This document shows, piece by piece, positions 1-43,857 of a stretch of DNA of 43,857 bases. The stretch is from a virus: positions 1 through 43,857 of IMG/VR virus record IMGVR_UViG_3300020125_000519. One strand, given 5' to 3'. Within the stretch, counting starts at the first letter, position 1; the number at the start of each line of letters is the position of its first letter. A program made the position numbers and the translations under genes. The notes beneath the pieces were generated by a model that had not been told where the DNA came from, did not search any database, and was given only the letters and a program-made list of their open reading frames with translations.

Positions 1-127
1 CGCGCAGACGAGGCCGTCCCGCTGCCTAAGCGTGCTGTGCCTACCGTACCAGACGTCAGATTGTCCGCATCGGTTTGATCTACGTTTTGCACCTGATCGA
101 GGCCGACCTGATCTTTGGTCATACCCG
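1..127. repeat. Terminal direct repeat, left copy
   Basis: The first 127 bases are identical to bases 43731..43857. The repeat lies inside the coding sequence of the large tail fibre, and the reading frame continues through it when the ends are joined. A 127-base overlap equals a common maximum assembly k-mer, so I read it as an assembly overlap that shows circularity or circular permutation, not as a biological direct terminal repeat. Confidence 0.95.
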
Positions 128-740
128 GGAGGCCAGAGCCGTTGCCTGTGGGGGAAAGCTTGTTGTTGAAAGTATTGAAATCGGTCGCGCGCAAAGACCC
201 TGTGCTGACTGTGCTGGCGGCCGCCATGGATATGACCTGGCCGACAATCGAGATCCCGTTCCCCGTACCAATCGAAACGTCGCCAGTATTGGTGCCCGTG
301 AGATTTGAGCCAGTGATGGTTCCCGTGATCACCGCGCTCGAGCCATGGATTGTGGCGCCCGTGAAAAGGCCAGTGATGGTGACGGACGACCCGTTGATCA
401 AACCCGTGACCGTCATGGTGGTTGCCTGGATGCCCTTGGAAGCAATGATCGTGCCCGTGGCTGGATAGACGGAGGTTCCCGAAACGACGGAGGTGCTGAC
501 GGGTACGCCGCCGATATTGACCACCGACGCATTGATGGTCACCGCCGTCATCGTGGAAATCGTGGCCTTGGGAACGATGAAGGCTTTGTTCTGAACGGTG
601 GTGCTGCTGTTCAGGATGACGGTGCTTGGATCATACGGCGGCCCGTTCGGCGGCCCGATCGGTCCCGCATGGGCAAACGCTCCGGCCAAGCCAACAAAGG
701 CCAGAGCAAGGGTGAGGTTCTTCATGGCCGCTTTGATCAT
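1..740 (-). CDS. Large tail fibre, N-terminal part (continues at 43730)
   Basis: This is the 5' part of a fibre gene that crosses the contig junction; the full product is about 1231 residues. The start at 740 has an AGGGG ribosome site seven bases upstream; a second in-frame ATG lies at 725. The N-terminus is a clear Sec signal peptide: lysines, a hydrophobic core, then a likely AHA-GP cleavage site near residue 27. After it come a proline/glycine stretch and a fibre module built from Thr/Ser/Val/Ile-rich strands, with phrases such as YPATGTIIASKGIQ and TNTGD, ending in DFNTFNNK. The same module recurs twice in the part beyond the junction. A signal peptide is unexpected on a virion fibre, which normally assembles in the cytoplasm. 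Confidence 0.85.
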   Translation of the reverse strand, partial: MIKAAMKNLTLALAFVGLAGAFAHAGPIGPPNGPPYDPSTVILNSSTTVQNKAFIVPKATISTMTAVTINASVVNIGGVPVSTSVVSGTSVYPATGTIIASKGIQATTMTVTGLINGSSVTITGLFTGATIHGSSAVITGTITGSNLTGTNTGDVSIGTGNGISIVGQVISMAAASTVSTGSLRATDFNTFNNKLSPTGNGSGLPGMTKDQVGLDQVQNVDQTDADNLTSGTVGTARLGSGTASSA

Positions 741-750
741 AGAAACGCCC

Positions 751-2400
751 CTATTGGAGTGATCTGCCGTTGCCCTTTGCTCGGATATTCACACAACCCG
801 ACGTCGGCGACACGATGTTCAGGCGCAGGTAATTCGGATTGATGCTTCCAAAATCCCAGAACGTCGAGGCGCTTGTGAACGGACTTGAAAAGGTAACGGT
901 GGCCACGCTGAGGTCAGCCCAGTTCGCGTTGTCATTCGATTCCTGCCATTTCCACGACGCGCTGCCCGTGACGGCCAAAGGCGCCAGCGTGAACGTGTGC
1001 TGGCCGTTGGCGGTCAATGACGCAAGGGTGATGGCCGTGCCAGCGACAGCGTTTGATTTGGAGGAGGCCAGCTTGATGTTGTTGGCGTCCACAGGGATCA
1101 CGTAATAGGTCGTTTGATTGGTCAGTCCCGTGATGGAGATGGTTCCTGTCGAATACAAAACGCCAAGGCCAAGCGGATATCCGTGCCCTGTGATCGTAAT
1201 GGTCGGCGTATTGACCACCCAACTCGCATTGGATCCGCCCACCAAAGACGAATTGGTCAGCGTCAGCGATCCCGTGTTGTTGGTCGACCAGGCGTAATTC
1301 CCGACCGTGCCTGACACCGAGGCCGTCGCCGTAACCACAGCAGACGCGTTCCAGGTGGACACGATGAGGGTATTCAAAGAGCTGTTGGCCGCAATCGCAT
1401 CCGAGATCGATTTGGCCGTGGCCGAGGAGGTGCCGCCTGTCGTCCAATCGACGCCGTTGGTCAAAACCGTGCCGTTGATGGTGATGGTCGTGGTCGCACG
1501 TCCACCCGTGAAGTTTGCGGAGGCCACCGTCAAAGCGGAGGTCGATGCCGACAGCGTGAAGCTGTTGCCGGCGGTACCTGCGGTGGTGGCGGTTGCGGTG
1601 ACGACGCTGCCGACAGCCTGCGCCGAGATTCCGCTGATATTGCCCAAAAGCGATGCCAGTGAGGTCGCCGTCATGGTCGAGTTATCAACGCCGTTCGCAT
1701 CCAAAGATGTCCAGAGGTATCCGTTCAAATACTTGGTTCCGTTGACGGTGATATAGGCACCCGTCAAAGCGTTTCCATTGCCGCCCGTGAAATTGGCCGA
1801 CAGCACCGTCATGGCCGCAGGGGTTGAGGAGGTCATGCTGAAAGCGTTCCCGCCAACGCCCGCTGCGGTGGCTGTGGTGTATACAACGTTTGAGGCCGTC
1901 GAGGCCGTGATACCAGGAAAATTGAGAAGCAAATTTTTAAGAGCGACAGCGGTGCCCGTGGATGTGGCGGTCTTTGTCCAGTCGCGGCCTTCAATGAGCT
2001 GGATACCGTTGATCGTCAACACGGCGCCGGAGAGTGCGGTGTTGGACGCAATAGTGATGCGGTTGCTGGCTTTGGTTGCGGCCAGGCTCGCGGTGGAAGC
2101 CACCGTAATGGAATCGGTCGCAGCTCGAATCGTGAAGTTCGTATTGCTCGCCACCGTGATTGAACCGGTTGAGGCTCGCCCATCGGTGAACGTGGTGTTT
2201 GAAAAAATTCCACTCGAGTAAATCGTTTGGAAAGAAAGCGGACCAATGTTGTTGGCATTCAGATTTAAAACGGGCGTGGTGTCGGTGCAAACAGCGGTGT
2301 TGATGAGGTCGCCGGTGTAGGTGTTGTTTCCACCAGGGACATCTGCGAAGGCCAGCGAAGAAGCGAACAGAGCGGCCGCGATGATTAGGAATTTTTTCAT
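751..2400 (-). CDS. Exported repeat protein, fibre-like
   Basis: A 549-residue protein with a clear Sec signal peptide (MKKFLIIAAALFASSLAFA, cut before DVPGG) and a good GGAGG site before the start. It contains about three tandem units of about 90 residues. Each has an ITVNGT or TINGTVL strand, an NG..W turn, an alanine-rich stretch and a VVTATAT..GT.GN strand, followed by NFTGG. The C-terminus (SASWKWQESNDNANW and after) looks like a beta-sandwich. The repeats resemble those of phage tail and adhesin proteins. It lies between the short tail fibre and the large fibre, with its stop ten bases from the large fibre start, so both are probably translated from one message. Its role is unknown; attachment or surface display are possible. 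Confidence 0.75.
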   Translation of the reverse strand: MKKFLIIAAALFASSLAFADVPGGNNTYTGDLINTAVCTDTTPVLNLNANNIGPLSFQTIYSSGIFSNTTFTDGRASTGSITVASNTNFTIRAATDSITVASTASLAATKASNRITIASNTALSGAVLTINGIQLIEGRDWTKTATSTGTAVALKNLLLNFPGITASTASNVVYTTATAAGVGGNAFSMTSSTPAAMTVLSANFTGGNGNALTGAYITVNGTKYLNGYLWTSLDANGVDNSTMTATSLASLLGNISGISAQAVGSVVTATATTAGTAGNSFTLSASTSALTVASANFTGGRATTTITINGTVLTNGVDWTTGGTSSATAKSISDAIAANSSLNTLIVSTWNASAVVTATASVSGTVGNYAWSTNNTGSLTLTNSSLVGGSNASWVVNTPTITITGHGYPLGLGVLYSTGTISITGLTNQTTYYVIPVDANNIKLASSKSNAVAGTAITLASLTANGQHTFTLAPLAVTGSASWKWQESNDNANWADLSVATVTFSSPFTSASTFWDFGSINPNYLRLNIVSPTSGCVNIRAKGNGRSLQ

Positions 2401-2420
2401 TGGAAGAATCCTCCGTTAAG

Positions 2421-3326
2421 TTATTGCTGTCCCTTAAATGAAAACATGGTGTAGCCAGCAGAAAGTGCGTTGACGAGATTGCTTGGCCCCAGCGTCACGT
2501 TGGTGGCGTCAACCGATAAAATTCCGTTATTGATCACGTTGCCAGACGTCAGACGGTTTGATCCAGATTGCATCGTCGGTGCCCAGAGTACAGGAGAAAA
2601 TCCATTCGCTCCCGCTTGATAAATAATCATGATCAGGTCAGGCACCACATCGAGTCCGTGCGCCACGATATGCGCACCCGTGCCATCGCCAGGATAGCTG
2701 ACGGTGTTCATGATCTTTCGCGCTCGGCCTGTTCCACCGTTGGCCACACCAAGGATGCCGGTGAGTTGACCGACGGCCAGCGATTGGATTTGTGCGGCGG
2801 TGATTAGGCCGATGAGCTTGGATGAAGACATGCCGATGAGCTTGGCGTCGGTAATAAAATTGTCTTGGATCTGAGAGTCGAGAATTGTTCCGAGCAACGT
2901 AATGAATCGAACGGGGCTGACCAAATCCCAATTGCCGTTAGGCGTCTGACCAACGGGGAGCGCATTGCCCTGATTGTTATCAATGCGAGAAATCCAAATT
3001 TCCCCTGTGCTTTCTTTCCGGCACATCGAACCGATGAAATAGGTGGTGTCCGTGTTCCATTCGGCGATCCCTTCTTGGAATAAATAAAAGAGTTCGTAGA
3101 AGGCGACGTACATCGCCGAGTTCATGTCTTCGAGGAATGGAGCTTTGTTGCCAGAGACGACGGCGTCTTGCCAGCCTGTGAGCCACGCCGAGAGCGCTTG
3201 AATGGTGGGAATGCTTTTTGTTTTGAGAGGGCTGCCAGCTTCGACAGATCCGAATTGACCAAAATTGGTGGAGTTACCGTTCACTCCGAAAAGTTTCAAA
3301 TTTTGCCTGGTGACTGTCTTGGCCAT
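2421..3326 (-). CDS. Tail fibre or baseplate-attached receptor-binding protein
   Basis: A 301-residue protein without a signal peptide, preceded by AAGGAGAG. The N-terminal 130 residues, with an EGIAEWNTDTTYFIGSM segment, resemble domains that fix tail fibres to the baseplate. The middle has short repeating ITDAKLIG and ITAAQIQSLAVGQLTG strands ending in GVANGGTG, a turn motif common in fibres. The C-terminal 90 residues form a compact beta domain of the kind that forms receptor tips. It directly follows the gpI-like gene, the usual place for the first fibre gene of a contractile phage. Confidence 0.75.
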   Translation of the reverse strand: MAKTVTRQNLKLFGVNGNSTNFGQFGSVEAGSPLKTKSIPTIQALSAWLTGWQDAVVSGNKAPFLEDMNSAMYVAFYELFYLFQEGIAEWNTDTTYFIGSMCRKESTGEIWISRIDNNQGNALPVGQTPNGNWDLVSPVRFITLLGTILDSQIQDNFITDAKLIGMSSSKLIGLITAAQIQSLAVGQLTGILGVANGGTGRARKIMNTVSYPGDGTGAHIVAHGLDVVPDLIMIIYQAGANGFSPVLWAPTMQSGSNRLTSGNVINNGILSVDATNVTLGPSNLVNALSAGYTMFSFKGQQ

Positions 3327-3335
3327 TCTCTCTCC

Positions 3336-3950
3336 TTAGACGATGAGCGCGGTCACGCCAGAGGGTCGTGGCAGAGCGCCCAAATTTTCGACGATGTAAA
3401 ACAAATTATTCGGATCAGCGGAGTCGTGCGTGTACGTGATCGTCATGTCCTCGTTGTCCGTCAATTCCAGGTAAACGCCGAAATAAGTAAAGAGTATCTG
3501 GTCAAGCTCCCCAAGTCCATAGTTCGCTGAATTTACCTGCGCAAGGTACATTATCAGAGTCCGTAGGTCACTGTCACTAAGATTATAAATTGGATTGTCG
3601 ACGTCCGAATAGAGAATGAAATACCACGACGGATCGGGATCGGTGTCATAGAGGGCGAAACCGAATCCGTCCTCTGGGTCAACGTCGGTGTAACGTGGCA
3701 TGAAGAAGTAATTTTTGGTGAGCGAGAGACCGAAAATAATCCGGGGCGCATTGCGGTACGTTCCAAGCATTGTGAGCTGTTGACCAATGGCGGTTGCCAA
3801 ATCGAAACCATCGCTCACCTGCTGCACAATTTGGTCGGCGATCACCTCTGATACATACGCCTGCACCGTCGCAATAGCGCGCGGCTTGTTGTTGTACTGC
3901 ATGATCAACAGATCGGAATAATATGTGATGAGTTCTTCGGTCGTCGTCAT
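3336..3950 (-). CDS. Baseplate wedge protein, gpI/DUF2612-like
   Basis: A 204-residue protein whose start overlaps the gpJ stop by ATGA. The N-terminal region (ELITYYSDLLIMQYNNKPRAIATVQAY) and the DGFDLATAIGQQLTMLGTY segment match the DUF2612 type of baseplate protein that replaces P2 gpI in many contractile phages. It probably joins the baseplate periphery to the fibre encoded just downstream. The assignment rests on sequence character plus the order gp25, J, this gene, fibre. Confidence 0.75.
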   Translation of the reverse strand: MTTTEELITYYSDLLIMQYNNKPRAIATVQAYVSEVIADQIVQQVSDGFDLATAIGQQLTMLGTYRNAPRIIFGLSLTKNYFFMPRYTDVDPEDGFGFALYDTDPDPSWYFILYSDVDNPIYNLSDSDLRTLIMYLAQVNSANYGLGELDQILFTYFGVYLELTDNEDMTITYTHDSADPNNLFYIVENLGALPRPSGVTALIV

Positions 3951-5128
3951 GGGAGAGTCAGGTCAATCCTTCCTACTGCCAAAACAAAATAATGCTGATA
4001 GTCCGATGGCGCAATCACGTCCACATAACCCGAGCCAGCATTGTTCACGCCCACAGCACTGCAGACGCCGCGCGGTTCAATCGTGTTCATGGCGATGATG
4101 ACGTCGCCGATCGACGGAGATTGATTGAGCTTGTACACCAAAGCTTCGACGAGAGCGTCTTTGATGAAATCAGAATTGAACGTGATCCCAGGAACCTTCG
4201 AGGTGAACGTTAATTGGATGTAGAGATTTTCCGTCAACGCTCGATCAAATTTTGCGGTGAAGCTCGTCCCATTCGGGCGCGCCACAACGTAGGTGTCGCT
4301 TCCCTTCATTCCGCACCCTGGCATTTTCTTGTTGTAGATCGCTGTGCCCACCTCGGCATCGGTACCGCCATTGACAATGCACCAAATCGAATATGCGGGA
4401 ATTCCGTTGGCCGTTGAGTCGGTATCGTTTTCTCCGACGAAGGCGTCGGTCACATCTGGAATAGAAAGCAAGGCCGCTTCGATGGCGTCAGCCGGTCCCG
4501 TCGATGCCAAATAAAAACTCTGCGCGTGCCGGATTTTTAATTCAACGTCTGTTTCTTCGGCCACACCAATCGAGTCGGCTGCTGACGGATTGTTGACGGA
4601 GGTGACGTTCGCTTGGATCGTGACGATGTTCGTGATCGTGTTTTGAATCGGTTCGATGACGCCAATGTCGGCGGCCTGAAACGAAAGAATGTTTGCACCA
4701 TTGACTGTGGTGACCGATTCCAAAAGCTGATAGAGAACACCGCCATCGTCGGCGACCGTGAAAACAATTGCTGCGGGATCGTTCACCAACGCATCGACAC
4801 CGACGAGGTTTACGGCGCCCACAGTAGTGACGGTGACGGGTGTTATGGTGTGCGTGCCCTGGCGACGTGCGAGTCCGTTCAAGGCCACGCGCTGATCGAG
4901 CGTTACACCGAATGCGTTCTCGACGGTGAATGAATTATAAACCACCTGCAAGAGTTCAAGGATATCGGTGGCGGCCTGCGAGAAAATTCCGATGAGCTGT
5001 CCGTCGGGCGAGTTCTGATCGACGTTGATGTCGGCACCATAGATGACCGCCATTCCGTCTTGGAGTTCGGTCACGATCTCGGTGTTGGTTTTTACGGTCA
5101 AACCGTTTGCTGTTAATTCATTTGGCAT
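3947..5128 (-). CDS. Baseplate J-like protein
   Basis: A 393-residue protein of the baseplate_J family, the wedge component that forms the ring around the tube in contractile machines. Recognisable parts are the N-terminal DQNSPDGQLIGIFSQAATDILELLQ segment, the AFGVTLDQRVALNGLARRQGT region and the E(E/T)DVELKIR motif before the variable middle domain. The gene is followed by the gpI-like gene with a 4-base overlap and preceded by the gp25-like gene after one spacer base, the usual baseplate order. Confidence 0.92.
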   Translation of the reverse strand: MPNELTANGLTVKTNTEIVTELQDGMAVIYGADINVDQNSPDGQLIGIFSQAATDILELLQVVYNSFTVENAFGVTLDQRVALNGLARRQGTHTITPVTVTTVGAVNLVGVDALVNDPAAIVFTVADDGGVLYQLLESVTTVNGANILSFQAADIGVIEPIQNTITNIVTIQANVTSVNNPSAADSIGVAEETDVELKIRHAQSFYLASTGPADAIEAALLSIPDVTDAFVGENDTDSTANGIPAYSIWCIVNGGTDAEVGTAIYNKKMPGCGMKGSDTYVVARPNGTSFTAKFDRALTENLYIQLTFTSKVPGITFNSDFIKDALVEALVYKLNQSPSIGDVIIAMNTIEPRGVCSAVGVNNAGSGYVDVIAPSDYQHYFVLAVGRIDLTLP

Positions 5129-5129
5129 T

Positions 5130-5498
5130 TCATGCTCCCACGCCGGCGGATTGCTGGATCACGGTCTGGAATGCCGGACTAAAAATCGTCTGTATATTGT
5201 AAGTGATTGTCGCCAACCTTGTCACGCCATCAAAAACTAATTCGACGGAGTTCACGGCGACGACGCCGAAGGATTGAAGGATCGAGCTTTGCAATTCATC
5301 TTTGAGCGCCTGTTGCTGGCCGATATCAAGGCGCTGGCGCCAGTCGATTCCTTCCTGCACCGCAAAGAAACAATCGCCCACCCACGACAAAAGACGCGTG
5401 CGAATATTTTCCGCAATGGCCGCGTCGTCCTTCGAGTAGTCCGAAAGTCCGTGTCCGAAATCCCAATCGTTCTCGCCGTCTATTTTTCTGATGATCAT
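5130..5498 (-). CDS. Baseplate wedge protein, gp25/gpW-like
   Basis: A 122-residue protein with the features of gp25-like wedge proteins: an early DFGHG segment, AENIRTRLLSWVGDCFFAVQEGIDWRQ (the (N/T)R..W.GD...... G.DW pattern), and a C-terminal beta domain. In phage tails and type VI secretion these proteins clamp the sheath to the baseplate. The start overlaps the spike gene by ATGA and the stop lies next to the gpJ start. Confidence 0.82.
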   Translation of the reverse strand: MIIRKIDGENDWDFGHGLSDYSKDDAAIAENIRTRLLSWVGDCFFAVQEGIDWRQRLDIGQQQALKDELQSSILQSFGVVAVNSVELVFDGVTRLATITYNIQTIFSPAFQTVIQQSAGVGA

Positions 5499-6184
5499 CC
5501 GAGTAGTACCGCCACTTGAGTTTTGTACGCCTCGAGCGCAGCGATGGACGCTGGCGTCAAGGAGATCGGCCCCACAACCTGAATCGTCTCGATCAAACTA
5601 ATCAAACCATTTATGACGGTCAGCAGAGTCGTGGTGTCGTTTTTTATTGTGATGATTTCCGCTTCCAAATCTATCTCGGCACCGCCGTCGGATTTCAGCG
5701 AAACGTTGCCGCCTTCAAAATTCAAAGACGCGCCAGCGTAGGTGAAAACAAAAGTGTCCGACGGTGCTGGCGTCAAACTGCTGGTGAGCGCATTGATACC
5801 GACGAGCGCAATGCCGTCGGAGATATCGTGTGAGCGCGCGTCGATCGGTGCGGCCTCGTCGCCGTTTTTAAACCAGGCGTCTATGTTGCGATCGGCAAAT
5901 AAAATAATGCACTGGTCGCCTGCTGCGATCGGCATTTGGATTGCGGCGCCACCACCCTGCAACGTGAACACAGGGCAATCGATGAGGAGCGGGTACGACG
6001 TCACAACGCCCGACGGTAAAACGCGTTTGAAAAGAATCTGGATGGTGGCCGTTGCGGTTGCGCTGTCGTAGGACTGGATGCGCCCAATCTTCACGCAGTT
6101 CATGGTTCGGAAAATATCGAGCTTCAATGTTTGGATCACATCGAACAGCTCAGGTGGCATGAGTGATTTATTCTGTAGGGTCAT
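5495..6184 (-). CDS. Baseplate spike/puncturing protein, Gp138-like
   Basis: A 229-residue protein with a Gp138-type OB domain: VKIGRIQSYDSATATATIQILF, then DCPVFTLQGGGAAIQMPIAAGDQCIILFADRNIDAWF. The CPV..GGG and P...GD pattern is diagnostic of this spike family. After residue 140 the strands become regular (SLNFEGGNVSLKSDGGAEIDLEAEIITIK), as expected for a triple-stranded needle. It probably closes the end of the tube and pierces the host envelope. ATGA overlaps join it to the hub gene before it and to gp25 after it. Confidence 0.87.
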   Translation of the reverse strand: MTLQNKSLMPPELFDVIQTLKLDIFRTMNCVKIGRIQSYDSATATATIQILFKRVLPSGVVTSYPLLIDCPVFTLQGGGAAIQMPIAAGDQCIILFADRNIDAWFKNGDEAAPIDARSHDISDGIALVGINALTSSLTPAPSDTFVFTYAGASLNFEGGNVSLKSDGGAEIDLEAEIITIKNDTTTLLTVINGLISLIETIQVVGPISLTPASIAALEAYKTQVAVLLG

Positions 6185-7152
6185 GCCGCACTCGCAAATG
6201 AGGAACGTCTGACGACGCCTCGAAATTGTTCTTCTCCGGCGAACACCGTTACCTTGGTCACCAGCTCGCCACCGATTGCGCCCGATATCACGCCCGTGTG
6301 TTCAACGCCCTGCACCACATACGTTCCGTTATAAAACGGGATCGAGCTTAGAACCTGAACGTACTGGCCGACGAATATGCGCGGCTCAAACAACATTTTC
6401 AGCTCGAGCGTGCTTTGTCCTTTGCGCGGTGTGTCCAAGAGTCCCGTCGACGGTGAAATGATGAAGGGGTCGGTGTCCGTCAAAATATATTCGTTCTTGC
6501 CCAGCACATACACGGTCTCGTTGTCAATGAAAGCGTTCTCATTCGGTGCCAGCGAGTTCGTGATGATGTCCCAGGAGTTTCCCATGATCGTGAGGCCGCG
6601 CGAATTGCGGTTGGCCTCAACGGATATGTCGCCCACGGCACCCAGCTTCACACGTGGCATGGTTCCGATGGCCAGCTCGATTGCGCTCTGCGTGCGATAC
6701 CCTTTGGGGATGGAGGACGAGACCTGGCCGTTCATGATCCCGTAGATGCCATCGAAGGCGTCGATTTCGGTCACCCAATCCTGCTTGGCGCGATACGATT
6801 GCGCGAATTGGATATTGCCCTGGAAAATGGTGGGGAGCTTGGGGTCGCCCACATACCCTGCCGACAACGTGATCTGGCGGTACGTGGCGGTGTCGAACCA
6901 GTCGTGGAAAATCTTGCGGCGAGAGTCCTCGCTTAGGTTCATGATCCGAAACGAGGCGCGGTTGGCATCGGCCAGGGTCGAGCGTTTGATGCTCATGTAC
7001 AAGGTGATGGGGTCAACGACGTTGATGGCCTCCGGCGCCACGCTGGCCACGCCCTGGCCACGCACAGGCACCAGGGAACCGCCCACGACCGCAAAGGAGC
7101 TATTGGCACCGCTGGCCTGGATATTCAGCCGATAGGTTCGCTGAAACTTCAT
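6181..7152 (-). CDS. Baseplate hub protein, gp27/gpD-like
   Basis: A 323-residue protein lying between the plug and the spike, joined to both by ATGA overlaps. It has the architecture of hub proteins: an N-terminal beta domain ending in ASFRIMNLSEDSR, a second domain with TIFQGNIQFAQSYRAKQDWVTEIDAFDG, and a C-terminal VGQYVQVLSSIPFYNGTYVVQGVEHTG region. Hub proteins adapt the sixfold tube to the threefold spike. Family and position agree, although similarity of hub proteins at the sequence level is always low. Confidence 0.8.
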   Translation of the reverse strand: MKFQRTYRLNIQASGANSSFAVVGGSLVPVRGQGVASVAPEAINVVDPITLYMSIKRSTLADANRASFRIMNLSEDSRRKIFHDWFDTATYRQITLSAGYVGDPKLPTIFQGNIQFAQSYRAKQDWVTEIDAFDGIYGIMNGQVSSSIPKGYRTQSAIELAIGTMPRVKLGAVGDISVEANRNSRGLTIMGNSWDIITNSLAPNENAFIDNETVYVLGKNEYILTDTDPFIISPSTGLLDTPRKGQSTLELKMLFEPRIFVGQYVQVLSSIPFYNGTYVVQGVEHTGVISGAIGGELVTKVTVFAGEEQFRGVVRRSSFASAA

Positions 7153-7505
7153 GTGGCTGGCACCCCCGCCCCAAAGACCGTCTGCTCAAACAGCGCCACG
7201 TCGGCAGCGCTCAGGACGTATAGGACAGCACGCCCGTTCGTGAAGTCGTCGATATTGACGGGGTCGCCACCATCCACGGTCTGGCAGGCCAAACCGAAGG
7301 GGATGAGGTTTCTCCATTCCCGCAGGATATTGGGGTAATTGCAAACGCTGATGCCGTTCACCACAAATGTTCCACGTAGAACATTCACCATCCACCGCTG
7401 GGTGGCGGCGAAGTAAATGAGGTTCAAAACGACCGTCGTGTTGTCGTCCAGAACGAAATTGATGAGCTGGTTGGCGTTGCTGGTGAGGTTGTCGACCGAG
7501 CGCAT
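7149..7505 (-). CDS. Baseplate plug protein, Pam3 gp18-like
   Basis: A 118-residue beta-rich protein with the pattern of the cyanophage Pam3 baseplate plug domain: QLINFVLDDNTTVVLNLIYFAATQRWMVNVL, then GISVCNYPNILREW. These small proteins close the central channel of the baseplate. The start overlaps the previous stop as TAATG and the stop overlaps the hub start as ATGA. Confidence 0.72.
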   Translation of the reverse strand: MRSVDNLTSNANQLINFVLDDNTTVVLNLIYFAATQRWMVNVLRGTFVVNGISVCNYPNILREWRNLIPFGLACQTVDGGDPVNIDDFTNGRAVLYVLSAADVALFEQTVFGAGVPAT

Positions 7506-8314
7506 TAGCTGGCTCCTTTGAGGGCGTTCAGCCCTTTAAACAGGACGCTGGAATCGACAGGCGTCCCACTGGTGGCGCCCTGGTTGACAGTGCCCTGGCT
7601 TTGCGGTCCGTTCCGGCCAGAGCGGAAGTCCAAGGTCGAGGTCTGAATATCCACGAAATTCATGCGTTTCATCGTGACGGTGATGTCGCTCCACATCTTG
7701 GTGGTGTCGTCTTGAACCAGCACCAGGCTCTCGATGGCCATGTTGTTGAACGTCCCGTAAGGCGTCTCCACGAACATGAGCTGGCGGGTCACCATAAGGC
7801 TTTGGAGCTTGTTGTAGGCGCGCTCCTGGTTGGTGCGACCCTGAACCGATTTGCTGAACAGTCCCACGATATTCTTGATGCGCGCCAGCGATTGGTCGAT
7901 GGTGTTGACCGTGTTCTGGGTCTTGGAAATGGCCTTCTGGATCGTTGAGATGGCGCCAGGAGTATACTTGCCCAGATACGCTGGCACCGTGGTCAGGCGG
8001 TTTTGGATCTGCTCCAAGGCGCCCAAGAGGCCGGTTGGCTTGAGCTGAACCAGCTCCGCCACGTAACCGCGGAGCGTCATCTTGATCGGGTGGATGGCGA
8101 TGTGGTCTTGAACCGGCTCGTTGGTTTCCAAATAGTGGTCGGTGATGTCGGCTTGGATGCTGACGTTGGTCTCACCTTCGTAATCGAAAACAAACCCGCC
8201 GATGCCCGTGACCGTCTTGGGTTTGACGATGAATTTGTTGGCCAGACCGTCAACGTAGGCGCGCGGGTCGAATCCGGTCTGTGTTCCTGATTTGGGTAAT
8301 TGGGTTAAGGCCAT
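7505..8314 (-). CDS. Baseplate protein with Dit-like N-terminal domain
   Basis: A 269-residue protein placed between tape measure and plug. Residues about 45 to 110 read FDYEGETNVSIQADITDHYLETNEPVQDHIAIHPIKMTLRGYVAEL, the pattern of Dit-like domains that attach to the tail tube end. A helical middle region (residues about 115 to 175) follows, then a second beta domain. It probably forms the ring between tube and hub. The start follows the tape-measure stop after one base and has an AGGGG site. Confidence 0.78.
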   Translation of the reverse strand: MALTQLPKSGTQTGFDPRAYVDGLANKFIVKPKTVTGIGGFVFDYEGETNVSIQADITDHYLETNEPVQDHIAIHPIKMTLRGYVAELVQLKPTGLLGALEQIQNRLTTVPAYLGKYTPGAISTIQKAISKTQNTVNTIDQSLARIKNIVGLFSKSVQGRTNQERAYNKLQSLMVTRQLMFVETPYGTFNNMAIESLVLVQDDTTKMWSDITVTMKRMNFVDIQTSTLDFRSGRNGPQSQGTVNQGATSGTPVDSSVLFKGLNALKGAS

Positions 8315-8315
8315 T

Positions 8316-9401
8316 CTAATGCCCCTGGTTGTCGAGCTGGTTCTGAACGGCGGCCAGACGCTTTGCTGTGGCGTCTGCTATGGCCTCTGGCGGCCCGTTC
8401 CCATGCACGTTGACGTTGATGTTGTTGGTGACGTTCTTTGGTCCCCCTGCAGGAGCTGGCACGCCAGCCATGGCGCTGCCCGTGTTGACGAGGAAGTCCG
8501 TCAGCCATTTGGGGAGGTGGTCTTCAAGAAAACTTCCCGCCTTATTTGCACCTGGGGCGATGTACTTCTTTTCCAGCAAACCAAAAACGGAGTTCCCGCC
8601 ACGAGCGTACACGGCCAGGTCTTCAAACACGGCCAAGAGCGCAAGCGCAGCGGTGGCGATCGGTGCAAACGCCACACCCAAGGCCACGACGGCCGCAATG
8701 ATCCCAGGCCACCAGAAGTGGAGCTGACGGAAGCTGTTGATGATGCCTTCCATGGCGGTGAGGAAATGGTAGGCGACGTCGATGCCGAAGTATTTAAACT
8801 CGAGTCCCATGCTGACCAGGGACTGCTTCGTTTTCAAAAATTGGGTCTGTTGCTCGGTGGTGAGGCCGCGCGTGGTCTTGGCGAGCTTGGCGAATTCGTC
8901 GTTCGATAACCGCAGGAGGTTGATCATGTCCGGCGTGATGCCCATCTGCGCCGCGAGGTTGGTCATGGTGGCGGCGTCGTACTTGCCCATCTTCCCACGC
9001 AATTGTGTCAGCACGTCAAAGGCGTTTCCCCGCGGGGAAATCCCCAGCATTTGGAATGGTGAAATGTTTCCGCGACCGAGTTTTATCTCGGCGAGGTTAC
9101 GTTGGAGAGCGCTGACGGATCCCGCCACGGCCTCGGCTGATACATTGGCCTGTTGGGCGACAAGCTGCCAGCGTTGGAGTTCTTGGGAGGAGAGGCCGGT
9201 TTGATTGGTGAACATCTGGAACCCGATCGCAATGTTGGTGGCCTCGGTTCCGAGCTTGATCAGCTCTGCGGTCATTCCAGCAATCGATGCGATGTTGGAA
9301 AGGGATGCAAGCTTTAGCTGTCCCAGGTCGCCGATGAAATCATTGAGAGTCTTATTGTCGGCATTGACTCCGATCGAAATGAAAAGCTCACCAATATTCA
9401 C
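8316..9401 (-). CDS. Short tail tape-measure protein
   Basis: A 361-residue protein that begins with GTG; a strong GGGAGGA site supports this start. It is alpha-helical throughout, with a hydrophobic segment near residues 225 to 260 (WWPGIIAAVVALGVAFAPIATAALALLAVF), a Gly/Pro-rich C-terminal part and an NNINVNVHG strand. It follows the frameshifting chaperone, as tape measures do. It is unusually short; by the usual rule of about 1.5 angstrom per residue the tail would be only about 50 to 60 nm. Confidence 0.85.
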   Translation of the reverse strand: MNIGELFISIGVNADNKTLNDFIGDLGQLKLASLSNIASIAGMTAELIKLGTEATNIAIGFQMFTNQTGLSSQELQRWQLVAQQANVSAEAVAGSVSALQRNLAEIKLGRGNISPFQMLGISPRGNAFDVLTQLRGKMGKYDAATMTNLAAQMGITPDMINLLRLSNDEFAKLAKTTRGLTTEQQTQFLKTKQSLVSMGLEFKYFGIDVAYHFLTAMEGIINSFRQLHFWWPGIIAAVVALGVAFAPIATAALALLAVFEDLAVYARGGNSVFGLLEKKYIAPGANKAGSFLEDHLPKWLTDFLVNTGSAMAGVPAPAGGPKNVTNNINVNVHGNGPPEAIADATAKRLAAVQNQLDNQGH

Positions 9402-9592
9402 TAACGATCCTCCCTGTTAATTTCAGCGTAGGTTCTCTCGTACTCTGCGCAGAAATTTTCGTAATGGATGATTGCGATCACGTGGTCAGCTCTCATCTTC
9501 AAAATTGTTTCTGGGTCGCCCCCTCCATACTGCCCTCGCGCAAGTCTAACCGCCACCACCAAAGCCTCGTCCATCTCCGCATCGATTTTTAC
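9401..9592 (-). CDS. Tail assembly chaperone, -1 frame extension (GT-like)
   Basis: A 63-codon open frame without a start codon of its own. It begins exactly in the -1 frame at the slippery site of the upstream chaperone and ends with TAG, whose G also begins the GTG of the tape measure. The sequence, VKIDAEMDEALVVAVRLARG and onward, is rich in charged and helical residues with normal codon use and covers the whole gap between chaperone and tape measure. Phage lambda makes gpGT by the same arrangement, and the longer form recruits the tape measure. The fusion would be about 199 residues long. Confidence 0.8.
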   Translation of the reverse strand, partial: VKIDAEMDEALVVAVRLARGQYGGGDPETILKMRADHVIAIIHYENFCAEYERTYAEINREDR

Positions 9593-9999
9593 TTTGGGGA
9601 GTTTTGTTTTTTCGCGAGATAAGTTTTCAACGTGGAAAGGGCTTGGACGAAAAAAGGCTGACAGTTCACAGCGATGATGTGTCCGCAGATCGAAACGTAG
9701 TCGCCGCGAAGCGCCTCACCTATTTTTGTATCATCGAACAACGCCGGCGTTATCTTGGTGCCGTCGTAGGTCGCGCGCTCCATACACCGCATGAGCAACC
9801 GATCCACCTCATCTGATGTGGCGGCGTTCACAAGCACATCCTTCAACACCGTCACGTCCATGCTCATGATATCGTCGGCAAGTTTCACACCCGCTGTCGA
9901 TTTGATGATCGCCTTGGTCAACGCTTTTGCGTCCTGAAAATCAGCGACGGTCACGTGAAGCTTCGCGCCGCTCCCTAAATCAAAGTCCTGGTCTGGCAT
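9589..9999 (-). CDS. Tail assembly chaperone (G-like)
   Basis: A 136-residue mostly helical acidic protein located between tail tube and tape measure, the position of tail assembly chaperones in nearly all long-tailed phages. A GGAGGAGAC site precedes the ATG. Segments such as DAKALTKAIIKSTAGVKL and the cysteine-containing core VSICGHIIAVNCQPFF resemble chaperones of this place. It ends in a slippery heptamer followed by TAA, so a fraction of ribosomes should produce the longer fusion. It is absent from mature virions in known phages. Confidence 0.82.
   Translation of the reverse strand: MPDQDFDLGSGAKLHVTVADFQDAKALTKAIIKSTAGVKLADDIMSMDVTVLKDVLVNAATSDEVDRLLMRCMERATYDGTKITPALFDDTKIGEALRGDYVSICGHIIAVNCQPFFVQALSTLKTYLAKKQNSPK
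9592..9598 (-). promoter_or_regulatory. Programmed -1 frameshift site CCCAAAG
   Basis: On the minus strand the last codons of the chaperone read TCC CCA AAG TAA. The seven bases C CCA AAG form a canonical X XXY YYZ slippery heptamer in the right frame, immediately before the stop codon. A slip to CCC AAA continues into the 63-codon extension that ends at the tape-measure start. I did not find an obvious stimulating hairpin. Confidence 0.8.
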
Positions 10000-10024
10000 T
10001 GTCTCCTCCTCCGTCTACAAAAAA

Positions 10025-10480
10025 CTATTGGATCGATTTACCGCTATTGCCGAAGTTCATCATGTACACGGCCACCGATTGCTCGGTGTCGCCTTCGGTG
10101 CTGGTCTTTGCCTCGACTTGTTTTTTAAACACGCCGCCCGTGCCCTGGTAAACGACCGTCGACATATTGCCGGCGCCGTCACCAACGCGCTTCGAGAACG
10201 AACACGTCAGCAGGATAAATCCCGAGAAGTCGTTCTTCATTTCTTGGAGGCGTGAGTTCAGATATTTGTCGTCGGCGCTGCCAAGCAACACCCGCACTTC
10301 AACCTCAACGAGACGACCGGTCTCATTGAACGCATAGATGGTGTTTCCGTTCTTGGAGGCTTTGACCGCTGCGATGTCGTTGGGGAATGTGAGCTTGACC
10401 GCATCCTGGTCTGCGAGGTCGTTTAAGACCCTGCTGTCGATTTGAATTGTGTCCGCACCTGTTAAAGAAACCGCTGGCAT
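10025..10480 (-). CDS. Tail tube protein, DUF3277-like
   Basis: A 151-residue protein with a strong AGGAGGA site, directly after the sheath gene. It has the appearance of the DUF3277 tube family: an N-terminal VSLTGADTIQIDSRVLNDLADQDAVKLTFPND, the strand KNGNTIYAFNETGRLVEVEVRVLLGSADD, and a late FKKQVEAKTSTEGDTEQSVAVYMMNFG. Tube proteins stack as hexamers inside the sheath. Order sheath, tube, chaperone, tape measure is complete here. Confidence 0.85.
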   Translation of the reverse strand: MPAVSLTGADTIQIDSRVLNDLADQDAVKLTFPNDIAAVKASKNGNTIYAFNETGRLVEVEVRVLLGSADDKYLNSRLQEMKNDFSGFILLTCSFSKRVGDGAGNMSTVVYQGTGGVFKKQVEAKTSTEGDTEQSVAVYMMNFGNSGKSIQ

Positions 10481-10492
10481 AATTTATTCCTC

Positions 10493-11635
10493 CTAGAGAT
10501 TGACGTTCACGATCACGTTTGATTTTTGGATCGCGCCCTGTGCCTTGACTGCTATTTGAACGAGAGGAGCCACGCGTGCTTCTCGGTCCGCTTGAGATTG
10601 TTGCGATATTGGCTTGGAGTAAACGTAATACCCGATGCCAGCGACGGATCGAATGAGCGACGCCGGGTCACCGAACACGAGTGAAGATGTCCAGAGTCCA
10701 GCACCGATGAATCCGTTCGATACAAATTGATCGCAAACCTTTCGGTACACGTTTTTGAGTCCTTCCATTCCAGGTTCCGTCTGTGGAATCTTGGTGCTGG
10801 TGCTGCGCAGGTAATTGAAGCCGGCAACCTGCAGAGCGAATTTGAGAGCCAGCTCGTTGTAAATTTCGTCGTAGAACGTATTGGCTCCGCTCGTGAAAAG
10901 CGAAGGCACGCCAGCGATGTTCACGTAGGTGTCGACGCCAGCCGTGACGGCCGCATTGAGCTGGGTCTGGTCGATCGTTGGATCCGGTTCGATGGTGGCC
11001 AGCACTTTCAAGTGCATGGTCTGAGTTGTGTTCGATCCCGAGAAGTCCGTCGAGAGTGCGCGACCCGCGTAGGCCGCTGCCATGGCCTGGGTGTCCAGGG
11101 GAACGCTGTCGTTGTAATAGAGACCGCGCGTGTGCGTCTTGCCCGTCGTGCGCAGGAGATCCAAGAGGCCACCAGGCGCATAGGACGATTGCAGGGACGA
11201 CGCATAGAAGAAAAGTTTGTCGAGCGTTTGGATGTACGTGGTCAACGTGGCGAATGTCGTTCCGTCGATTTCTTCGTCGACGATGACGCCGAAATAATAA
11301 ACCAAGTTGATGGTTCGCACAATGCACGCTTCGATTGTTTCAAGGCTCGGCGTTTGCAGGCGCGGGATGATCGTCAGGTAACCGCCTGTCGACAACGGAT
11401 TCGGTTGCTGCGCAAAAAAGGCCGCAGCGATGGCGAACGCGTTTGATCCGCTTCCGAAGTCGGTGGCAACGTCTGTCGAGTTCGTGTAAATCCTGAACGC
11501 TTCGTTCTCATCCCAATCGAGTGGTACCTCTTGGGAGATAAGCGCGCAGGTGTTGATGTTGGGCAAACCAAGATTGGCCGGTGTCCCGATGATCGTAATG
11601 TTGATTACGTTTGTTAGATCGAGTTGATTAGACAT
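10493..11635 (-). CDS. Contractile tail sheath protein, DUF3383-like
   Basis: A protein of about 380 residues. I place the start at 11635 because it has a GGAGGA site and overlaps the previous stop by eight bases; an upstream in-frame start at 11668 lacks a site. The sequence begins MSNQLDLTNVINITI, continues with ALISQEVPLDWDENEAFRIYTNSTDVATDFGSGSNAFAIAAAFFAQ and ends with a beta strand (KSNVIVNVNL), all typical of DUF3383 sheath-like proteins. It is the main evidence that the tail contracts. Neighbours are neck terminator and tail tube. Confidence 0.87.
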   Translation of the reverse strand: MSNQLDLTNVINITIIGTPANLGLPNINTCALISQEVPLDWDENEAFRIYTNSTDVATDFGSGSNAFAIAAAFFAQQPNPLSTGGYLTIIPRLQTPSLETIEACIVRTINLVYYFGVIVDEEIDGTTFATLTTYIQTLDKLFFYASSLQSSYAPGGLLDLLRTTGKTHTRGLYYNDSVPLDTQAMAAAYAGRALSTDFSGSNTTQTMHLKVLATIEPDPTIDQTQLNAAVTAGVDTYVNIAGVPSLFTSGANTFYDEIYNELALKFALQVAGFNYLRSTSTKIPQTEPGMEGLKNVYRKVCDQFVSNGFIGAGLWTSSLVFGDPASLIRSVAGIGYYVYSKPISQQSQADREARVAPLVQIAVKAQGAIQKSNVIVNVNL

Positions 11636-12131
11636 TAACGTGTTCCTCCACATTTCGGAATTGATCAAAGTAAGTGGGGAACCTTTCTATTATCGAAAGG
11701 GACGTTGCCGCCACTGTGATCGTGAATCGATTTAAAATCTTCGTCTCTTCCAAACTCGCGGTGTTCACAAAATCACCTGGGATGCGACCGAGCTGAAAAT
11801 TATATTTTTCCTGTTGCTGTTCGCAGTACACCGACGCAATGCACGCGATCACTTCTTCCTTCCGTAAACGCGCCGACGAATCGAAACTCATTATGTCAAT
11901 TTGGATAAGCTCATGCATCGTTGTTGAGATCGTTTCGATGTTCGTGTCTGAGTCAAATGTGCTGACGTTGCCGATGGCCTTGCCGCTGACGACGGAGAGC
12001 GCAATGTACAGATCGGCCACGGGTGGAATTTCAAACCCCGAGTACGCAAGCATGATTTGGTCGTCGCGGAGCTTCATCTGATTTTTCAGAATGTCTCCGA
12101 GTACCTTGATCACCTCACGCTGTTCACTCAT
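11628..12131 (-). CDS. Neck/tail terminator protein
   Basis: A 167-residue protein similar in layout to phage neck terminators (LIC_12616-like/gp12-like): an N-terminal helix (REVIKVLGDILKNQ), then paired strands QIMLAYSGFEIPPVADLYIALSVV and TTMHELIQIDIMSFDSSARLRKEEVIACI, with a final beta region. Such proteins cap the tube at the neck. The start overlaps the preceding gene by eight bases (ATGAGTGA). Confidence 0.7.
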   Translation of the reverse strand: MSEQREVIKVLGDILKNQMKLRDDQIMLAYSGFEIPPVADLYIALSVVSGKAIGNVSTFDSDTNIETISTTMHELIQIDIMSFDSSARLRKEEVIACIASVYCEQQQEKYNFQLGRIPGDFVNTASLEETKILNRFTITVAATSLSIIERFPTYFDQFRNVEEHVNV

Positions 12132-12465
12132 TGGGCACTCCCTGCGTCAGTTCGTATTCGTAATAGCCAGCGCCATTCCAGTCGGACTTGCGCATGACGC
12201 GGTACGTCTTCTCGTCAGCATCCATGAGGATCGCGTTCAATTCAAGAGGCTGCGTTGTCCAGAGGTTGTACCATTTCCATTGTCGGTCGCCTTCTGGCTT
12301 CACCAAAAGTTTTGTGGGCGGTATCGGTTCCAGCACGCCCTGAAAGCTCGTATCCAGCACCTTGTCCTCTTCCACCTCGAAATCGACGATGGCCTTGTTC
12401 ACTACGCGAAATGTGACAGCGGTTCCCCAATCCCACATGGCCTCGGCTACCGATGGGAAGCTCAC
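12124..12465 (-). CDS. Head-tail joining (head closure/collar-like) protein
   Basis: A 113-residue beta-rich protein. It starts with GTG in a GTGA overlap with the previous stop. The sequence contains QGVLEPIPPTKLLVKPEGDRQWKWYNLWTTQPLELN and a YRVMRKSDWNGAGYYEYEL end, features common in small collar or stopper proteins coded between connector and sheath. No family-specific motif is visible, so the call rests mostly on position. Confidence 0.55.
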   Translation of the reverse strand: MSFPSVAEAMWDWGTAVTFRVVNKAIVDFEVEEDKVLDTSFQGVLEPIPPTKLLVKPEGDRQWKWYNLWTTQPLELNAILMDADEKTYRVMRKSDWNGAGYYEYELTQGVPNE

Positions 12466-12992
12466 GACGCCGTCGCCTTGGTGACGCGGTAATCGATCGA
12501 ACGCCGCAAGGCACCGGTATCAATCAAAGGAGAGTCCGAACCCTTGCGACGAATGGTAGAGGGTCGGTCCGCCTTCCACGTTCCGAAGCCACGTGTGGAA
12601 AACGCTCGAGTGATGGCGGCCACGCACGCAATTCCGATCTTGAGAAGCACAGGTCTCAAATTTTTACTTTTGACGATCTCAACATCCACATCCGCGGCCT
12701 TCACGTCTTTTACAATGCGCTCTGCTTCGTGGTGAATCGGTGCGCGAAGGAAAGAACGCATTGGAATGTTCTTGGAGTGGGATCCAAATTCGTGGATGGC
12801 ACCAAGCTCAGCGTTGCTGAGATAATTTCCTCCAGCGTGTAAAGTTTTAGACCGAGACGTTTTAGATGAATAGGTGCGCATTGCCTTACGCCCCATGATG
12901 CCCACCTGCACGACGTTCTTGTCGGAGAAGGCTTTCACGAAGTCGTTCAGACCTTTGAAATTGGAATTGATGGAGAGCTTTTTACTGGACAA
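12462..12992 (-). CDS. Tail completion/virion morphogenesis protein (gp10-like)
   Basis: A 176-residue basic protein that starts at TTG with a GGGGAGG site eight bases upstream. The motif IHEFGSHSKNIPMRSFLRAP and the end SPLIDTGALRRSIDYRV are diagnostic of the HK97 gp10/virion morphogenesis type of head-tail joining protein. It lies between the DUF4054 connector and the collar-like protein. It overlaps the preceding gene by eleven bases. Confidence 0.83.
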   Translation of the reverse strand: MSSKKLSINSNFKGLNDFVKAFSDKNVVQVGIMGRKAMRTYSSKTSRSKTLHAGGNYLSNAELGAIHEFGSHSKNIPMRSFLRAPIHHEAERIVKDVKAADVDVEIVKSKNLRPVLLKIGIACVAAITRAFSTRGFGTWKADRPSTIRRKGSDSPLIDTGALRRSIDYRVTKATAS

Positions 12993-13458
12993 AGCTGGCC
13001 GCCTCCCCTGTATCCGTGAGTCCTGGGAGGAGAACCATATTGCCCACCAGGCGGGGTGCGGCCATTTGGAGATAGCGTTGTCCGTAGTCGGTGCGCATGA
13101 ATTGGTTCAGCACAGGGCTTTCGACGACGGATTGGGGGATGGCGTAATTGACGGAAACCTGGCCAACGGACTTAGACGATTGGATGCCACCGCCCTTGTT
13201 GTTTATCCCCTGGCCGGTCGGCTTCGATTGCAAGCCGCCGGCCATCTGGATATTCAAAACCAGGCAATGAGCGCTCACCAATAGGAAGGCGAGTTTCGTC
13301 TCATCATCGCTTGACCACAAGTTTCCGTTGAACAGGGAGTTGCCCTGTACCATCGCTCGAGTTATGTCAACGTCACGAACGGTACTGAGACCCGTACCGT
13401 AGATGAAATCCCTGTCAAACTCCGATTTAAAATCGGCAACGTTGGCAGGGAAAGTCAT
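12982..13458 (-). CDS. Head-tail connector, DUF4054-like
   Basis: A 158-residue protein with the pattern of DUF4054 connectors: a start MTFPANVADFKSEFDRDF, the helical core with DDETKLAFLLVSAHCLVLNI, a Gly-rich loop, then VGQVSVNYAIP and a C-terminal SPVLNQFMRTDYGQRYLQMAAPR helix with a late AAP(R) turn. It probably forms the adaptor ring under the portal. The start follows the preceding stop as TAAATG. Confidence 0.83.
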   Translation of the reverse strand: MTFPANVADFKSEFDRDFIYGTGLSTVRDVDITRAMVQGNSLFNGNLWSSDDETKLAFLLVSAHCLVLNIQMAGGLQSKPTGQGINNKGGGIQSSKSVGQVSVNYAIPQSVVESPVLNQFMRTDYGQRYLQMAAPRLVGNMVLLPGLTDTGEAASFVQ

Positions 13459-13773
13459 TTATTTGTGGCCTTTGCTACCGCCCTTTCCAGCGTCCTTGTC
13501 GGATTCGGCAAGTTCTTTTTTAGCGGCGGCGAGTTCTTCCTTCAAAGCTTTGTTCTCGGCTTTGAGGTCATTGAGCTGTTGGCTGGCCTTTGGAGCCACG
13601 GCTTTCAGGTCAACGATGTCGAAGTAATCCATGAGCTGTTTGGCTTCGGATTCCGGCACTTCGACGGATTGCTTCGGGTGCAATTTTCCCACAGATGTGT
13701 CGTAGGAACGCTGCCCTTTGTTGAATACGGCGACGAGTTTCTCGTCCTTTTTGTCAGACGCTTTATCGGTCAT
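13459..13773 (-). CDS. Small coiled-coil protein after the capsid gene
   Basis: A 104-residue charged protein with a GGAGGAG site. The N-terminal half has beta character (KLVAVFNKGQRSYDTSVGKLHPKQSVEVPESEAKQLMDYF), like small proteins that often follow phage capsid genes. Residues about 65 to 90 form a coiled coil of Lys, Glu, Ala and Leu, and the end is Gly/Lys-rich. Function unknown; a head-associated role is likely from position. Confidence 0.65.
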   Translation of the reverse strand: MTDKASDKKDEKLVAVFNKGQRSYDTSVGKLHPKQSVEVPESEAKQLMDYFDIVDLKAVAPKASQQLNDLKAENKALKEELAAAKKELAESDKDAGKGGSKGHK

Positions 13774-13800
13774 GAGATCTCCTCCGGTGTTTTTTTAAAG

Positions 13801-14865
13801 TTAGCTGTGGTCGAAATACAGGACTTCGGCGGGACGATATGCAATCGCGCCCGTGAATTGTCCAGCTCCCACACCCTGGAATTGGAAGTTGTTCGCGGTA
13901 CCAGCCGGCGTCAACACGAAGTCAACGGGCAAGTCCATTTTGATGGTGTCGGGATCGTTGCGGTACAAGCAGTAACGATATTTTCCAACAGAGCTGACGT
14001 AGCCAGCGTTCTGCGCAGCGTCACCATAGGCCAACCCATAAATCTTGAAGTTCGGGTTCTGGGTGGCTTTCTTGAAGGCGTCGAGCAAGTAGTCGATTTG
14101 GCTGACCACAGGGAAACCTGACGCAATCGGTGTCACCATTCCCAGCCAGTCACTCATCGGGATTTCAAAGGTGTCGGGCAACACGGTGTTGTTCGAGTTC
14201 GCAAAGTAAGCGGCCAAGATGGTCGAAACCAAGGTGGCGAATGCGGATGCGGACAACGAGCTGATGTTGGCGGTGATGACGGAGGTGTTCGAGTTCACCT
14301 GCGGGTTCGTGAGCAACCCCGGCATGTTGGTCAGGTCAGGAGCGAATCCCAAGAAGCTGACTTTCTGGATACCCAAGTCCCATTGTTTCTTGAGGGTTTC
14401 CATTTTGCTGGACACCACGTCCCAATTGCTGGCGGCGAGCGCTTTCTGCACTTCGGGGATGGTGTACTGATAGCCCTTCGCCCAGGTGGCGATCTTCGCC
14501 GAGACTGGCGCGGTGGCCACATCAACCGTCGAAATCTGCGACGGGCCGGAGGCGGTGTTGATTACGCCGGTTTCAAACGGACCGGAGAGTTCAAACACTC
14601 GGTTCGTTTTGATGTCTTCCATCCAGGCTCCGGTACCAGGAACCACGGGCACGTAATCCGCGAACGGTACTTCATAAAACTTCTGCTTCAAGACCTGCGC
14701 ACGGATCTGCGTGGTCGTTTGGATTGTGTATTGGTAACCAAGTGAGGTCGTGTCCACGTCTCCATTGGAGTTCACCAATTGCATTCCCATCGACGGATTC
14801 CAGGGAATGTTGTTGTTGCGGAGTTCGACTCCGCGCTGAAGTGTTTTTGATTTCATGGTATTCAT
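13801..14865 (-). CDS. Major capsid protein, DUF2184-like
   Basis: A protein of about 354 residues with the features of the DUF2184 capsid family (HK97 fold): YQYTIQTTTQIRAQVLKQKFYEVPFADYVPV near the N-terminus, then TWAKGYQYTIPEVQKALAASN, a DLGIQKVSFLG segment, and a C-terminal IAYRPAEVLYFDHS. It is preceded by decoration protein and protease-scaffold, as expected. Two starts are possible: 14865 has AAGGAG only two bases upstream, while 14856 has it at eleven bases. Confidence 0.9.
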   Translation of the reverse strand: MNTMKSKTLQRGVELRNNNIPWNPSMGMQLVNSNGDVDTTSLGYQYTIQTTTQIRAQVLKQKFYEVPFADYVPVVPGTGAWMEDIKTNRVFELSGPFETGVINTASGPSQISTVDVATAPVSAKIATWAKGYQYTIPEVQKALAASNWDVVSSKMETLKKQWDLGIQKVSFLGFAPDLTNMPGLLTNPQVNSNTSVITANISSLSASAFATLVSTILAAYFANSNNTVLPDTFEIPMSDWLGMVTPIASGFPVVSQIDYLLDAFKKATQNPNFKIYGLAYGDAAQNAGYVSSVGKYRYCLYRNDPDTIKMDLPVDFVLTPAGTANNFQFQGVGAGQFTGAIAYRPAEVLYFDHS

Positions 14866-14879
14866 TTCTCCTTTAGAGG

Positions 14880-15335
14880 TTAGGCGACGATCGGCGAGGT
14901 GATGATGACGCGCATCAAATTGCCGGTTGTACCTGGATCCAAAGCGATGCCCTTCTGGGCGTTGGCCGATTTGGTTATGACTTGATCGCTGCCGTTGTCT
15001 TCAACAGCGACACCTGGGGCAACCGTCGCGCCGGCAACAAGCCACAGAACCGGACCACCAAGGAATGCCACTTCGCAGAAATCGCCAGCATCAAAGCTGG
15101 ATTTTTTCACATCGAACACGATGCAACCGAGTCCGGTGTCGCCGACAGCGGCCGCCACGAATTGGGGAACGGGGCCGGTGTTGGCTGAGTCGAGTTTGAC
15201 GAAATCGCCGGGGTTAAGAGACGTGGCTTGGTTCGTGCTGATCTGTCCGGTGATGACACCGCTCTTTTGAATCTGCAGATCCGACTGACCGCGAACGGCT
15301 ACTTGCTGAAACTGATTTAGATTAAGATTTGCCAT
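14880..15335 (-). CDS. Capsid decoration/structural cement protein
   Basis: A 151-residue beta-rich protein directly before the capsid gene. It has the pattern of phage cement proteins: FQQVAVRGQSDLQIQKSGVITGQI, SLNPGDFVKLDSANTGPVPQFVAAAV, CIVFDVKKSSFDAGDFCEVAFLGGPVLWLVAGATV. Such proteins bind the outside of the capsid and stabilise it. The start has a GAGGA site. Confidence 0.75.
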   Translation of the reverse strand: MANLNLNQFQQVAVRGQSDLQIQKSGVITGQISTNQATSLNPGDFVKLDSANTGPVPQFVAAAVGDTGLGCIVFDVKKSSFDAGDFCEVAFLGGPVLWLVAGATVAPGVAVEDNGSDQVITKSANAQKGIALDPGTTGNLMRVIITSPIVA

Positions 15336-15364
15336 TTTGTTTTCCTCGCTTTTAGGATCCGCGG

Positions 15365-16414
15365 TTAGCGGGTTGTCCCGTATTTTTGACGTCCAGCTTC
15401 GACACGCTCGCGCTGGGATGTAACTTTAATCTCTTGTGGTTCCCCACGGAGTTCCGCGGCCTTTTTGAGGTCGTTGAAATGTTTGCTGCCTTTGGAATTT
15501 TCCATCTCGTCTTTCTCTTTTTTCTTTTTCTCTTCCTCGGCATTTTTGAGGTCTTCGGCTTCTTTGTCCTTTTTCTTTTTTTCTTCGTCCTCCGCGTTTT
15601 TCATGTCCTCGGCCTTTTTCTTTTTCTCTTCCTCTTCCTTATCGTTCTCGGCCTTCTCTTTTTTCTTTTTCTCTTCGTCCTCGTCGTCTGCGTTCTTGAT
15701 GGACTCGCGGTACGAATTCTTAAGCTCTGAAAGTTTGATTTCTTTCCCATCGATTTCGATGGTCGTGTCATCACCAATGGTGGCGACGCTCTTGGCGTTG
15801 TGCGCTTCTACCATGGCCTTGATGGAAACGGCTTTGCCGTCAACGTCCACCAACGTGTCGATGCCAACATTCTTCAATTCGGTTTTGTTCTTTTCCCAAA
15901 ACTTTAATTTCATATCAGATCCTCCCTTTGAGTTGAGCACCACGATCCGAGCGTCCTCATACCGAGGGTTGGCAACGATTGCGAGATGCGTGTAGCTTCC
16001 GCTAAGTACTTCTTGAGAATACGGCACGTTGTTGTACGAACCATCCTCAGTCTTGAAATTGCTGACATCGTAAGCGCACGAGACTGAATAGGCGTTGCTG
16101 CGACAATTAAATTGGGTTGCTTCGTCCCACACAATGAATTCGCACCAGTACCATCCATCTGCGGGATCGTACCATACTCTGGTGACGATGCCATCGGCGT
16201 CCGCGTTTTCATAAATGTCCGGCGCCACATCTTTGTGAACCACGTTGATGACGGGCTTGCCCACAAACGTTTGCGCCATTGCGTCCAGCGCCTCTTTGCG
16301 AACGAGAACCGTTCCGTAGTCGTCATAGGCGACCAAACCAGGGACGATAAATTTACATTTGAATTGCGCTGGCCAGCTTGAGACTGCGTTTCGACGTTCC
16401 ATAACGTCAGGCAT
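15365..16414 (-). CDS. DUF2213 prohead protease fused to scaffold region
   Basis: A 349-residue protein in two parts. Residues 1 to about 170 fit the DUF2213 phage head protease type, with FIVPGLVAYDDYGTVLVRKEAL, GKPVINVVHKDV and, near the end, SGSYTHLAIVANPRYEDARIVVL. Residues about 235 to 310 are almost only Lys and Glu with Asp, Ala and Met, an alpha-helical scaffold-like rod of repeating EEKKKK blocks. The C-terminus, RVEAGRQKYGTTR, resembles that of the protein encoded just upstream. The rod gives a striking pyrimidine bias at 15480..15700. The start overlaps the previous stop as TAATG. Confidence 0.85.
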   Translation of the reverse strand: MPDVMERRNAVSSWPAQFKCKFIVPGLVAYDDYGTVLVRKEALDAMAQTFVGKPVINVVHKDVAPDIYENADADGIVTRVWYDPADGWYWCEFIVWDEATQFNCRSNAYSVSCAYDVSNFKTEDGSYNNVPYSQEVLSGSYTHLAIVANPRYEDARIVVLNSKGGSDMKLKFWEKNKTELKNVGIDTLVDVDGKAVSIKAMVEAHNAKSVATIGDDTTIEIDGKEIKLSELKNSYRESIKNADDEDEEKKKKEKAENDKEEEEKKKKAEDMKNAEDEEKKKKDKEAEDLKNAEEEKKKKEKDEMENSKGSKHFNDLKKAAELRGEPQEIKVTSQRERVEAGRQKYGTTR

Positions 16415-16944
16415 TAGCGTGTTCGATTACCGTACCGCCGGCGCCCTTCGCCGACACTATTTAAAATGGAGTTTTTCATTCCGGGGGCTGGGAAGGCGGC
16501 GAGTTCAGTCATGTTGCACATCTTGCCGCAGTTTTCTGTTTTGGTGATTCCGCAGGTTTTGCATTTGCCGTCCACCCATTCGTGGAGGAGTTTCGATTGT
16601 CCTTCGTCGTTTTCTACTTGGTCATTTTTGGCGCCACAAGTTAAGCATCGGCGGGTTTTAAAATCGTGTTCGGTTTGAGTTCCGCAATGTCCGCACTCAG
16701 CGTAATAGTTTGTGGCGTTGGTCATCTCGCGTTCGCCAGCTGCGATCTCTCCACAAACGGGGCAAGCGAGAAACGGTCCGGTGTGGTGCTTTGCATGGTA
16801 GGTCATCAATTCTTCGGGAGTGGGTGGGCGGTCGTTGGAAATAGCTGTGCCGTATTTGTTCCGGCCTTCGTTTAGAAGTGTTAGCTGGTTCTCTCGCATA
16901 CGTGTGAAGAGAGAATAACACCCAAAACATGCGTTGTGCAACAA
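16414..16944 (-). CDS. Zinc-ribbon protein inside the head operon
   Basis: A protein of about 161 to 176 residues; the frame opens with TTG at 16944 and a first ATG lies at 16899, neither with a good ribosome site. It contains several CxxC pairs (CPVC, CGHC, CLTC, CKTC, plus CGKMC), which predict two zinc ribbons. The N-terminal part has LLNEGRNKYGTAIS and the C-terminus has GEGRRRYGNRTR, two related copies of a motif that also ends the protease-scaffold protein. It is not a known head protein. A structural scaffold partner or a nucleic-acid binding role is possible. Confidence 0.65.
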   Translation of the reverse strand: MLHNACFGCYSLFTRMRENQLTLLNEGRNKYGTAISNDRPPTPEELMTYHAKHHTGPFLACPVCGEIAAGEREMTNATNYYAECGHCGTQTEHDFKTRRCLTCGAKNDQVENDEGQSKLLHEWVDGKCKTCGITKTENCGKMCNMTELAAFPAPGMKNSILNSVGEGRRRYGNRTR

Positions 16945-16954
16945 AAATCTTTTT

Positions 16955-17947
16955 TTAGGTTGTTGTGTGAACGGGTTCTAAGATGGGTTCATCGACGCAA
17001 CGGCAGTTAAAATCCTGTCCTGGGTTGGCGCGCCGGCCTGTTCCCATATCGACCACGGGAGGGTCGTCGTAATAAAAAATCTTCCCATCCAAGATCCGGT
17101 GGTTGTCCAATCGCGCCTTTCCTTTGACCCACGGCGCCGGACGCACGCGCTCGTCGTGTGAGGTGTGCCAGCGGTACCGTGTGACGCCGCCTTCTTTGAA
17201 ACGCGCTTCCCGATATTTGGAAACGAACAGCGACGTCTCTTGGCGTGCGAGAAATTTTGCTTTGCTCTGCGACACCGAGTAACGATTCTGAATCCCTGCG
17301 ATGAGATTGTCGAACCGATATCCTTCCAAGGCATTGTCCTCGACCTTGCCACGCAGCTCCGTGATTTCTTCCTCGCACCATTTCTGGATCCACAATTCCA
17401 TGTTGTTGGAGTAATCGTCGGCGAGCGTGTCTTTGGTGGTGGGCGAGAGTTGCGCCGGTATTTCGATCTTGCGCGCAACGTCATGGAAGTCGGCCACAAC
17501 ACGATCCACCAAAGGTTTGGCTCTGACCTTACTTCGTTGCAGGATGGTGTTTAGGTTTTGCTGAACGTCGTCGAGCTTGCGCGTGATGGCCTTGTTCGTG
17601 GCCTGCGCTTTCATGGTGTATCCGGCGGCCGCCGATTTCACGTCTGGTGGAACCTTCGCCGGCGAGAGCTTAAACGCTTTCGATCGCTCATCGAACGTGG
17701 CACCCAGATCACGCAGAGCCTTGCTCGTTCGCGCACGAAACTTTCCCACAAACATTCCGTCGTGGTATTGGATATCGCCACGGCGCAATGCCTCCACCAA
17801 GTCGTCCTTGGCGGCGTTGAAGATTTGTTTGTTGGACATGGCGGGATGCGTCTCGCGGATAACGTCTGCGATCGGCTCGAACAACACCTGGCGAAATATG
17901 GCCATCACCTGGCGCTCCATCTCCTCGTAGTGAGCGAGGTTGAGCAT
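16955..17947 (-). CDS. Head morphogenesis protein, Mu F-like
   Basis: A 330-residue protein of the Mu gpF/SPP1 gp7 type. The helical N-terminal two thirds lead to the diagnostic C-terminal domain: YSVSQSKAKFLARQETSLFVSKYREARFKEGG, RYRWHTSHDERVRP, LDGKIFYYDDPPVV and GQDFNCRCVDEPI. Such minor capsid proteins enter the head with the portal and may be ejected with DNA. It follows the small protein after the portal gene, with a TAA-four base-ATG junction. Confidence 0.9.
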   Translation of the reverse strand: MLNLAHYEEMERQVMAIFRQVLFEPIADVIRETHPAMSNKQIFNAAKDDLVEALRRGDIQYHDGMFVGKFRARTSKALRDLGATFDERSKAFKLSPAKVPPDVKSAAAGYTMKAQATNKAITRKLDDVQQNLNTILQRSKVRAKPLVDRVVADFHDVARKIEIPAQLSPTTKDTLADDYSNNMELWIQKWCEEEITELRGKVEDNALEGYRFDNLIAGIQNRYSVSQSKAKFLARQETSLFVSKYREARFKEGGVTRYRWHTSHDERVRPAPWVKGKARLDNHRILDGKIFYYDDPPVVDMGTGRRANPGQDFNCRCVDEPILEPVHTTT

Positions 17948-17951
17948 GGGT

Positions 17952-18233
17952 TTATCTGGGCGGTCGGAAACCGCGATGCCCGTTGTTGGCGCCGATGATG
18001 CGCTGGATGATTCCCTGCGCCGCCTTTTGGGCGTTGGCGTTCACGTGAGTGTCCACCATCTTCTTGGCCACCTCAAGCATCCCGTAGCAAATGGTCTTGT
18101 TGCCCATCGGCCCTTCAAATTCCGTTTCGCCGGTCTGCATGTTCCAGCGAATCTTTATTTCGATAACGGGCGACGGTGCCTGTTGTTCTTGAGATTGTTC
18201 TTTAGCTTGTGCTTGATCGTTGTCTTCACTCAT
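17952..18233 (-). CDS. Small protein after the portal gene
   Basis: A 93-residue protein starting at 18233 in an eight-base overlap with the portal stop. Its ribosome site is GGAGGAGACC, the element shared with nine mainly early genes; this is the only late gene that has it. The N-terminal third is Gln/Glu-rich and probably disordered; the rest (VIEIKIRWNMQTGETEFEGP) is a beta-alpha domain. Function unknown. A longer frame up to 18368 is open but is arginine-rich portal shadow. Confidence 0.68.
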   Translation of the reverse strand: MSEDNDQAQAKEQSQEQQAPSPVIEIKIRWNMQTGETEFEGPMGNKTICYGMLEVAKKMVDTHVNANAQKAAQGIIQRIIGANNGHRGFRPPR

Positions 18234-19716
18234 TGTCGGTCTCCTCCGGTTTTTTCTCTTTGTCTTTTTTCTCGGGCGCGTTTGGGTCGCCTTCGCCACG
18301 TCCCCCGTCGCCTTCAAATCCGTGCGCTGCTGGTTGCGGGTGATCGTCCAACAATCCCTTGGCTGCATCTGTTGCGATCGGGATCAGTTCTTCTTTCTGC
18401 ATGACGTCACCGTACTCCTTGGAGCTGATGAGTCCGCGGTCGTAGTCCGCGAGGTAACGATTCTGTTTCGACGTCTTAACCGTTTCTTCATCCACCGACG
18501 ACATCACGCGGAGCGGGTTGAATCCAAATTTAAACTTCGGCTCGAAACCAAACTTGGCGGCCATCTTGAGTTTAAGAATTTTGCGAAGCACGGGGCGCAT
18601 GGGCTGGCGCACCTCCGACTCCACCATGGCGTTATAGTTTTCGATGTCGTCTTCGCCCGAGTTAAAACCGGCCGATGAAATTCCGAAGAGCTTGGTCAAC
18701 GGCATCCGCAACGCCGACGCAATACCGATTCGGTTTTCTTTCATCACCTCAGCCAAACCAGAGAACGCAATTTGTTTCTGGTCGTACTCGTCCTCAAGAT
18801 CGATGCCGATGGCGTTGTTGGAATTCTTGGCCTGGTTGATCAGCGCCATGCGCGTGAGCGCTTTCTCGGTCCCGCCTTGTGTGATGAGCTGGTTGTTGAA
18901 ACCTTTAAATTTGTAAATGTCCGTCTTCGCTTCGTTCAGGAGGTCGTACAAAACGTTTTTGCTTTTGATGTAGATGTTGAAGTCCTCGACCATGCGTTCG
19001 ATCTCGGACATACCCCAACCCTGCAATTGCCAGCGGATGATGTACGGCGCCGCTTTACCGCTCATGACCAACACACGGCTCTTGTGAAGTTTCTGACCGT
19101 AAAAATAAACGTACTCGCTGTTCTTGGCGGCCGCCCACAACCACGGCGTGAGTTGCGTCTGCAGGTCGTTCGGTTTCCAAACGCTCATCAGCTCCCAGCG
19201 ATTGGCTGCGTAAAATTCCACCTTCTTGATGGCGCCGAGATTGTCGTAGTCAAGCGGCGTCGATGGATCGGAGTCGGTGTTCACGATGAGAGCTGCGCCA
19301 CCGAACAAACGTTTCCACGTCGTGGCCTCGACCAACGATTCGAGGGTGCCGTCCTCTTCCATGTCGTCTTCCAGCTCCTCCACCTCATCGGTGGAAAGCT
19401 CGTCCGACGTGATCTCCAAACCACCACGCAGAGAATCCAACACCGGCATATCGATCGCCGTTTGGATCACGCCGTGGGTCTTGTACATATACATCAGGAT
19501 GTTCCAGTTCAGCGTGATCGGTGCGTAAATGTTGTTGTTGATGATCGGGTTAAACGAGGTGAGGTTCGACTGAGAAAAAACGGATGCGCCTTGAACCAGC
19601 GCGGAGAGAGAGTTTTGCAGGCTTGTGGACTCGGACGCTTTCAAACCGTTGAGCATGACCTTCAGCTTTTCGTTTTGGTTCTTGAGCGCGGCGATACGTT
19701 TGGTGGATGATTTCAT
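18226..19716 (-). CDS. Portal protein, DUF1073-like
   Basis: A 496-residue protein of the DUF1073 portal type: PITLNWNILMYMYKTHGVIQTAIDMPVLDSLRGGLEI near residue 80, the acidic loop DEVEELEDDMEEDG, WKRLFGGAALIVNTDSD, a long helical stem, and a C-terminal acidic tail. Portals form the dodecamer through which DNA is packed. I chose the start at 19716, next to the TerL stop (TAAAATG), over 19746, which has no ribosome site and lies inside terL. Confidence 0.88.
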   Translation of the reverse strand: MKSSTKRIAALKNQNEKLKVMLNGLKASESTSLQNSLSALVQGASVFSQSNLTSFNPIINNNIYAPITLNWNILMYMYKTHGVIQTAIDMPVLDSLRGGLEITSDELSTDEVEELEDDMEEDGTLESLVEATTWKRLFGGAALIVNTDSDPSTPLDYDNLGAIKKVEFYAANRWELMSVWKPNDLQTQLTPWLWAAAKNSEYVYFYGQKLHKSRVLVMSGKAAPYIIRWQLQGWGMSEIERMVEDFNIYIKSKNVLYDLLNEAKTDIYKFKGFNNQLITQGGTEKALTRMALINQAKNSNNAIGIDLEDEYDQKQIAFSGLAEVMKENRIGIASALRMPLTKLFGISSAGFNSGEDDIENYNAMVESEVRQPMRPVLRKILKLKMAAKFGFEPKFKFGFNPLRVMSSVDEETVKTSKQNRYLADYDRGLISSKEYGDVMQKEELIPIATDAAKGLLDDHPQPAAHGFEGDGGRGEGDPNAPEKKDKEKKPEETDNE

Positions 19717-19717
19717 T

Positions 19718-21202
19718 TTATACGAACCCCCAGATTCCAGTTTCATCGTCGAGTGTTAGGAACACGGCATCCCGCCCGTCATCGTGTTTTGGATAATTTC
19801 TGGTCAGTTGGTCGATCAATTTATCCTTGTCAGCCTGCTCGATATTTTTATTGAGATGCACTTTTCCATTCTCAAAGTACTTGGACTTGTTTATCAGATT
19901 AGTAATTTTATCAGTCACGTGGCTAATGCGGGTGACGGGAAGATTGGTGCGCCGGACAACGGTGCTGGCGTAATCGTCAAAGCCGGCGATCGCTTCAATG
20001 CGAACGTCCGTGAGAGGAAATTCTTTGGGTTGAGCTTTGTTGACACCGATCAATTGCTGCACGCGCTCCTCGAGGGATAATGGTTTCATCTCGATTGAAA
20101 AGATCCACCACTCCGTTCCTTCGCCGTCCTTCCAACCAGTTTTCACGACAACGCACGTGGCCGTGTCGTCTGCCTCTTGGTCTTTTCCAATCGAAGGATC
20201 GTTGCCGACTATTGTACCCAAGAGGATGCGTCCTGTCCCGCCTTTTATTTCTTTGATGAGTTCGATCGGATCAAACTCCCAATTTTCCAGGTACTTGCGT
20301 TTAATGACCGAGGAGGCGTCGTCACGGCGTTCGTTCTGCATTTCGCGTGAGAAGATAATCGAACCCATGTCGATCTTGTCGTCCATCAAACTCTCGAAGG
20401 TGTTCAGCTCCGGCCACAACACAATCTTTTTATCGAAGTCCTTGATTGCTTGGAAGGAGCGACACTTCCAACGTTTTTTTGTTTTGAGCTGTTCGAGCAA
20501 GTCCTCTTTGTTGATGGCGGTACCGATCAAATGGATCGAACACCGACGCGACTTGGCGCGCGCTGGATAAAGCGAACCCCACCACCACCTGTTTTTCTTT
20601 TCCGTTTTTTCTGGGTTCTCGATGTCCTCTTCGTCGTACAAGTCGTCGACCACAATATAGTCGGGGCGCACGCCGTTGTGGTTGATACCGCGGATGCTCT
20701 GGCCGGCACTGATGGCCGTGAAGATGACGCCGTTCTCAAGTACGAATTGCCCGTCCGTCCATTTTTCCTTTCCCACTTGGTCGCCATAGATTGCGCGGAT
20801 CACCTCGTTGTTTTCGATCTCGCTACGGATACCTGTGTTGATGGCGAGCGCCTTTTCTTTGGTGGCCTGCACGTTCAAATAGTGTTTGAAGGTGTCCGGC
20901 TCCTCGAGCGCTTGGAATATTTCGATCAAGAAACATTCGATCTGGGTCTTGGCGTGGTTACGTGGGGCTTCGGTGGCCGAGCGAGGCACACCACGGATGG
21001 AGATTAAATAGTCGTGCAGCTCATAACAGAACGGGAGATAAAACTTGTGGGGAAATACGACCCTGCCCCAGGCCAGAATGTTTTTTTGCTTCGCATATTC
21101 CTTTGCGCGAATGACCCTGAGCTGGATATCAAGCGCACTGATGTGCGCATGCTCGCGGTCAGTTATCGTCGTCTTTGGATTGCGATGGGCGGAGGTAAGC
21201 AT
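19718..21202 (-). CDS. terL: Terminase large subunit
   Basis: A 494-residue packaging motor and nuclease. The ATPase part has a variant Walker A, APRNHAKT (residues 79 to 86), in the place of the usual PRGHGKS, a Walker B VVDD with following acidic residues near 184 to 192, and a GTAIN coupling motif near 227. The nuclease part contains GNDPSIGKDQEADDTAT near 333 to 348 and DDGRDA near 475, consistent with the RNase H-like metal site. It overlaps terS by 44 bases. Confidence 0.93.
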   Translation of the reverse strand: MLTSAHRNPKTTITDREHAHISALDIQLRVIRAKEYAKQKNILAWGRVVFPHKFYLPFCYELHDYLISIRGVPRSATEAPRNHAKTQIECFLIEIFQALEEPDTFKHYLNVQATKEKALAINTGIRSEIENNEVIRAIYGDQVGKEKWTDGQFVLENGVIFTAISAGQSIRGINHNGVRPDYIVVDDLYDEEDIENPEKTEKKNRWWWGSLYPARAKSRRCSIHLIGTAINKEDLLEQLKTKKRWKCRSFQAIKDFDKKIVLWPELNTFESLMDDKIDMGSIIFSREMQNERRDDASSVIKRKYLENWEFDPIELIKEIKGGTGRILLGTIVGNDPSIGKDQEADDTATCVVVKTGWKDGEGTEWWIFSIEMKPLSLEERVQQLIGVNKAQPKEFPLTDVRIEAIAGFDDYASTVVRRTNLPVTRISHVTDKITNLINKSKYFENGKVHLNKNIEQADKDKLIDQLTRNYPKHDDGRDAVFLTLDDETGIWGFV

Positions 21203-21584
21203 CGATTTTGTCGCCTAATTTCTCGATGTCCTTGAAACTCATTTTGGAGAGATCAGCAAAGGCGCCGGCGATTGGAATGGGCGCGCCCCCAGCACCCGTG
21301 TGTTCAAGGCGCTGTCGTAAGGCATATAGTTCGGGGTTCTGGCGTTCGAGCAACCAGGCGGCGGCCTGCCAAGTTTTGTTCTTGGCGCGGTGGATAATAG
21401 CAAGGTTCGCGGCCTCGCCTTCGTCCTTGGCCTTTTTTAGGGACTCTAAAAACTCTGGTTTCTCCTTCAGCCAGACGTAATAGGTGGCCTCGCTAATACC
21501 CGCACAACGAGCAGCCTTCTCGTTGGTGAGTCCGAGGGCGACGTATTTGCAAACCTTATCGACTGTCTCTTTGGAATATTTCAT
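21159..21584 (-). CDS. terS: Terminase small subunit-like protein
   Basis: A 141-residue protein directly before terL. I set the start at 21584 (MKYSKETVD), where ATGA overlaps the previous stop. Residues 1 to 45 form a helix-turn-helix with GLTNEKAARCAGISEATYYVWLKEKPEFLE, the pattern of small terminases that recognise pac DNA. The remainder is helical (AAWLLERQNPELYALRQRLEHTG) and the tail is acidic. An extension to 21668 is open but belongs to the previous gene's shadow. Confidence 0.87.
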   Translation of the reverse strand: MKYSKETVDKVCKYVALGLTNEKAARCAGISEATYYVWLKEKPEFLESLKKAKDEGEAANLAIIHRAKNKTWQAAAWLLERQNPELYALRQRLEHTGAGGAPIPIAGAFADLSKMSFKDIEKLGDKIDAYLRPSQSKDDDN

Positions 21585-22171
21585 TTGTAAAAAAAGTTTA
21601 CGGAGACCTCTCCTGCTAAAGGGGCGGTGATGCCTGATGTACCGGATGCGGTTGTGGCGATGATCCAAAGGCCGTTTTGGAAAGTGAAGTGTTCTGGCAG
21701 GTTCATTGGCAGTCCTGATCTGCCTCCAACGGTGAAGGTTAAATCTGCAGGTGTGGTTCCGAGTACTGGAGGGGAAAGACGATTATACATTTTCACGGAT
21801 CTCTCGTTTCCGGCGGTGGCGTTGTTGTACACGTAAAAAGCCCAAATATCACAGGAGGATGCCTTTATTTGTACAGGCGTTGTGGAGAGTGAAACGTTGC
21901 TGAAAAAAGAGAGGCCTGGGTTGTTGACGCCGACCGTTGAGATTTGGACTTGGAGCTGGTTGGAAATGGCCACGGTTCCGCTCACGGGCTGGACCGCGGG
22001 GAGGTTCGTTACGGTGACGGGTTGCGTGCTGGGAAAGTTTGAGACTTGGACGGCGCCGGAGATCGGGTACTGGCTCGGCCAATCGGGGCGGGTGCGCTGA
22101 AAAATATCGGAGGCGGCCGCCACTCGTACCACCAACAAAATTGGGATCAAATAAAGAAGGGGTCTCCTCAT
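21581..22171 (-). CDS. Exported fibre-like protein before terS
   Basis: A 196-residue protein that starts MRRPLLYLIPILLVVRVAAA, a Sec signal peptide with likely cleavage before SDIF. The mature part opens with repeated short strands of the PISGAVQVSN and QPVSGTVAISN type, which are typical of phage-linked structural proteins, followed by a beta-sandwich with KASSCDIWAFYVYNNATAGNERSVKMYN. It lies just before the packaging genes, an unusual place for a fibre. It is one of six predicted exported proteins of this genome. Confidence 0.7.
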   Translation of the reverse strand: MRRPLLYLIPILLVVRVAAASDIFQRTRPDWPSQYPISGAVQVSNFPSTQPVTVTNLPAVQPVSGTVAISNQLQVQISTVGVNNPGLSFFSNVSLSTTPVQIKASSCDIWAFYVYNNATAGNERSVKMYNRLSPPVLGTTPADLTFTVGGRSGLPMNLPEHFTFQNGLWIIATTASGTSGITAPLAGEVSVNFFYK

Positions 22172-22203
22172 CCCTGGATTCTACCTCGCCCCCGCCGAAA
22201 TGA

Positions 22204-22419
22204 CTAGGTCTGTTTCTTGTTGTGTGCGGCCCAGGCGTCGAGCGCCGACTCGATCTTGGCGCGGTGTATCTTGCGGCCGCAGAAAGCGCAGCCGATGCAG
22301 ACCATGGCCGGGGTGTGGGTGTCGGAGGAGGCGTCGTGGATCAAAACGTACAGCTCGGAGGGCTTGCAGGAATTCCGGCAGGTCTCAACCAGCACCTGGG
22401 AATTGTTGATGGCGACCAA
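22204..22419 (-). CDS. Small cysteine-rich protein, possible zinc knuckle
   Basis: A 71-residue protein; the frame starts with TTG and an AAGG site is only three bases away, so the start is not secure. The sequence has CRNSCK and CIGCAFCGRKIHR, enough cysteines for one zinc site. The end is a short amphipathic helix (AKIESALDAWAAHN). Function unknown. It is the last gene of the small-gene block before the packaging genes. Confidence 0.55.
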   Translation of the reverse strand: MVAINNSQVLVETCRNSCKPSELYVLIHDASSDTHTPAMVCIGCAFCGRKIHRAKIESALDAWAAHNKKQT

Positions 22420-22429
22420 CGCCTTGTTG

Positions 22430-22810
22430 CTACTTTTTAAGGGATGGGTGAATGAAGATGGCGTCGGCGAGTCCGGCGAACCTGTGGTTGCGTCTTCGTT
22501 CTTCGAGTCGATCTTGCCACCCCCGCTTAAACCAGCGTTTCCGTTCGGCCTCGCTGATATCGATCAGGCGGCCTTTGTTCTCATCGAATATCTGGCGCAT
22601 CATGGATTCGTAACCGTCCGCGTCCGTTCGCCAGTGAACGTCGAGACCGTTTTTGAGCTTGCGCTTTTTCAAAGGCCGATCAGGCCGAGAACCCTGTTTT
22701 CTCTTTTCTCTTTTGCGCGCCGAATTATGCGCCGCGATAACACTATCAACAGCACGCTGAGCATTCCGACCTCGGAGTAGAAAATTATTGAGCTGATCAT
22801 CGCCGGACAT
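22430..22810 (-). CDS. Basic hypothetical protein
   Basis: A 126-residue protein rich in Arg and Lys, overlapping the phosphatase-like gene as TAATG. The middle has RKREKRKQGSRPDRPLKKRKLKNG, likely nucleic-acid binding, followed by a more ordered C-terminal domain with DISEAERKRWFKRGWQDRLEER. No family recognised. Confidence 0.65.
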   Translation of the reverse strand: MSGDDQLNNFLLRGRNAQRAVDSVIAAHNSARKREKRKQGSRPDRPLKKRKLKNGLDVHWRTDADGYESMMRQIFDENKGRLIDISEAERKRWFKRGWQDRLEERRRNHRFAGLADAIFIHPSLKK

Positions 22811-23196
22811 TATGTCACCTCCCCGCCGATTTGGTCAAAGGTTTTTTCCATTTCAGCAAGACGCATCCGAATAATTTCAACCAGACCTTTGTCGCGGTAT
22901 TCAAAATTATCGCCGATGCGCAGGTTGTGGACGGGTTTCTTTGTGCGCCCCTGCAGAAGTTTCTGTTGGTACTCGTCCATGCACACGACGACGTCAGTCC
23001 ATTCCAATAGAACGTCATCGATCGGAATCAGCGCGTGGCCAACGTCGAGGCCAACAGCGCGCGTGTTGTAATTCCATGGATGGTTCGACAGCACCCACGC
23101 CACCGTCGGTGAGCGCAGAAGTCCCGCCGAGCAAACGCACAGCACGCGTTTGTATTTTCCCTGATTCGGGTTTTGGCAATTCCATGCTCGATTCAT
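22810..23196 (-). CDS. Tyrosine-phosphatase-like protein
   Basis: A 128-residue protein with the loop VLCVCSAGLLRSPT. Cys22 to Arg28 gives the CX5R signature of cysteine-dependent phosphatases, with Ser after the arginine as in many low-molecular-weight tyrosine phosphatases. The loop follows a beta strand and precedes a helix, also as in that fold. The later ..WTDVVVCMDEYQQKLLQ resembles the DLIL.M... region of these enzymes, but the usual C-terminal DP motif is not obvious. It may remove phosphate from host proteins or modified arginine, or simply bind phosphate. ATGA couples it to the preceding small gene. Confidence 0.7.
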   Translation of the reverse strand: MNRAWNCQNPNQGKYKRVLCVCSAGLLRSPTVAWVLSNHPWNYNTRAVGLDVGHALIPIDDVLLEWTDVVVCMDEYQQKLLQGRTKKPVHNLRIGDNFEYRDKGLVEIIRMRLAEMEKTFDQIGGEVT

Positions 23197-23390
23197 TTGA
23201 CCTCTTTGATTGTGTCCAACAATTTTTTCGCCAACACCACAGCTCCGTCTTCAATATCGTGTTCGATGACTGTGCCTTCGTCGCATTCGTAGACAGCGGA
23301 TTTTCCGTCGGCCATTTCTGGATGGGTAACGTTGACAGCGCTCCTGGTATAAATCGGCTGGCCGTTTATAAGAATCGAAACGCTGATCAT
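23193..23390 (-). CDS. Small acidic hypothetical protein
   Basis: A 65-residue protein; start at 23390 is fixed by the GGAGGAGACC element immediately before ATG. The N-terminus (ISVSILINGQPIYTRSAVN) forms strands, then an acidic YECDEGTVIEHD segment and a C-terminal helix. Function unknown. It lies just downstream of the tRNA and is coupled to the phosphatase-like gene by ATGA. Confidence 0.7.
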   Translation of the reverse strand: MISVSILINGQPIYTRSAVNVTHPEMADGKSAVYECDEGTVIEHDIEDGAVVLAKKLLDTIKEVK

Positions 23391-23411
23391 GGTCTCCTCC
23401 ATTTTAAAAAG

Positions 23412-23483
23412 TAGCACGGGTGGGACTCGAACCCACGACCTTCCCGTTATGAGCGGGACGAGCTGCCGCTGCTCTACCGTGCG
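23412..23483 (-). tRNA. tRNA with CAU anticodon (Met or Ile2)
   Basis: The minus strand folds as a complete cloverleaf: acceptor CGCACGG with CCGTGC, D stem GAGC/GCTC, anticodon stem TCCCG/CGGGA with loop CTCATAA, five-base variable loop, T stem GTGGG/CCCAC with loop TTCGAGT. The anticodon is CAU. No CCA is encoded. The anticodon stem lacks the three G:C pairs of initiators, so it is an elongator Met tRNA or a lysidine-modified Ile tRNA; the first acceptor pair appears to be C-U. Confidence 0.9.
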
Positions 23484-23488
23484 AAAGC

Positions 23489-23514
23489 GTCCGGCCTATT
23501 TAACGTCGCCGGAC
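23489..23514 (-). promoter_or_regulatory. Hairpin just upstream of the tRNA
   Basis: A perfect 7-bp inverted repeat, GTCCGGC and GCCGGAC, separated by 12 bases, begins six bases upstream of the mature tRNA end. It could be a processing signal or an operator. A TTGACG box lies just upstream, but no well-spaced -10 is present, so I do not claim a promoter. Confidence 0.4.
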
Positions 23515-23553
23515 CGACGTCAAGGACATGGCAGCGAACCCCATCCAAAATTT

Positions 23554-23634
23554 TCAATCCGTCCAATGGCAGGCGCACCCACAATCCATGTGATGAATGC
23601 CTTCGCTGATCGCCTGCTCGCACATCCTGCACAT
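23554..23634 (-). CDS. 26-residue cysteine-rich micro-protein
   Basis: A short ORF with ATG at 23634 and an AGGAG site about twelve bases upstream, beginning immediately after the stop of the preceding gene. The product has five cysteines (MCRMCEQ near the start, DCGCAC near the end) plus histidines, a layout suited to one zinc ion. Zinc micro-proteins of this length are frequent in phages but rarely annotated. It fills a space that would otherwise have no gene. Confidence 0.5.
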   Translation of the reverse strand: MCRMCEQAISEGIHHMDCGCACHWTD

Positions 23635-23874
23635 TTATTTTAATTTCTCCTGTGGATGACCTGGACAACCTTTTTCGATGGGATCAAATGTTGGGCACGT
23701 TCCATACGGAATATAATTGTGCCCCTTAGCTAACTCCTCCATCAACGTCAGCTTGGCCTCTCTCCACGACATTTTTTCGCCGCTATCTGTGGTAAACATA
23801 TTTTCAAACATTCGATTTTCCCAATTAAGAAGGGCACCACGAATATCCAATCTCATGTGAATGCTGGTGGTCAA
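23635..23874 (-). CDS. Small hypothetical protein
   Basis: A 79-residue protein with an ATGA overlap to the preceding winged-helix gene. It has a helical N-terminal half (DIRGALLNWENRMFENMF), a WREAKLTLMEELAKGHNYIPYG segment and two cysteines in CPTFDPIEKGC. No family recognised. Confidence 0.65.
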   Translation of the reverse strand: MTTSIHMRLDIRGALLNWENRMFENMFTTDSGEKMSWREAKLTLMEELAKGHNYIPYGTCPTFDPIEKGCPGHPQEKLK

Positions 23875-24161
23875 AATAGCTCCCCGTCTTTTTTTGGCGA
23901 CTGCAATTGATACTCGTACAATCCCTGCGAACGCTCTCCGCGGTGCCGGCGGTTGACAGTATAACTTCCGAACCGTGGCTTTCTCAAATGCCGGAGCTGT
24001 GCGGAGATCGATGATTCGGGGTCGGTGGTCTTATAGGAAATTTCCTGAAGCGTTCTCCACTGGCCATCGATCATGAGTGCGTACACGCGCCCCATTTGTT
24101 TCTCAAGACGCTCGTCGTCAAACTGCGGGTCGTATGTGGCACCGTCGAATCGCTTGGTCAC
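23871..24161 (-). CDS. Winged-helix protein
   Basis: A 96-residue protein starting at GTG 24161 in a GTGA overlap; the open frame extends further upstream but is a shadow of the HNH gene. Residues about 25 to 90 read as a winged helix: VYALMIDGQWRTLQEISYKT, then ESSISAQLRHLRKPRFGSYTVNRRHRG and a wing strand YEYQL. Related phage proteins are small DNA-binding factors. It may regulate early genes or act in replication; the sequence does not tell. Confidence 0.72.
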   Translation of the reverse strand: MTKRFDGATYDPQFDDERLEKQMGRVYALMIDGQWRTLQEISYKTTDPESSISAQLRHLRKPRFGSYTVNRRHRGERSQGLYEYQLQSPKKDGELF

Positions 24162-24658
24162 ACACCCTTCCTTTTCGAGCAGAGAAACCCTGTGGTCGAC
24201 ATCGGCAGTTTGTGCCGACTGGCCAGCACTGCGAGCTTGGTGCCCCGGGCGCGCTCCTCGCGTAGCTTGCGCACAAACTCGTCCGAGTAATGGGCGTGCG
24301 GATTCTTTTCGCCGGAGGCAACGGGCGGGAGATTGTGGAGGTTCCCTTGCGTCCAACGCCCAGCCTTGATCGATTCCTGGATCGCCTCTCGGCGTGTTCG
24401 CGCGCGAAGGTGCGTCGGCGTCACGCACAATGGATTCCCGCACTTGGATTTGATGTAGCAGTTCGGCGGTATCGGTCCAACGTAGAACGAGAAGGCGTAC
24501 CGTTGCGGAGACGTGCATCGGCGCGGCTTCCAGGTATTGACCACGAACAGGCCGCTCCCATCTTCCTTCTTGGCGCCCAGCCAAACGGTGCAACCCGACT
24601 TCGGATCGGTTCCGAGCTTGCCTTCAAATCGTTGATGCGTGAACAGCTTCTGACTCAC
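24158..24658 (-). CDS. HNH-endonuclease-like protein, first His missing
   Basis: A 166-residue protein whose GTG start at 24658 is fixed by GGAGGAGACC. It follows the pattern of phage HNH homing-type nucleases: CTVWLGAKKEDGSG, RYAFSFYVGPIPPN, then KCGNPLCVTPTHLRARTRREA. The CGNPxCVxPxHL core is intact, but the usual histidine of the first strand (VxHxC) is replaced in IKSKC. The C-terminal part (SDEFVRKLREERARGTKLAVLA) looks like a DNA-binding helix-turn-helix. It could be an inactivated nuclease now used for binding. It overlaps the DUF3268 gene by 35 bases. Confidence 0.75.
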   Translation of the reverse strand: MSQKLFTHQRFEGKLGTDPKSGCTVWLGAKKEDGSGLFVVNTWKPRRCTSPQRYAFSFYVGPIPPNCYIKSKCGNPLCVTPTHLRARTRREAIQESIKAGRWTQGNLHNLPPVASGEKNPHAHYSDEFVRKLREERARGTKLAVLASRHKLPMSTTGFLCSKRKGV

Positions 24659-25064
24659 AGGTCTCCTCCGTGCGTTTTCCAATGTTGCTTAAAATTTCCA
24701 CTGCTCTTTTACAGGTCTCGACGTCGAACATTCCGATGTGGCATTTCTTAACGTCGATGTTCAATTGCCTGGCCAGCCACGCATACCCGGCGCCACGTGC
24801 CCTGCGCTTTGAACAACCTTCTCGCGCAATCTTCATTCGCCAAAGCCGATCAAATTTCTGATGCACCTGCGATTTTGCTTTGCGCAATTCGCCGTTCGCC
24901 AATCGCCCCAACGGCCTCGTGGTGTTCGGATGGCATCCAACGTATGCGTCGCATTTCGGGTACTGCGAACACACCCATGCGGGACCGTAGCTGCGCCCGT
25001 GGTACACAACCGCCGAATCCGTCAGAACAACCTGGCCTCCACAATACGGACATGGCTCGTTCAC
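24624..25064 (-). CDS. Zinc-finger protein, DUF3268-like
   Basis: A 146-residue protein. GTG at 25064 overlaps the stop of the membrane micro-protein as GTGA. It matches the DUF3268 zinc-finger type closely: NEPCPYCGGQVVLTDSAVVYHGRSYG, WVCSQYPKCDAYVGCHPNTTRPLGRLANGELRKAKSQVHQKFDRLW, then GYAWLARQLNI and CHIGMFDVETCKRAVEI. The family is common in phages; its job is unknown but the fold suggests nucleic-acid binding. Confidence 0.85.
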   Translation of the reverse strand: MNEPCPYCGGQVVLTDSAVVYHGRSYGPAWVCSQYPKCDAYVGCHPNTTRPLGRLANGELRKAKSQVHQKFDRLWRMKIAREGCSKRRARGAGYAWLARQLNIDVKKCHIGMFDVETCKRAVEILSNIGKRTEETCESEAVHASTI

Positions 25065-25168
25065 AAATCCCCGTCGTCCTCTTCCCAGCGATGCACGATT
25101 CCCAGATAGGCTTTGACCACCACAAAAATAATCCCGCCACAAAGAACGGCGGCCCCGATCCAGAACAT
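25061..25168 (-). CDS. 35-residue membrane micro-protein
   Basis: A short ORF coupled on both sides: TGATG with the preceding gene and GTGA with the following one. The product starts MFWIGAAVLCGGIIFVVV, a single membrane helix, followed by an amphipathic KAYLGIVHRW and an acidic end (EEDDGDL). Function unknown. Such proteins may act on the host membrane or inhibit a host membrane enzyme. Confidence 0.65.
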   Translation of the reverse strand: MFWIGAAVLCGGIIFVVVKAYLGIVHRWEEDDGDL

Positions 25169-25386
25169 CAGAGGATTTTGTCCATGGACTTCAGCATGTT
25201 GCGGTGCGTGAGAATGCGTTCAATATCGCTCAACGGAATTGGAATCGTTAGCACCGTCTCTCCATCAAAAAGAATTTCCGTACACGGCTCCTGGGGCGAG
25301 CTGTCTGCAATTTTATGTGCTTCGCTTTTTTTGCACCACATAATGCGGTCGAGGTTTACGACGATGTCATCAAACTTCAAGAACAT
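25168..25386 (-). CDS. Small hypothetical protein
   Basis: A 72-residue protein with an AAGGAG site. It opens MFLKFDDIVVNLDRIMWC, continues with strands (CTEILFDGETVLTIPIPL) and ends with helix SDIERILTHRNMLKSM. The pattern is seen in many uncharacterised phage small genes. It overlaps the preceding gene by 17 bases. Confidence 0.7.
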   Translation of the reverse strand: MFLKFDDIVVNLDRIMWCKKSEAHKIADSSPQEPCTEILFDGETVLTIPIPLSDIERILTHRNMLKSMDKIL

Positions 25387-25696
25387 AGACTCTCCTTATT
25401 TTTTGCGCCTGCAACGACAGCGGACCGAACACTTGGTACTCGCCGGCCTGCATCCACCCGCAGATGGGATCGTGTTCCGTGGCCGTCCAGCCTTCGAGAA
25501 TCACGGCGGTGTCTTTCTTGCTTCCGTTTTTAAAACTGTAATCCCACATCAGGTCGTCGGTTCGCAAAATCTTGTGGTCGTGGTAACGCACCGTCCACCG
25601 GCGGCCGCCGAACCCTTTCCAGTTTGAGGGCTTGTTGGGATCCACTTTATCGGGCGCCATGTACCGCAGGCCGTTTACGATTATTTCCTGGTGCAT
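25370..25696 (-). CDS. Hypothetical protein
   Basis: A 108-residue beta-rich protein beginning MHQEIIVNGLRYMAPD, with a central WKGFGGRRWTVRYHDHKILRTDDLMWDY and a later IPxCGWMQAGEY-like turn (DPICGWMQAGEYQVF). The many Trp and Tyr suggest a compact ligand-binding domain. TAATG couples it to the preceding exported protein. No family recognised. Confidence 0.68.
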   Translation of the reverse strand: MHQEIIVNGLRYMAPDKVDPNKPSNWKGFGGRRWTVRYHDHKILRTDDLMWDYSFKNGSKKDTAVILEGWTATEHDPICGWMQAGEYQVFGPLSLQAQKIRRVYVLEV

Positions 25697-26079
25697 TATT
25701 CAGCGACCTCCTCGAATGCGTAAACCGTCCGCTTAAATCCCATGACGTTGGTGAACGTGTAAAACCCGCTCTTGGCCACCCACTTGGCGCGGCGTCGGCT
25801 AAGATCAGTTGATTGATCGTATTCGACTTTCGTCTTCAAAAACGCTGTGGCTCCAACCAGATGCGTGTTGCTCATAAGGTGCGGGTTGACGCCGATGAGG
25901 TAACCGCCCTCCACTTTTTGGTTTACGATCATGGCGTTCAGGCGCACCTCCTGGCCGTCCTCCGGCACGACGTGGAGCTGTTCCGCATTGGGGTCGATGA
26001 ACACCGCCACCAAATCGATGGCGAACGCCGGCGCCGCAACCGCCAGCAACAACGCGATCGCGATTACCCGCCGAAGCAT
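25696..26079 (-). CDS. Small exported protein
   Basis: A 127-residue protein; start at 26079 gives a textbook signal peptide, MLRRVIAIALLLAVAAPAFA, cleaved before IDLV. The mature part (about 107 residues) is beta-rich with FIDPNAEQLHVVPEDGQEVRLNAMIVNQ and a C-terminal FKRTVYAFEEV. The start lies 16 bases inside the preceding gene. It is the only exported protein in the small-gene block, so it may act on the host envelope early, for example against superinfection. This is inference. Confidence 0.7.
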   Translation of the reverse strand: MLRRVIAIALLLAVAAPAFAIDLVAVFIDPNAEQLHVVPEDGQEVRLNAMIVNQKVEGGYLIGVNPHLMSNTHLVGATAFLKTKVEYDQSTDLSRRRAKWVAKSGFYTFTNVMGFKRTVYAFEEVAE

Positions 26080-26504
26080 ACACGTCCATCCTTGACCCAC
26101 TGTTCGTAGGTCGGGGTTTTGGGAATCTTTATGTTCTGTGCGGTGAGCTGATCGGCTCCCACGTTGCCGTGATAGGGCAACGCTGGGTGATTGCTTGAGG
26201 TAATGAAGTACGAGGCGGTGGCGGGAATTTCCTCGTAGGGATCGGTGTAATAAGCGAATTGAACCTTGACCCTGATTGGATCCATAACCATCTCCCAATC
26301 GCGCTCGCCGTCCATCTCGGCGCCCTGTACGAAGGTGCGACTGAGTTTGGCAGCTACAGCGACTGCGCGACCAGCCAGGATAATCGAGTGTTCCTCGGCG
26401 GTCAACGTCCGGCCTTGCCGACGTGCGCGTTCAATGAGAATGCCGTTGCGGTGTAATGCGGTTTCGATCGATAATGAATGGTCGTCGTTGTTGAAAACGT
26501 TCAT
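26064..26504 (-). CDS. Hypothetical protein
   Basis: A 146-residue protein, start at 26504 by a GAGGAGG site and an ATGA overlap. The helical first half contains ALHRNGILIERARRQGRTLTAEEHSIILAGRAVAVAAKLS; the second half has QFAYYTDPYEEIPATASYF and a C-terminal PTYEQWVKDGR. No family recognised. Confidence 0.68.
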   Translation of the reverse strand: MNVFNNDDHSLSIETALHRNGILIERARRQGRTLTAEEHSIILAGRAVAVAAKLSRTFVQGAEMDGERDWEMVMDPIRVKVQFAYYTDPYEEIPATASYFITSSNHPALPYHGNVGADQLTAQNIKIPKTPTYEQWVKDGRVCFGG

Positions 26505-26614
26505 AGGAAAACCTCCTCGCGGTCTTTGCCGAAGGCTTGGTACCAGGCCAAGGCCATCCAGCTCTGAAGTAAGAATGGGTGTGGCGCAACGTCCAGGGCT
26601 TGCAGATAGTTCAT
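26501..26614 (-). CDS. 37-residue micro-protein
   Basis: A short ORF joined by ATGA to both neighbours, which strongly suggests translation. The product (MNYLQALDVAPHPFLLQ, then SWMALAWYQAFG and a charged end) is a hydrophobic, Trp-rich helix, probably amphipathic. Function unknown. The ribosome site of the next gene lies in its last codons. Confidence 0.6.
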   Translation of the reverse strand: MNYLQALDVAPHPFLLQSWMALAWYQAFGKDREEVFL

Positions 26615-26799
26615 ACCTTTCGCCCATTGATCACATTCCAGGCGTCGTTGCAGAGGCGTACAAATTCGCTGCGCTCGAAGTCAGTCAGGCCTTTCACGTT
26701 GACCATGTGGAATTGGGCGTCGGTCAGGTGTTCGGCGATTTTGCGAACGGGGCGAATCTCTTCTTCTTTTTCGATATCAAATGGGATTCCCTGGCTCAT
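26611..26799 (-). CDS. Small hypothetical protein
   Basis: A 62-residue protein, ATGA-coupled to the preceding gene. It has an acidic N-terminus (DIEKEEEIRPVRKIAEHL) and a helical end FERSEFVRLCNDAWNVI. No family recognised. Confidence 0.65.
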   Translation of the reverse strand: MSQGIPFDIEKEEEIRPVRKIAEHLTDAQFHMVNVKGLTDFERSEFVRLCNDAWNVINGRKV

Positions 26800-26981
26800 A
26801 TAGAAACCCCCGTGAGGTGGCGCATAACTTCTTGGTCTACGTCGAAGGTGGCGGTGAGGCGGGTTGCGTTTTTGTGGTGGTCGGCGACCTCGTCGATGGC
26901 TCGTTCTCGGTATAGGTCGCGTTCGATTTGCAGGCGTCGGATTTGGGCTTTGTACTCAGCGGCTAGGTTTATCTTTTCCAT
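26796..26981 (-). CDS. Small charged helical protein
   Basis: A 61-residue protein that opens the small-gene operon. It starts right after GGAGGAGACC. The first half is a charged helix (AAEYKAQIRRLQIERDLYRERAIDEV) that could form a coiled coil. It is the first gene after the promoter at 27014..27043. Confidence 0.68.
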   Translation of the reverse strand: MEKINLAAEYKAQIRRLQIERDLYRERAIDEVADHHKNATRLTATFDVDQEVMRHLTGVSI

Positions 26982-27013
26982 GGTCTCCTCCTTGGAATGC
27001 GTCTCTTTCCTAC

Positions 27014-27043
27014 ACTATAAGGTTAGCCTGTGTGGTACCACAA
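27014..27043 (-). promoter_or_regulatory. Promoter with palindromic operator before small-gene operon
   Basis: In the 106-base gap after the helicase loader, the minus strand has TTGTGG, 18 bases, TATAGT, a fair sigma70-type promoter. A perfect 12-bp palindrome, TGTGGTACCACA (27031..27042), covers the -35 region and looks like an operator. Its core TGGTACCA occurs again before the recombination operon at 35496..35503. The transcript would begin near 27007 and feed the genes from 26981 downward. Confidence 0.6.
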
Positions 27044-27087
27044 AGCAAGTTTATCTGCATTCGTTTACAACCACATTCGAGGCGTGT

Positions 27088-27906
27088 TTACGCTAACCTT
27101 CGGTCTTGGCCGGATATCTTAACGATACGGCACATCTTACGGAGCCGGCTGGGTATGGCGTCCTCGGCGATTTTCAGCGCGAAATCTGCGAGCGAATAGT
27201 TCGACGTGATAATCAGCCCCTTACGGTAATTGTCGGCGCGCATATCCAAAACCTCCTGCAGTACTTGCAGGGCAAATTCCGTCTCGCGCCCAATGCCCAG
27301 CTCGTCAATCAACAGCACATCCGCGGTCGCCAGCTCCTTCAACCGCGCGTCCTGAACGGTCGCCTCTTTCACGCGCAGGTACCGCGAAAGCTGGGACGGT
27401 TTCATGGCGATGGCGGTCTTCCCAAACCCAACGGCGGCGCGAACCATGGCTGAGGCCAGGTGCGTCTTTCCAACGCCACACGGGCCCCAGAGATACACAT
27501 CCTCTTTGCCGGTGAAGCAATCGGCCAATTCCCACGCCTCTCGGTTTTGGTCGTCGGCTTTGAAATTGTCCAGCCGGTACTCGCGCGCTGGACGCTCACC
27601 GCCGAATATTTTTGTGAGCTTCTCAACCAGAACGGCCTCGTTGCGCAACGGATCAAACACGATTAGCGGAGCGGGGCGCCGTTTAAGTTCACAAGGTTCA
27701 CAACGTTCATTGAACATCCAGCCGGCCTCTTGGTACACCTTGCCTTGAAACTCCGCGCGCTCAACACGGGTGCCCTCAAGCACAATCCGGCAATCCGAGC
27801 ATTTGTACTCAGGAGACGTCTGAATATTTCCCAGGCACGTATCGCTTTGCGGAAGGCTGTCCAGGATGATCACCATTCCGTGCGCTGCCGTTTTCATTTC
27901 GCCCAT
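27088..27906 (-). CDS. DnaC-like helicase loader (AAA+ ATPase)
   Basis: A 272-residue protein. The start at 27906 has a strong GGAGGAGG site, although the frame is open further upstream. The N-terminal part has two CxxC pairs (Cys36/39 and Cys69/72), a zinc ribbon. The AAA+ domain has Walker A GPCGVGKT (residues about 141 to 148), Walker B LLIDELG (about 198 to 204), a sensor ITSNYS and an SRL arginine-finger segment. Such proteins load the host replicative helicase on phage DNA. The gene overlaps the initiator-like gene by 98 bases, unusually long. Confidence 0.87.
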   Translation of the reverse strand: MGEMKTAAHGMVIILDSLPQSDTCLGNIQTSPEYKCSDCRIVLEGTRVERAEFQGKVYQEAGWMFNERCEPCELKRRPAPLIVFDPLRNEAVLVEKLTKIFGGERPAREYRLDNFKADDQNREAWELADCFTGKEDVYLWGPCGVGKTHLASAMVRAAVGFGKTAIAMKPSQLSRYLRVKEATVQDARLKELATADVLLIDELGIGRETEFALQVLQEVLDMRADNYRKGLIITSNYSLADFALKIAEDAIPSRLRKMCRIVKISGQDRRLA

Positions 27907-28519
27907 TGAAACCTCCTCCCCGATTCTGCTGACGCTCAAGCCACGATGCCAAAAACTTCGGCATTCCGCGAGCGGTCTTCTTGCGAGTCGGATTATTTTC
28001 GATCCAGAAAAGTGCCTTTTTGCATTCAGCGAGAGCATCTAAACCTGGATATAACTCTTTGAATTTTAACAGCATCTCTTCTCGTAGTTCCCAGGTCTTG
28101 GTTTCTCCAGAGACAGGAAACAACAACACAACAACAGAAGTAACTGATTGCTCGGAGCCCGACGTTTGTCGGACGATTGTCGGACGTTCGTCGGCTCTGC
28201 GCTTGATTTTCAGCCGCACGGGGTCAGACATCCATTCATTCCAGTCATGCACAACAAGATTCCCTTCAATCCTCTTGCAGAATCCGGCTTTCTCCAGAGC
28301 TAATACGATCGCCTTTGGGTCTCCCCGCCAATCCAACGCGTGAGCCAACGAGGCATCGCTTACGTCCCTGAGTACACCAGATGGGAATCTTTCAGCACAC
28401 CAATACCAGAGCAGGTGGAGGTGATAAAAACCAATCGGACGGATAACTTTGAGGGTGGTTAGGAAGTCAAAAAACTTCGGGTTGGTCAACAAACCAGAAT
28501 CAGAATTTATCCGCGTCAC
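27809..28519 (-). CDS. Replication initiator-like protein
   Basis: A 236-residue protein starting at GTG with the GGAGGAGACC element. Residues 1 to about 105 have the look of phage replisome organisers: TNPKFFDFLTTLKVIRPIGFYHLHLLWYWCAE, then DWRGDPKAIVLALEKAGFCKRIEGNLVVHDWNEW, a winged-helix layout. The C-terminal part has a helical domain (LREEMLLKFKELYPG, FLASWLERQQN) and a basic Gly/Asn-rich tail. Next to a DnaC-like loader it probably acts as the origin-binding initiator. The origin may lie in this gene or in the leader before it. Confidence 0.75.
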   Translation of the reverse strand: MTRINSDSGLLTNPKFFDFLTTLKVIRPIGFYHLHLLWYWCAERFPSGVLRDVSDASLAHALDWRGDPKAIVLALEKAGFCKRIEGNLVVHDWNEWMSDPVRLKIKRRADERPTIVRQTSGSEQSVTSVVVLLFPVSGETKTWELREEMLLKFKELYPGLDALAECKKALFWIENNPTRKKTARGMPKFLASWLERQQNRGGGFNGRNENGSARNGDHPGQPSAKRYVPGKYSDVS

Positions 28520-28624
28520 TTAATTGGTCTCCTCCAAAAATGGGTCGCAGGCCGTTTCCTTCAGCGCGTACTTTTCGGATCGTCACCCTACTTTAGTCCA
28601 GGGATCCGTACTCCGGCCTTTGAC

Positions 28625-28720
28625 CTAAAACAAAAAAAATCCGACCCCTGATGGTTTATCGCTACGATAGACCGGGAATCGGATTTTTTGCCCCTTGCGA
28701 GGCGAAATCTGATTTGGCAT
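28625..28720 (-). CDS. Possible 31-residue leader peptide
   Basis: In the leader before the initiator gene, an ORF opens with ATG at 28720, about eleven bases after the predicted transcript start, and ends with TAG at 28625, just past the terminator T-run. It would read MPNQISPRKGQKIRF and onward. There is no convincing ribosome site. It covers both arms of the terminator, so translation would affect folding. I report it as a possibility only. Confidence 0.3.
   Translation of the reverse strand: MPNQISPRKGQKIRFPVYRSDKPSGVGFFLF
28632..28689 (-). terminator. Terminator in replication leader, likely bidirectional
   Basis: On the minus strand AAAAAATCCGA (28689..28679) pairs with TCGGATTTTTT, and the arm runs on to eight T. 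Short C-rich and G-rich stretches extend the stem. A T-run also exists on the plus strand, so it can work in both directions. The loop contains the 12-base segment 28660..28671 that is perfectly complementary to 28720..28731 upstream, so the terminator competes with another helix. Confidence 0.7.
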
Positions 28721-28731
28721 CTATCGTAGCG
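28660..28731 (-). promoter_or_regulatory. 12-bp inverted repeat: antiterminator candidate
   Basis: The 12-base arms CGCTACGATAGA (28731..28720) and TCTATCGTAGCG (28671..28660) are perfectly complementary. Their pairing would enclose the 5' arm of the terminator and leave the 3' arm outside, so the two helices cross and exclude each other (or make a pseudoknot). Between them a GCCTC-GCAA-GGGGC hairpin with a GNRA loop can form. Confidence 0.65.
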
Positions 28732-28737
28732 GATTGT

Positions 28738-28766
28738 TTTATACCAAAGTCACCCTTTGGTTGCAA
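28738..28766 (-). promoter_or_regulatory. Strong sigma70-type promoter for replication genes
   Basis: The minus strand has TTGCAA at 28766..28761, a 17-base spacer and TATAAA at 28743..28738. The spacer is an inverted repeat, CCAAAG-GGTGA-CTTTGG, so a repressor could bind between the boxes. The promoter overlaps the last codons of the adenine methyltransferase gene. Transcription would start near 28731, at the first base of the antiterminator arm. Confidence 0.75.
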
Positions 28767-29943
28767 CCAATTGGAAATTATTTTTCATGCGCTCAATGAT
28801 GACGTCGCAGTACCCAGGGTCGAGTTCCATGAGACACGCCTTGCGCTTGAGCGTTTCGGCCGCCACCATCGTCGTGCCAGAGCCACCAAATAGATCGACG
28901 ACCAAGTCGCCAGCTTTGGAGCTGTTCTTGATGGCGCGCACCACAAGATCCACAGGTTTCATCGTCGGGTGGAGGCTGTTGGCCGCCGGCTTCTTCTCTT
29001 CCCATAGAGTGGACTGGCTCTTGTCGCCATACCATTGGTCGCTCTGGCCTTTGACCGACGCATAGAAGATCGGCTCGTGCTGGAATTTGTACCGACCGAA
29101 CCCCCAAGCGAATGTGTTCTTGGCCCAGATGATTTGGCAGCGGATCGCAAATCCAGCGGCCTCCATGGCGTTTTGAAACTCGCGCTGGAAGGAGCTGGGG
29201 TGGCACACGTACAGACTGGCGCCGTCTTTCATGACGTCACGATAGGAGCTGAAAATTTGGTTTAGGAACTCCGTGAATTCCTCGACGTCCATTTTGTCGT
29301 TTTTAATCTTGAGCTTCTTGTCGGTGTACCCTTCGTAATCCACGTTGTAGGGTGGGTCGGTAAAAACCAGGTCAGCGTGGGCGTCGCCCATTAGCTTGGA
29401 GCGGTGGGTGGCGTTGTTAATGTCTCCGCATACCAGAAGGTGGTCTCCGATGCGCCATACGTCGCCCAGCTTCGTTATGGGCTTCTTGGGACGGTCTGGC
29501 ACCTCATCGAGCTTGTCGTCCAACGTGGAGGCCGCTTCGTCGATGATCTGGGACAGCTCCGTTTCCGAGAAACCGGTTAAGGCCAGCTCCTCCGACGTCA
29601 CCGAAAGCGACAGCGAATGGATCAGCTCGCCCAGCGCCTCCTCTTCCCAATCGCCCTGCACGCGGTTCAAGGCAATGTTCAAAATCTTCTCGCGCTTTGG
29701 ATCCTTGATGGACACCGCAGACACCTGGACTTCCTTCCACCCCATGTCCTTGATGACCTTCAAACGCTGGTGGCCGCCTACCAGGACGCCGTTGTGTTCG
29801 TTCCACACCAACGGGTCGACCAGCCCAAACTCCTCGATCGATCGTTTGATCTTCTCGTATTCGGCGTCGCCTGGTTGCAGGTCTTTCCGGGGGTTGTACT
29901 TGGCGGGTTTTATTTTGGAAATGGGGATGGTTCTAATTTTCAA
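28750..29943 (-). CDS. ParB-domain DNA adenine methyltransferase
   Basis: A 397-residue fusion protein starting at TTG 29943, with GGAG seven bases upstream. Residues 1 to about 100 form a ParB/Srx-like domain (ISKIKPAKYNPRK, IEEFGLVDPLVWNEHNGVLVGGHQRLKV). The methyltransferase follows: DPPY at 196 to 199 and, after it, HPTMKPVDLVVRAIKNSS and DLFGGSGTTMVAAE. Catalytic DPPY before the FxGxG loop is the beta class; DPPY fits N6-adenine. There is no partner nuclease gene, so it probably protects phage DNA or changes its regulation. It overlaps the cytosine methyltransferase gene by eleven bases. Confidence 0.9.
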   Translation of the reverse strand: MKIRTIPISKIKPAKYNPRKDLQPGDAEYEKIKRSIEEFGLVDPLVWNEHNGVLVGGHQRLKVIKDMGWKEVQVSAVSIKDPKREKILNIALNRVQGDWEEEALGELIHSLSLSVTSEELALTGFSETELSQIIDEAASTLDDKLDEVPDRPKKPITKLGDVWRIGDHLLVCGDINNATHRSKLMGDAHADLVFTDPPYNVDYEGYTDKKLKIKNDKMDVEEFTEFLNQIFSSYRDVMKDGASLYVCHPSSFQREFQNAMEAAGFAIRCQIIWAKNTFAWGFGRYKFQHEPIFYASVKGQSDQWYGDKSQSTLWEEKKPAANSLHPTMKPVDLVVRAIKNSSKAGDLVVDLFGGSGTTMVAAETLKRKACLMELDPGYCDVIIERMKNNFQLVATKG

Positions 29944-31147
29944 TGTGGTTCTCCGAGTTTAAAATCATGAGGCCGATTTCTTTCGCGACTTGCGGGACGA
30001 CGGCGTTTCCGAGGCACTTAAGACGGTCCACCCGAGAGGGAACCCCATTAGCCACTCGACCCACGTCGGGTTCAATTGCCCACCAATCTGGTCGTTCAAG
30101 TTCTGCGAGCGATCTGGATCCTCGAACCTCGCCTGCTGTCCCGTCCGAAAGTCCCTGGCCTGTGGGGTCGAAAACTTCGCCACCGATTCCAGACTTGGTG
30201 ATTTCCTTCGACGCTCCGATGGGCAATCGCCCCTTTGCTTTGCCTTTGGTGTGGGGAACATCATCTTCACCGTTTCGGTTGCTGACCCGCCCCGTGTTGA
30301 TCTGGGGGTCGGCCACAGGTTGTGCGTCGCCATGGCGCCCAGCGACGGCGCCCCTGACTTGCTTCCGTAGCCTCCCTTGTGTTCGGATGCCCTTGGCGTT
30401 GGCAACAACCCCTTCTGGCGTGCGTTTAGCTGGTCGTTGAGGTTCAGGGGCATCCCCCTGCGGATTCGGCTTTCCAGGTTGGCTTTGGATCGTGGTCCCC
30501 GTTCCATGTTGGCGTCGGGCGTTCGCCACATCTCCTTCCCGCGGACGACCTGATCCCGAAGGTTGGCGAAGTGCTTGCGCCCCTTCCTGGTCACCGTCCG
30601 TTCCTTCTCGATGGCCTTGTCCGTTTTGGGAGCTATCCCGTCCAGGGTGTTGGGTGTGGCCCAGAATGAAGACTCGGCGTCGGAGGTGCGGGGCGCCCAC
30701 TCCGGCAGCAGAAAGCACTCCCCATTCCGCATCGTACCCCGCTGAGGCCAGGTCTCGGAGGATATTTCCAAAGAACCGTCCAGCATCGCTTGACAATAAC
30801 CCTGGGACGTTTTCAGCCAAGACCCATCGGGGGCGAGTTTCGCAAACGAGTCGAAACATTTCACCCCAAAGAGTCGATCGCTTTCCGTCGAGTCCGGCTC
30901 TGGCACCAGCCAAACTGACATCCTGGCAGGGGAATCCTCCGCAGATAACATCGACTCGTTCAGGTCGAACAACGTCTCTGATGTCGGAATATCGGGTGAC
31001 GGTTGGCCAGTGTTTTTTGAGGACTCGCGACGCATAAGGGTCAAATTCAATTTGCCATTTGGTTTCAAATCCGCCAGTAAATTCCAGGCCAAGCTCAAGC
31101 CCTCCGATCCCGCTGAAGCAAGATCCGACCGTGAGTTTGTTACGCAC
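29933..31147 (-). CDS. DNA cytosine-5 methyltransferase
   Basis: A 404-residue enzyme starting at GTG 31147, with GGAGGAG upstream. Motif I is FSGIGGLELGLE (11 to 22), the catalytic motif IV is GGFPCQDVS with Cys74, motif VI ENVPG (112 to 116), motif VIII near HLRRRVF (154 to 160), and motif X GNAVVP near the end. Between VIII and IX lies a low-complexity target-recognition region of about 170 residues with repeated VANA, VADP and similar phrases. It probably protects the genome from host restriction. An almost equally long ORF overlaps it in another frame. Confidence 0.92.
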   Translation of the reverse strand: MRNKLTVGSCFSGIGGLELGLEFTGGFETKWQIEFDPYASRVLKKHWPTVTRYSDIRDVVRPERVDVICGGFPCQDVSLAGARAGLDGKRSTLWGEMFRLVCETRPRWVLAENVPGLLSSDAGRFFGNILRDLASAGYDAEWGVLSAAGVGAPHLRRRVFILGHTQHPGRDSSQNGQGHREGTDGDQEGAQALRQPSGSGRPREGDVANARRQHGTGTTIQSQPGKPNPQGDAPEPQRPAKRTPEGVVANAKGIRTQGRLRKQVRGAVAGRHGDAQPVADPQINTGRVSNRNGEDDVPHTKGKAKGRLPIGASKEITKSGIGGEVFDPTGQGLSDGTAGEVRGSRSLAELERPDWWAIEPDVGRVANGVPSRVDRLKCLGNAVVPQVAKEIGLMILNSENHIEN

Positions 31148-31155
31148 ACACCCAC
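29965..31155 (-). CDS. Long ORF overlapping the cytosine methyltransferase
   Basis: A 396-codon frame on the same strand lies almost wholly inside the methyltransferase gene. The nominal start is GTG with a ribosome site too close, so initiation is unclear. The protein shows repeated (W/F)xTPxA-type phrases (FWATPNT, WRTPDAN, LLPTPRAS, LWPTPRS, MFPTPKA, FSTPQA) and ends with NPTWVEWLMGFPLGWT. From memory, proteins of this look appear often in phage annotations. The repeats are the second-frame reading of the VANA/VADP repeats, and the end is that of the GNAVVP region. It may be a real overlapping gene or a by-product of codon bias. Confidence 0.35.
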   Translation of the reverse strand: MGVCVTNSRSDLASAGSEGLSLAWNLLADLKPNGKLNLTLMRRESSKNTGQPSPDIPTSETLFDLNESMLSAEDSPARMSVWLVPEPDSTESDRLFGVKCFDSFAKLAPDGSWLKTSQGYCQAMLDGSLEISSETWPQRGTMRNGECFLLPEWAPRTSDAESSFWATPNTLDGIAPKTDKAIEKERTVTRKGRKHFANLRDQVVRGKEMWRTPDANMERGPRSKANLESRIRRGMPLNLNDQLNARQKGLLPTPRASEHKGGYGSKSGAPSLGAMATHNLWPTPRSTRGGSATETVKMMFPTPKAKQRGDCPSERRRKSPSLESVAKFSTPQARDFRTGQQARFEDPDRSQNLNDQIGGQLNPTWVEWLMGFPLGWTVLSASETPSSRKSRKKSAS

Positions 31156-31202
31156 TCCTCCATCTCGTACTCGGAGGCGGCTCTCATGTCGTCGAAGTTC
31201 AT
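31140..31202 (-). CDS. 20-residue micro-ORF before the methyltransferase
   Basis: ATG at 31202 overlaps the preceding stop as ATGA, and TAA at 31140 falls inside the start of the methyltransferase. The product, MNFDDMRAASEYEMEEWVCA, is acidic. The arrangement suggests translational coupling that delivers ribosomes to the GTG start at 31147. There is no independent proof that the peptide has a role. Confidence 0.4.
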   Translation of the reverse strand: MNFDDMRAASEYEMEEWVCA

Positions 31203-31441
31203 CGTCGCTTAAGGAAATTCTGTTCGAGCGAGTCGAGATTGTTCAGCACGAGTTCAATCGTACCGATGCCCACCTTCGAGTGCATGTGGATCAAATAAAC
31301 CAGGGCACGGCGCGTGAGGCGGGTGTTGTTGATCCGGCGCATCCCCTCGGCAATATCCACGATGGCCTGTTCGATCACTTCCACAGCGACAGGGGCTTCG
31401 GGATCTTTGACGACGGAAAGTTTTTTCAACGTGGGCGCCAT
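31199..31441 (-). CDS. Small helical hypothetical protein
   Basis: An 80-residue protein, mainly helical, with VAVEVIEQAIVDIAEGMRRINNTRLTRRALVYLI as the core. An AGGA site precedes the ATG, and 16 bases overlap the preceding gene. Possibly a small DNA- or protein-binding factor. No family recognised. Confidence 0.65.
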   Translation of the reverse strand: MAPTLKKLSVVKDPEAPVAVEVIEQAIVDIAEGMRRINNTRLTRRALVYLIHMHSKVGIGTIELVLNNLDSLEQNFLKRR

Positions 31442-31749
31442 GGCTGCGTGTCCTGGTTGTGATGTGGGAAAACTTCACGGAATCCCTCGCCAATCAAACG
31501 GTGTTTGAAACCTGGCTTGATGGCTTGGTGCAACAGGACTTCAACGATGGGCGTAAGCGTTTCCAATTTCGCATTGAGGCCAGCGATGACCTGCGCTTGG
31601 GAATTTAATTGCTCTCGCAGCCGGTCGTTACTTTCCATGCGTTCGGTGAGCGATTCGATCGATCGACGCATCCGATCCACAGTAAGATCGAGCTTCGTGA
31701 AATTGTCTTTGATGGTTTCGCTGACGGTGGGGCGCTTGGTGGCCTTCAT
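31426..31749 (-). CDS. Coiled-coil hypothetical protein
   Basis: A 107-residue protein, joined by ATGA to the preceding gene. Residues 10 to 75 form a long coiled coil (VDRMRRSIESLTERMESNDRLREQLNSQ and onward); the C-terminal part is basic with His and Pro. No family recognised. Confidence 0.65.
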   Translation of the reverse strand: MKATKRPTVSETIKDNFTKLDLTVDRMRRSIESLTERMESNDRLREQLNSQAQVIAGLNAKLETLTPIVEVLLHQAIKPGFKHRLIGEGFREVFPHHNQDTQPWRPR

Positions 31750-32120
31750 ACGTTCAGCTCTAATTGTTTCTCATCGGATGTGAGCGGTCGTTCCTCGACG
31801 ATGACTCCGTTATCGGTGCGCACCACGGAGCGTTTGCCCGAGTCGAAATCGAGCGTGACGTCGCACTCAACCATGCGCATTTCTTTGCCGGAGCCGACGA
31901 GGATGGTGTTCTTGTTGATATCGGCGTCGCACATCGTGGTCTCGCCCTTCTTCTGGGCTTTGAACGTGGCGAGCTGATCTTTGATTTCGGCCTTGCGTTG
32001 GACGGCCTCGGCGAGTGATTTGGATGCGGATTTTATTTCGTCGTCGGAAAGACGGACTTCGAGGTACTGCTTCTCTTTGAATACGCGGACGTTACGGTCG
32101 GCGGGTTTGCCTTTTACCAT
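31746..32120 (-). CDS. Hypothetical protein of the recombination operon
   Basis: A 124-residue protein with the GGAGGAGACC element. The first half is a helical stalk (LSDDEIKSASKSLAEAVQRKAEIKDQLATFKAQKKG); the second half is a small beta domain (MRMVECDVTLDFDSGKRSVVRTDNGVIVEERPL). Similar stalk-plus-beta proteins occur beside phage recombination genes. Role unknown. Confidence 0.68.
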   Translation of the reverse strand: MVKGKPADRNVRVFKEKQYLEVRLSDDEIKSASKSLAEAVQRKAEIKDQLATFKAQKKGETTMCDADINKNTILVGSGKEMRMVECDVTLDFDSGKRSVVRTDNGVIVEERPLTSDEKQLELNV

Positions 32121-32150
32121 TGGTGGTCTCCTCCACTGCTTGATTTGTTT

Positions 32151-32408
32151 TTAAGTGATGTCGACGCGTCTAGCCTCGACTTCGTTTATATCGAACCTCT
32201 TTTGGATAGCTTCGTCAACGTTGATTGGTACCAGTGCCTTGTAATTGATTTCGATGGCGACCTGGCGCGCAGCCGTGTACATACCGCTGGCCTTCAGAAG
32301 CTGTTGGTCGCGTTCAAATAAATCTTGGCGGCTCAGCTCATAGGCGACTTTGTACCGTTCCAGATCGGCAAGCAGGTCTTCGGTTTTTTTGGGTCCGCAC
32401 GTGTCCAT
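32151..32408 (-). CDS. Small helical hypothetical protein
   Basis: An 85-residue protein, helical in its first two thirds (EDLLADLERYKVAYELSRQDLFERDQQLL). A short beta segment follows (YKALVPINVDEAIQKRFDI). It starts nine bases after the stop of the membrane micro-protein. No family recognised. Confidence 0.62.
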   Translation of the reverse strand: MDTCGPKKTEDLLADLERYKVAYELSRQDLFERDQQLLKASGMYTAARQVAIEINYKALVPINVDEAIQKRFDINEVEARRVDIT

Positions 32409-32417
32409 GCGGCGAAT

Positions 32418-32519
32418 TTATCCTTTTACGATCAGCCGGTAAAGTGTGCCAGCAATGCAAAATCCGAGTCCACCAAAAAACCCCATCCCCAGCCAAATAA
32501 GCGGTTGATGCCAATCCAT
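32418..32519 (-). CDS. 33-residue membrane micro-protein
   Basis: A short ORF with a perfect AAGGAG site five bases before the ATG; this site overlaps the stop codon of the preceding gene. The product reads MDWHQPLIWLGMGFFGG and onward, one Gly-rich membrane helix ending in RLIVKG. The ribosome site and fit between neighbours make translation likely. Function unknown. Confidence 0.65.
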   Translation of the reverse strand: MDWHQPLIWLGMGFFGGLGFCIAGTLYRLIVKG

Positions 32520-32520
32520 G

Positions 32521-33219
32521 TTATCTCCTTGCGCCAACGGAGGCGACTTCTTTGAATTCGATTCCAGGGATCTTAACTGTTCCCTTGGTGCTTTGGGCGT
32601 ATCGATTCAGCTCTCCTTGCTCTACGGTAACGAAGTCGACATAGTTCGGGTTGTCCGCGCAGGCGTGCAGGAACGTTTTTACGTCGTCGACAACAGCGAT
32701 CCACGTGGTCTTAGTGAAGGTGCGTGCTTCATCGGTGGCGCCCACAGCGGCCTTTGGTTTTTCCGCGATCGCTTGCGCGACCACTTGGTCGGCCTCTTTC
32801 ACTTTTCCGGCGTCTGCGAGTGCCGTGGCTTTCGCCAGAGCTTCCTCGTCAGCCTTCCGTTTCTCGGCGGCGATGCGTGCGTCCTCTTTCCGTTTCCACA
32901 TCATCTCGTCGGTGGCGTAATTGTCCATCACCCGTTTCAGCGCGCGCTTGGCGGTGTCGATTGGATCCAGTTTCGTTTTGAACACGAGGTTGATTTTGCG
33001 AAGCACCTCATTCAGCGGCGCCGTGAAGGACAGGCGTTGATCCTCGCCCTGCTTCCAAATCCGGTGCAGCTCGTTGTAACAATTGTCGGCCTCGGCATAA
33101 TGGCCTGGGTCTGGGAATTTCAGAATGCGCGAAAGCGACGTCGATTCGTCGACGGTGTTCTTGGCATTCACTTCGATTTTCTGAACGGCTTCTTCTGCGG
33201 CTACGAGTTCTGTTGTCAT
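32521..33219 (-). CDS. Coiled-coil protein linked to phage recombination genes
   Basis: A 232-residue protein with the GGAGGAGACC element. It has a helical N-terminal part with FTAPLNEVLRKINLVFKTKLDPIDTAKRALKRVM, an Ala/Lys/Glu-rich coiled coil (RKEDARIAAEKRKADEEALAKATALADAGK) and a C-terminal domain with TKTTWIAVVDDVKTFL and KGTVKIPGIEF. This layout is common in phages next to recombinase and RecB-like nuclease genes. The function is not established. Confidence 0.75.
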   Translation of the reverse strand: MTTELVAAEEAVQKIEVNAKNTVDESTSLSRILKFPDPGHYAEADNCYNELHRIWKQGEDQRLSFTAPLNEVLRKINLVFKTKLDPIDTAKRALKRVMDNYATDEMMWKRKEDARIAAEKRKADEEALAKATALADAGKVKEADQVVAQAIAEKPKAAVGATDEARTFTKTTWIAVVDDVKTFLHACADNPNYVDFVTVEQGELNRYAQSTKGTVKIPGIEFKEVASVGARR

Positions 33220-33482
33220 TTGGGGTCTCCTCCTGGTTGAGTTTCTTGAATTTCGACGTCGGTTATTTCCTGCACCTCTTTGGTGACGGTCTTGCTTTGG
33301 AGGGTGTAGGCCATCCGGCGCGCTTTGTAAAGTTCACAATTGGGGTTTTTCTTGAGGGTTTCCTTCATCTCTCGAATGGTGGTGGCGTATACGACGTGAT
33401 AGGTGGGCACGTAACCAGGCATGATGCCAGGGTCGGGACCGGCGTACACCGTGCAGACGAGCAGGTAAATGAACGGGTTCAC
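33216..33482 (-). CDS. Small hypothetical protein
   Basis: An 88-residue protein coupled to the nuclease gene by ATGA and overlapping the next gene. It opens with MNPFIYLLVCTVYAG, a short hydrophobic stretch that may be a strand of a soluble domain, then PTYHVVYATTIREMKETLKKNPNCELYKARRM. No family recognised. Confidence 0.65.
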   Translation of the reverse strand: MNPFIYLLVCTVYAGPDPGIMPGYVPTYHVVYATTIREMKETLKKNPNCELYKARRMAYTLQSKTVTKEVQEITDVEIQETQPGGDPK

Positions 33483-34480
33483 TTCGCTCCCAGCTTTTGA
33501 ATGTCAACCTTCCAATACACCGTCGGTTCCAGCTCCGGTCCCTGCGCATATTTGCGACGGCTCATCTGCTTGCCCGTGATGTAATACTCGCCGGCGACGG
33601 CCTTGGGCACGTTCTCGAATTGTTCCTTCAGCCATTTGTCGTCGTTCTCATACTGCTTGCGTGCGATGGCGTTCTGGTCACGACGCGCAAGGCGTATAAG
33701 CGTCTCCTCGTCGGTGACGATGGAGGCCTGTTCGCGCATGATGTCCGGCAGGCAAATGTCGGCGAAGTCGCAGCGGCCGCAAATGTCGTGCTTGTATTCG
33801 ATGCGGTCAGGGAGTGTGCCAGCGGCCAAGTGGGCGTTGGTGTTTTCCATGCGCTGAAGCAACAGCTCGCACTCGCCCAAGTCCAAATACAGAATGAACC
33901 ATTTCCAGTGCCCCAGGCAATCGGTGACGCCGAACAGACCGTACTCTTTCGAGTGGCCGAACATGTACATCATGAGCTGGCGCGTATATTTGCGGAGCCA
34001 CGGCTTTTTTTGGAAGTCGTCAATCGATTCGATTTGGTCGTAGATGTTCGGGTTCATCGATTTGATTTCGATGGGGATCCGCTCACGTTCCCAATTGATG
34101 AAACCGTCGATGCGCCCTGTAGCCAGCATCACGCCGCCTTTGCCGTGGACGGTGACGGTGTCCTGGCCGCCCTGGAAATCGAACCCCATCTCCAACAGCT
34201 CGCGGGTCATCTCGCGTTCCATCAGGTTCCCGATCTCGAAGCGCGCAATCAGGTCGGGGCTTGGCAGGGGCTTGTGTTTCCACTCGGCCACGCCATAGGC
34301 CATCTGCCGATCGCAGTCGCCGAGGTCGGATAGGATCAGGTTTTTGCGCGGGTACGAATTGATCTTTTTGGTGAGGCGTTGTTCACGTCGTTGTTCGAGC
34401 GCGGCTTTCAGCGTTTCTACCTTGGGAATGGTGAGCGCTTGGCCGGCTGGTTGGTCGGTTTGATTCTCTGGTGTGGTCAT
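33479..34480 (-). CDS. Cas4/RecB-like nuclease with Fe-S cysteines
   Basis: A 333-residue exonuclease of the PD-(D/E)XK class. The active site is GRIDGF (Asp125) followed by IPIEIKS (Glu138, Lys140), with a later QLMMYMF helix that fits motif QxxxY. One cysteine before the site (GDCDRQ, Cys56) and three after it (CGRCDFADIC: Cys234, 237, 243) suit a 4Fe-4S cluster as in Cas4 and AddB. It starts with GGAGGAGACC. Together with the gene before it, it probably forms a two-component recombination system (5'-3' resection plus annealing). Confidence 0.88.
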   Translation of the reverse strand: MTTPENQTDQPAGQALTIPKVETLKAALEQRREQRLTKKINSYPRKNLILSDLGDCDRQMAYGVAEWKHKPLPSPDLIARFEIGNLMEREMTRELLEMGFDFQGGQDTVTVHGKGGVMLATGRIDGFINWERERIPIEIKSMNPNIYDQIESIDDFQKKPWLRKYTRQLMMYMFGHSKEYGLFGVTDCLGHWKWFILYLDLGECELLLQRMENTNAHLAAGTLPDRIEYKHDICGRCDFADICLPDIMREQASIVTDEETLIRLARRDQNAIARKQYENDDKWLKEQFENVPKAVAGEYYITGKQMSRRKYAQGPELEPTVYWKVDIQKLGAK

Positions 34481-34500
34481 CGGTCTCCTCCGGTGATTTT

Positions 34501-35469
34501 TTATTTAGAAACGATGTCGACGATGGACTCGATATTTTTGTACTGCCCCTTCGTCGAATACTTCACCGTCACAAGGCTCTCCGATTTCCGTGCGTCCTCT
34601 AAACGCTTGCCTTCGTCGGATGTAAACGCCTTGCCCCACCATGATAGCTTTTCGTTTTTGTCAGTCATCACGTCGATGATGTTGGTTTCGCCATAGGTGC
34701 GCGGGCTCAACACCTTGATCGTGAACGTCAGCTCGGCGGTTTCTTTCACGCTCTTGTCGGCGGTGGCACCTGGATTCTTGGCGGCCTGACTGCCTTCGCT
34801 GGCACCGAAGCTCACGTACCGAATCTTGGAAATATCAAACCCCAGTTCCTTCAGCTTCGATACGGGAATACGGCGCAAACCCAACAGCTCGCGCACGGCC
34901 TGTTTTCGCAGGTCGCGGATGCACTCGCGCTGAATGTAATCCTCGCGGATGTCAGAGGGGTCTTTTTCTTTGCCCTTGTCCTTGGAGTAGAACGGGTTCA
35001 GCGTTGACGCGATCCCGAAGGCGTGAATGGTGGTGGTTTCGCCCTTGAACGTTTTCATGGAGAAGTCGCCCTCGCACCGATAATAATAGTGGCCAGGTTT
35101 TTTCTCGTGCCAGAATTTCTCTGGCGTCGTTCGGTTGGTTTCGTGGATGCCCACGTCCTTGGCAATGCGGTCGGCGCCGGCATTGGTGATGTTCGCCATG
35201 CGTTGATCCTCGCCTTTGGTTTCGCTGTCGTGGGAAACGAAGTCGCCTGGGTAGGCGCGTTTGATGATGAAGTTCTGGATCATGTTCAGCGCCTTCTCGC
35301 GCTTGTCCAGGTGTTCGGCGACGGACATGAGGAAATCTTTTTCCTCGATATCGGAGCGGATAATTCCACCCTCGACAATTTCTCCGTCGACAACGAGCGG
35401 TTGGTCTTGGTTCATATCTTCAGGCGGGTGCGGCTGATCTACTGCGGGTGTGGTCTTTGATTCTTCCAT
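34501..35469 (-). CDS. Recombination/ssDNA-binding protein candidate
   Basis: A 322-residue protein; the start at 35469 is fixed by the GGAGGAGACC element. The N-terminus is acidic. The middle has AYPGDFVSHDSETKGEDQRMANITNAGADRIAKDVGIHE and a YYYRCEGDFSMKTF segment. The C-terminal 100 residues (ELTFTIKVLSPRTYGETNIIDVMTDKNEKLSWWGKAF) look like an OB fold. As first gene of the operon and neighbour of a RecB-like nuclease it is best explained as a single-strand annealing or ssDNA-binding protein. I do not recognise a named recombinase family. Confidence 0.6.
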   Translation of the reverse strand: MEESKTTPAVDQPHPPEDMNQDQPLVVDGEIVEGGIIRSDIEEKDFLMSVAEHLDKREKALNMIQNFIIKRAYPGDFVSHDSETKGEDQRMANITNAGADRIAKDVGIHETNRTTPEKFWHEKKPGHYYYRCEGDFSMKTFKGETTTIHAFGIASTLNPFYSKDKGKEKDPSDIREDYIQRECIRDLRKQAVRELLGLRRIPVSKLKELGFDISKIRYVSFGASEGSQAAKNPGATADKSVKETAELTFTIKVLSPRTYGETNIIDVMTDKNEKLSWWGKAFTSDEGKRLEDARKSESLVTVKYSTKGQYKNIESIVDIVSK

Positions 35470-35489
35470 AGGGTCTCCTCCCAATCGAA

Positions 35490-35512
35490 TTTAAGTGGTA
35501 CCAACGTACCAA
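35490..35512 (-). promoter_or_regulatory. GGTAC repeat region before recombination operon
   Basis: Between the terminator and the first early gene the minus strand reads TTGGTACGTTGGTACCAC followed by TTAAATT. It holds the palindrome TGGTACCA (35496..35503) and a partial second copy. The same core is the centre of the operator at 27031..27042. TTAAAT could be a -10, but the -35 region is poor, so an activator may be needed. I infer an early promoter here because the transcript before it ends in a terminator. Confidence 0.45.
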
Positions 35513-35532
35513 AACGTTTCTGATGTTTCCAC

Positions 35533-35608
35533 AAAAAAATCGCCCCCTTCAAGCACGGTCGGAGGAGACCGAAGACGTGCTATCCAGGGGCTCGGAGCTT
35601 GCGCCCCT
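35533..35608 (-). terminator. Terminator with alternative hairpin and anti-RBS loop
   Basis: Minus strand: GCCCCT (35591..35586) can pair with AGGGGGC (35548..35542), followed by GA and seven T (35539..35533). Inside lies a second hairpin, CGGTC-TCCTCC-GACCG. A competing arm AGGGGC (35608..35603), overlapping the stop codon of the nuclease-like gene, can pair with the same GCCCCT. The inner hairpin contains GGTCTCCTCC, the exact complement of the ribosome-binding element of ten genes. The site separates late from early transcription. Confidence 0.6.
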
Positions 35609-35969
35609 AAATCGCGTGTACGGTTCCGACGGAAGAAAAGGTCGGCGCCTCGAATACCTCAAACTCTCTTTTGCCTTCGGTGCGTAACCAAATTTGAACG
35701 GTGTCGTGGAGAAAATTCCACGGGTGAACCATGAGCTGTTTTATTTTGTCGGACTTGTGGGCGCGCGTCGTCACCTGCACCCAGAGGTTTTTTTCATTGG
35801 GTTTTTTGCAAATCATGTCCGAACCGAAGACGTCGCAACCGACCATGATCATTTTGCCTTTCATGTACATTTGTTTCCGGTGTTGACGGAAGACAGACCA
35901 CCCTTTCGATTCCAGAATCTTTTTAACTTCCAGCTCGTAGGTGTTGCCTTTTTGTGATGTGTTTGCCAC
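35607..35969 (-). CDS. PD-(D/E)XK-like nuclease fold protein, atypical active site
   Basis: A 120-residue protein, GTG start three bases after GGAGGAGACC. The layout is that of small nucleases of the Holliday-junction-resolvase or VRR type: KGNTYELEVKKILESKGWSVFRQHR, then GCDVFGSDMICKK and LWVQVTTRAHK. Glu12/14 and Asp51 fit catalytic acids, but the (E/Q)xK strand reads QVT, lacking the usual lysine. It could bind DNA without cutting, or use a nearby Lys. It is the last gene before the late terminator. Confidence 0.6.
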   Translation of the reverse strand: MANTSQKGNTYELEVKKILESKGWSVFRQHRKQMYMKGKMIMVGCDVFGSDMICKKPNEKNLWVQVTTRAHKSDKIKQLMVHPWNFLHDTVQIWLRTEGKREFEVFEAPTFSSVGTVHAI

Positions 35970-35993
35970 GGTCTCCTCCGATGGGTTTGAATC

Positions 35994-36275
35994 TTACAGC
36001 CAGGACTTTCCGGTTTTTACCTTGAGGAAGTCATGGAGCCATTCCATGGCCGTCAGCACCGCCAATCCAACGCCTGCCTGAAGCTTCGGCAGAGTTATAT
36101 TGAATCCGTACTGATACGCCAAGTGGGTTGCTAATGCGCTTCCAGCGATCGCAGTGACGCCTTTGACGGCCATGTACGATATACGCTTGCCTGCCACTGA
36201 CCAAAGATAGTCAGCTCGGCTTGGTGTCGGTTGGGTCGGCTGTGGTTGTTCTTGTGTTGGAGACGAGTCCGCCAT
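35994..36275 (-). CDS. Holin candidate
   Basis: A 93-residue protein; start at 36275 by an AAGGAG site. After a Pro/Gln-rich N-terminus there are two hydrophobic helices, ISYMAVKGVTAIAGSALATHLAYQYGF and LQAGVGLAVLTAMEWLHDFL, and a basic end. Two membrane helices and a charged tail agree with a class II holin. It lies within the lysis region, about 2.2 kb from the lysozyme gene. It overlaps the DUF1353 gene by 65 bases. Confidence 0.6.
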   Translation of the reverse strand: MADSSPTQEQPQPTQPTPSRADYLWSVAGKRISYMAVKGVTAIAGSALATHLAYQYGFNITLPKLQAGVGLAVLTAMEWLHDFLKVKTGKSWL

Positions 36276-36681
36276 TTGAGGCTCCTTTTTCTGATTGGGT
36301 TTTTGCGTTTTCTTTCGTGTGCTGATTCCATGCGATCCACCCGCCGGCACGAACGCCGAGATAGATCGTCCATCGTTTGATGAAGCTTACCCCCGCAACA
36401 CCCATGGCCTCAAGGAGAACGCCGTCGCTCTTGGCGCGGGTGTAAATCTGCGAAAAGTAAAGCCAGTCGTGGAGAACGTATCCGCGGAGCGGCTTTCCGA
36501 TCGGCGGGATGATGTTCCAGAACATCTGGGGCACGCTCCCCAGGTCGGTCATGAACCCCTCTGGCACCTCGATCTTCTCACCGCCCACCTCGCCGATGTC
36601 ATAATCAAATGGCGTGCAAACCTTCCAATTGACGCCGTCGTCCTGCGGACAGATGATGAGGTCGCCGAGAAAATGTCCCAT
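36211..36681 (-). CDS. DUF1353-like protein
   Basis: A 156-residue protein with the DUF1353 signature: VPEGFMTDLGSVPQMFWNIIPPIGKPLRGYVLHDWLYF, followed by RAKSDGVLLEAMGVAGV and a C-terminal WIAWNQHTKE. The family is frequent in phages next to lysis genes; its function is unknown but the His-Asp and TDLGSVP motifs suggest an enzyme or an envelope-linked role. Start at 36681 with AGGGGA. Confidence 0.85.
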   Translation of the reverse strand: MGHFLGDLIICPQDDGVNWKVCTPFDYDIGEVGGEKIEVPEGFMTDLGSVPQMFWNIIPPIGKPLRGYVLHDWLYFSQIYTRAKSDGVLLEAMGVAGVSFIKRWTIYLGVRAGGWIAWNQHTKENAKTQSEKGASNGGLVSNTRTTTADPTDTKPS

Positions 36682-36692
36682 CGGGGAATCCC

Positions 36693-37124
36693 CTATTTAA
36701 ACGGGTATGCGACGACCAAGCCGTACTGCGGATGGTGTTCGGTCCAATTGTACGAGCCTCGCGCATCCAGCTCCACGTTGCTCAAGAACGCATATTGCGG
36801 TTGGAGCTTGATCGTGTTTTTGATGAACGGCGACAAATGGAATTTGAAACCGGTGGTAAATTGACCGCCTTCAAATTTTCCAGTGTCGGAATTGATGATG
36901 CCCTGGCCGCCCAAGTCGAGCGCCGCCACATGTTGGTCGCCGTAGATGTGTCCGATCTCAACAAAGTTGTCGAGGTACTGAACGGCGTTTTCTCCGCGCG
37001 TGGTGAATTCGGTGGCGAGCTTTGCGTTGCCAACGAATGCGCCTTCAATCTGATCCCAGAGTCCAGCGGCTTTGACGTTGTGAGCGAGCAACAAGAACAA
37101 GGATGCAAGTAACATTTTTTTCAT
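36693..37124 (-). CDS. Exported beta-barrel-like protein
   Basis: A 143-residue protein with a signal peptide, MKKMLLASLFLLLAHNVKA, cleaved before AGLW; start at 37124 with AGGGGG. The mature chain shows alternating strands ending in aromatic residues (QYLDNFVEIGHIYGD, FTTGFKFHLSPFIKNTIKLQPQYAFL) and ends with QYGLVVAYPFK. It resembles a small outer-membrane barrel, although the last residue is Lys rather than Phe. Phage outer-membrane proteins can alter the host surface or exclude other phages; here this is inference. It follows the cyclase-like gene. Confidence 0.6.
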   Translation of the reverse strand: MKKMLLASLFLLLAHNVKAAGLWDQIEGAFVGNAKLATEFTTRGENAVQYLDNFVEIGHIYGDQHVAALDLGGQGIINSDTGKFEGGQFTTGFKFHLSPFIKNTIKLQPQYAFLSNVELDARGSYNWTEHHPQYGLVVAYPFK

Positions 37125-37149
37125 GAGACCCCCTAGTTTGGTGAAGCGT

Positions 37150-37749
37150 TTAAAATTTGAGTCGTGACAGATGATCCACATCTTCTCGATTGACACCTTT
37201 CGGGTAGCACGAGGGGTTCCGATGCGGCCGCACCCGAAAAACTGATCGGGTCTTCCCCAGGCTCTTGACCACGTCCTCTGTAGCCAAAGCGGGTATTTCA
37301 GGATTAACCCCCAGCAGCCCACGCACCGTGTTTGTGCAATACCCAAGATATTCTGGTATCAACCGTGTGCGCTCGGGGTCGTTTGGATCGATGACCATGT
37401 GTTTGAAAACGTCCCCGCACATGATCCGAATGCGCACGCCCTCCGGCGACGATTCTGCGTTCCGTAAAACAGTCTGCACCTTGCGCGTCAGGCACCGCAA
37501 CCCCAAAATAAAATCTCGGATGCCCTTCGGCTGTTGACGTTGCTCTGGCGAAAATTCCTGCGCCACTAAAATTCCGTCGCCCTCGTATTTCATCCACGGC
37601 CCGACGTGGCTGCGAACGTAGCACTGCAACACCCGATAAAAATCGTCGAGAAACTTTCCCTTGACCTCCGTGGCAATCGACGCACGATAAGTCCAGATGC
37701 GAAAGTTTGACAGATCCAGAAAAGCTGTTATTACCCATCGTTGTTCCAT
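37150..37749 (-). CDS. Class III nucleotidyl-cyclase-like protein
   Basis: A 199-residue protein that reads like a class III cyclase domain. ITAFLDLSNFRIWT carries the first metal Asp (Asp12); a helix FLDDFYRVLQCYV follows; MKYEGDGILVAQEF carries the second metal Asp (Asp58), and Lys54 sits at the place of the adenine-selecting lysine. VRIRIMCGDVF is the next strand, and IPEYLGYCTNTVRGLL resembles the Y(D)xxGxxxNxxxR helix with Glu133 and Asn140. The arginine is one residue closer than usual (Arg143). A related phage or bacterial family seems likely. It may make cAMP or another cyclic nucleotide, or bind nucleotides of host defence signalling. Confidence 0.6.
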   Translation of the reverse strand: MEQRWVITAFLDLSNFRIWTYRASIATEVKGKFLDDFYRVLQCYVRSHVGPWMKYEGDGILVAQEFSPEQRQQPKGIRDFILGLRCLTRKVQTVLRNAESSPEGVRIRIMCGDVFKHMVIDPNDPERTRLIPEYLGYCTNTVRGLLGVNPEIPALATEDVVKSLGKTRSVFRVRPHRNPSCYPKGVNREDVDHLSRLKF

Positions 37750-37785
37750 GCTGTTGCCTTATTTTATTCGAGCCTTTCAGCGTTG

Positions 37786-38232
37786 TCATCCATGAATCCT
37801 CGGAAAGATGAGAGCGAGCCCTCCAAGCGCGAGACCCGCGATCACTGAAATCAATATCCATTTCCCGTAAAACGATGCGGCCTCAATTGCGGCGTCGCCT
37901 TTTTTGTCGGCGGTCTCCGCTTTCTCTTTGGTGTCTTTGATGCGCTCGTCTCGCATGGAATCCTGTTCGAGCTTGCGCCCCCACTCAACCATGAACGTGT
38001 CGAATTTCTTGTTCAGCTCCGAGAGCGTTTTGGAAACGCCTTGCTCGAAACGTTCCTTCAAATTGTCTTGACCCTTGGCCACGACTTCCATGTCGTGCTT
38101 CAACTCGAGCTGTCCCGTTAAAAATAATTCCATGCGCGAGCGCACGGCCTCGATCTCCTTCTGGCGCGCGTCGTTCAAAGCAAGTATGAGGGATTGAGCT
38201 TGGGCAATGTCGGCTTTCGATTCTTCAGGCAT
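37786..38232 (-). CDS. Coiled-coil protein with C-terminal membrane helix (lysis-associated)
   Basis: A 148-residue protein starting at 38232 in an eight-base overlap (ATGCCTGA). Most of the chain is a charged coiled coil; residues about 122 to 145 form one membrane helix (FYGKWILISVIAGLALGGLALIF) with a short basic end. This resembles XhlA-type holin partners. It lies two genes after the lysozyme. Antiholin, spanin-like or scaffold roles are possible. Confidence 0.65.
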   Translation of the reverse strand: MPEESKADIAQAQSLILALNDARQKEIEAVRSRMELFLTGQLELKHDMEVVAKGQDNLKERFEQGVSKTLSELNKKFDTFMVEWGRKLEQDSMRDERIKDTKEKAETADKKGDAAIEAASFYGKWILISVIAGLALGGLALIFPRIHG

Positions 38233-38503
38233 TGGCCACCACCGTCGGGGCGTTGTTGATGTGGGTTGCGCAGGAATAATTGTCGCCGACTCTGCGGAGC
38301 TGTTCTGTGCTGGGGCACGTCCAACAATGACGGATACGCTTTCGATCAAGCCAGGTCATCACCCAGATATTTGCGAGGATGGAAGCTTTCTCGTGAACGC
38401 GCCGACTGGCTTCCGATTTGGGATCTCGGAGCTGTACGGCCAGAGCTTCAAGGACAAGGCGTTCCTGCTTGGCCTTTCCCCAGGGTAGAGTAAAGAGGCT
38501 CAT
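38225..38503 (-). CDS. Hypothetical protein of the lysis region
   Basis: A 92-residue protein coupled to the lysozyme gene by ATGA. It has a helical first half (KQERLVLEALAVQLRD, RVHEKASILANIWVMTWLDRKRIRH) and a CWTC motif with a third cysteine further on. It has no signal peptide or lipobox, so it is not an evident spanin. Function unknown. Confidence 0.62.
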   Translation of the reverse strand: MSLFTLPWGKAKQERLVLEALAVQLRDPKSEASRRVHEKASILANIWVMTWLDRKRIRHCWTCPSTEQLRRVGDNYSCATHINNAPTVVANA

Positions 38504-39009
38504 GCAACCGGAGCCACCTTCGGTGCCAGGACGATTTCGGCGAGAGAGATGACACGGTAAAACCAGTCCATGGCGAATTTCTGCTGGCTGTTGTCTTTGA
38601 CGATGGTGTTCTGATAACGAACGAGGCGCTCGGCCAAATACTTTTTGATGCGATAGCTGTCCACCTGCGCAGCGGCCGCCAGCGTTTTAGGACCGATGAC
38701 ACCGTCCACCTCAACGCCCAGCGCCATCTGTAGCATTCGCTTGGCCGGGGTTGTTCCCTGGTTCACCGCTGCGTCAAATACGCTGATGGCAAATGGAGTG
38801 GGGAGATCATCGCATGAGCAGGCCAGCCAGAAATCGCTGTGGTAGATTTCGCGCGCGGCCTCAACGGTCAAATTTTTGATGTCCAGGTTTGGATAGGATC
38901 GCTTGGAGATTCCATAGTTCGTCTCGCCGCCCTTGTCGACGGGATCGTTGGTGTAGCCACCTTCCATTTTCAAAACAAAAGCGATCGCCTTTTCCCAGTC
39001 TTCTTTCAT
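38500..39009 (-). CDS. GH108-type lysozyme (endolysin)
   Basis: A 169-residue muramidase; start at 39009 by a GGAGG site and ATGA overlap. The N-terminal domain has the GH108 pattern KMEGGYTNDPVDKGGETNYGIS, with the catalytic Glu16, then YHSDFWLACSCDDLPTPFAISVFDAAVNQG. The C-terminal part (VDGVIGPKTLAAA) resembles a peptidoglycan-binding domain 3. It has no signal peptide, so it needs a holin to reach the wall. Confidence 0.92.
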   Translation of the reverse strand: MKEDWEKAIAFVLKMEGGYTNDPVDKGGETNYGISKRSYPNLDIKNLTVEAAREIYHSDFWLACSCDDLPTPFAISVFDAAVNQGTTPAKRMLQMALGVEVDGVIGPKTLAAAAQVDSYRIKKYLAERLVRYQNTIVKDNSQQKFAMDWFYRVISLAEIVLAPKVAPVA

Positions 39010-39434
39010 TGCAATATCCTCCACACGGCACTGATTGAATCATACCAGAAAGACGCACTTGCGCCGCCGACGAGCGAAACGTTTGATCCGGTGTTTGTTG
39101 CGATCCGATTTCCCGCTGAAGAGGATCCGCTTTGATGAACGAAGGTGATGGAGTTCGTGGACACATTCACAATCGTAAAGCGAACGCCGTCTCGTCCTCC
39201 CGTGAATCCAGTGATGGCCACAGCGGTTGTCGCCGATGATCGAATGACGGGACGCGACCCCACCAAATAATTATTTACGGACGTTGAGAGCGTAGCAGGG
39301 CTTGACGACAACAGGATCTGGTTGCCAGTGAACGTCACCGACGATTTGAAATTAGTGTAACCCTGATCGACCGCCAACACAACATGTGGACACGCAGGAA
39401 AAATCAGAAATGCGAAAAGCGCGATTCGCTTCAT
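39006..39434 (-). CDS. Exported fibre-tip-like protein
   Basis: A 142-residue protein, start at 39434 in an ATGA overlap. Signal peptide MKRIALFAFLIFPACPHVVLA is followed by VDQGYTNFKSSVTFTGNQIL. The rest is Ser/Thr/Val-rich beta sequence with NVSTNSITFVHQSGSSSAGNRIATNTGSNVSLVGGASASFWYDSISAVW, a pattern well known from C-terminal domains of phage tail fibres. It lies between the BppU-like gene and the lysozyme. Confidence 0.7.
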   Translation of the reverse strand: MKRIALFAFLIFPACPHVVLAVDQGYTNFKSSVTFTGNQILLSSSPATLSTSVNNYLVGSRPVIRSSATTAVAITGFTGGRDGVRFTIVNVSTNSITFVHQSGSSSAGNRIATNTGSNVSLVGGASASFWYDSISAVWRILQ

Positions 39435-40018
39435 GTGTAGGCGTATCCCCACGTTCCCGTGAGCGGCGCGAATGTGGCGAGGTTGATCTCCACGGAATTT
39501 TCCAAGCCCGTGATTTGGTCGGGCACAATTTCGTGCCCCGTGTTATCGAATATGACGATGTCGATGGTGTATGGCGCATCCAACCCTTTGTTGTGGGTGA
39601 TGGTGAGGACGCCACCCACCAGACTCGCGTTGGTAAATGTTCCCACGTTCGGGTCCGGTGAGGGTGGCGCCGTTGGGGGAAGGACATTGTCGAGAACGTT
39701 AAATTGGTTCACCTCTCCGTACAGAACGCCGGAGTCGACCGTGACCTTGCCCTGGATCGAATAGAAACCGGCCAGCGGGAGGTCGCCATCTTCGGTGATG
39801 TAATAGAGTTTTCCGTCGAGGCCGTCGGTGTAAATCAGCGCGTCCTTCGTGAAGCGTGTCCCGTCCGGCCAGCTATAAATTATTTTCAGATCGGATGCCG
39901 TCGAAATATCCAAGGGCGTGCCGTCGGATTGCTTCAGCATTTGGATCAGTAGAACGACGCCGATGTCATCAACCTGCGCAAGCTGTGTCACGATACCGAG
40001 GCTCCTTTGGCGCGCCAT
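39431..40018 (-). CDS. BppU-like baseplate/fibre protein
   Basis: A protein of 195 residues if it starts at ATG 40018 (MARQRSLGIVTQLAQ). The first 90 residues, with IGVVLLIQMLKQSDGTPLDISTASDLKIIYSWPDGTRFTKDALI, follow the pattern of the BppU N-terminal domain, which anchors receptor-binding proteins. A proline-rich linker (PPTAPPSPDPN) leads to a beta-sandwich of about 75 residues. The frame is open to GTG 40156, one base after the previous stop, so a start there would add 46 residues. Confidence 0.72.
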   Translation of the reverse strand: MARQRSLGIVTQLAQVDDIGVVLLIQMLKQSDGTPLDISTASDLKIIYSWPDGTRFTKDALIYTDGLDGKLYYITEDGDLPLAGFYSIQGKVTVDSGVLYGEVNQFNVLDNVLPPTAPPSPDPNVGTFTNASLVGGVLTITHNKGLDAPYTIDIVIFDNTGHEIVPDQITGLENSVEINLATFAPLTGTWGYAYT

Positions 40019-40158
40019 TTCCGCAAGGTCAGCGAAAACAATGTCGGCGGTGCGCTCTTCAAATTCACGATGGACGAGTCCAAAGACGGCTGGGTCAAGC
40101 GGATAACGGCGCCCAGGTGTGCCGTGTGTGGCGCATTGGGTGATCGATAACTGCACAT
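39988..40158 (-). CDS. Possible 56-residue protein before the BppU-like gene
   Basis: ATG at 40158 overlaps the previous stop as TGATG, and the frame ends with TGA at 39988, inside the BppU-like gene. The product contains RLTQPSLDSSIVNLKSAPP and a basic end LRKWRAKGA. It competes with the longer version of the BppU-like gene for the same DNA; the TGATG junction favours it, but there is no further evidence. Confidence 0.38.
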   Translation of the reverse strand: MCSYRSPNAPHTAHLGAVIRLTQPSLDSSIVNLKSAPPTLFSLTLRKWRAKGASVS

Positions 40159-40760
40159 CACACCACGATGAACGTGTCGTCCTGAGCCGGCACGCCAGGT
40201 AACGTCGTGAATGTTAACAGCTTCGTGTCTGGATCAAACGCGATGATGATGGCCGATGCCCGGAACAGGGTGCCATTGGTAAACAGGATCACTCGTCCGC
40301 GGTATGCGTCGACAACGCCAGACCCCAAGTCGCTTATGAAAGATTGCGTGGTGATGGCGCCGGCCTGCACGGAGCCTTGCTCCATCGTTAAAGCCGACAA
40401 ACTCAAATTCTCGGCGGCTTCAAATTCTTCGGCAATAGTAACCACGTTCGCCCCTTGGCTCTGACCCGTACCGAGGGGGATATCTCCTCCGGCAGAAGAT
40501 GGCAGGGTTGGTGTTGGAGAGATCCGTTCGTAAAGCGCATCCGTGGTATTTACGTCCAAATCTGGGATGGTTTGCGCGGCTCGGTAATAACAGCTTCCCG
40601 CCTGCTCCGTCATAGGGATTGCGTAGTCAGCCCAATTGGAACTGTTGTACGCCTCCCATGCTCCGCTGTTGGCGTTCCACACGCGCCCGTCAGGGTTGTG
40701 GCGAACGACGTGGAGTGTGCGGCCTGTGGTGTACTGCGCTTCGATCGGTAAATTTGGCAT
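40158..40760 (-). CDS. Tail-associated hypothetical protein
   Basis: A 200-residue protein with AGGGGA before the ATG, directly downstream of the large fibre. The N-terminal part (RTLHVVRHNPDGRVWNANSGAWEAYNSSNWADYAIPM) resembles domains of small phage tail proteins. The middle has a disordered Ser/Gly linker and a helix. The C-terminal domain (YRGRVILFTNGTLFRASAIIIAFDPDTKLLTFTTLPG) is beta-rich. It probably attaches to or modifies the fibre; no family recognised. Confidence 0.65.
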   Translation of the reverse strand: MPNLPIEAQYTTGRTLHVVRHNPDGRVWNANSGAWEAYNSSNWADYAIPMTEQAGSCYYRAAQTIPDLDVNTTDALYERISPTPTLPSSAGGDIPLGTGQSQGANVVTIAEEFEAAENLSLSALTMEQGSVQAGAITTQSFISDLGSGVVDAYRGRVILFTNGTLFRASAIIIAFDPDTKLLTFTTLPGVPAQDDTFIVV

Positions 40761-40774
40761 AGCTATCCCCTTGT

Positions 40775-43700
40775 TTAGTTTGCGCCGAGTCCTATGACGT
40801 GGACGGTGTACGTTCCAGACGCCATGGAAAGGCTGATCTGTCCGTTACCAGCACTCGTATAGGTTCGCGCAGTCGGCGCGCCCAACGCTGTTTTCGTTTG
40901 GATCACCGATGGGCTGGTGGATGCGAACGTAGCCAGAATCAAATCTGCGAAACGATCGCTTCCGCTTTCACCGTAGACGATCATCAGCTCACCGCCGCCG
41001 CTTACGTTGCTGATTTTTTTGGTGGACGTGCTGACCGTCGTCGTGTAGACGTCGAAGATCGCCTGACCACCATTTCCTGATGTCAGGAATAATGGTTGGT
41101 AGCCAGTGTCGTCGGATGTTCCAGCCGATACGAATTTGGCGCCAAGGACACCATTCAGTGAAACGCCGACTTGGTTGGTGGTGACGCGGTAAAGTCCTGT
41201 CGCTGTGTCGCCGAAGTTAAACGCCGGTGCGCTGACTGAACCGTTCGAGAACGCAAACGGAACAGTGGCCGACGGAGAACCGCCAAAAATATTCTGGCCG
41301 TTGTATGTGGTCGTCGATGAATTGGTCGCGGTGCCCGTGATCTTGCTGGCCACATACGTGATCGTCGATGGGAAAATTGTCGCCCCACCGTCCACGTGCA
41401 AATCGCGGTTGGTGAAAAGCGACTCGCCGCGATCCTGTCTCCAATAGCTGGTGTTGGTTCCGAGGATGCTCAAATGCGCATCGGACACCGTCCAGATATT
41501 TTGAACCATGTCCACGGTACCGATGAAGCTGGAACCCGTTTGGATCACTGGTTGCGAAACCAGTCCCGTGCCGGTGACGTGATTGTTTCCGAAGACAAAG
41601 TACGCAATGTGATCCAGCTCGATGGCGGCCACAGCACGCGTACTCTTGAGAGTGAAAAATGAATCGGTGATGCTGGCGTAGACGGAGCTGGTGGCCGACG
41701 CAGGATTGTAGAGGATGCGCGCGTTCGGATAATCGGGGGAGAAATTTCCCTCGAAGTGCATCTTCGATCCTTGGAAATCTCCCGACTCAAGCTGAATGTA
41801 GGCGTCGGAAATTCCGTCGATGCTCATGCCGTCGACGTAAAAATCTGCGATACCACTCTGTTGCCAGATGCCTTTGTTGGAATTAAACGCAGCGCATCCG
41901 CTCAAGTAAACACGCTCGCCCGAATCCGTGGCGTTGAGCTGGTGCCATCCCACACTCGAGACGAAAACCTCCGTGCCATAGAAAGCATTGAGGTACGAGT
42001 GATCGGACAAGACGATGCCCTCGTTCACCAAATAAATTCCGATGTTGTAGGTCTTCGTGTGCGACGGCCCGATGTTTGATCCGTACCCGACGTAAATCAT
42101 TCCGTTCACATTGCCAGCCGCGCCTGGTCCGAGAATGTTGAAGTTCGCCAGGTACTTATTGACGTTCAAATACGGATTGCCGGCGTAGCTGATGCCGTTG
42201 AAGCCGGTCACGGTCATGCACGTGGTGCCGGCGGTCAACGCAGAAAAGTCGAGTGTGGTTCCCTGCCCGAATACGCTGATGAGTCCGACGGGCACGGTGA
42301 TGGGCGAGTTAAATTTCATCGTTCCACCAGGCAACAGAACGGTGACGGGAACCGAGCTGGCTTGCAAGGTCGCAATCATCGTCGCCCACGCCGTCGAGTT
42401 ATCCGAGGCGTCGATGTTGTTCATGTTGTAAGGCGGGTCTTGGACGTTGATGAAGGTGTGGTTCTTTTGCGTGTAGCCGTCAGGCCAGGTAACCTGTCCC
42501 GTGACGGTGGCCGACGCAAACGTGACGGAGGACAGGCTCACGATACCCGTGAACGTGCTGCGCCCCGTGTAGAAATTCCCACCCGAATACGTCGTGGTCG
42601 AATTGTCGGTTCGTGTTCCCGTGTACGTCCCGCCCGAGACGCTGCCTGTCAAAGTGGTTGTGGAATTGTCTGTGATCGTTCCGTTGATTGTGGTCGGGGT
42701 CAGCGTTCCGATCGTGGCCGACGTAATCACGCCACTCGTCATGGACGCCGCCGTTGCCGTGAGTGAGCTGACCGTCACCGTACCGCTGGTGATTGTGAAA
42801 TTGGATGCCGTCCCGCCAACGATGGTGGGGTTGGTGATTGTGGCCCCGCTGGTCGATGTTTTGTTGTTGAAGGTGTTCCAGTCCGTCGATGTCAAAGAAC
42901 CAGTGGAGCTGGTGCTGGCTGTGCCCATCGAAAGAATCTGGGCGCTTAAAGACAGGCCGTTGGTCGTGCCAAGCGTCAGGTCGCCCGTGTTCGTTCCAGA
43001 GGACGATCCCGAATGCGTCCCCGAAAAATTGCTGGCCGACATCGTGGACGAGAAGAACCCGTTCTGCATTTGGATCGTGGTTCCTTGGATGAGTCCCGTT
43101 GCCGTCATCGTCGTGGTTTGTATTCCCTTCGACGCCACAATGGTTCCGGTGGCTGGGTAAATATCTGTGGCCGTGGTGGCGGTATTGAAGCGCGACCAAT
43201 CGGTTGACGTCAGGGCGCCCGTGTGGGATGCGTCCGAGGTCGATATCGAAACCGTCTGGCCGACAACGCTCAGGCCATTCGCCGGAGAACCGATAACGAC
43301 ATCGCCCGAGTTTGTGCCCGACAAATTTGAGGCCGAAAGCGTCCCTGAGAAAACACCCTGGTTGGCGTAAATGGTTGTGGCCGTGGTCAAGCCGGAGACG
43401 TTCAGTATCACGGTCGTCAGCGATACTGTGGCCGTTACGGTCGATGCCAGCACGCCCTTGGGCGCAATGATGGTGTTGGTGGCTGGGTACACCGAGAACG
43501 CGGTCGGGGATATAACCCACCGATAGCCTGTGCTTTGCGTGCTGTCGGAGGCCAGGATAAAGCCGTCGTTGCCAGCCGCCATGACCGTGAAAACGCCCGT
43601 GGATATGCCTACGAGGATGGCGCTCTTTTGGGTGTAATCGGCGACCTTGACCTGGGCGTTATTCGTGACGTTTCCAAGCCCAGCGGCGGTGGCATTCAAG

Positions 43701-43857
43701 AGTTGCCAGGACTGGTCACCGCGGAGATACCGCGCAGACGAGGCCGTCCCGCTGCCTAAGCGTGCTGTGCCTACCGTACCAGACGTCAGATTGTCCGCAT
43801 CGGTTTGATCTACGTTTTGCACCTGATCGAGGCCGACCTGATCTTTGGTCATACCCG
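40775..43857 (-). CDS. Large tail fibre with beta-helix domain, main part
   Basis: This is the main part of the fibre that begins at 740 beyond the junction. In order it contains: repeated modules with YPAT(G/N)TI and STDWNTFNNK-type phrases typical of trimeric phage fibre shafts; a central right-handed beta-helix resembling the pectate-lyase superfamily seen in tailspikes, starting near a VQDPPYNMNNID segment; and a C-terminal fibre domain with NFGDTATGLYR. A beta-helix could bind or cut host polysaccharide, but I see no diagnostic catalytic residues. The next gene downstream starts at 40760. An ATG at 43852 is internal; the real start lies at 740. Together with the signal peptide, the modular build resembles secreted fibre-like adhesins of bacteria. 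Confidence 0.85.
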   Translation of the reverse strand, partial: GMTKDQVGLDQVQNVDQTDADNLTSGTVGTARLGSGTASSARYLRGDQSWQLLNATAAGLGNVTNNAQVKVADYTQKSAILVGISTGVFTVMAAGNDGFILASDSTQSTGYRWVISPTAFSVYPATNTIIAPKGVLASTVTATVSLTTVILNVSGLTTATTIYANQGVFSGTLSASNLSGTNSGDVVIGSPANGLSVVGQTVSISTSDASHTGALTSTDWSRFNTATTATDIYPATGTIVASKGIQTTTMTATGLIQGTTIQMQNGFFSSTMSASNFSGTHSGSSSGTNTGDLTLGTTNGLSLSAQILSMGTASTSSTGSLTSTDWNTFNNKTSTSGATITNPTIVGGTASNFTITSGTVTVSSLTATAASMTSGVITSATIGTLTPTTINGTITDNSTTTLTGSVSGGTYTGTRTDNSTTTYSGGNFYTGRSTFTGIVSLSSVTFASATVTGQVTWPDGYTQKNHTFINVQDPPYNMNNIDASDNSTAWATMIATLQASSVPVTVLLPGGTMKFNSPITVPVGLISVFGQGTTLDFSALTAGTTCMTVTGFNGISYAGNPYLNVNKYLANFNILGPGAAGNVNGMIYVGYGSNIGPSHTKTYNIGIYLVNEGIVLSDHSYLNAFYGTEVFVSSVGWHQLNATDSGERVYLSGCAAFNSNKGIWQQSGIADFYVDGMSIDGISDAYIQLESGDFQGSKMHFEGNFSPDYPNARILYNPASATSSVYASITDSFFTLKSTRAVAAIELDHIAYFVFGNNHVTGTGLVSQPVIQTGSSFIGTVDMVQNIWTVSDAHLSILGTNTSYWRQDRGESLFTNRDLHVDGGATIFPSTITYVASKITGTATNSSTTTYNGQNIFGGSPSATVPFAFSNGSVSAPAFNFGDTATGLYRVTTNQVGVSLNGVLGAKFVSAGTSDDTGYQPLFLTSGNGGQAIFDVYTTTVSTSTKKISNVSGGGELMIVYGESGSDRFADLILATFASTSPSVIQTKTALGAPTARTYTSAGNGQISLSMASGTYTVHVIGLGAN
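43731..43857. repeat. Terminal direct repeat, right copy
   Basis: Exact copy of bases 1..127. Removing one copy gives a circle of about 43,730 bp, in which the fibre gene becomes a single uninterrupted frame. Confidence 0.95.

Follow-up and report, generated by a model that had tools for sequence, protein, structure and literature searches.

We found that a terminator hairpin on the minus strand of this phage (35533..35591) carries the exact complement of a ten-base ribosome element that stands in front of ten genes, and we propose with moderate confidence that it is an intrinsic terminator doubling as an antisense RNA with many targets. In the window (the whole 43,857-nucleotide stretch of viral DNA analysed here), GGAGGAGACC occurs in ten exact copies, all on the minus strand and each 0-6 nt upstream of an ATG or GTG, compared to 0.01 copies expected in all from dinucleotide shuffles. 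This count agrees with a preliminary description of the DNA, which had assigned a common 10-base ribosome site to ten minus-strand genes. The sole plus-strand copy of GGAGGAGACC lies at 35561-35570 and reads GGTCTCCTCC in the minus-strand transcript, and we confirm that this anti-element (35570..35561), already pointed out in that description, is the exact complement of all ten elements and the only one in the window.

The hairpin consists of a base stem (35591-35586 with 35547-35542), a middle stem (35581-35576 with 35557-35552), and an inner stem (35572-35569 with 35562-35559) that closes the hexaloop UCUCCU at 35568-35563, and it is followed by a U-tract at 35539-35533, which corresponds to the seven T noted earlier. 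The hairpin thus stands as first described except for its innermost part, which had been drawn as CGGTC-TCCTCC-GACCG; our predicted fold has an inner stem UCGG/CCGA around the loop UCUCCU, and the two are alternatives. Its GC-rich stem, its U-tract, and its place after an operon are those of an intrinsic (Rho-independent) terminator, and it is the strongest terminator-like structure on the minus strand (-26.8), followed by only one other credible candidate, at 28639 (-18.3). A small hairpin, GGGGC-GCAA-GCTCC, lies just upstream on the same strand (35594..35607) and begins at the stop codon. With this hairpin included, the predicted fold reaches -36.6 kcal/mol (z = -2.48), and an alternative AGGGGC/GCCCCU pairing vies with the base stem of the terminator. 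Rfam covariance models returned a single tRNA for the whole window and nothing up to E = 5 for 35300-35800, including C4 antisense RNA.

An exact 127-bp direct terminal repeat (1-127 = 43731-43857) indicates that the record is a complete myovirus genome that closes into a circle of 43,730 bp. All convincing genes among the window's open reading frames are on the minus strand, and a long fibre gene crosses the circular join. Genes for terminase, portal, capsid, sheath, baseplate, and fibre extend from 21 kb down to 1, and the same late run resumes at 43.7 kb with a fibre-size gene and an endolysin and continues down to 35.6 kb. Since the genome is circular, the late operon, with its terminase, head, tail, fibre, and endolysin genes, therefore finishes at the hairpin. 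The last gene before it (35607..35966, minus strand, 119 aa) gave no more than a sub-threshold match, to Pfam HicA_toxin. On the other side the hairpin adjoins the early operon, and the next gene after it opens a nuclease/recombination set; early and late are used here according to gene content, not expression. The second terminator is a near-palindromic hairpin at 28639-28690 with T runs on both strands, flanked by a methyltransferase gene and by the replication gene at 28519, which carries an element. The two minus-strand terminators define transcription units of 35469-28750 and 28519-around-to-35607, and because the second one splits the units in this way, six element genes share one transcript with the hairpin. 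A strict early/late split for the element genes is thus something that we infer, as some of them sit in the hairpin's own long transcript.

Nine of the ten elements are located in the early/replication region (23-36 kb), where 9/25 genes carry one versus 1/38 elsewhere (Fisher p = 0.0006). Proceeding along the minus strand, the first (35970..35979) precedes the gene starting near 35969 (the 35966 gene), and the second (35472..35481) precedes the first gene after the terminator (35469-34501). The next two stand before nuclease genes, namely a Cas4-type exonuclease (element 34482..34491; gene 34480-33479; phrog_1990, 7e-17) and a further exonuclease (element 33224..33233; gene 33219-32521; phrog_10477, 6.5e-22). 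They are followed by the element with the longest stem, GUGG/CCAC (32125..32134; gene 32120-31746), and by one directly after terminator 28639 (28526..28535) that serves a replication initiation-like gene (28519-27809; phrog_9474). The remaining copies are at 26982..26991 (gene 26981-26796), at 24660..24669 (start codon GTG at 24658), at 23391..23400 just after the tRNA-Met (ATG 23390, gene to 23193), and at 18238..18247 (ATG 18233, gene to 17952), the last being the sole copy in the structural module. The tRNA-Met (CAT; 23411-23483, minus strand), the only one in the window, lies about 11 bases ahead of the element that heads this small gene. Separately, the same palindrome, GTGGTACC/GGTACCAC, stands in the gaps that precede element genes 35469 and 26981 (35490-35515 and 27027-27045) and is possibly part of an operator or promoter.

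The bases flanking the element are complementary at 7/10 sites (C-G at three, U-A at three, and G-C at one; permutation p = 0.007, in a post hoc test done after seeing the data). As modelled, the element looks able to form a mini-hairpin of three to four pairs with the hexaloop AGGAGA. Alternatively, the ACC conserved at its 3' end may be due to a longer pairing with the 16S tail, in which GGAGG is followed, past a mismatch and a bulge, by GA and CC. On one such view the element would be a mere extended Shine-Dalgarno sequence pairing with 16S GGAUCACCUCC, and the hairpin would play no part in regulation, being a mimic of the 16S tail or a leftover inverted copy. A predicted duplex of -11.4 kcal/mol between element and 16S tail is consistent with this, and so is the nearest relative, the contig L085, in which three genes retain GGAGGAGA with different bases at the 3' end; at one of them, the site homologous to our tenth element (after the portal gene) reads GGAGGAGACA. 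However, the two suggestions together would leave both the exact ten-base complement and the parallel in K1 phages described below unexplained, and we find the combination scarcely credible.

The predicted energetics of pairing are in line with an antisense role for the hairpin. The terminator loop UCUCCU is the exact complement of the predicted element loop AGGAGA, a match that, in these models, points to a kissing-loop start of pairing. After the opening of both RNAs, predicted net binding was favourable for all ten element genes, at -15.5 kcal/mol for Cas4, the best predicted target, -14.5 for the 18233 gene, -13.6 for the 35966 gene, and -4.3 to -10.3 for the other seven (-7.6 for gene 35469-34501). 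Among non-element genes, close variants of the element reached -7 to -9 kcal/mol, and the rest ranged from about -3 to clearly unfavourable, with mostly positive values. Opening the hairpin costs 7-9 kcal/mol, which we count against the antisense reading. At the Cas4 site the pairing extends to 16/17 bases, with one U.U mismatch at the AUG. The 13-base matches listed previously at this site (34492-34480) and at the 18233 gene (18248-18236) are correct, and by our estimate pairing beyond ten bases is not significant by itself with ten sites to choose among.

The anti-element could also act in cis, if RNAs extending past the terminator or initiated inside the hairpin paired it with the element 80 nt downstream, shutting only gene 35469. 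Such pairing is predicted at 96% when the RNA starts inside the hairpin, at 35580, but at 17% in the full leader, where the complete terminator hairpin can form, and at 0.3% with another 5' end. With no promoter known within the hairpin and the best pairing, that at the cas4 site, left unaccounted for, we regard cis control as improbable. A further alternative is that the plus-strand copy is simply the ribosome site of a small plus-strand gene (GTG 35577). Its spacing of 6 nt is the same as at 28535, and the frame stays open through 36 codons; on the other hand, it lies opposite the end of gene 35607 in a genome whose convincing genes are all on the minus strand, and its element would be locked in the hairpin. 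We therefore consider a plus-strand gene very improbable.

The complement might, finally, be accidental, the hairpin being an ordinary terminator whose GGTC/GACC arm and pyrimidine loop happen to match the element. The plus strand holds six copies of GGAGGAG, and by a simple count one of them being followed by ACC is not extreme (~0.09); moreover, terminator function accounts for everything but the loop, and the second terminator at 28639 lacks a complement of the element. Against this, when synonymous codons were permuted within each gene and gaps were shuffled, an exact complement arose on the transcribed strand in 1.75% of 2000 randomised genomes (0.0175) and in a gap in 0.05% (0.0005). Pure chance is thus unlikely. 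Against the antisense reading, the observation was picked after reading the whole window. Together with the phages discussed below, some of which support coincidence and some of which argue against it, these findings leave an ordinary terminator with a fortuitous match as a real, though not a probable, explanation.

A similar arrangement is found in the cluster K mycobacteriophages, which are unrelated to the window phage. Start-Associated Sequences (SAS; consensus GGGATAGGAGCCC) occupy 11-19 ribosome sites in the non-structural half of cluster K genomes, and K1 phages have one SAS copy on the opposite strand (PMC3203893). We found that in CrimD (L202:48836) and Anaya this copy lies at the tip of a long hairpin, in its ten-base apical loop; the hairpin stands in a noncoding gap of ~425 nt ahead of the last three genes. 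In Adephagia, too, the copy is in an apical loop, and the gap homologous to this one separates genes 92 and 93. An opposite-strand copy has a chance of ~0.004 of falling both in noncoding DNA (0.078) and in such a loop (0.0525), and this recurrence of the arrangement in phages unrelated to ours argues against coincidence. Across 11 phages, the K hairpin shows two-sided changes at 8/20 pairs, more than in any of 500 shuffles, a figure that kinship can inflate. In published Adephagia RNA-seq, late transcription appears to begin in the gap that holds the SAS-complement hairpin (PMC11373665). Most likely, then, the cluster K complement is also in an untranslated part of the late RNA, there the 5' leader.

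The SAS is unchanged in all cluster K phages searched, and the loop varies among them. It is CTCCTATCCC in CrimD, Anaya, Adephagia, LastHope, and Enkosi; with 8/10 pairs left, it is CTCCTTCCCC in Ekdilam and DarthP and CTCCCTTCCC in Cain and Shadow1; and it is unrelated in Keshu, SirPhilip, KiSi, Marshawn, and Chris, such that 5/14 phages keep the SAS and have lost the complementary loop. The hairpin loop is the best SAS-pairing site of the leader in 9/14 phages, and the pairing energy of the leader is better than that of shuffled leaders in 5/14 only, namely the CTCCTATCCC phages. We also observed that the late leader as a whole (L202:48600-49040 in CrimD, with homologs in L203-L214 and L216) is structured, largely unannotated, and common to cluster K, with a conserved TTTTAGACT box, a GCACAACTGTGC palindrome, a very strong GGCCCC hairpin, and the SAS-complement hairpin in that order; it had no convincing match in Rfam. 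The opposite-strand copy in ZoeJ was rejected as a comparable complement, as it is no more than the element that belongs to a gene running leftward.

A complement is absent from two further phages whose ribosome elements are repeated, namely Microbacterium phage AnnaSerena (cluster EF), with ten SAS, and Hydrogenobaculum phage 1, with seven copies of GGAGGTGGAGC. Since neither has one, element systems of this type can do without a complement, and the antisense reading is weakened by these two phages and by the five cluster K phages that lost the loop, all of which favour coincidence. The GGAGGTGGAGC copies are located on the minus strand at 11710-19115 (L084), at least six of the seven directly before an ATG, and possibly represent a further, undescribed repeated ribosome element.

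Scans for relatives with the 34501 protein, Cas4, and TerL, based on single proteins or alignments, and with a 17-base hairpin pattern found no close relative for the early region, and a search with the DNA methyltransferase gave unrelated phages only. Alignments of portal and TerL identified two true relatives (L085, ~64% identity; L086, ~60%), and alignment showed Bdellovibrio phage phi1422 to be another (~40% identity in the portal). The hairpin is not covered in any of the three; the L085 contig ends short of it. In relatives that lack the element, the terminator loops are ordinary, with CTCC in 2/50, and complementary loops were absent from their terminators save for one low-complexity case. 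The structural module (2421-19746) is syntenic with phi1422 over ~20 proteins at 27-51% identity, hinting at a Bdellovibrio-like host.

The nearest known mechanism is that of S. aureus RNAIII, whose C-rich hairpin loops pair with the Shine-Dalgarno regions of the rot, coa, and spa messengers (PMC2837412), with loop-loop contacts. Unlike the phage hairpin, RNAIII is a chromosomal quorum-sensing RNA, and its targets have no identical copied element. The window hairpin is, at the level of sequence, complementary to several ribosome sites, as is expected of a trans-acting antisense RNA. Among phages, C4 antisense RNA of P1/P7 also has short loops complementary to a ribosome site (PMC12197685), but it has one target operon and acts on antirepressor synthesis. 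Lambda OOP and aQ likewise exert antisense control over phage developmental genes, but are cis-encoded with one target each (PMC12197685). Our literature searches found no known late phage RNA of the kind proposed here.

The window element itself most resembles the SAS of cluster K (PMC3203893) and of Microbacterium cluster EF (PMC7302621). Both are present as at least ten near-identical copies a few bases from start codons, concentrated in non-structural genes, conserved beyond the Shine-Dalgarno sequence, and with complementary ends (GGG..CCC and GG..CC); the likeness extends to the opposite-strand K1 copy, which is placed in the loop of a late-leader hairpin. They differ in sequence (GGAGGAGACC rather than GGGATAGGAGCCC) and in length (10 versus 13). 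An extended SAS inverted repeat, found upstream of about half of SAS copies, is missing from the window, where the upstream regions of the element had no 7-mer common to more than two. The hairpin is also placed differently, at the 3' end of the late RNA in the window and in the 5' leader in cluster K, with no complement in EF.

The antisense reading is supported because an exact complement is rare by chance and this one sits in the main terminator at the end of the late operon, and because of the flank complementarity, the matching loops, the favourable net energies, the ordinary terminator loops of relatives that lack the element, and the cluster K parallel. Under this reading, transcription of the late operon would end at 35533 and leave an RNA 3' end with a CU-rich loop, and each target messenger would present GGAGGAGACC as a tiny stem-loop with the Shine-Dalgarno bases AGGAGA exposed. 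The loops UCUCCU and AGGAGA would kiss, and pairing would spread to 10-16 base pairs and block ribosome binding. As the late transcript accumulates, translation of the element-bearing, mostly replication genes would drop. The preliminary description had proposed that late readthrough releases a 3'-end RNA that shuts off early genes. The position at the end of the late operon, the 9/10 elements in the early region, the favourable pairing, and the cluster K parallel agree with such a shut-off, but readthrough is not required, as the RNA would be set free whenever the late transcript terminates in the ordinary way. That the 3'-end RNA would accumulate, act in trans, and set the timing is what we infer from this arrangement.

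We suggest, more tentatively, that unrelated phages may have arrived at one RNA timing system of two parts: a set of early genes would carry a short ribosome element, untranslated late RNA would carry a single hairpin with a complementary loop, and late transcription would silence the whole set. Early/late timing in phages is thought to be mainly transcriptional. If our suggestion is true, one late RNA hairpin silencing an element-marked regulon would be a simple post-transcriptional switch. Cluster K includes TM4, which is widely used in tuberculosis work. For these phages, the same switch would give a function to the Start-Associated Sequences, unexplained since 2011, and a role that is concrete and quickly testable, as RNA-seq data for Adephagia exist.
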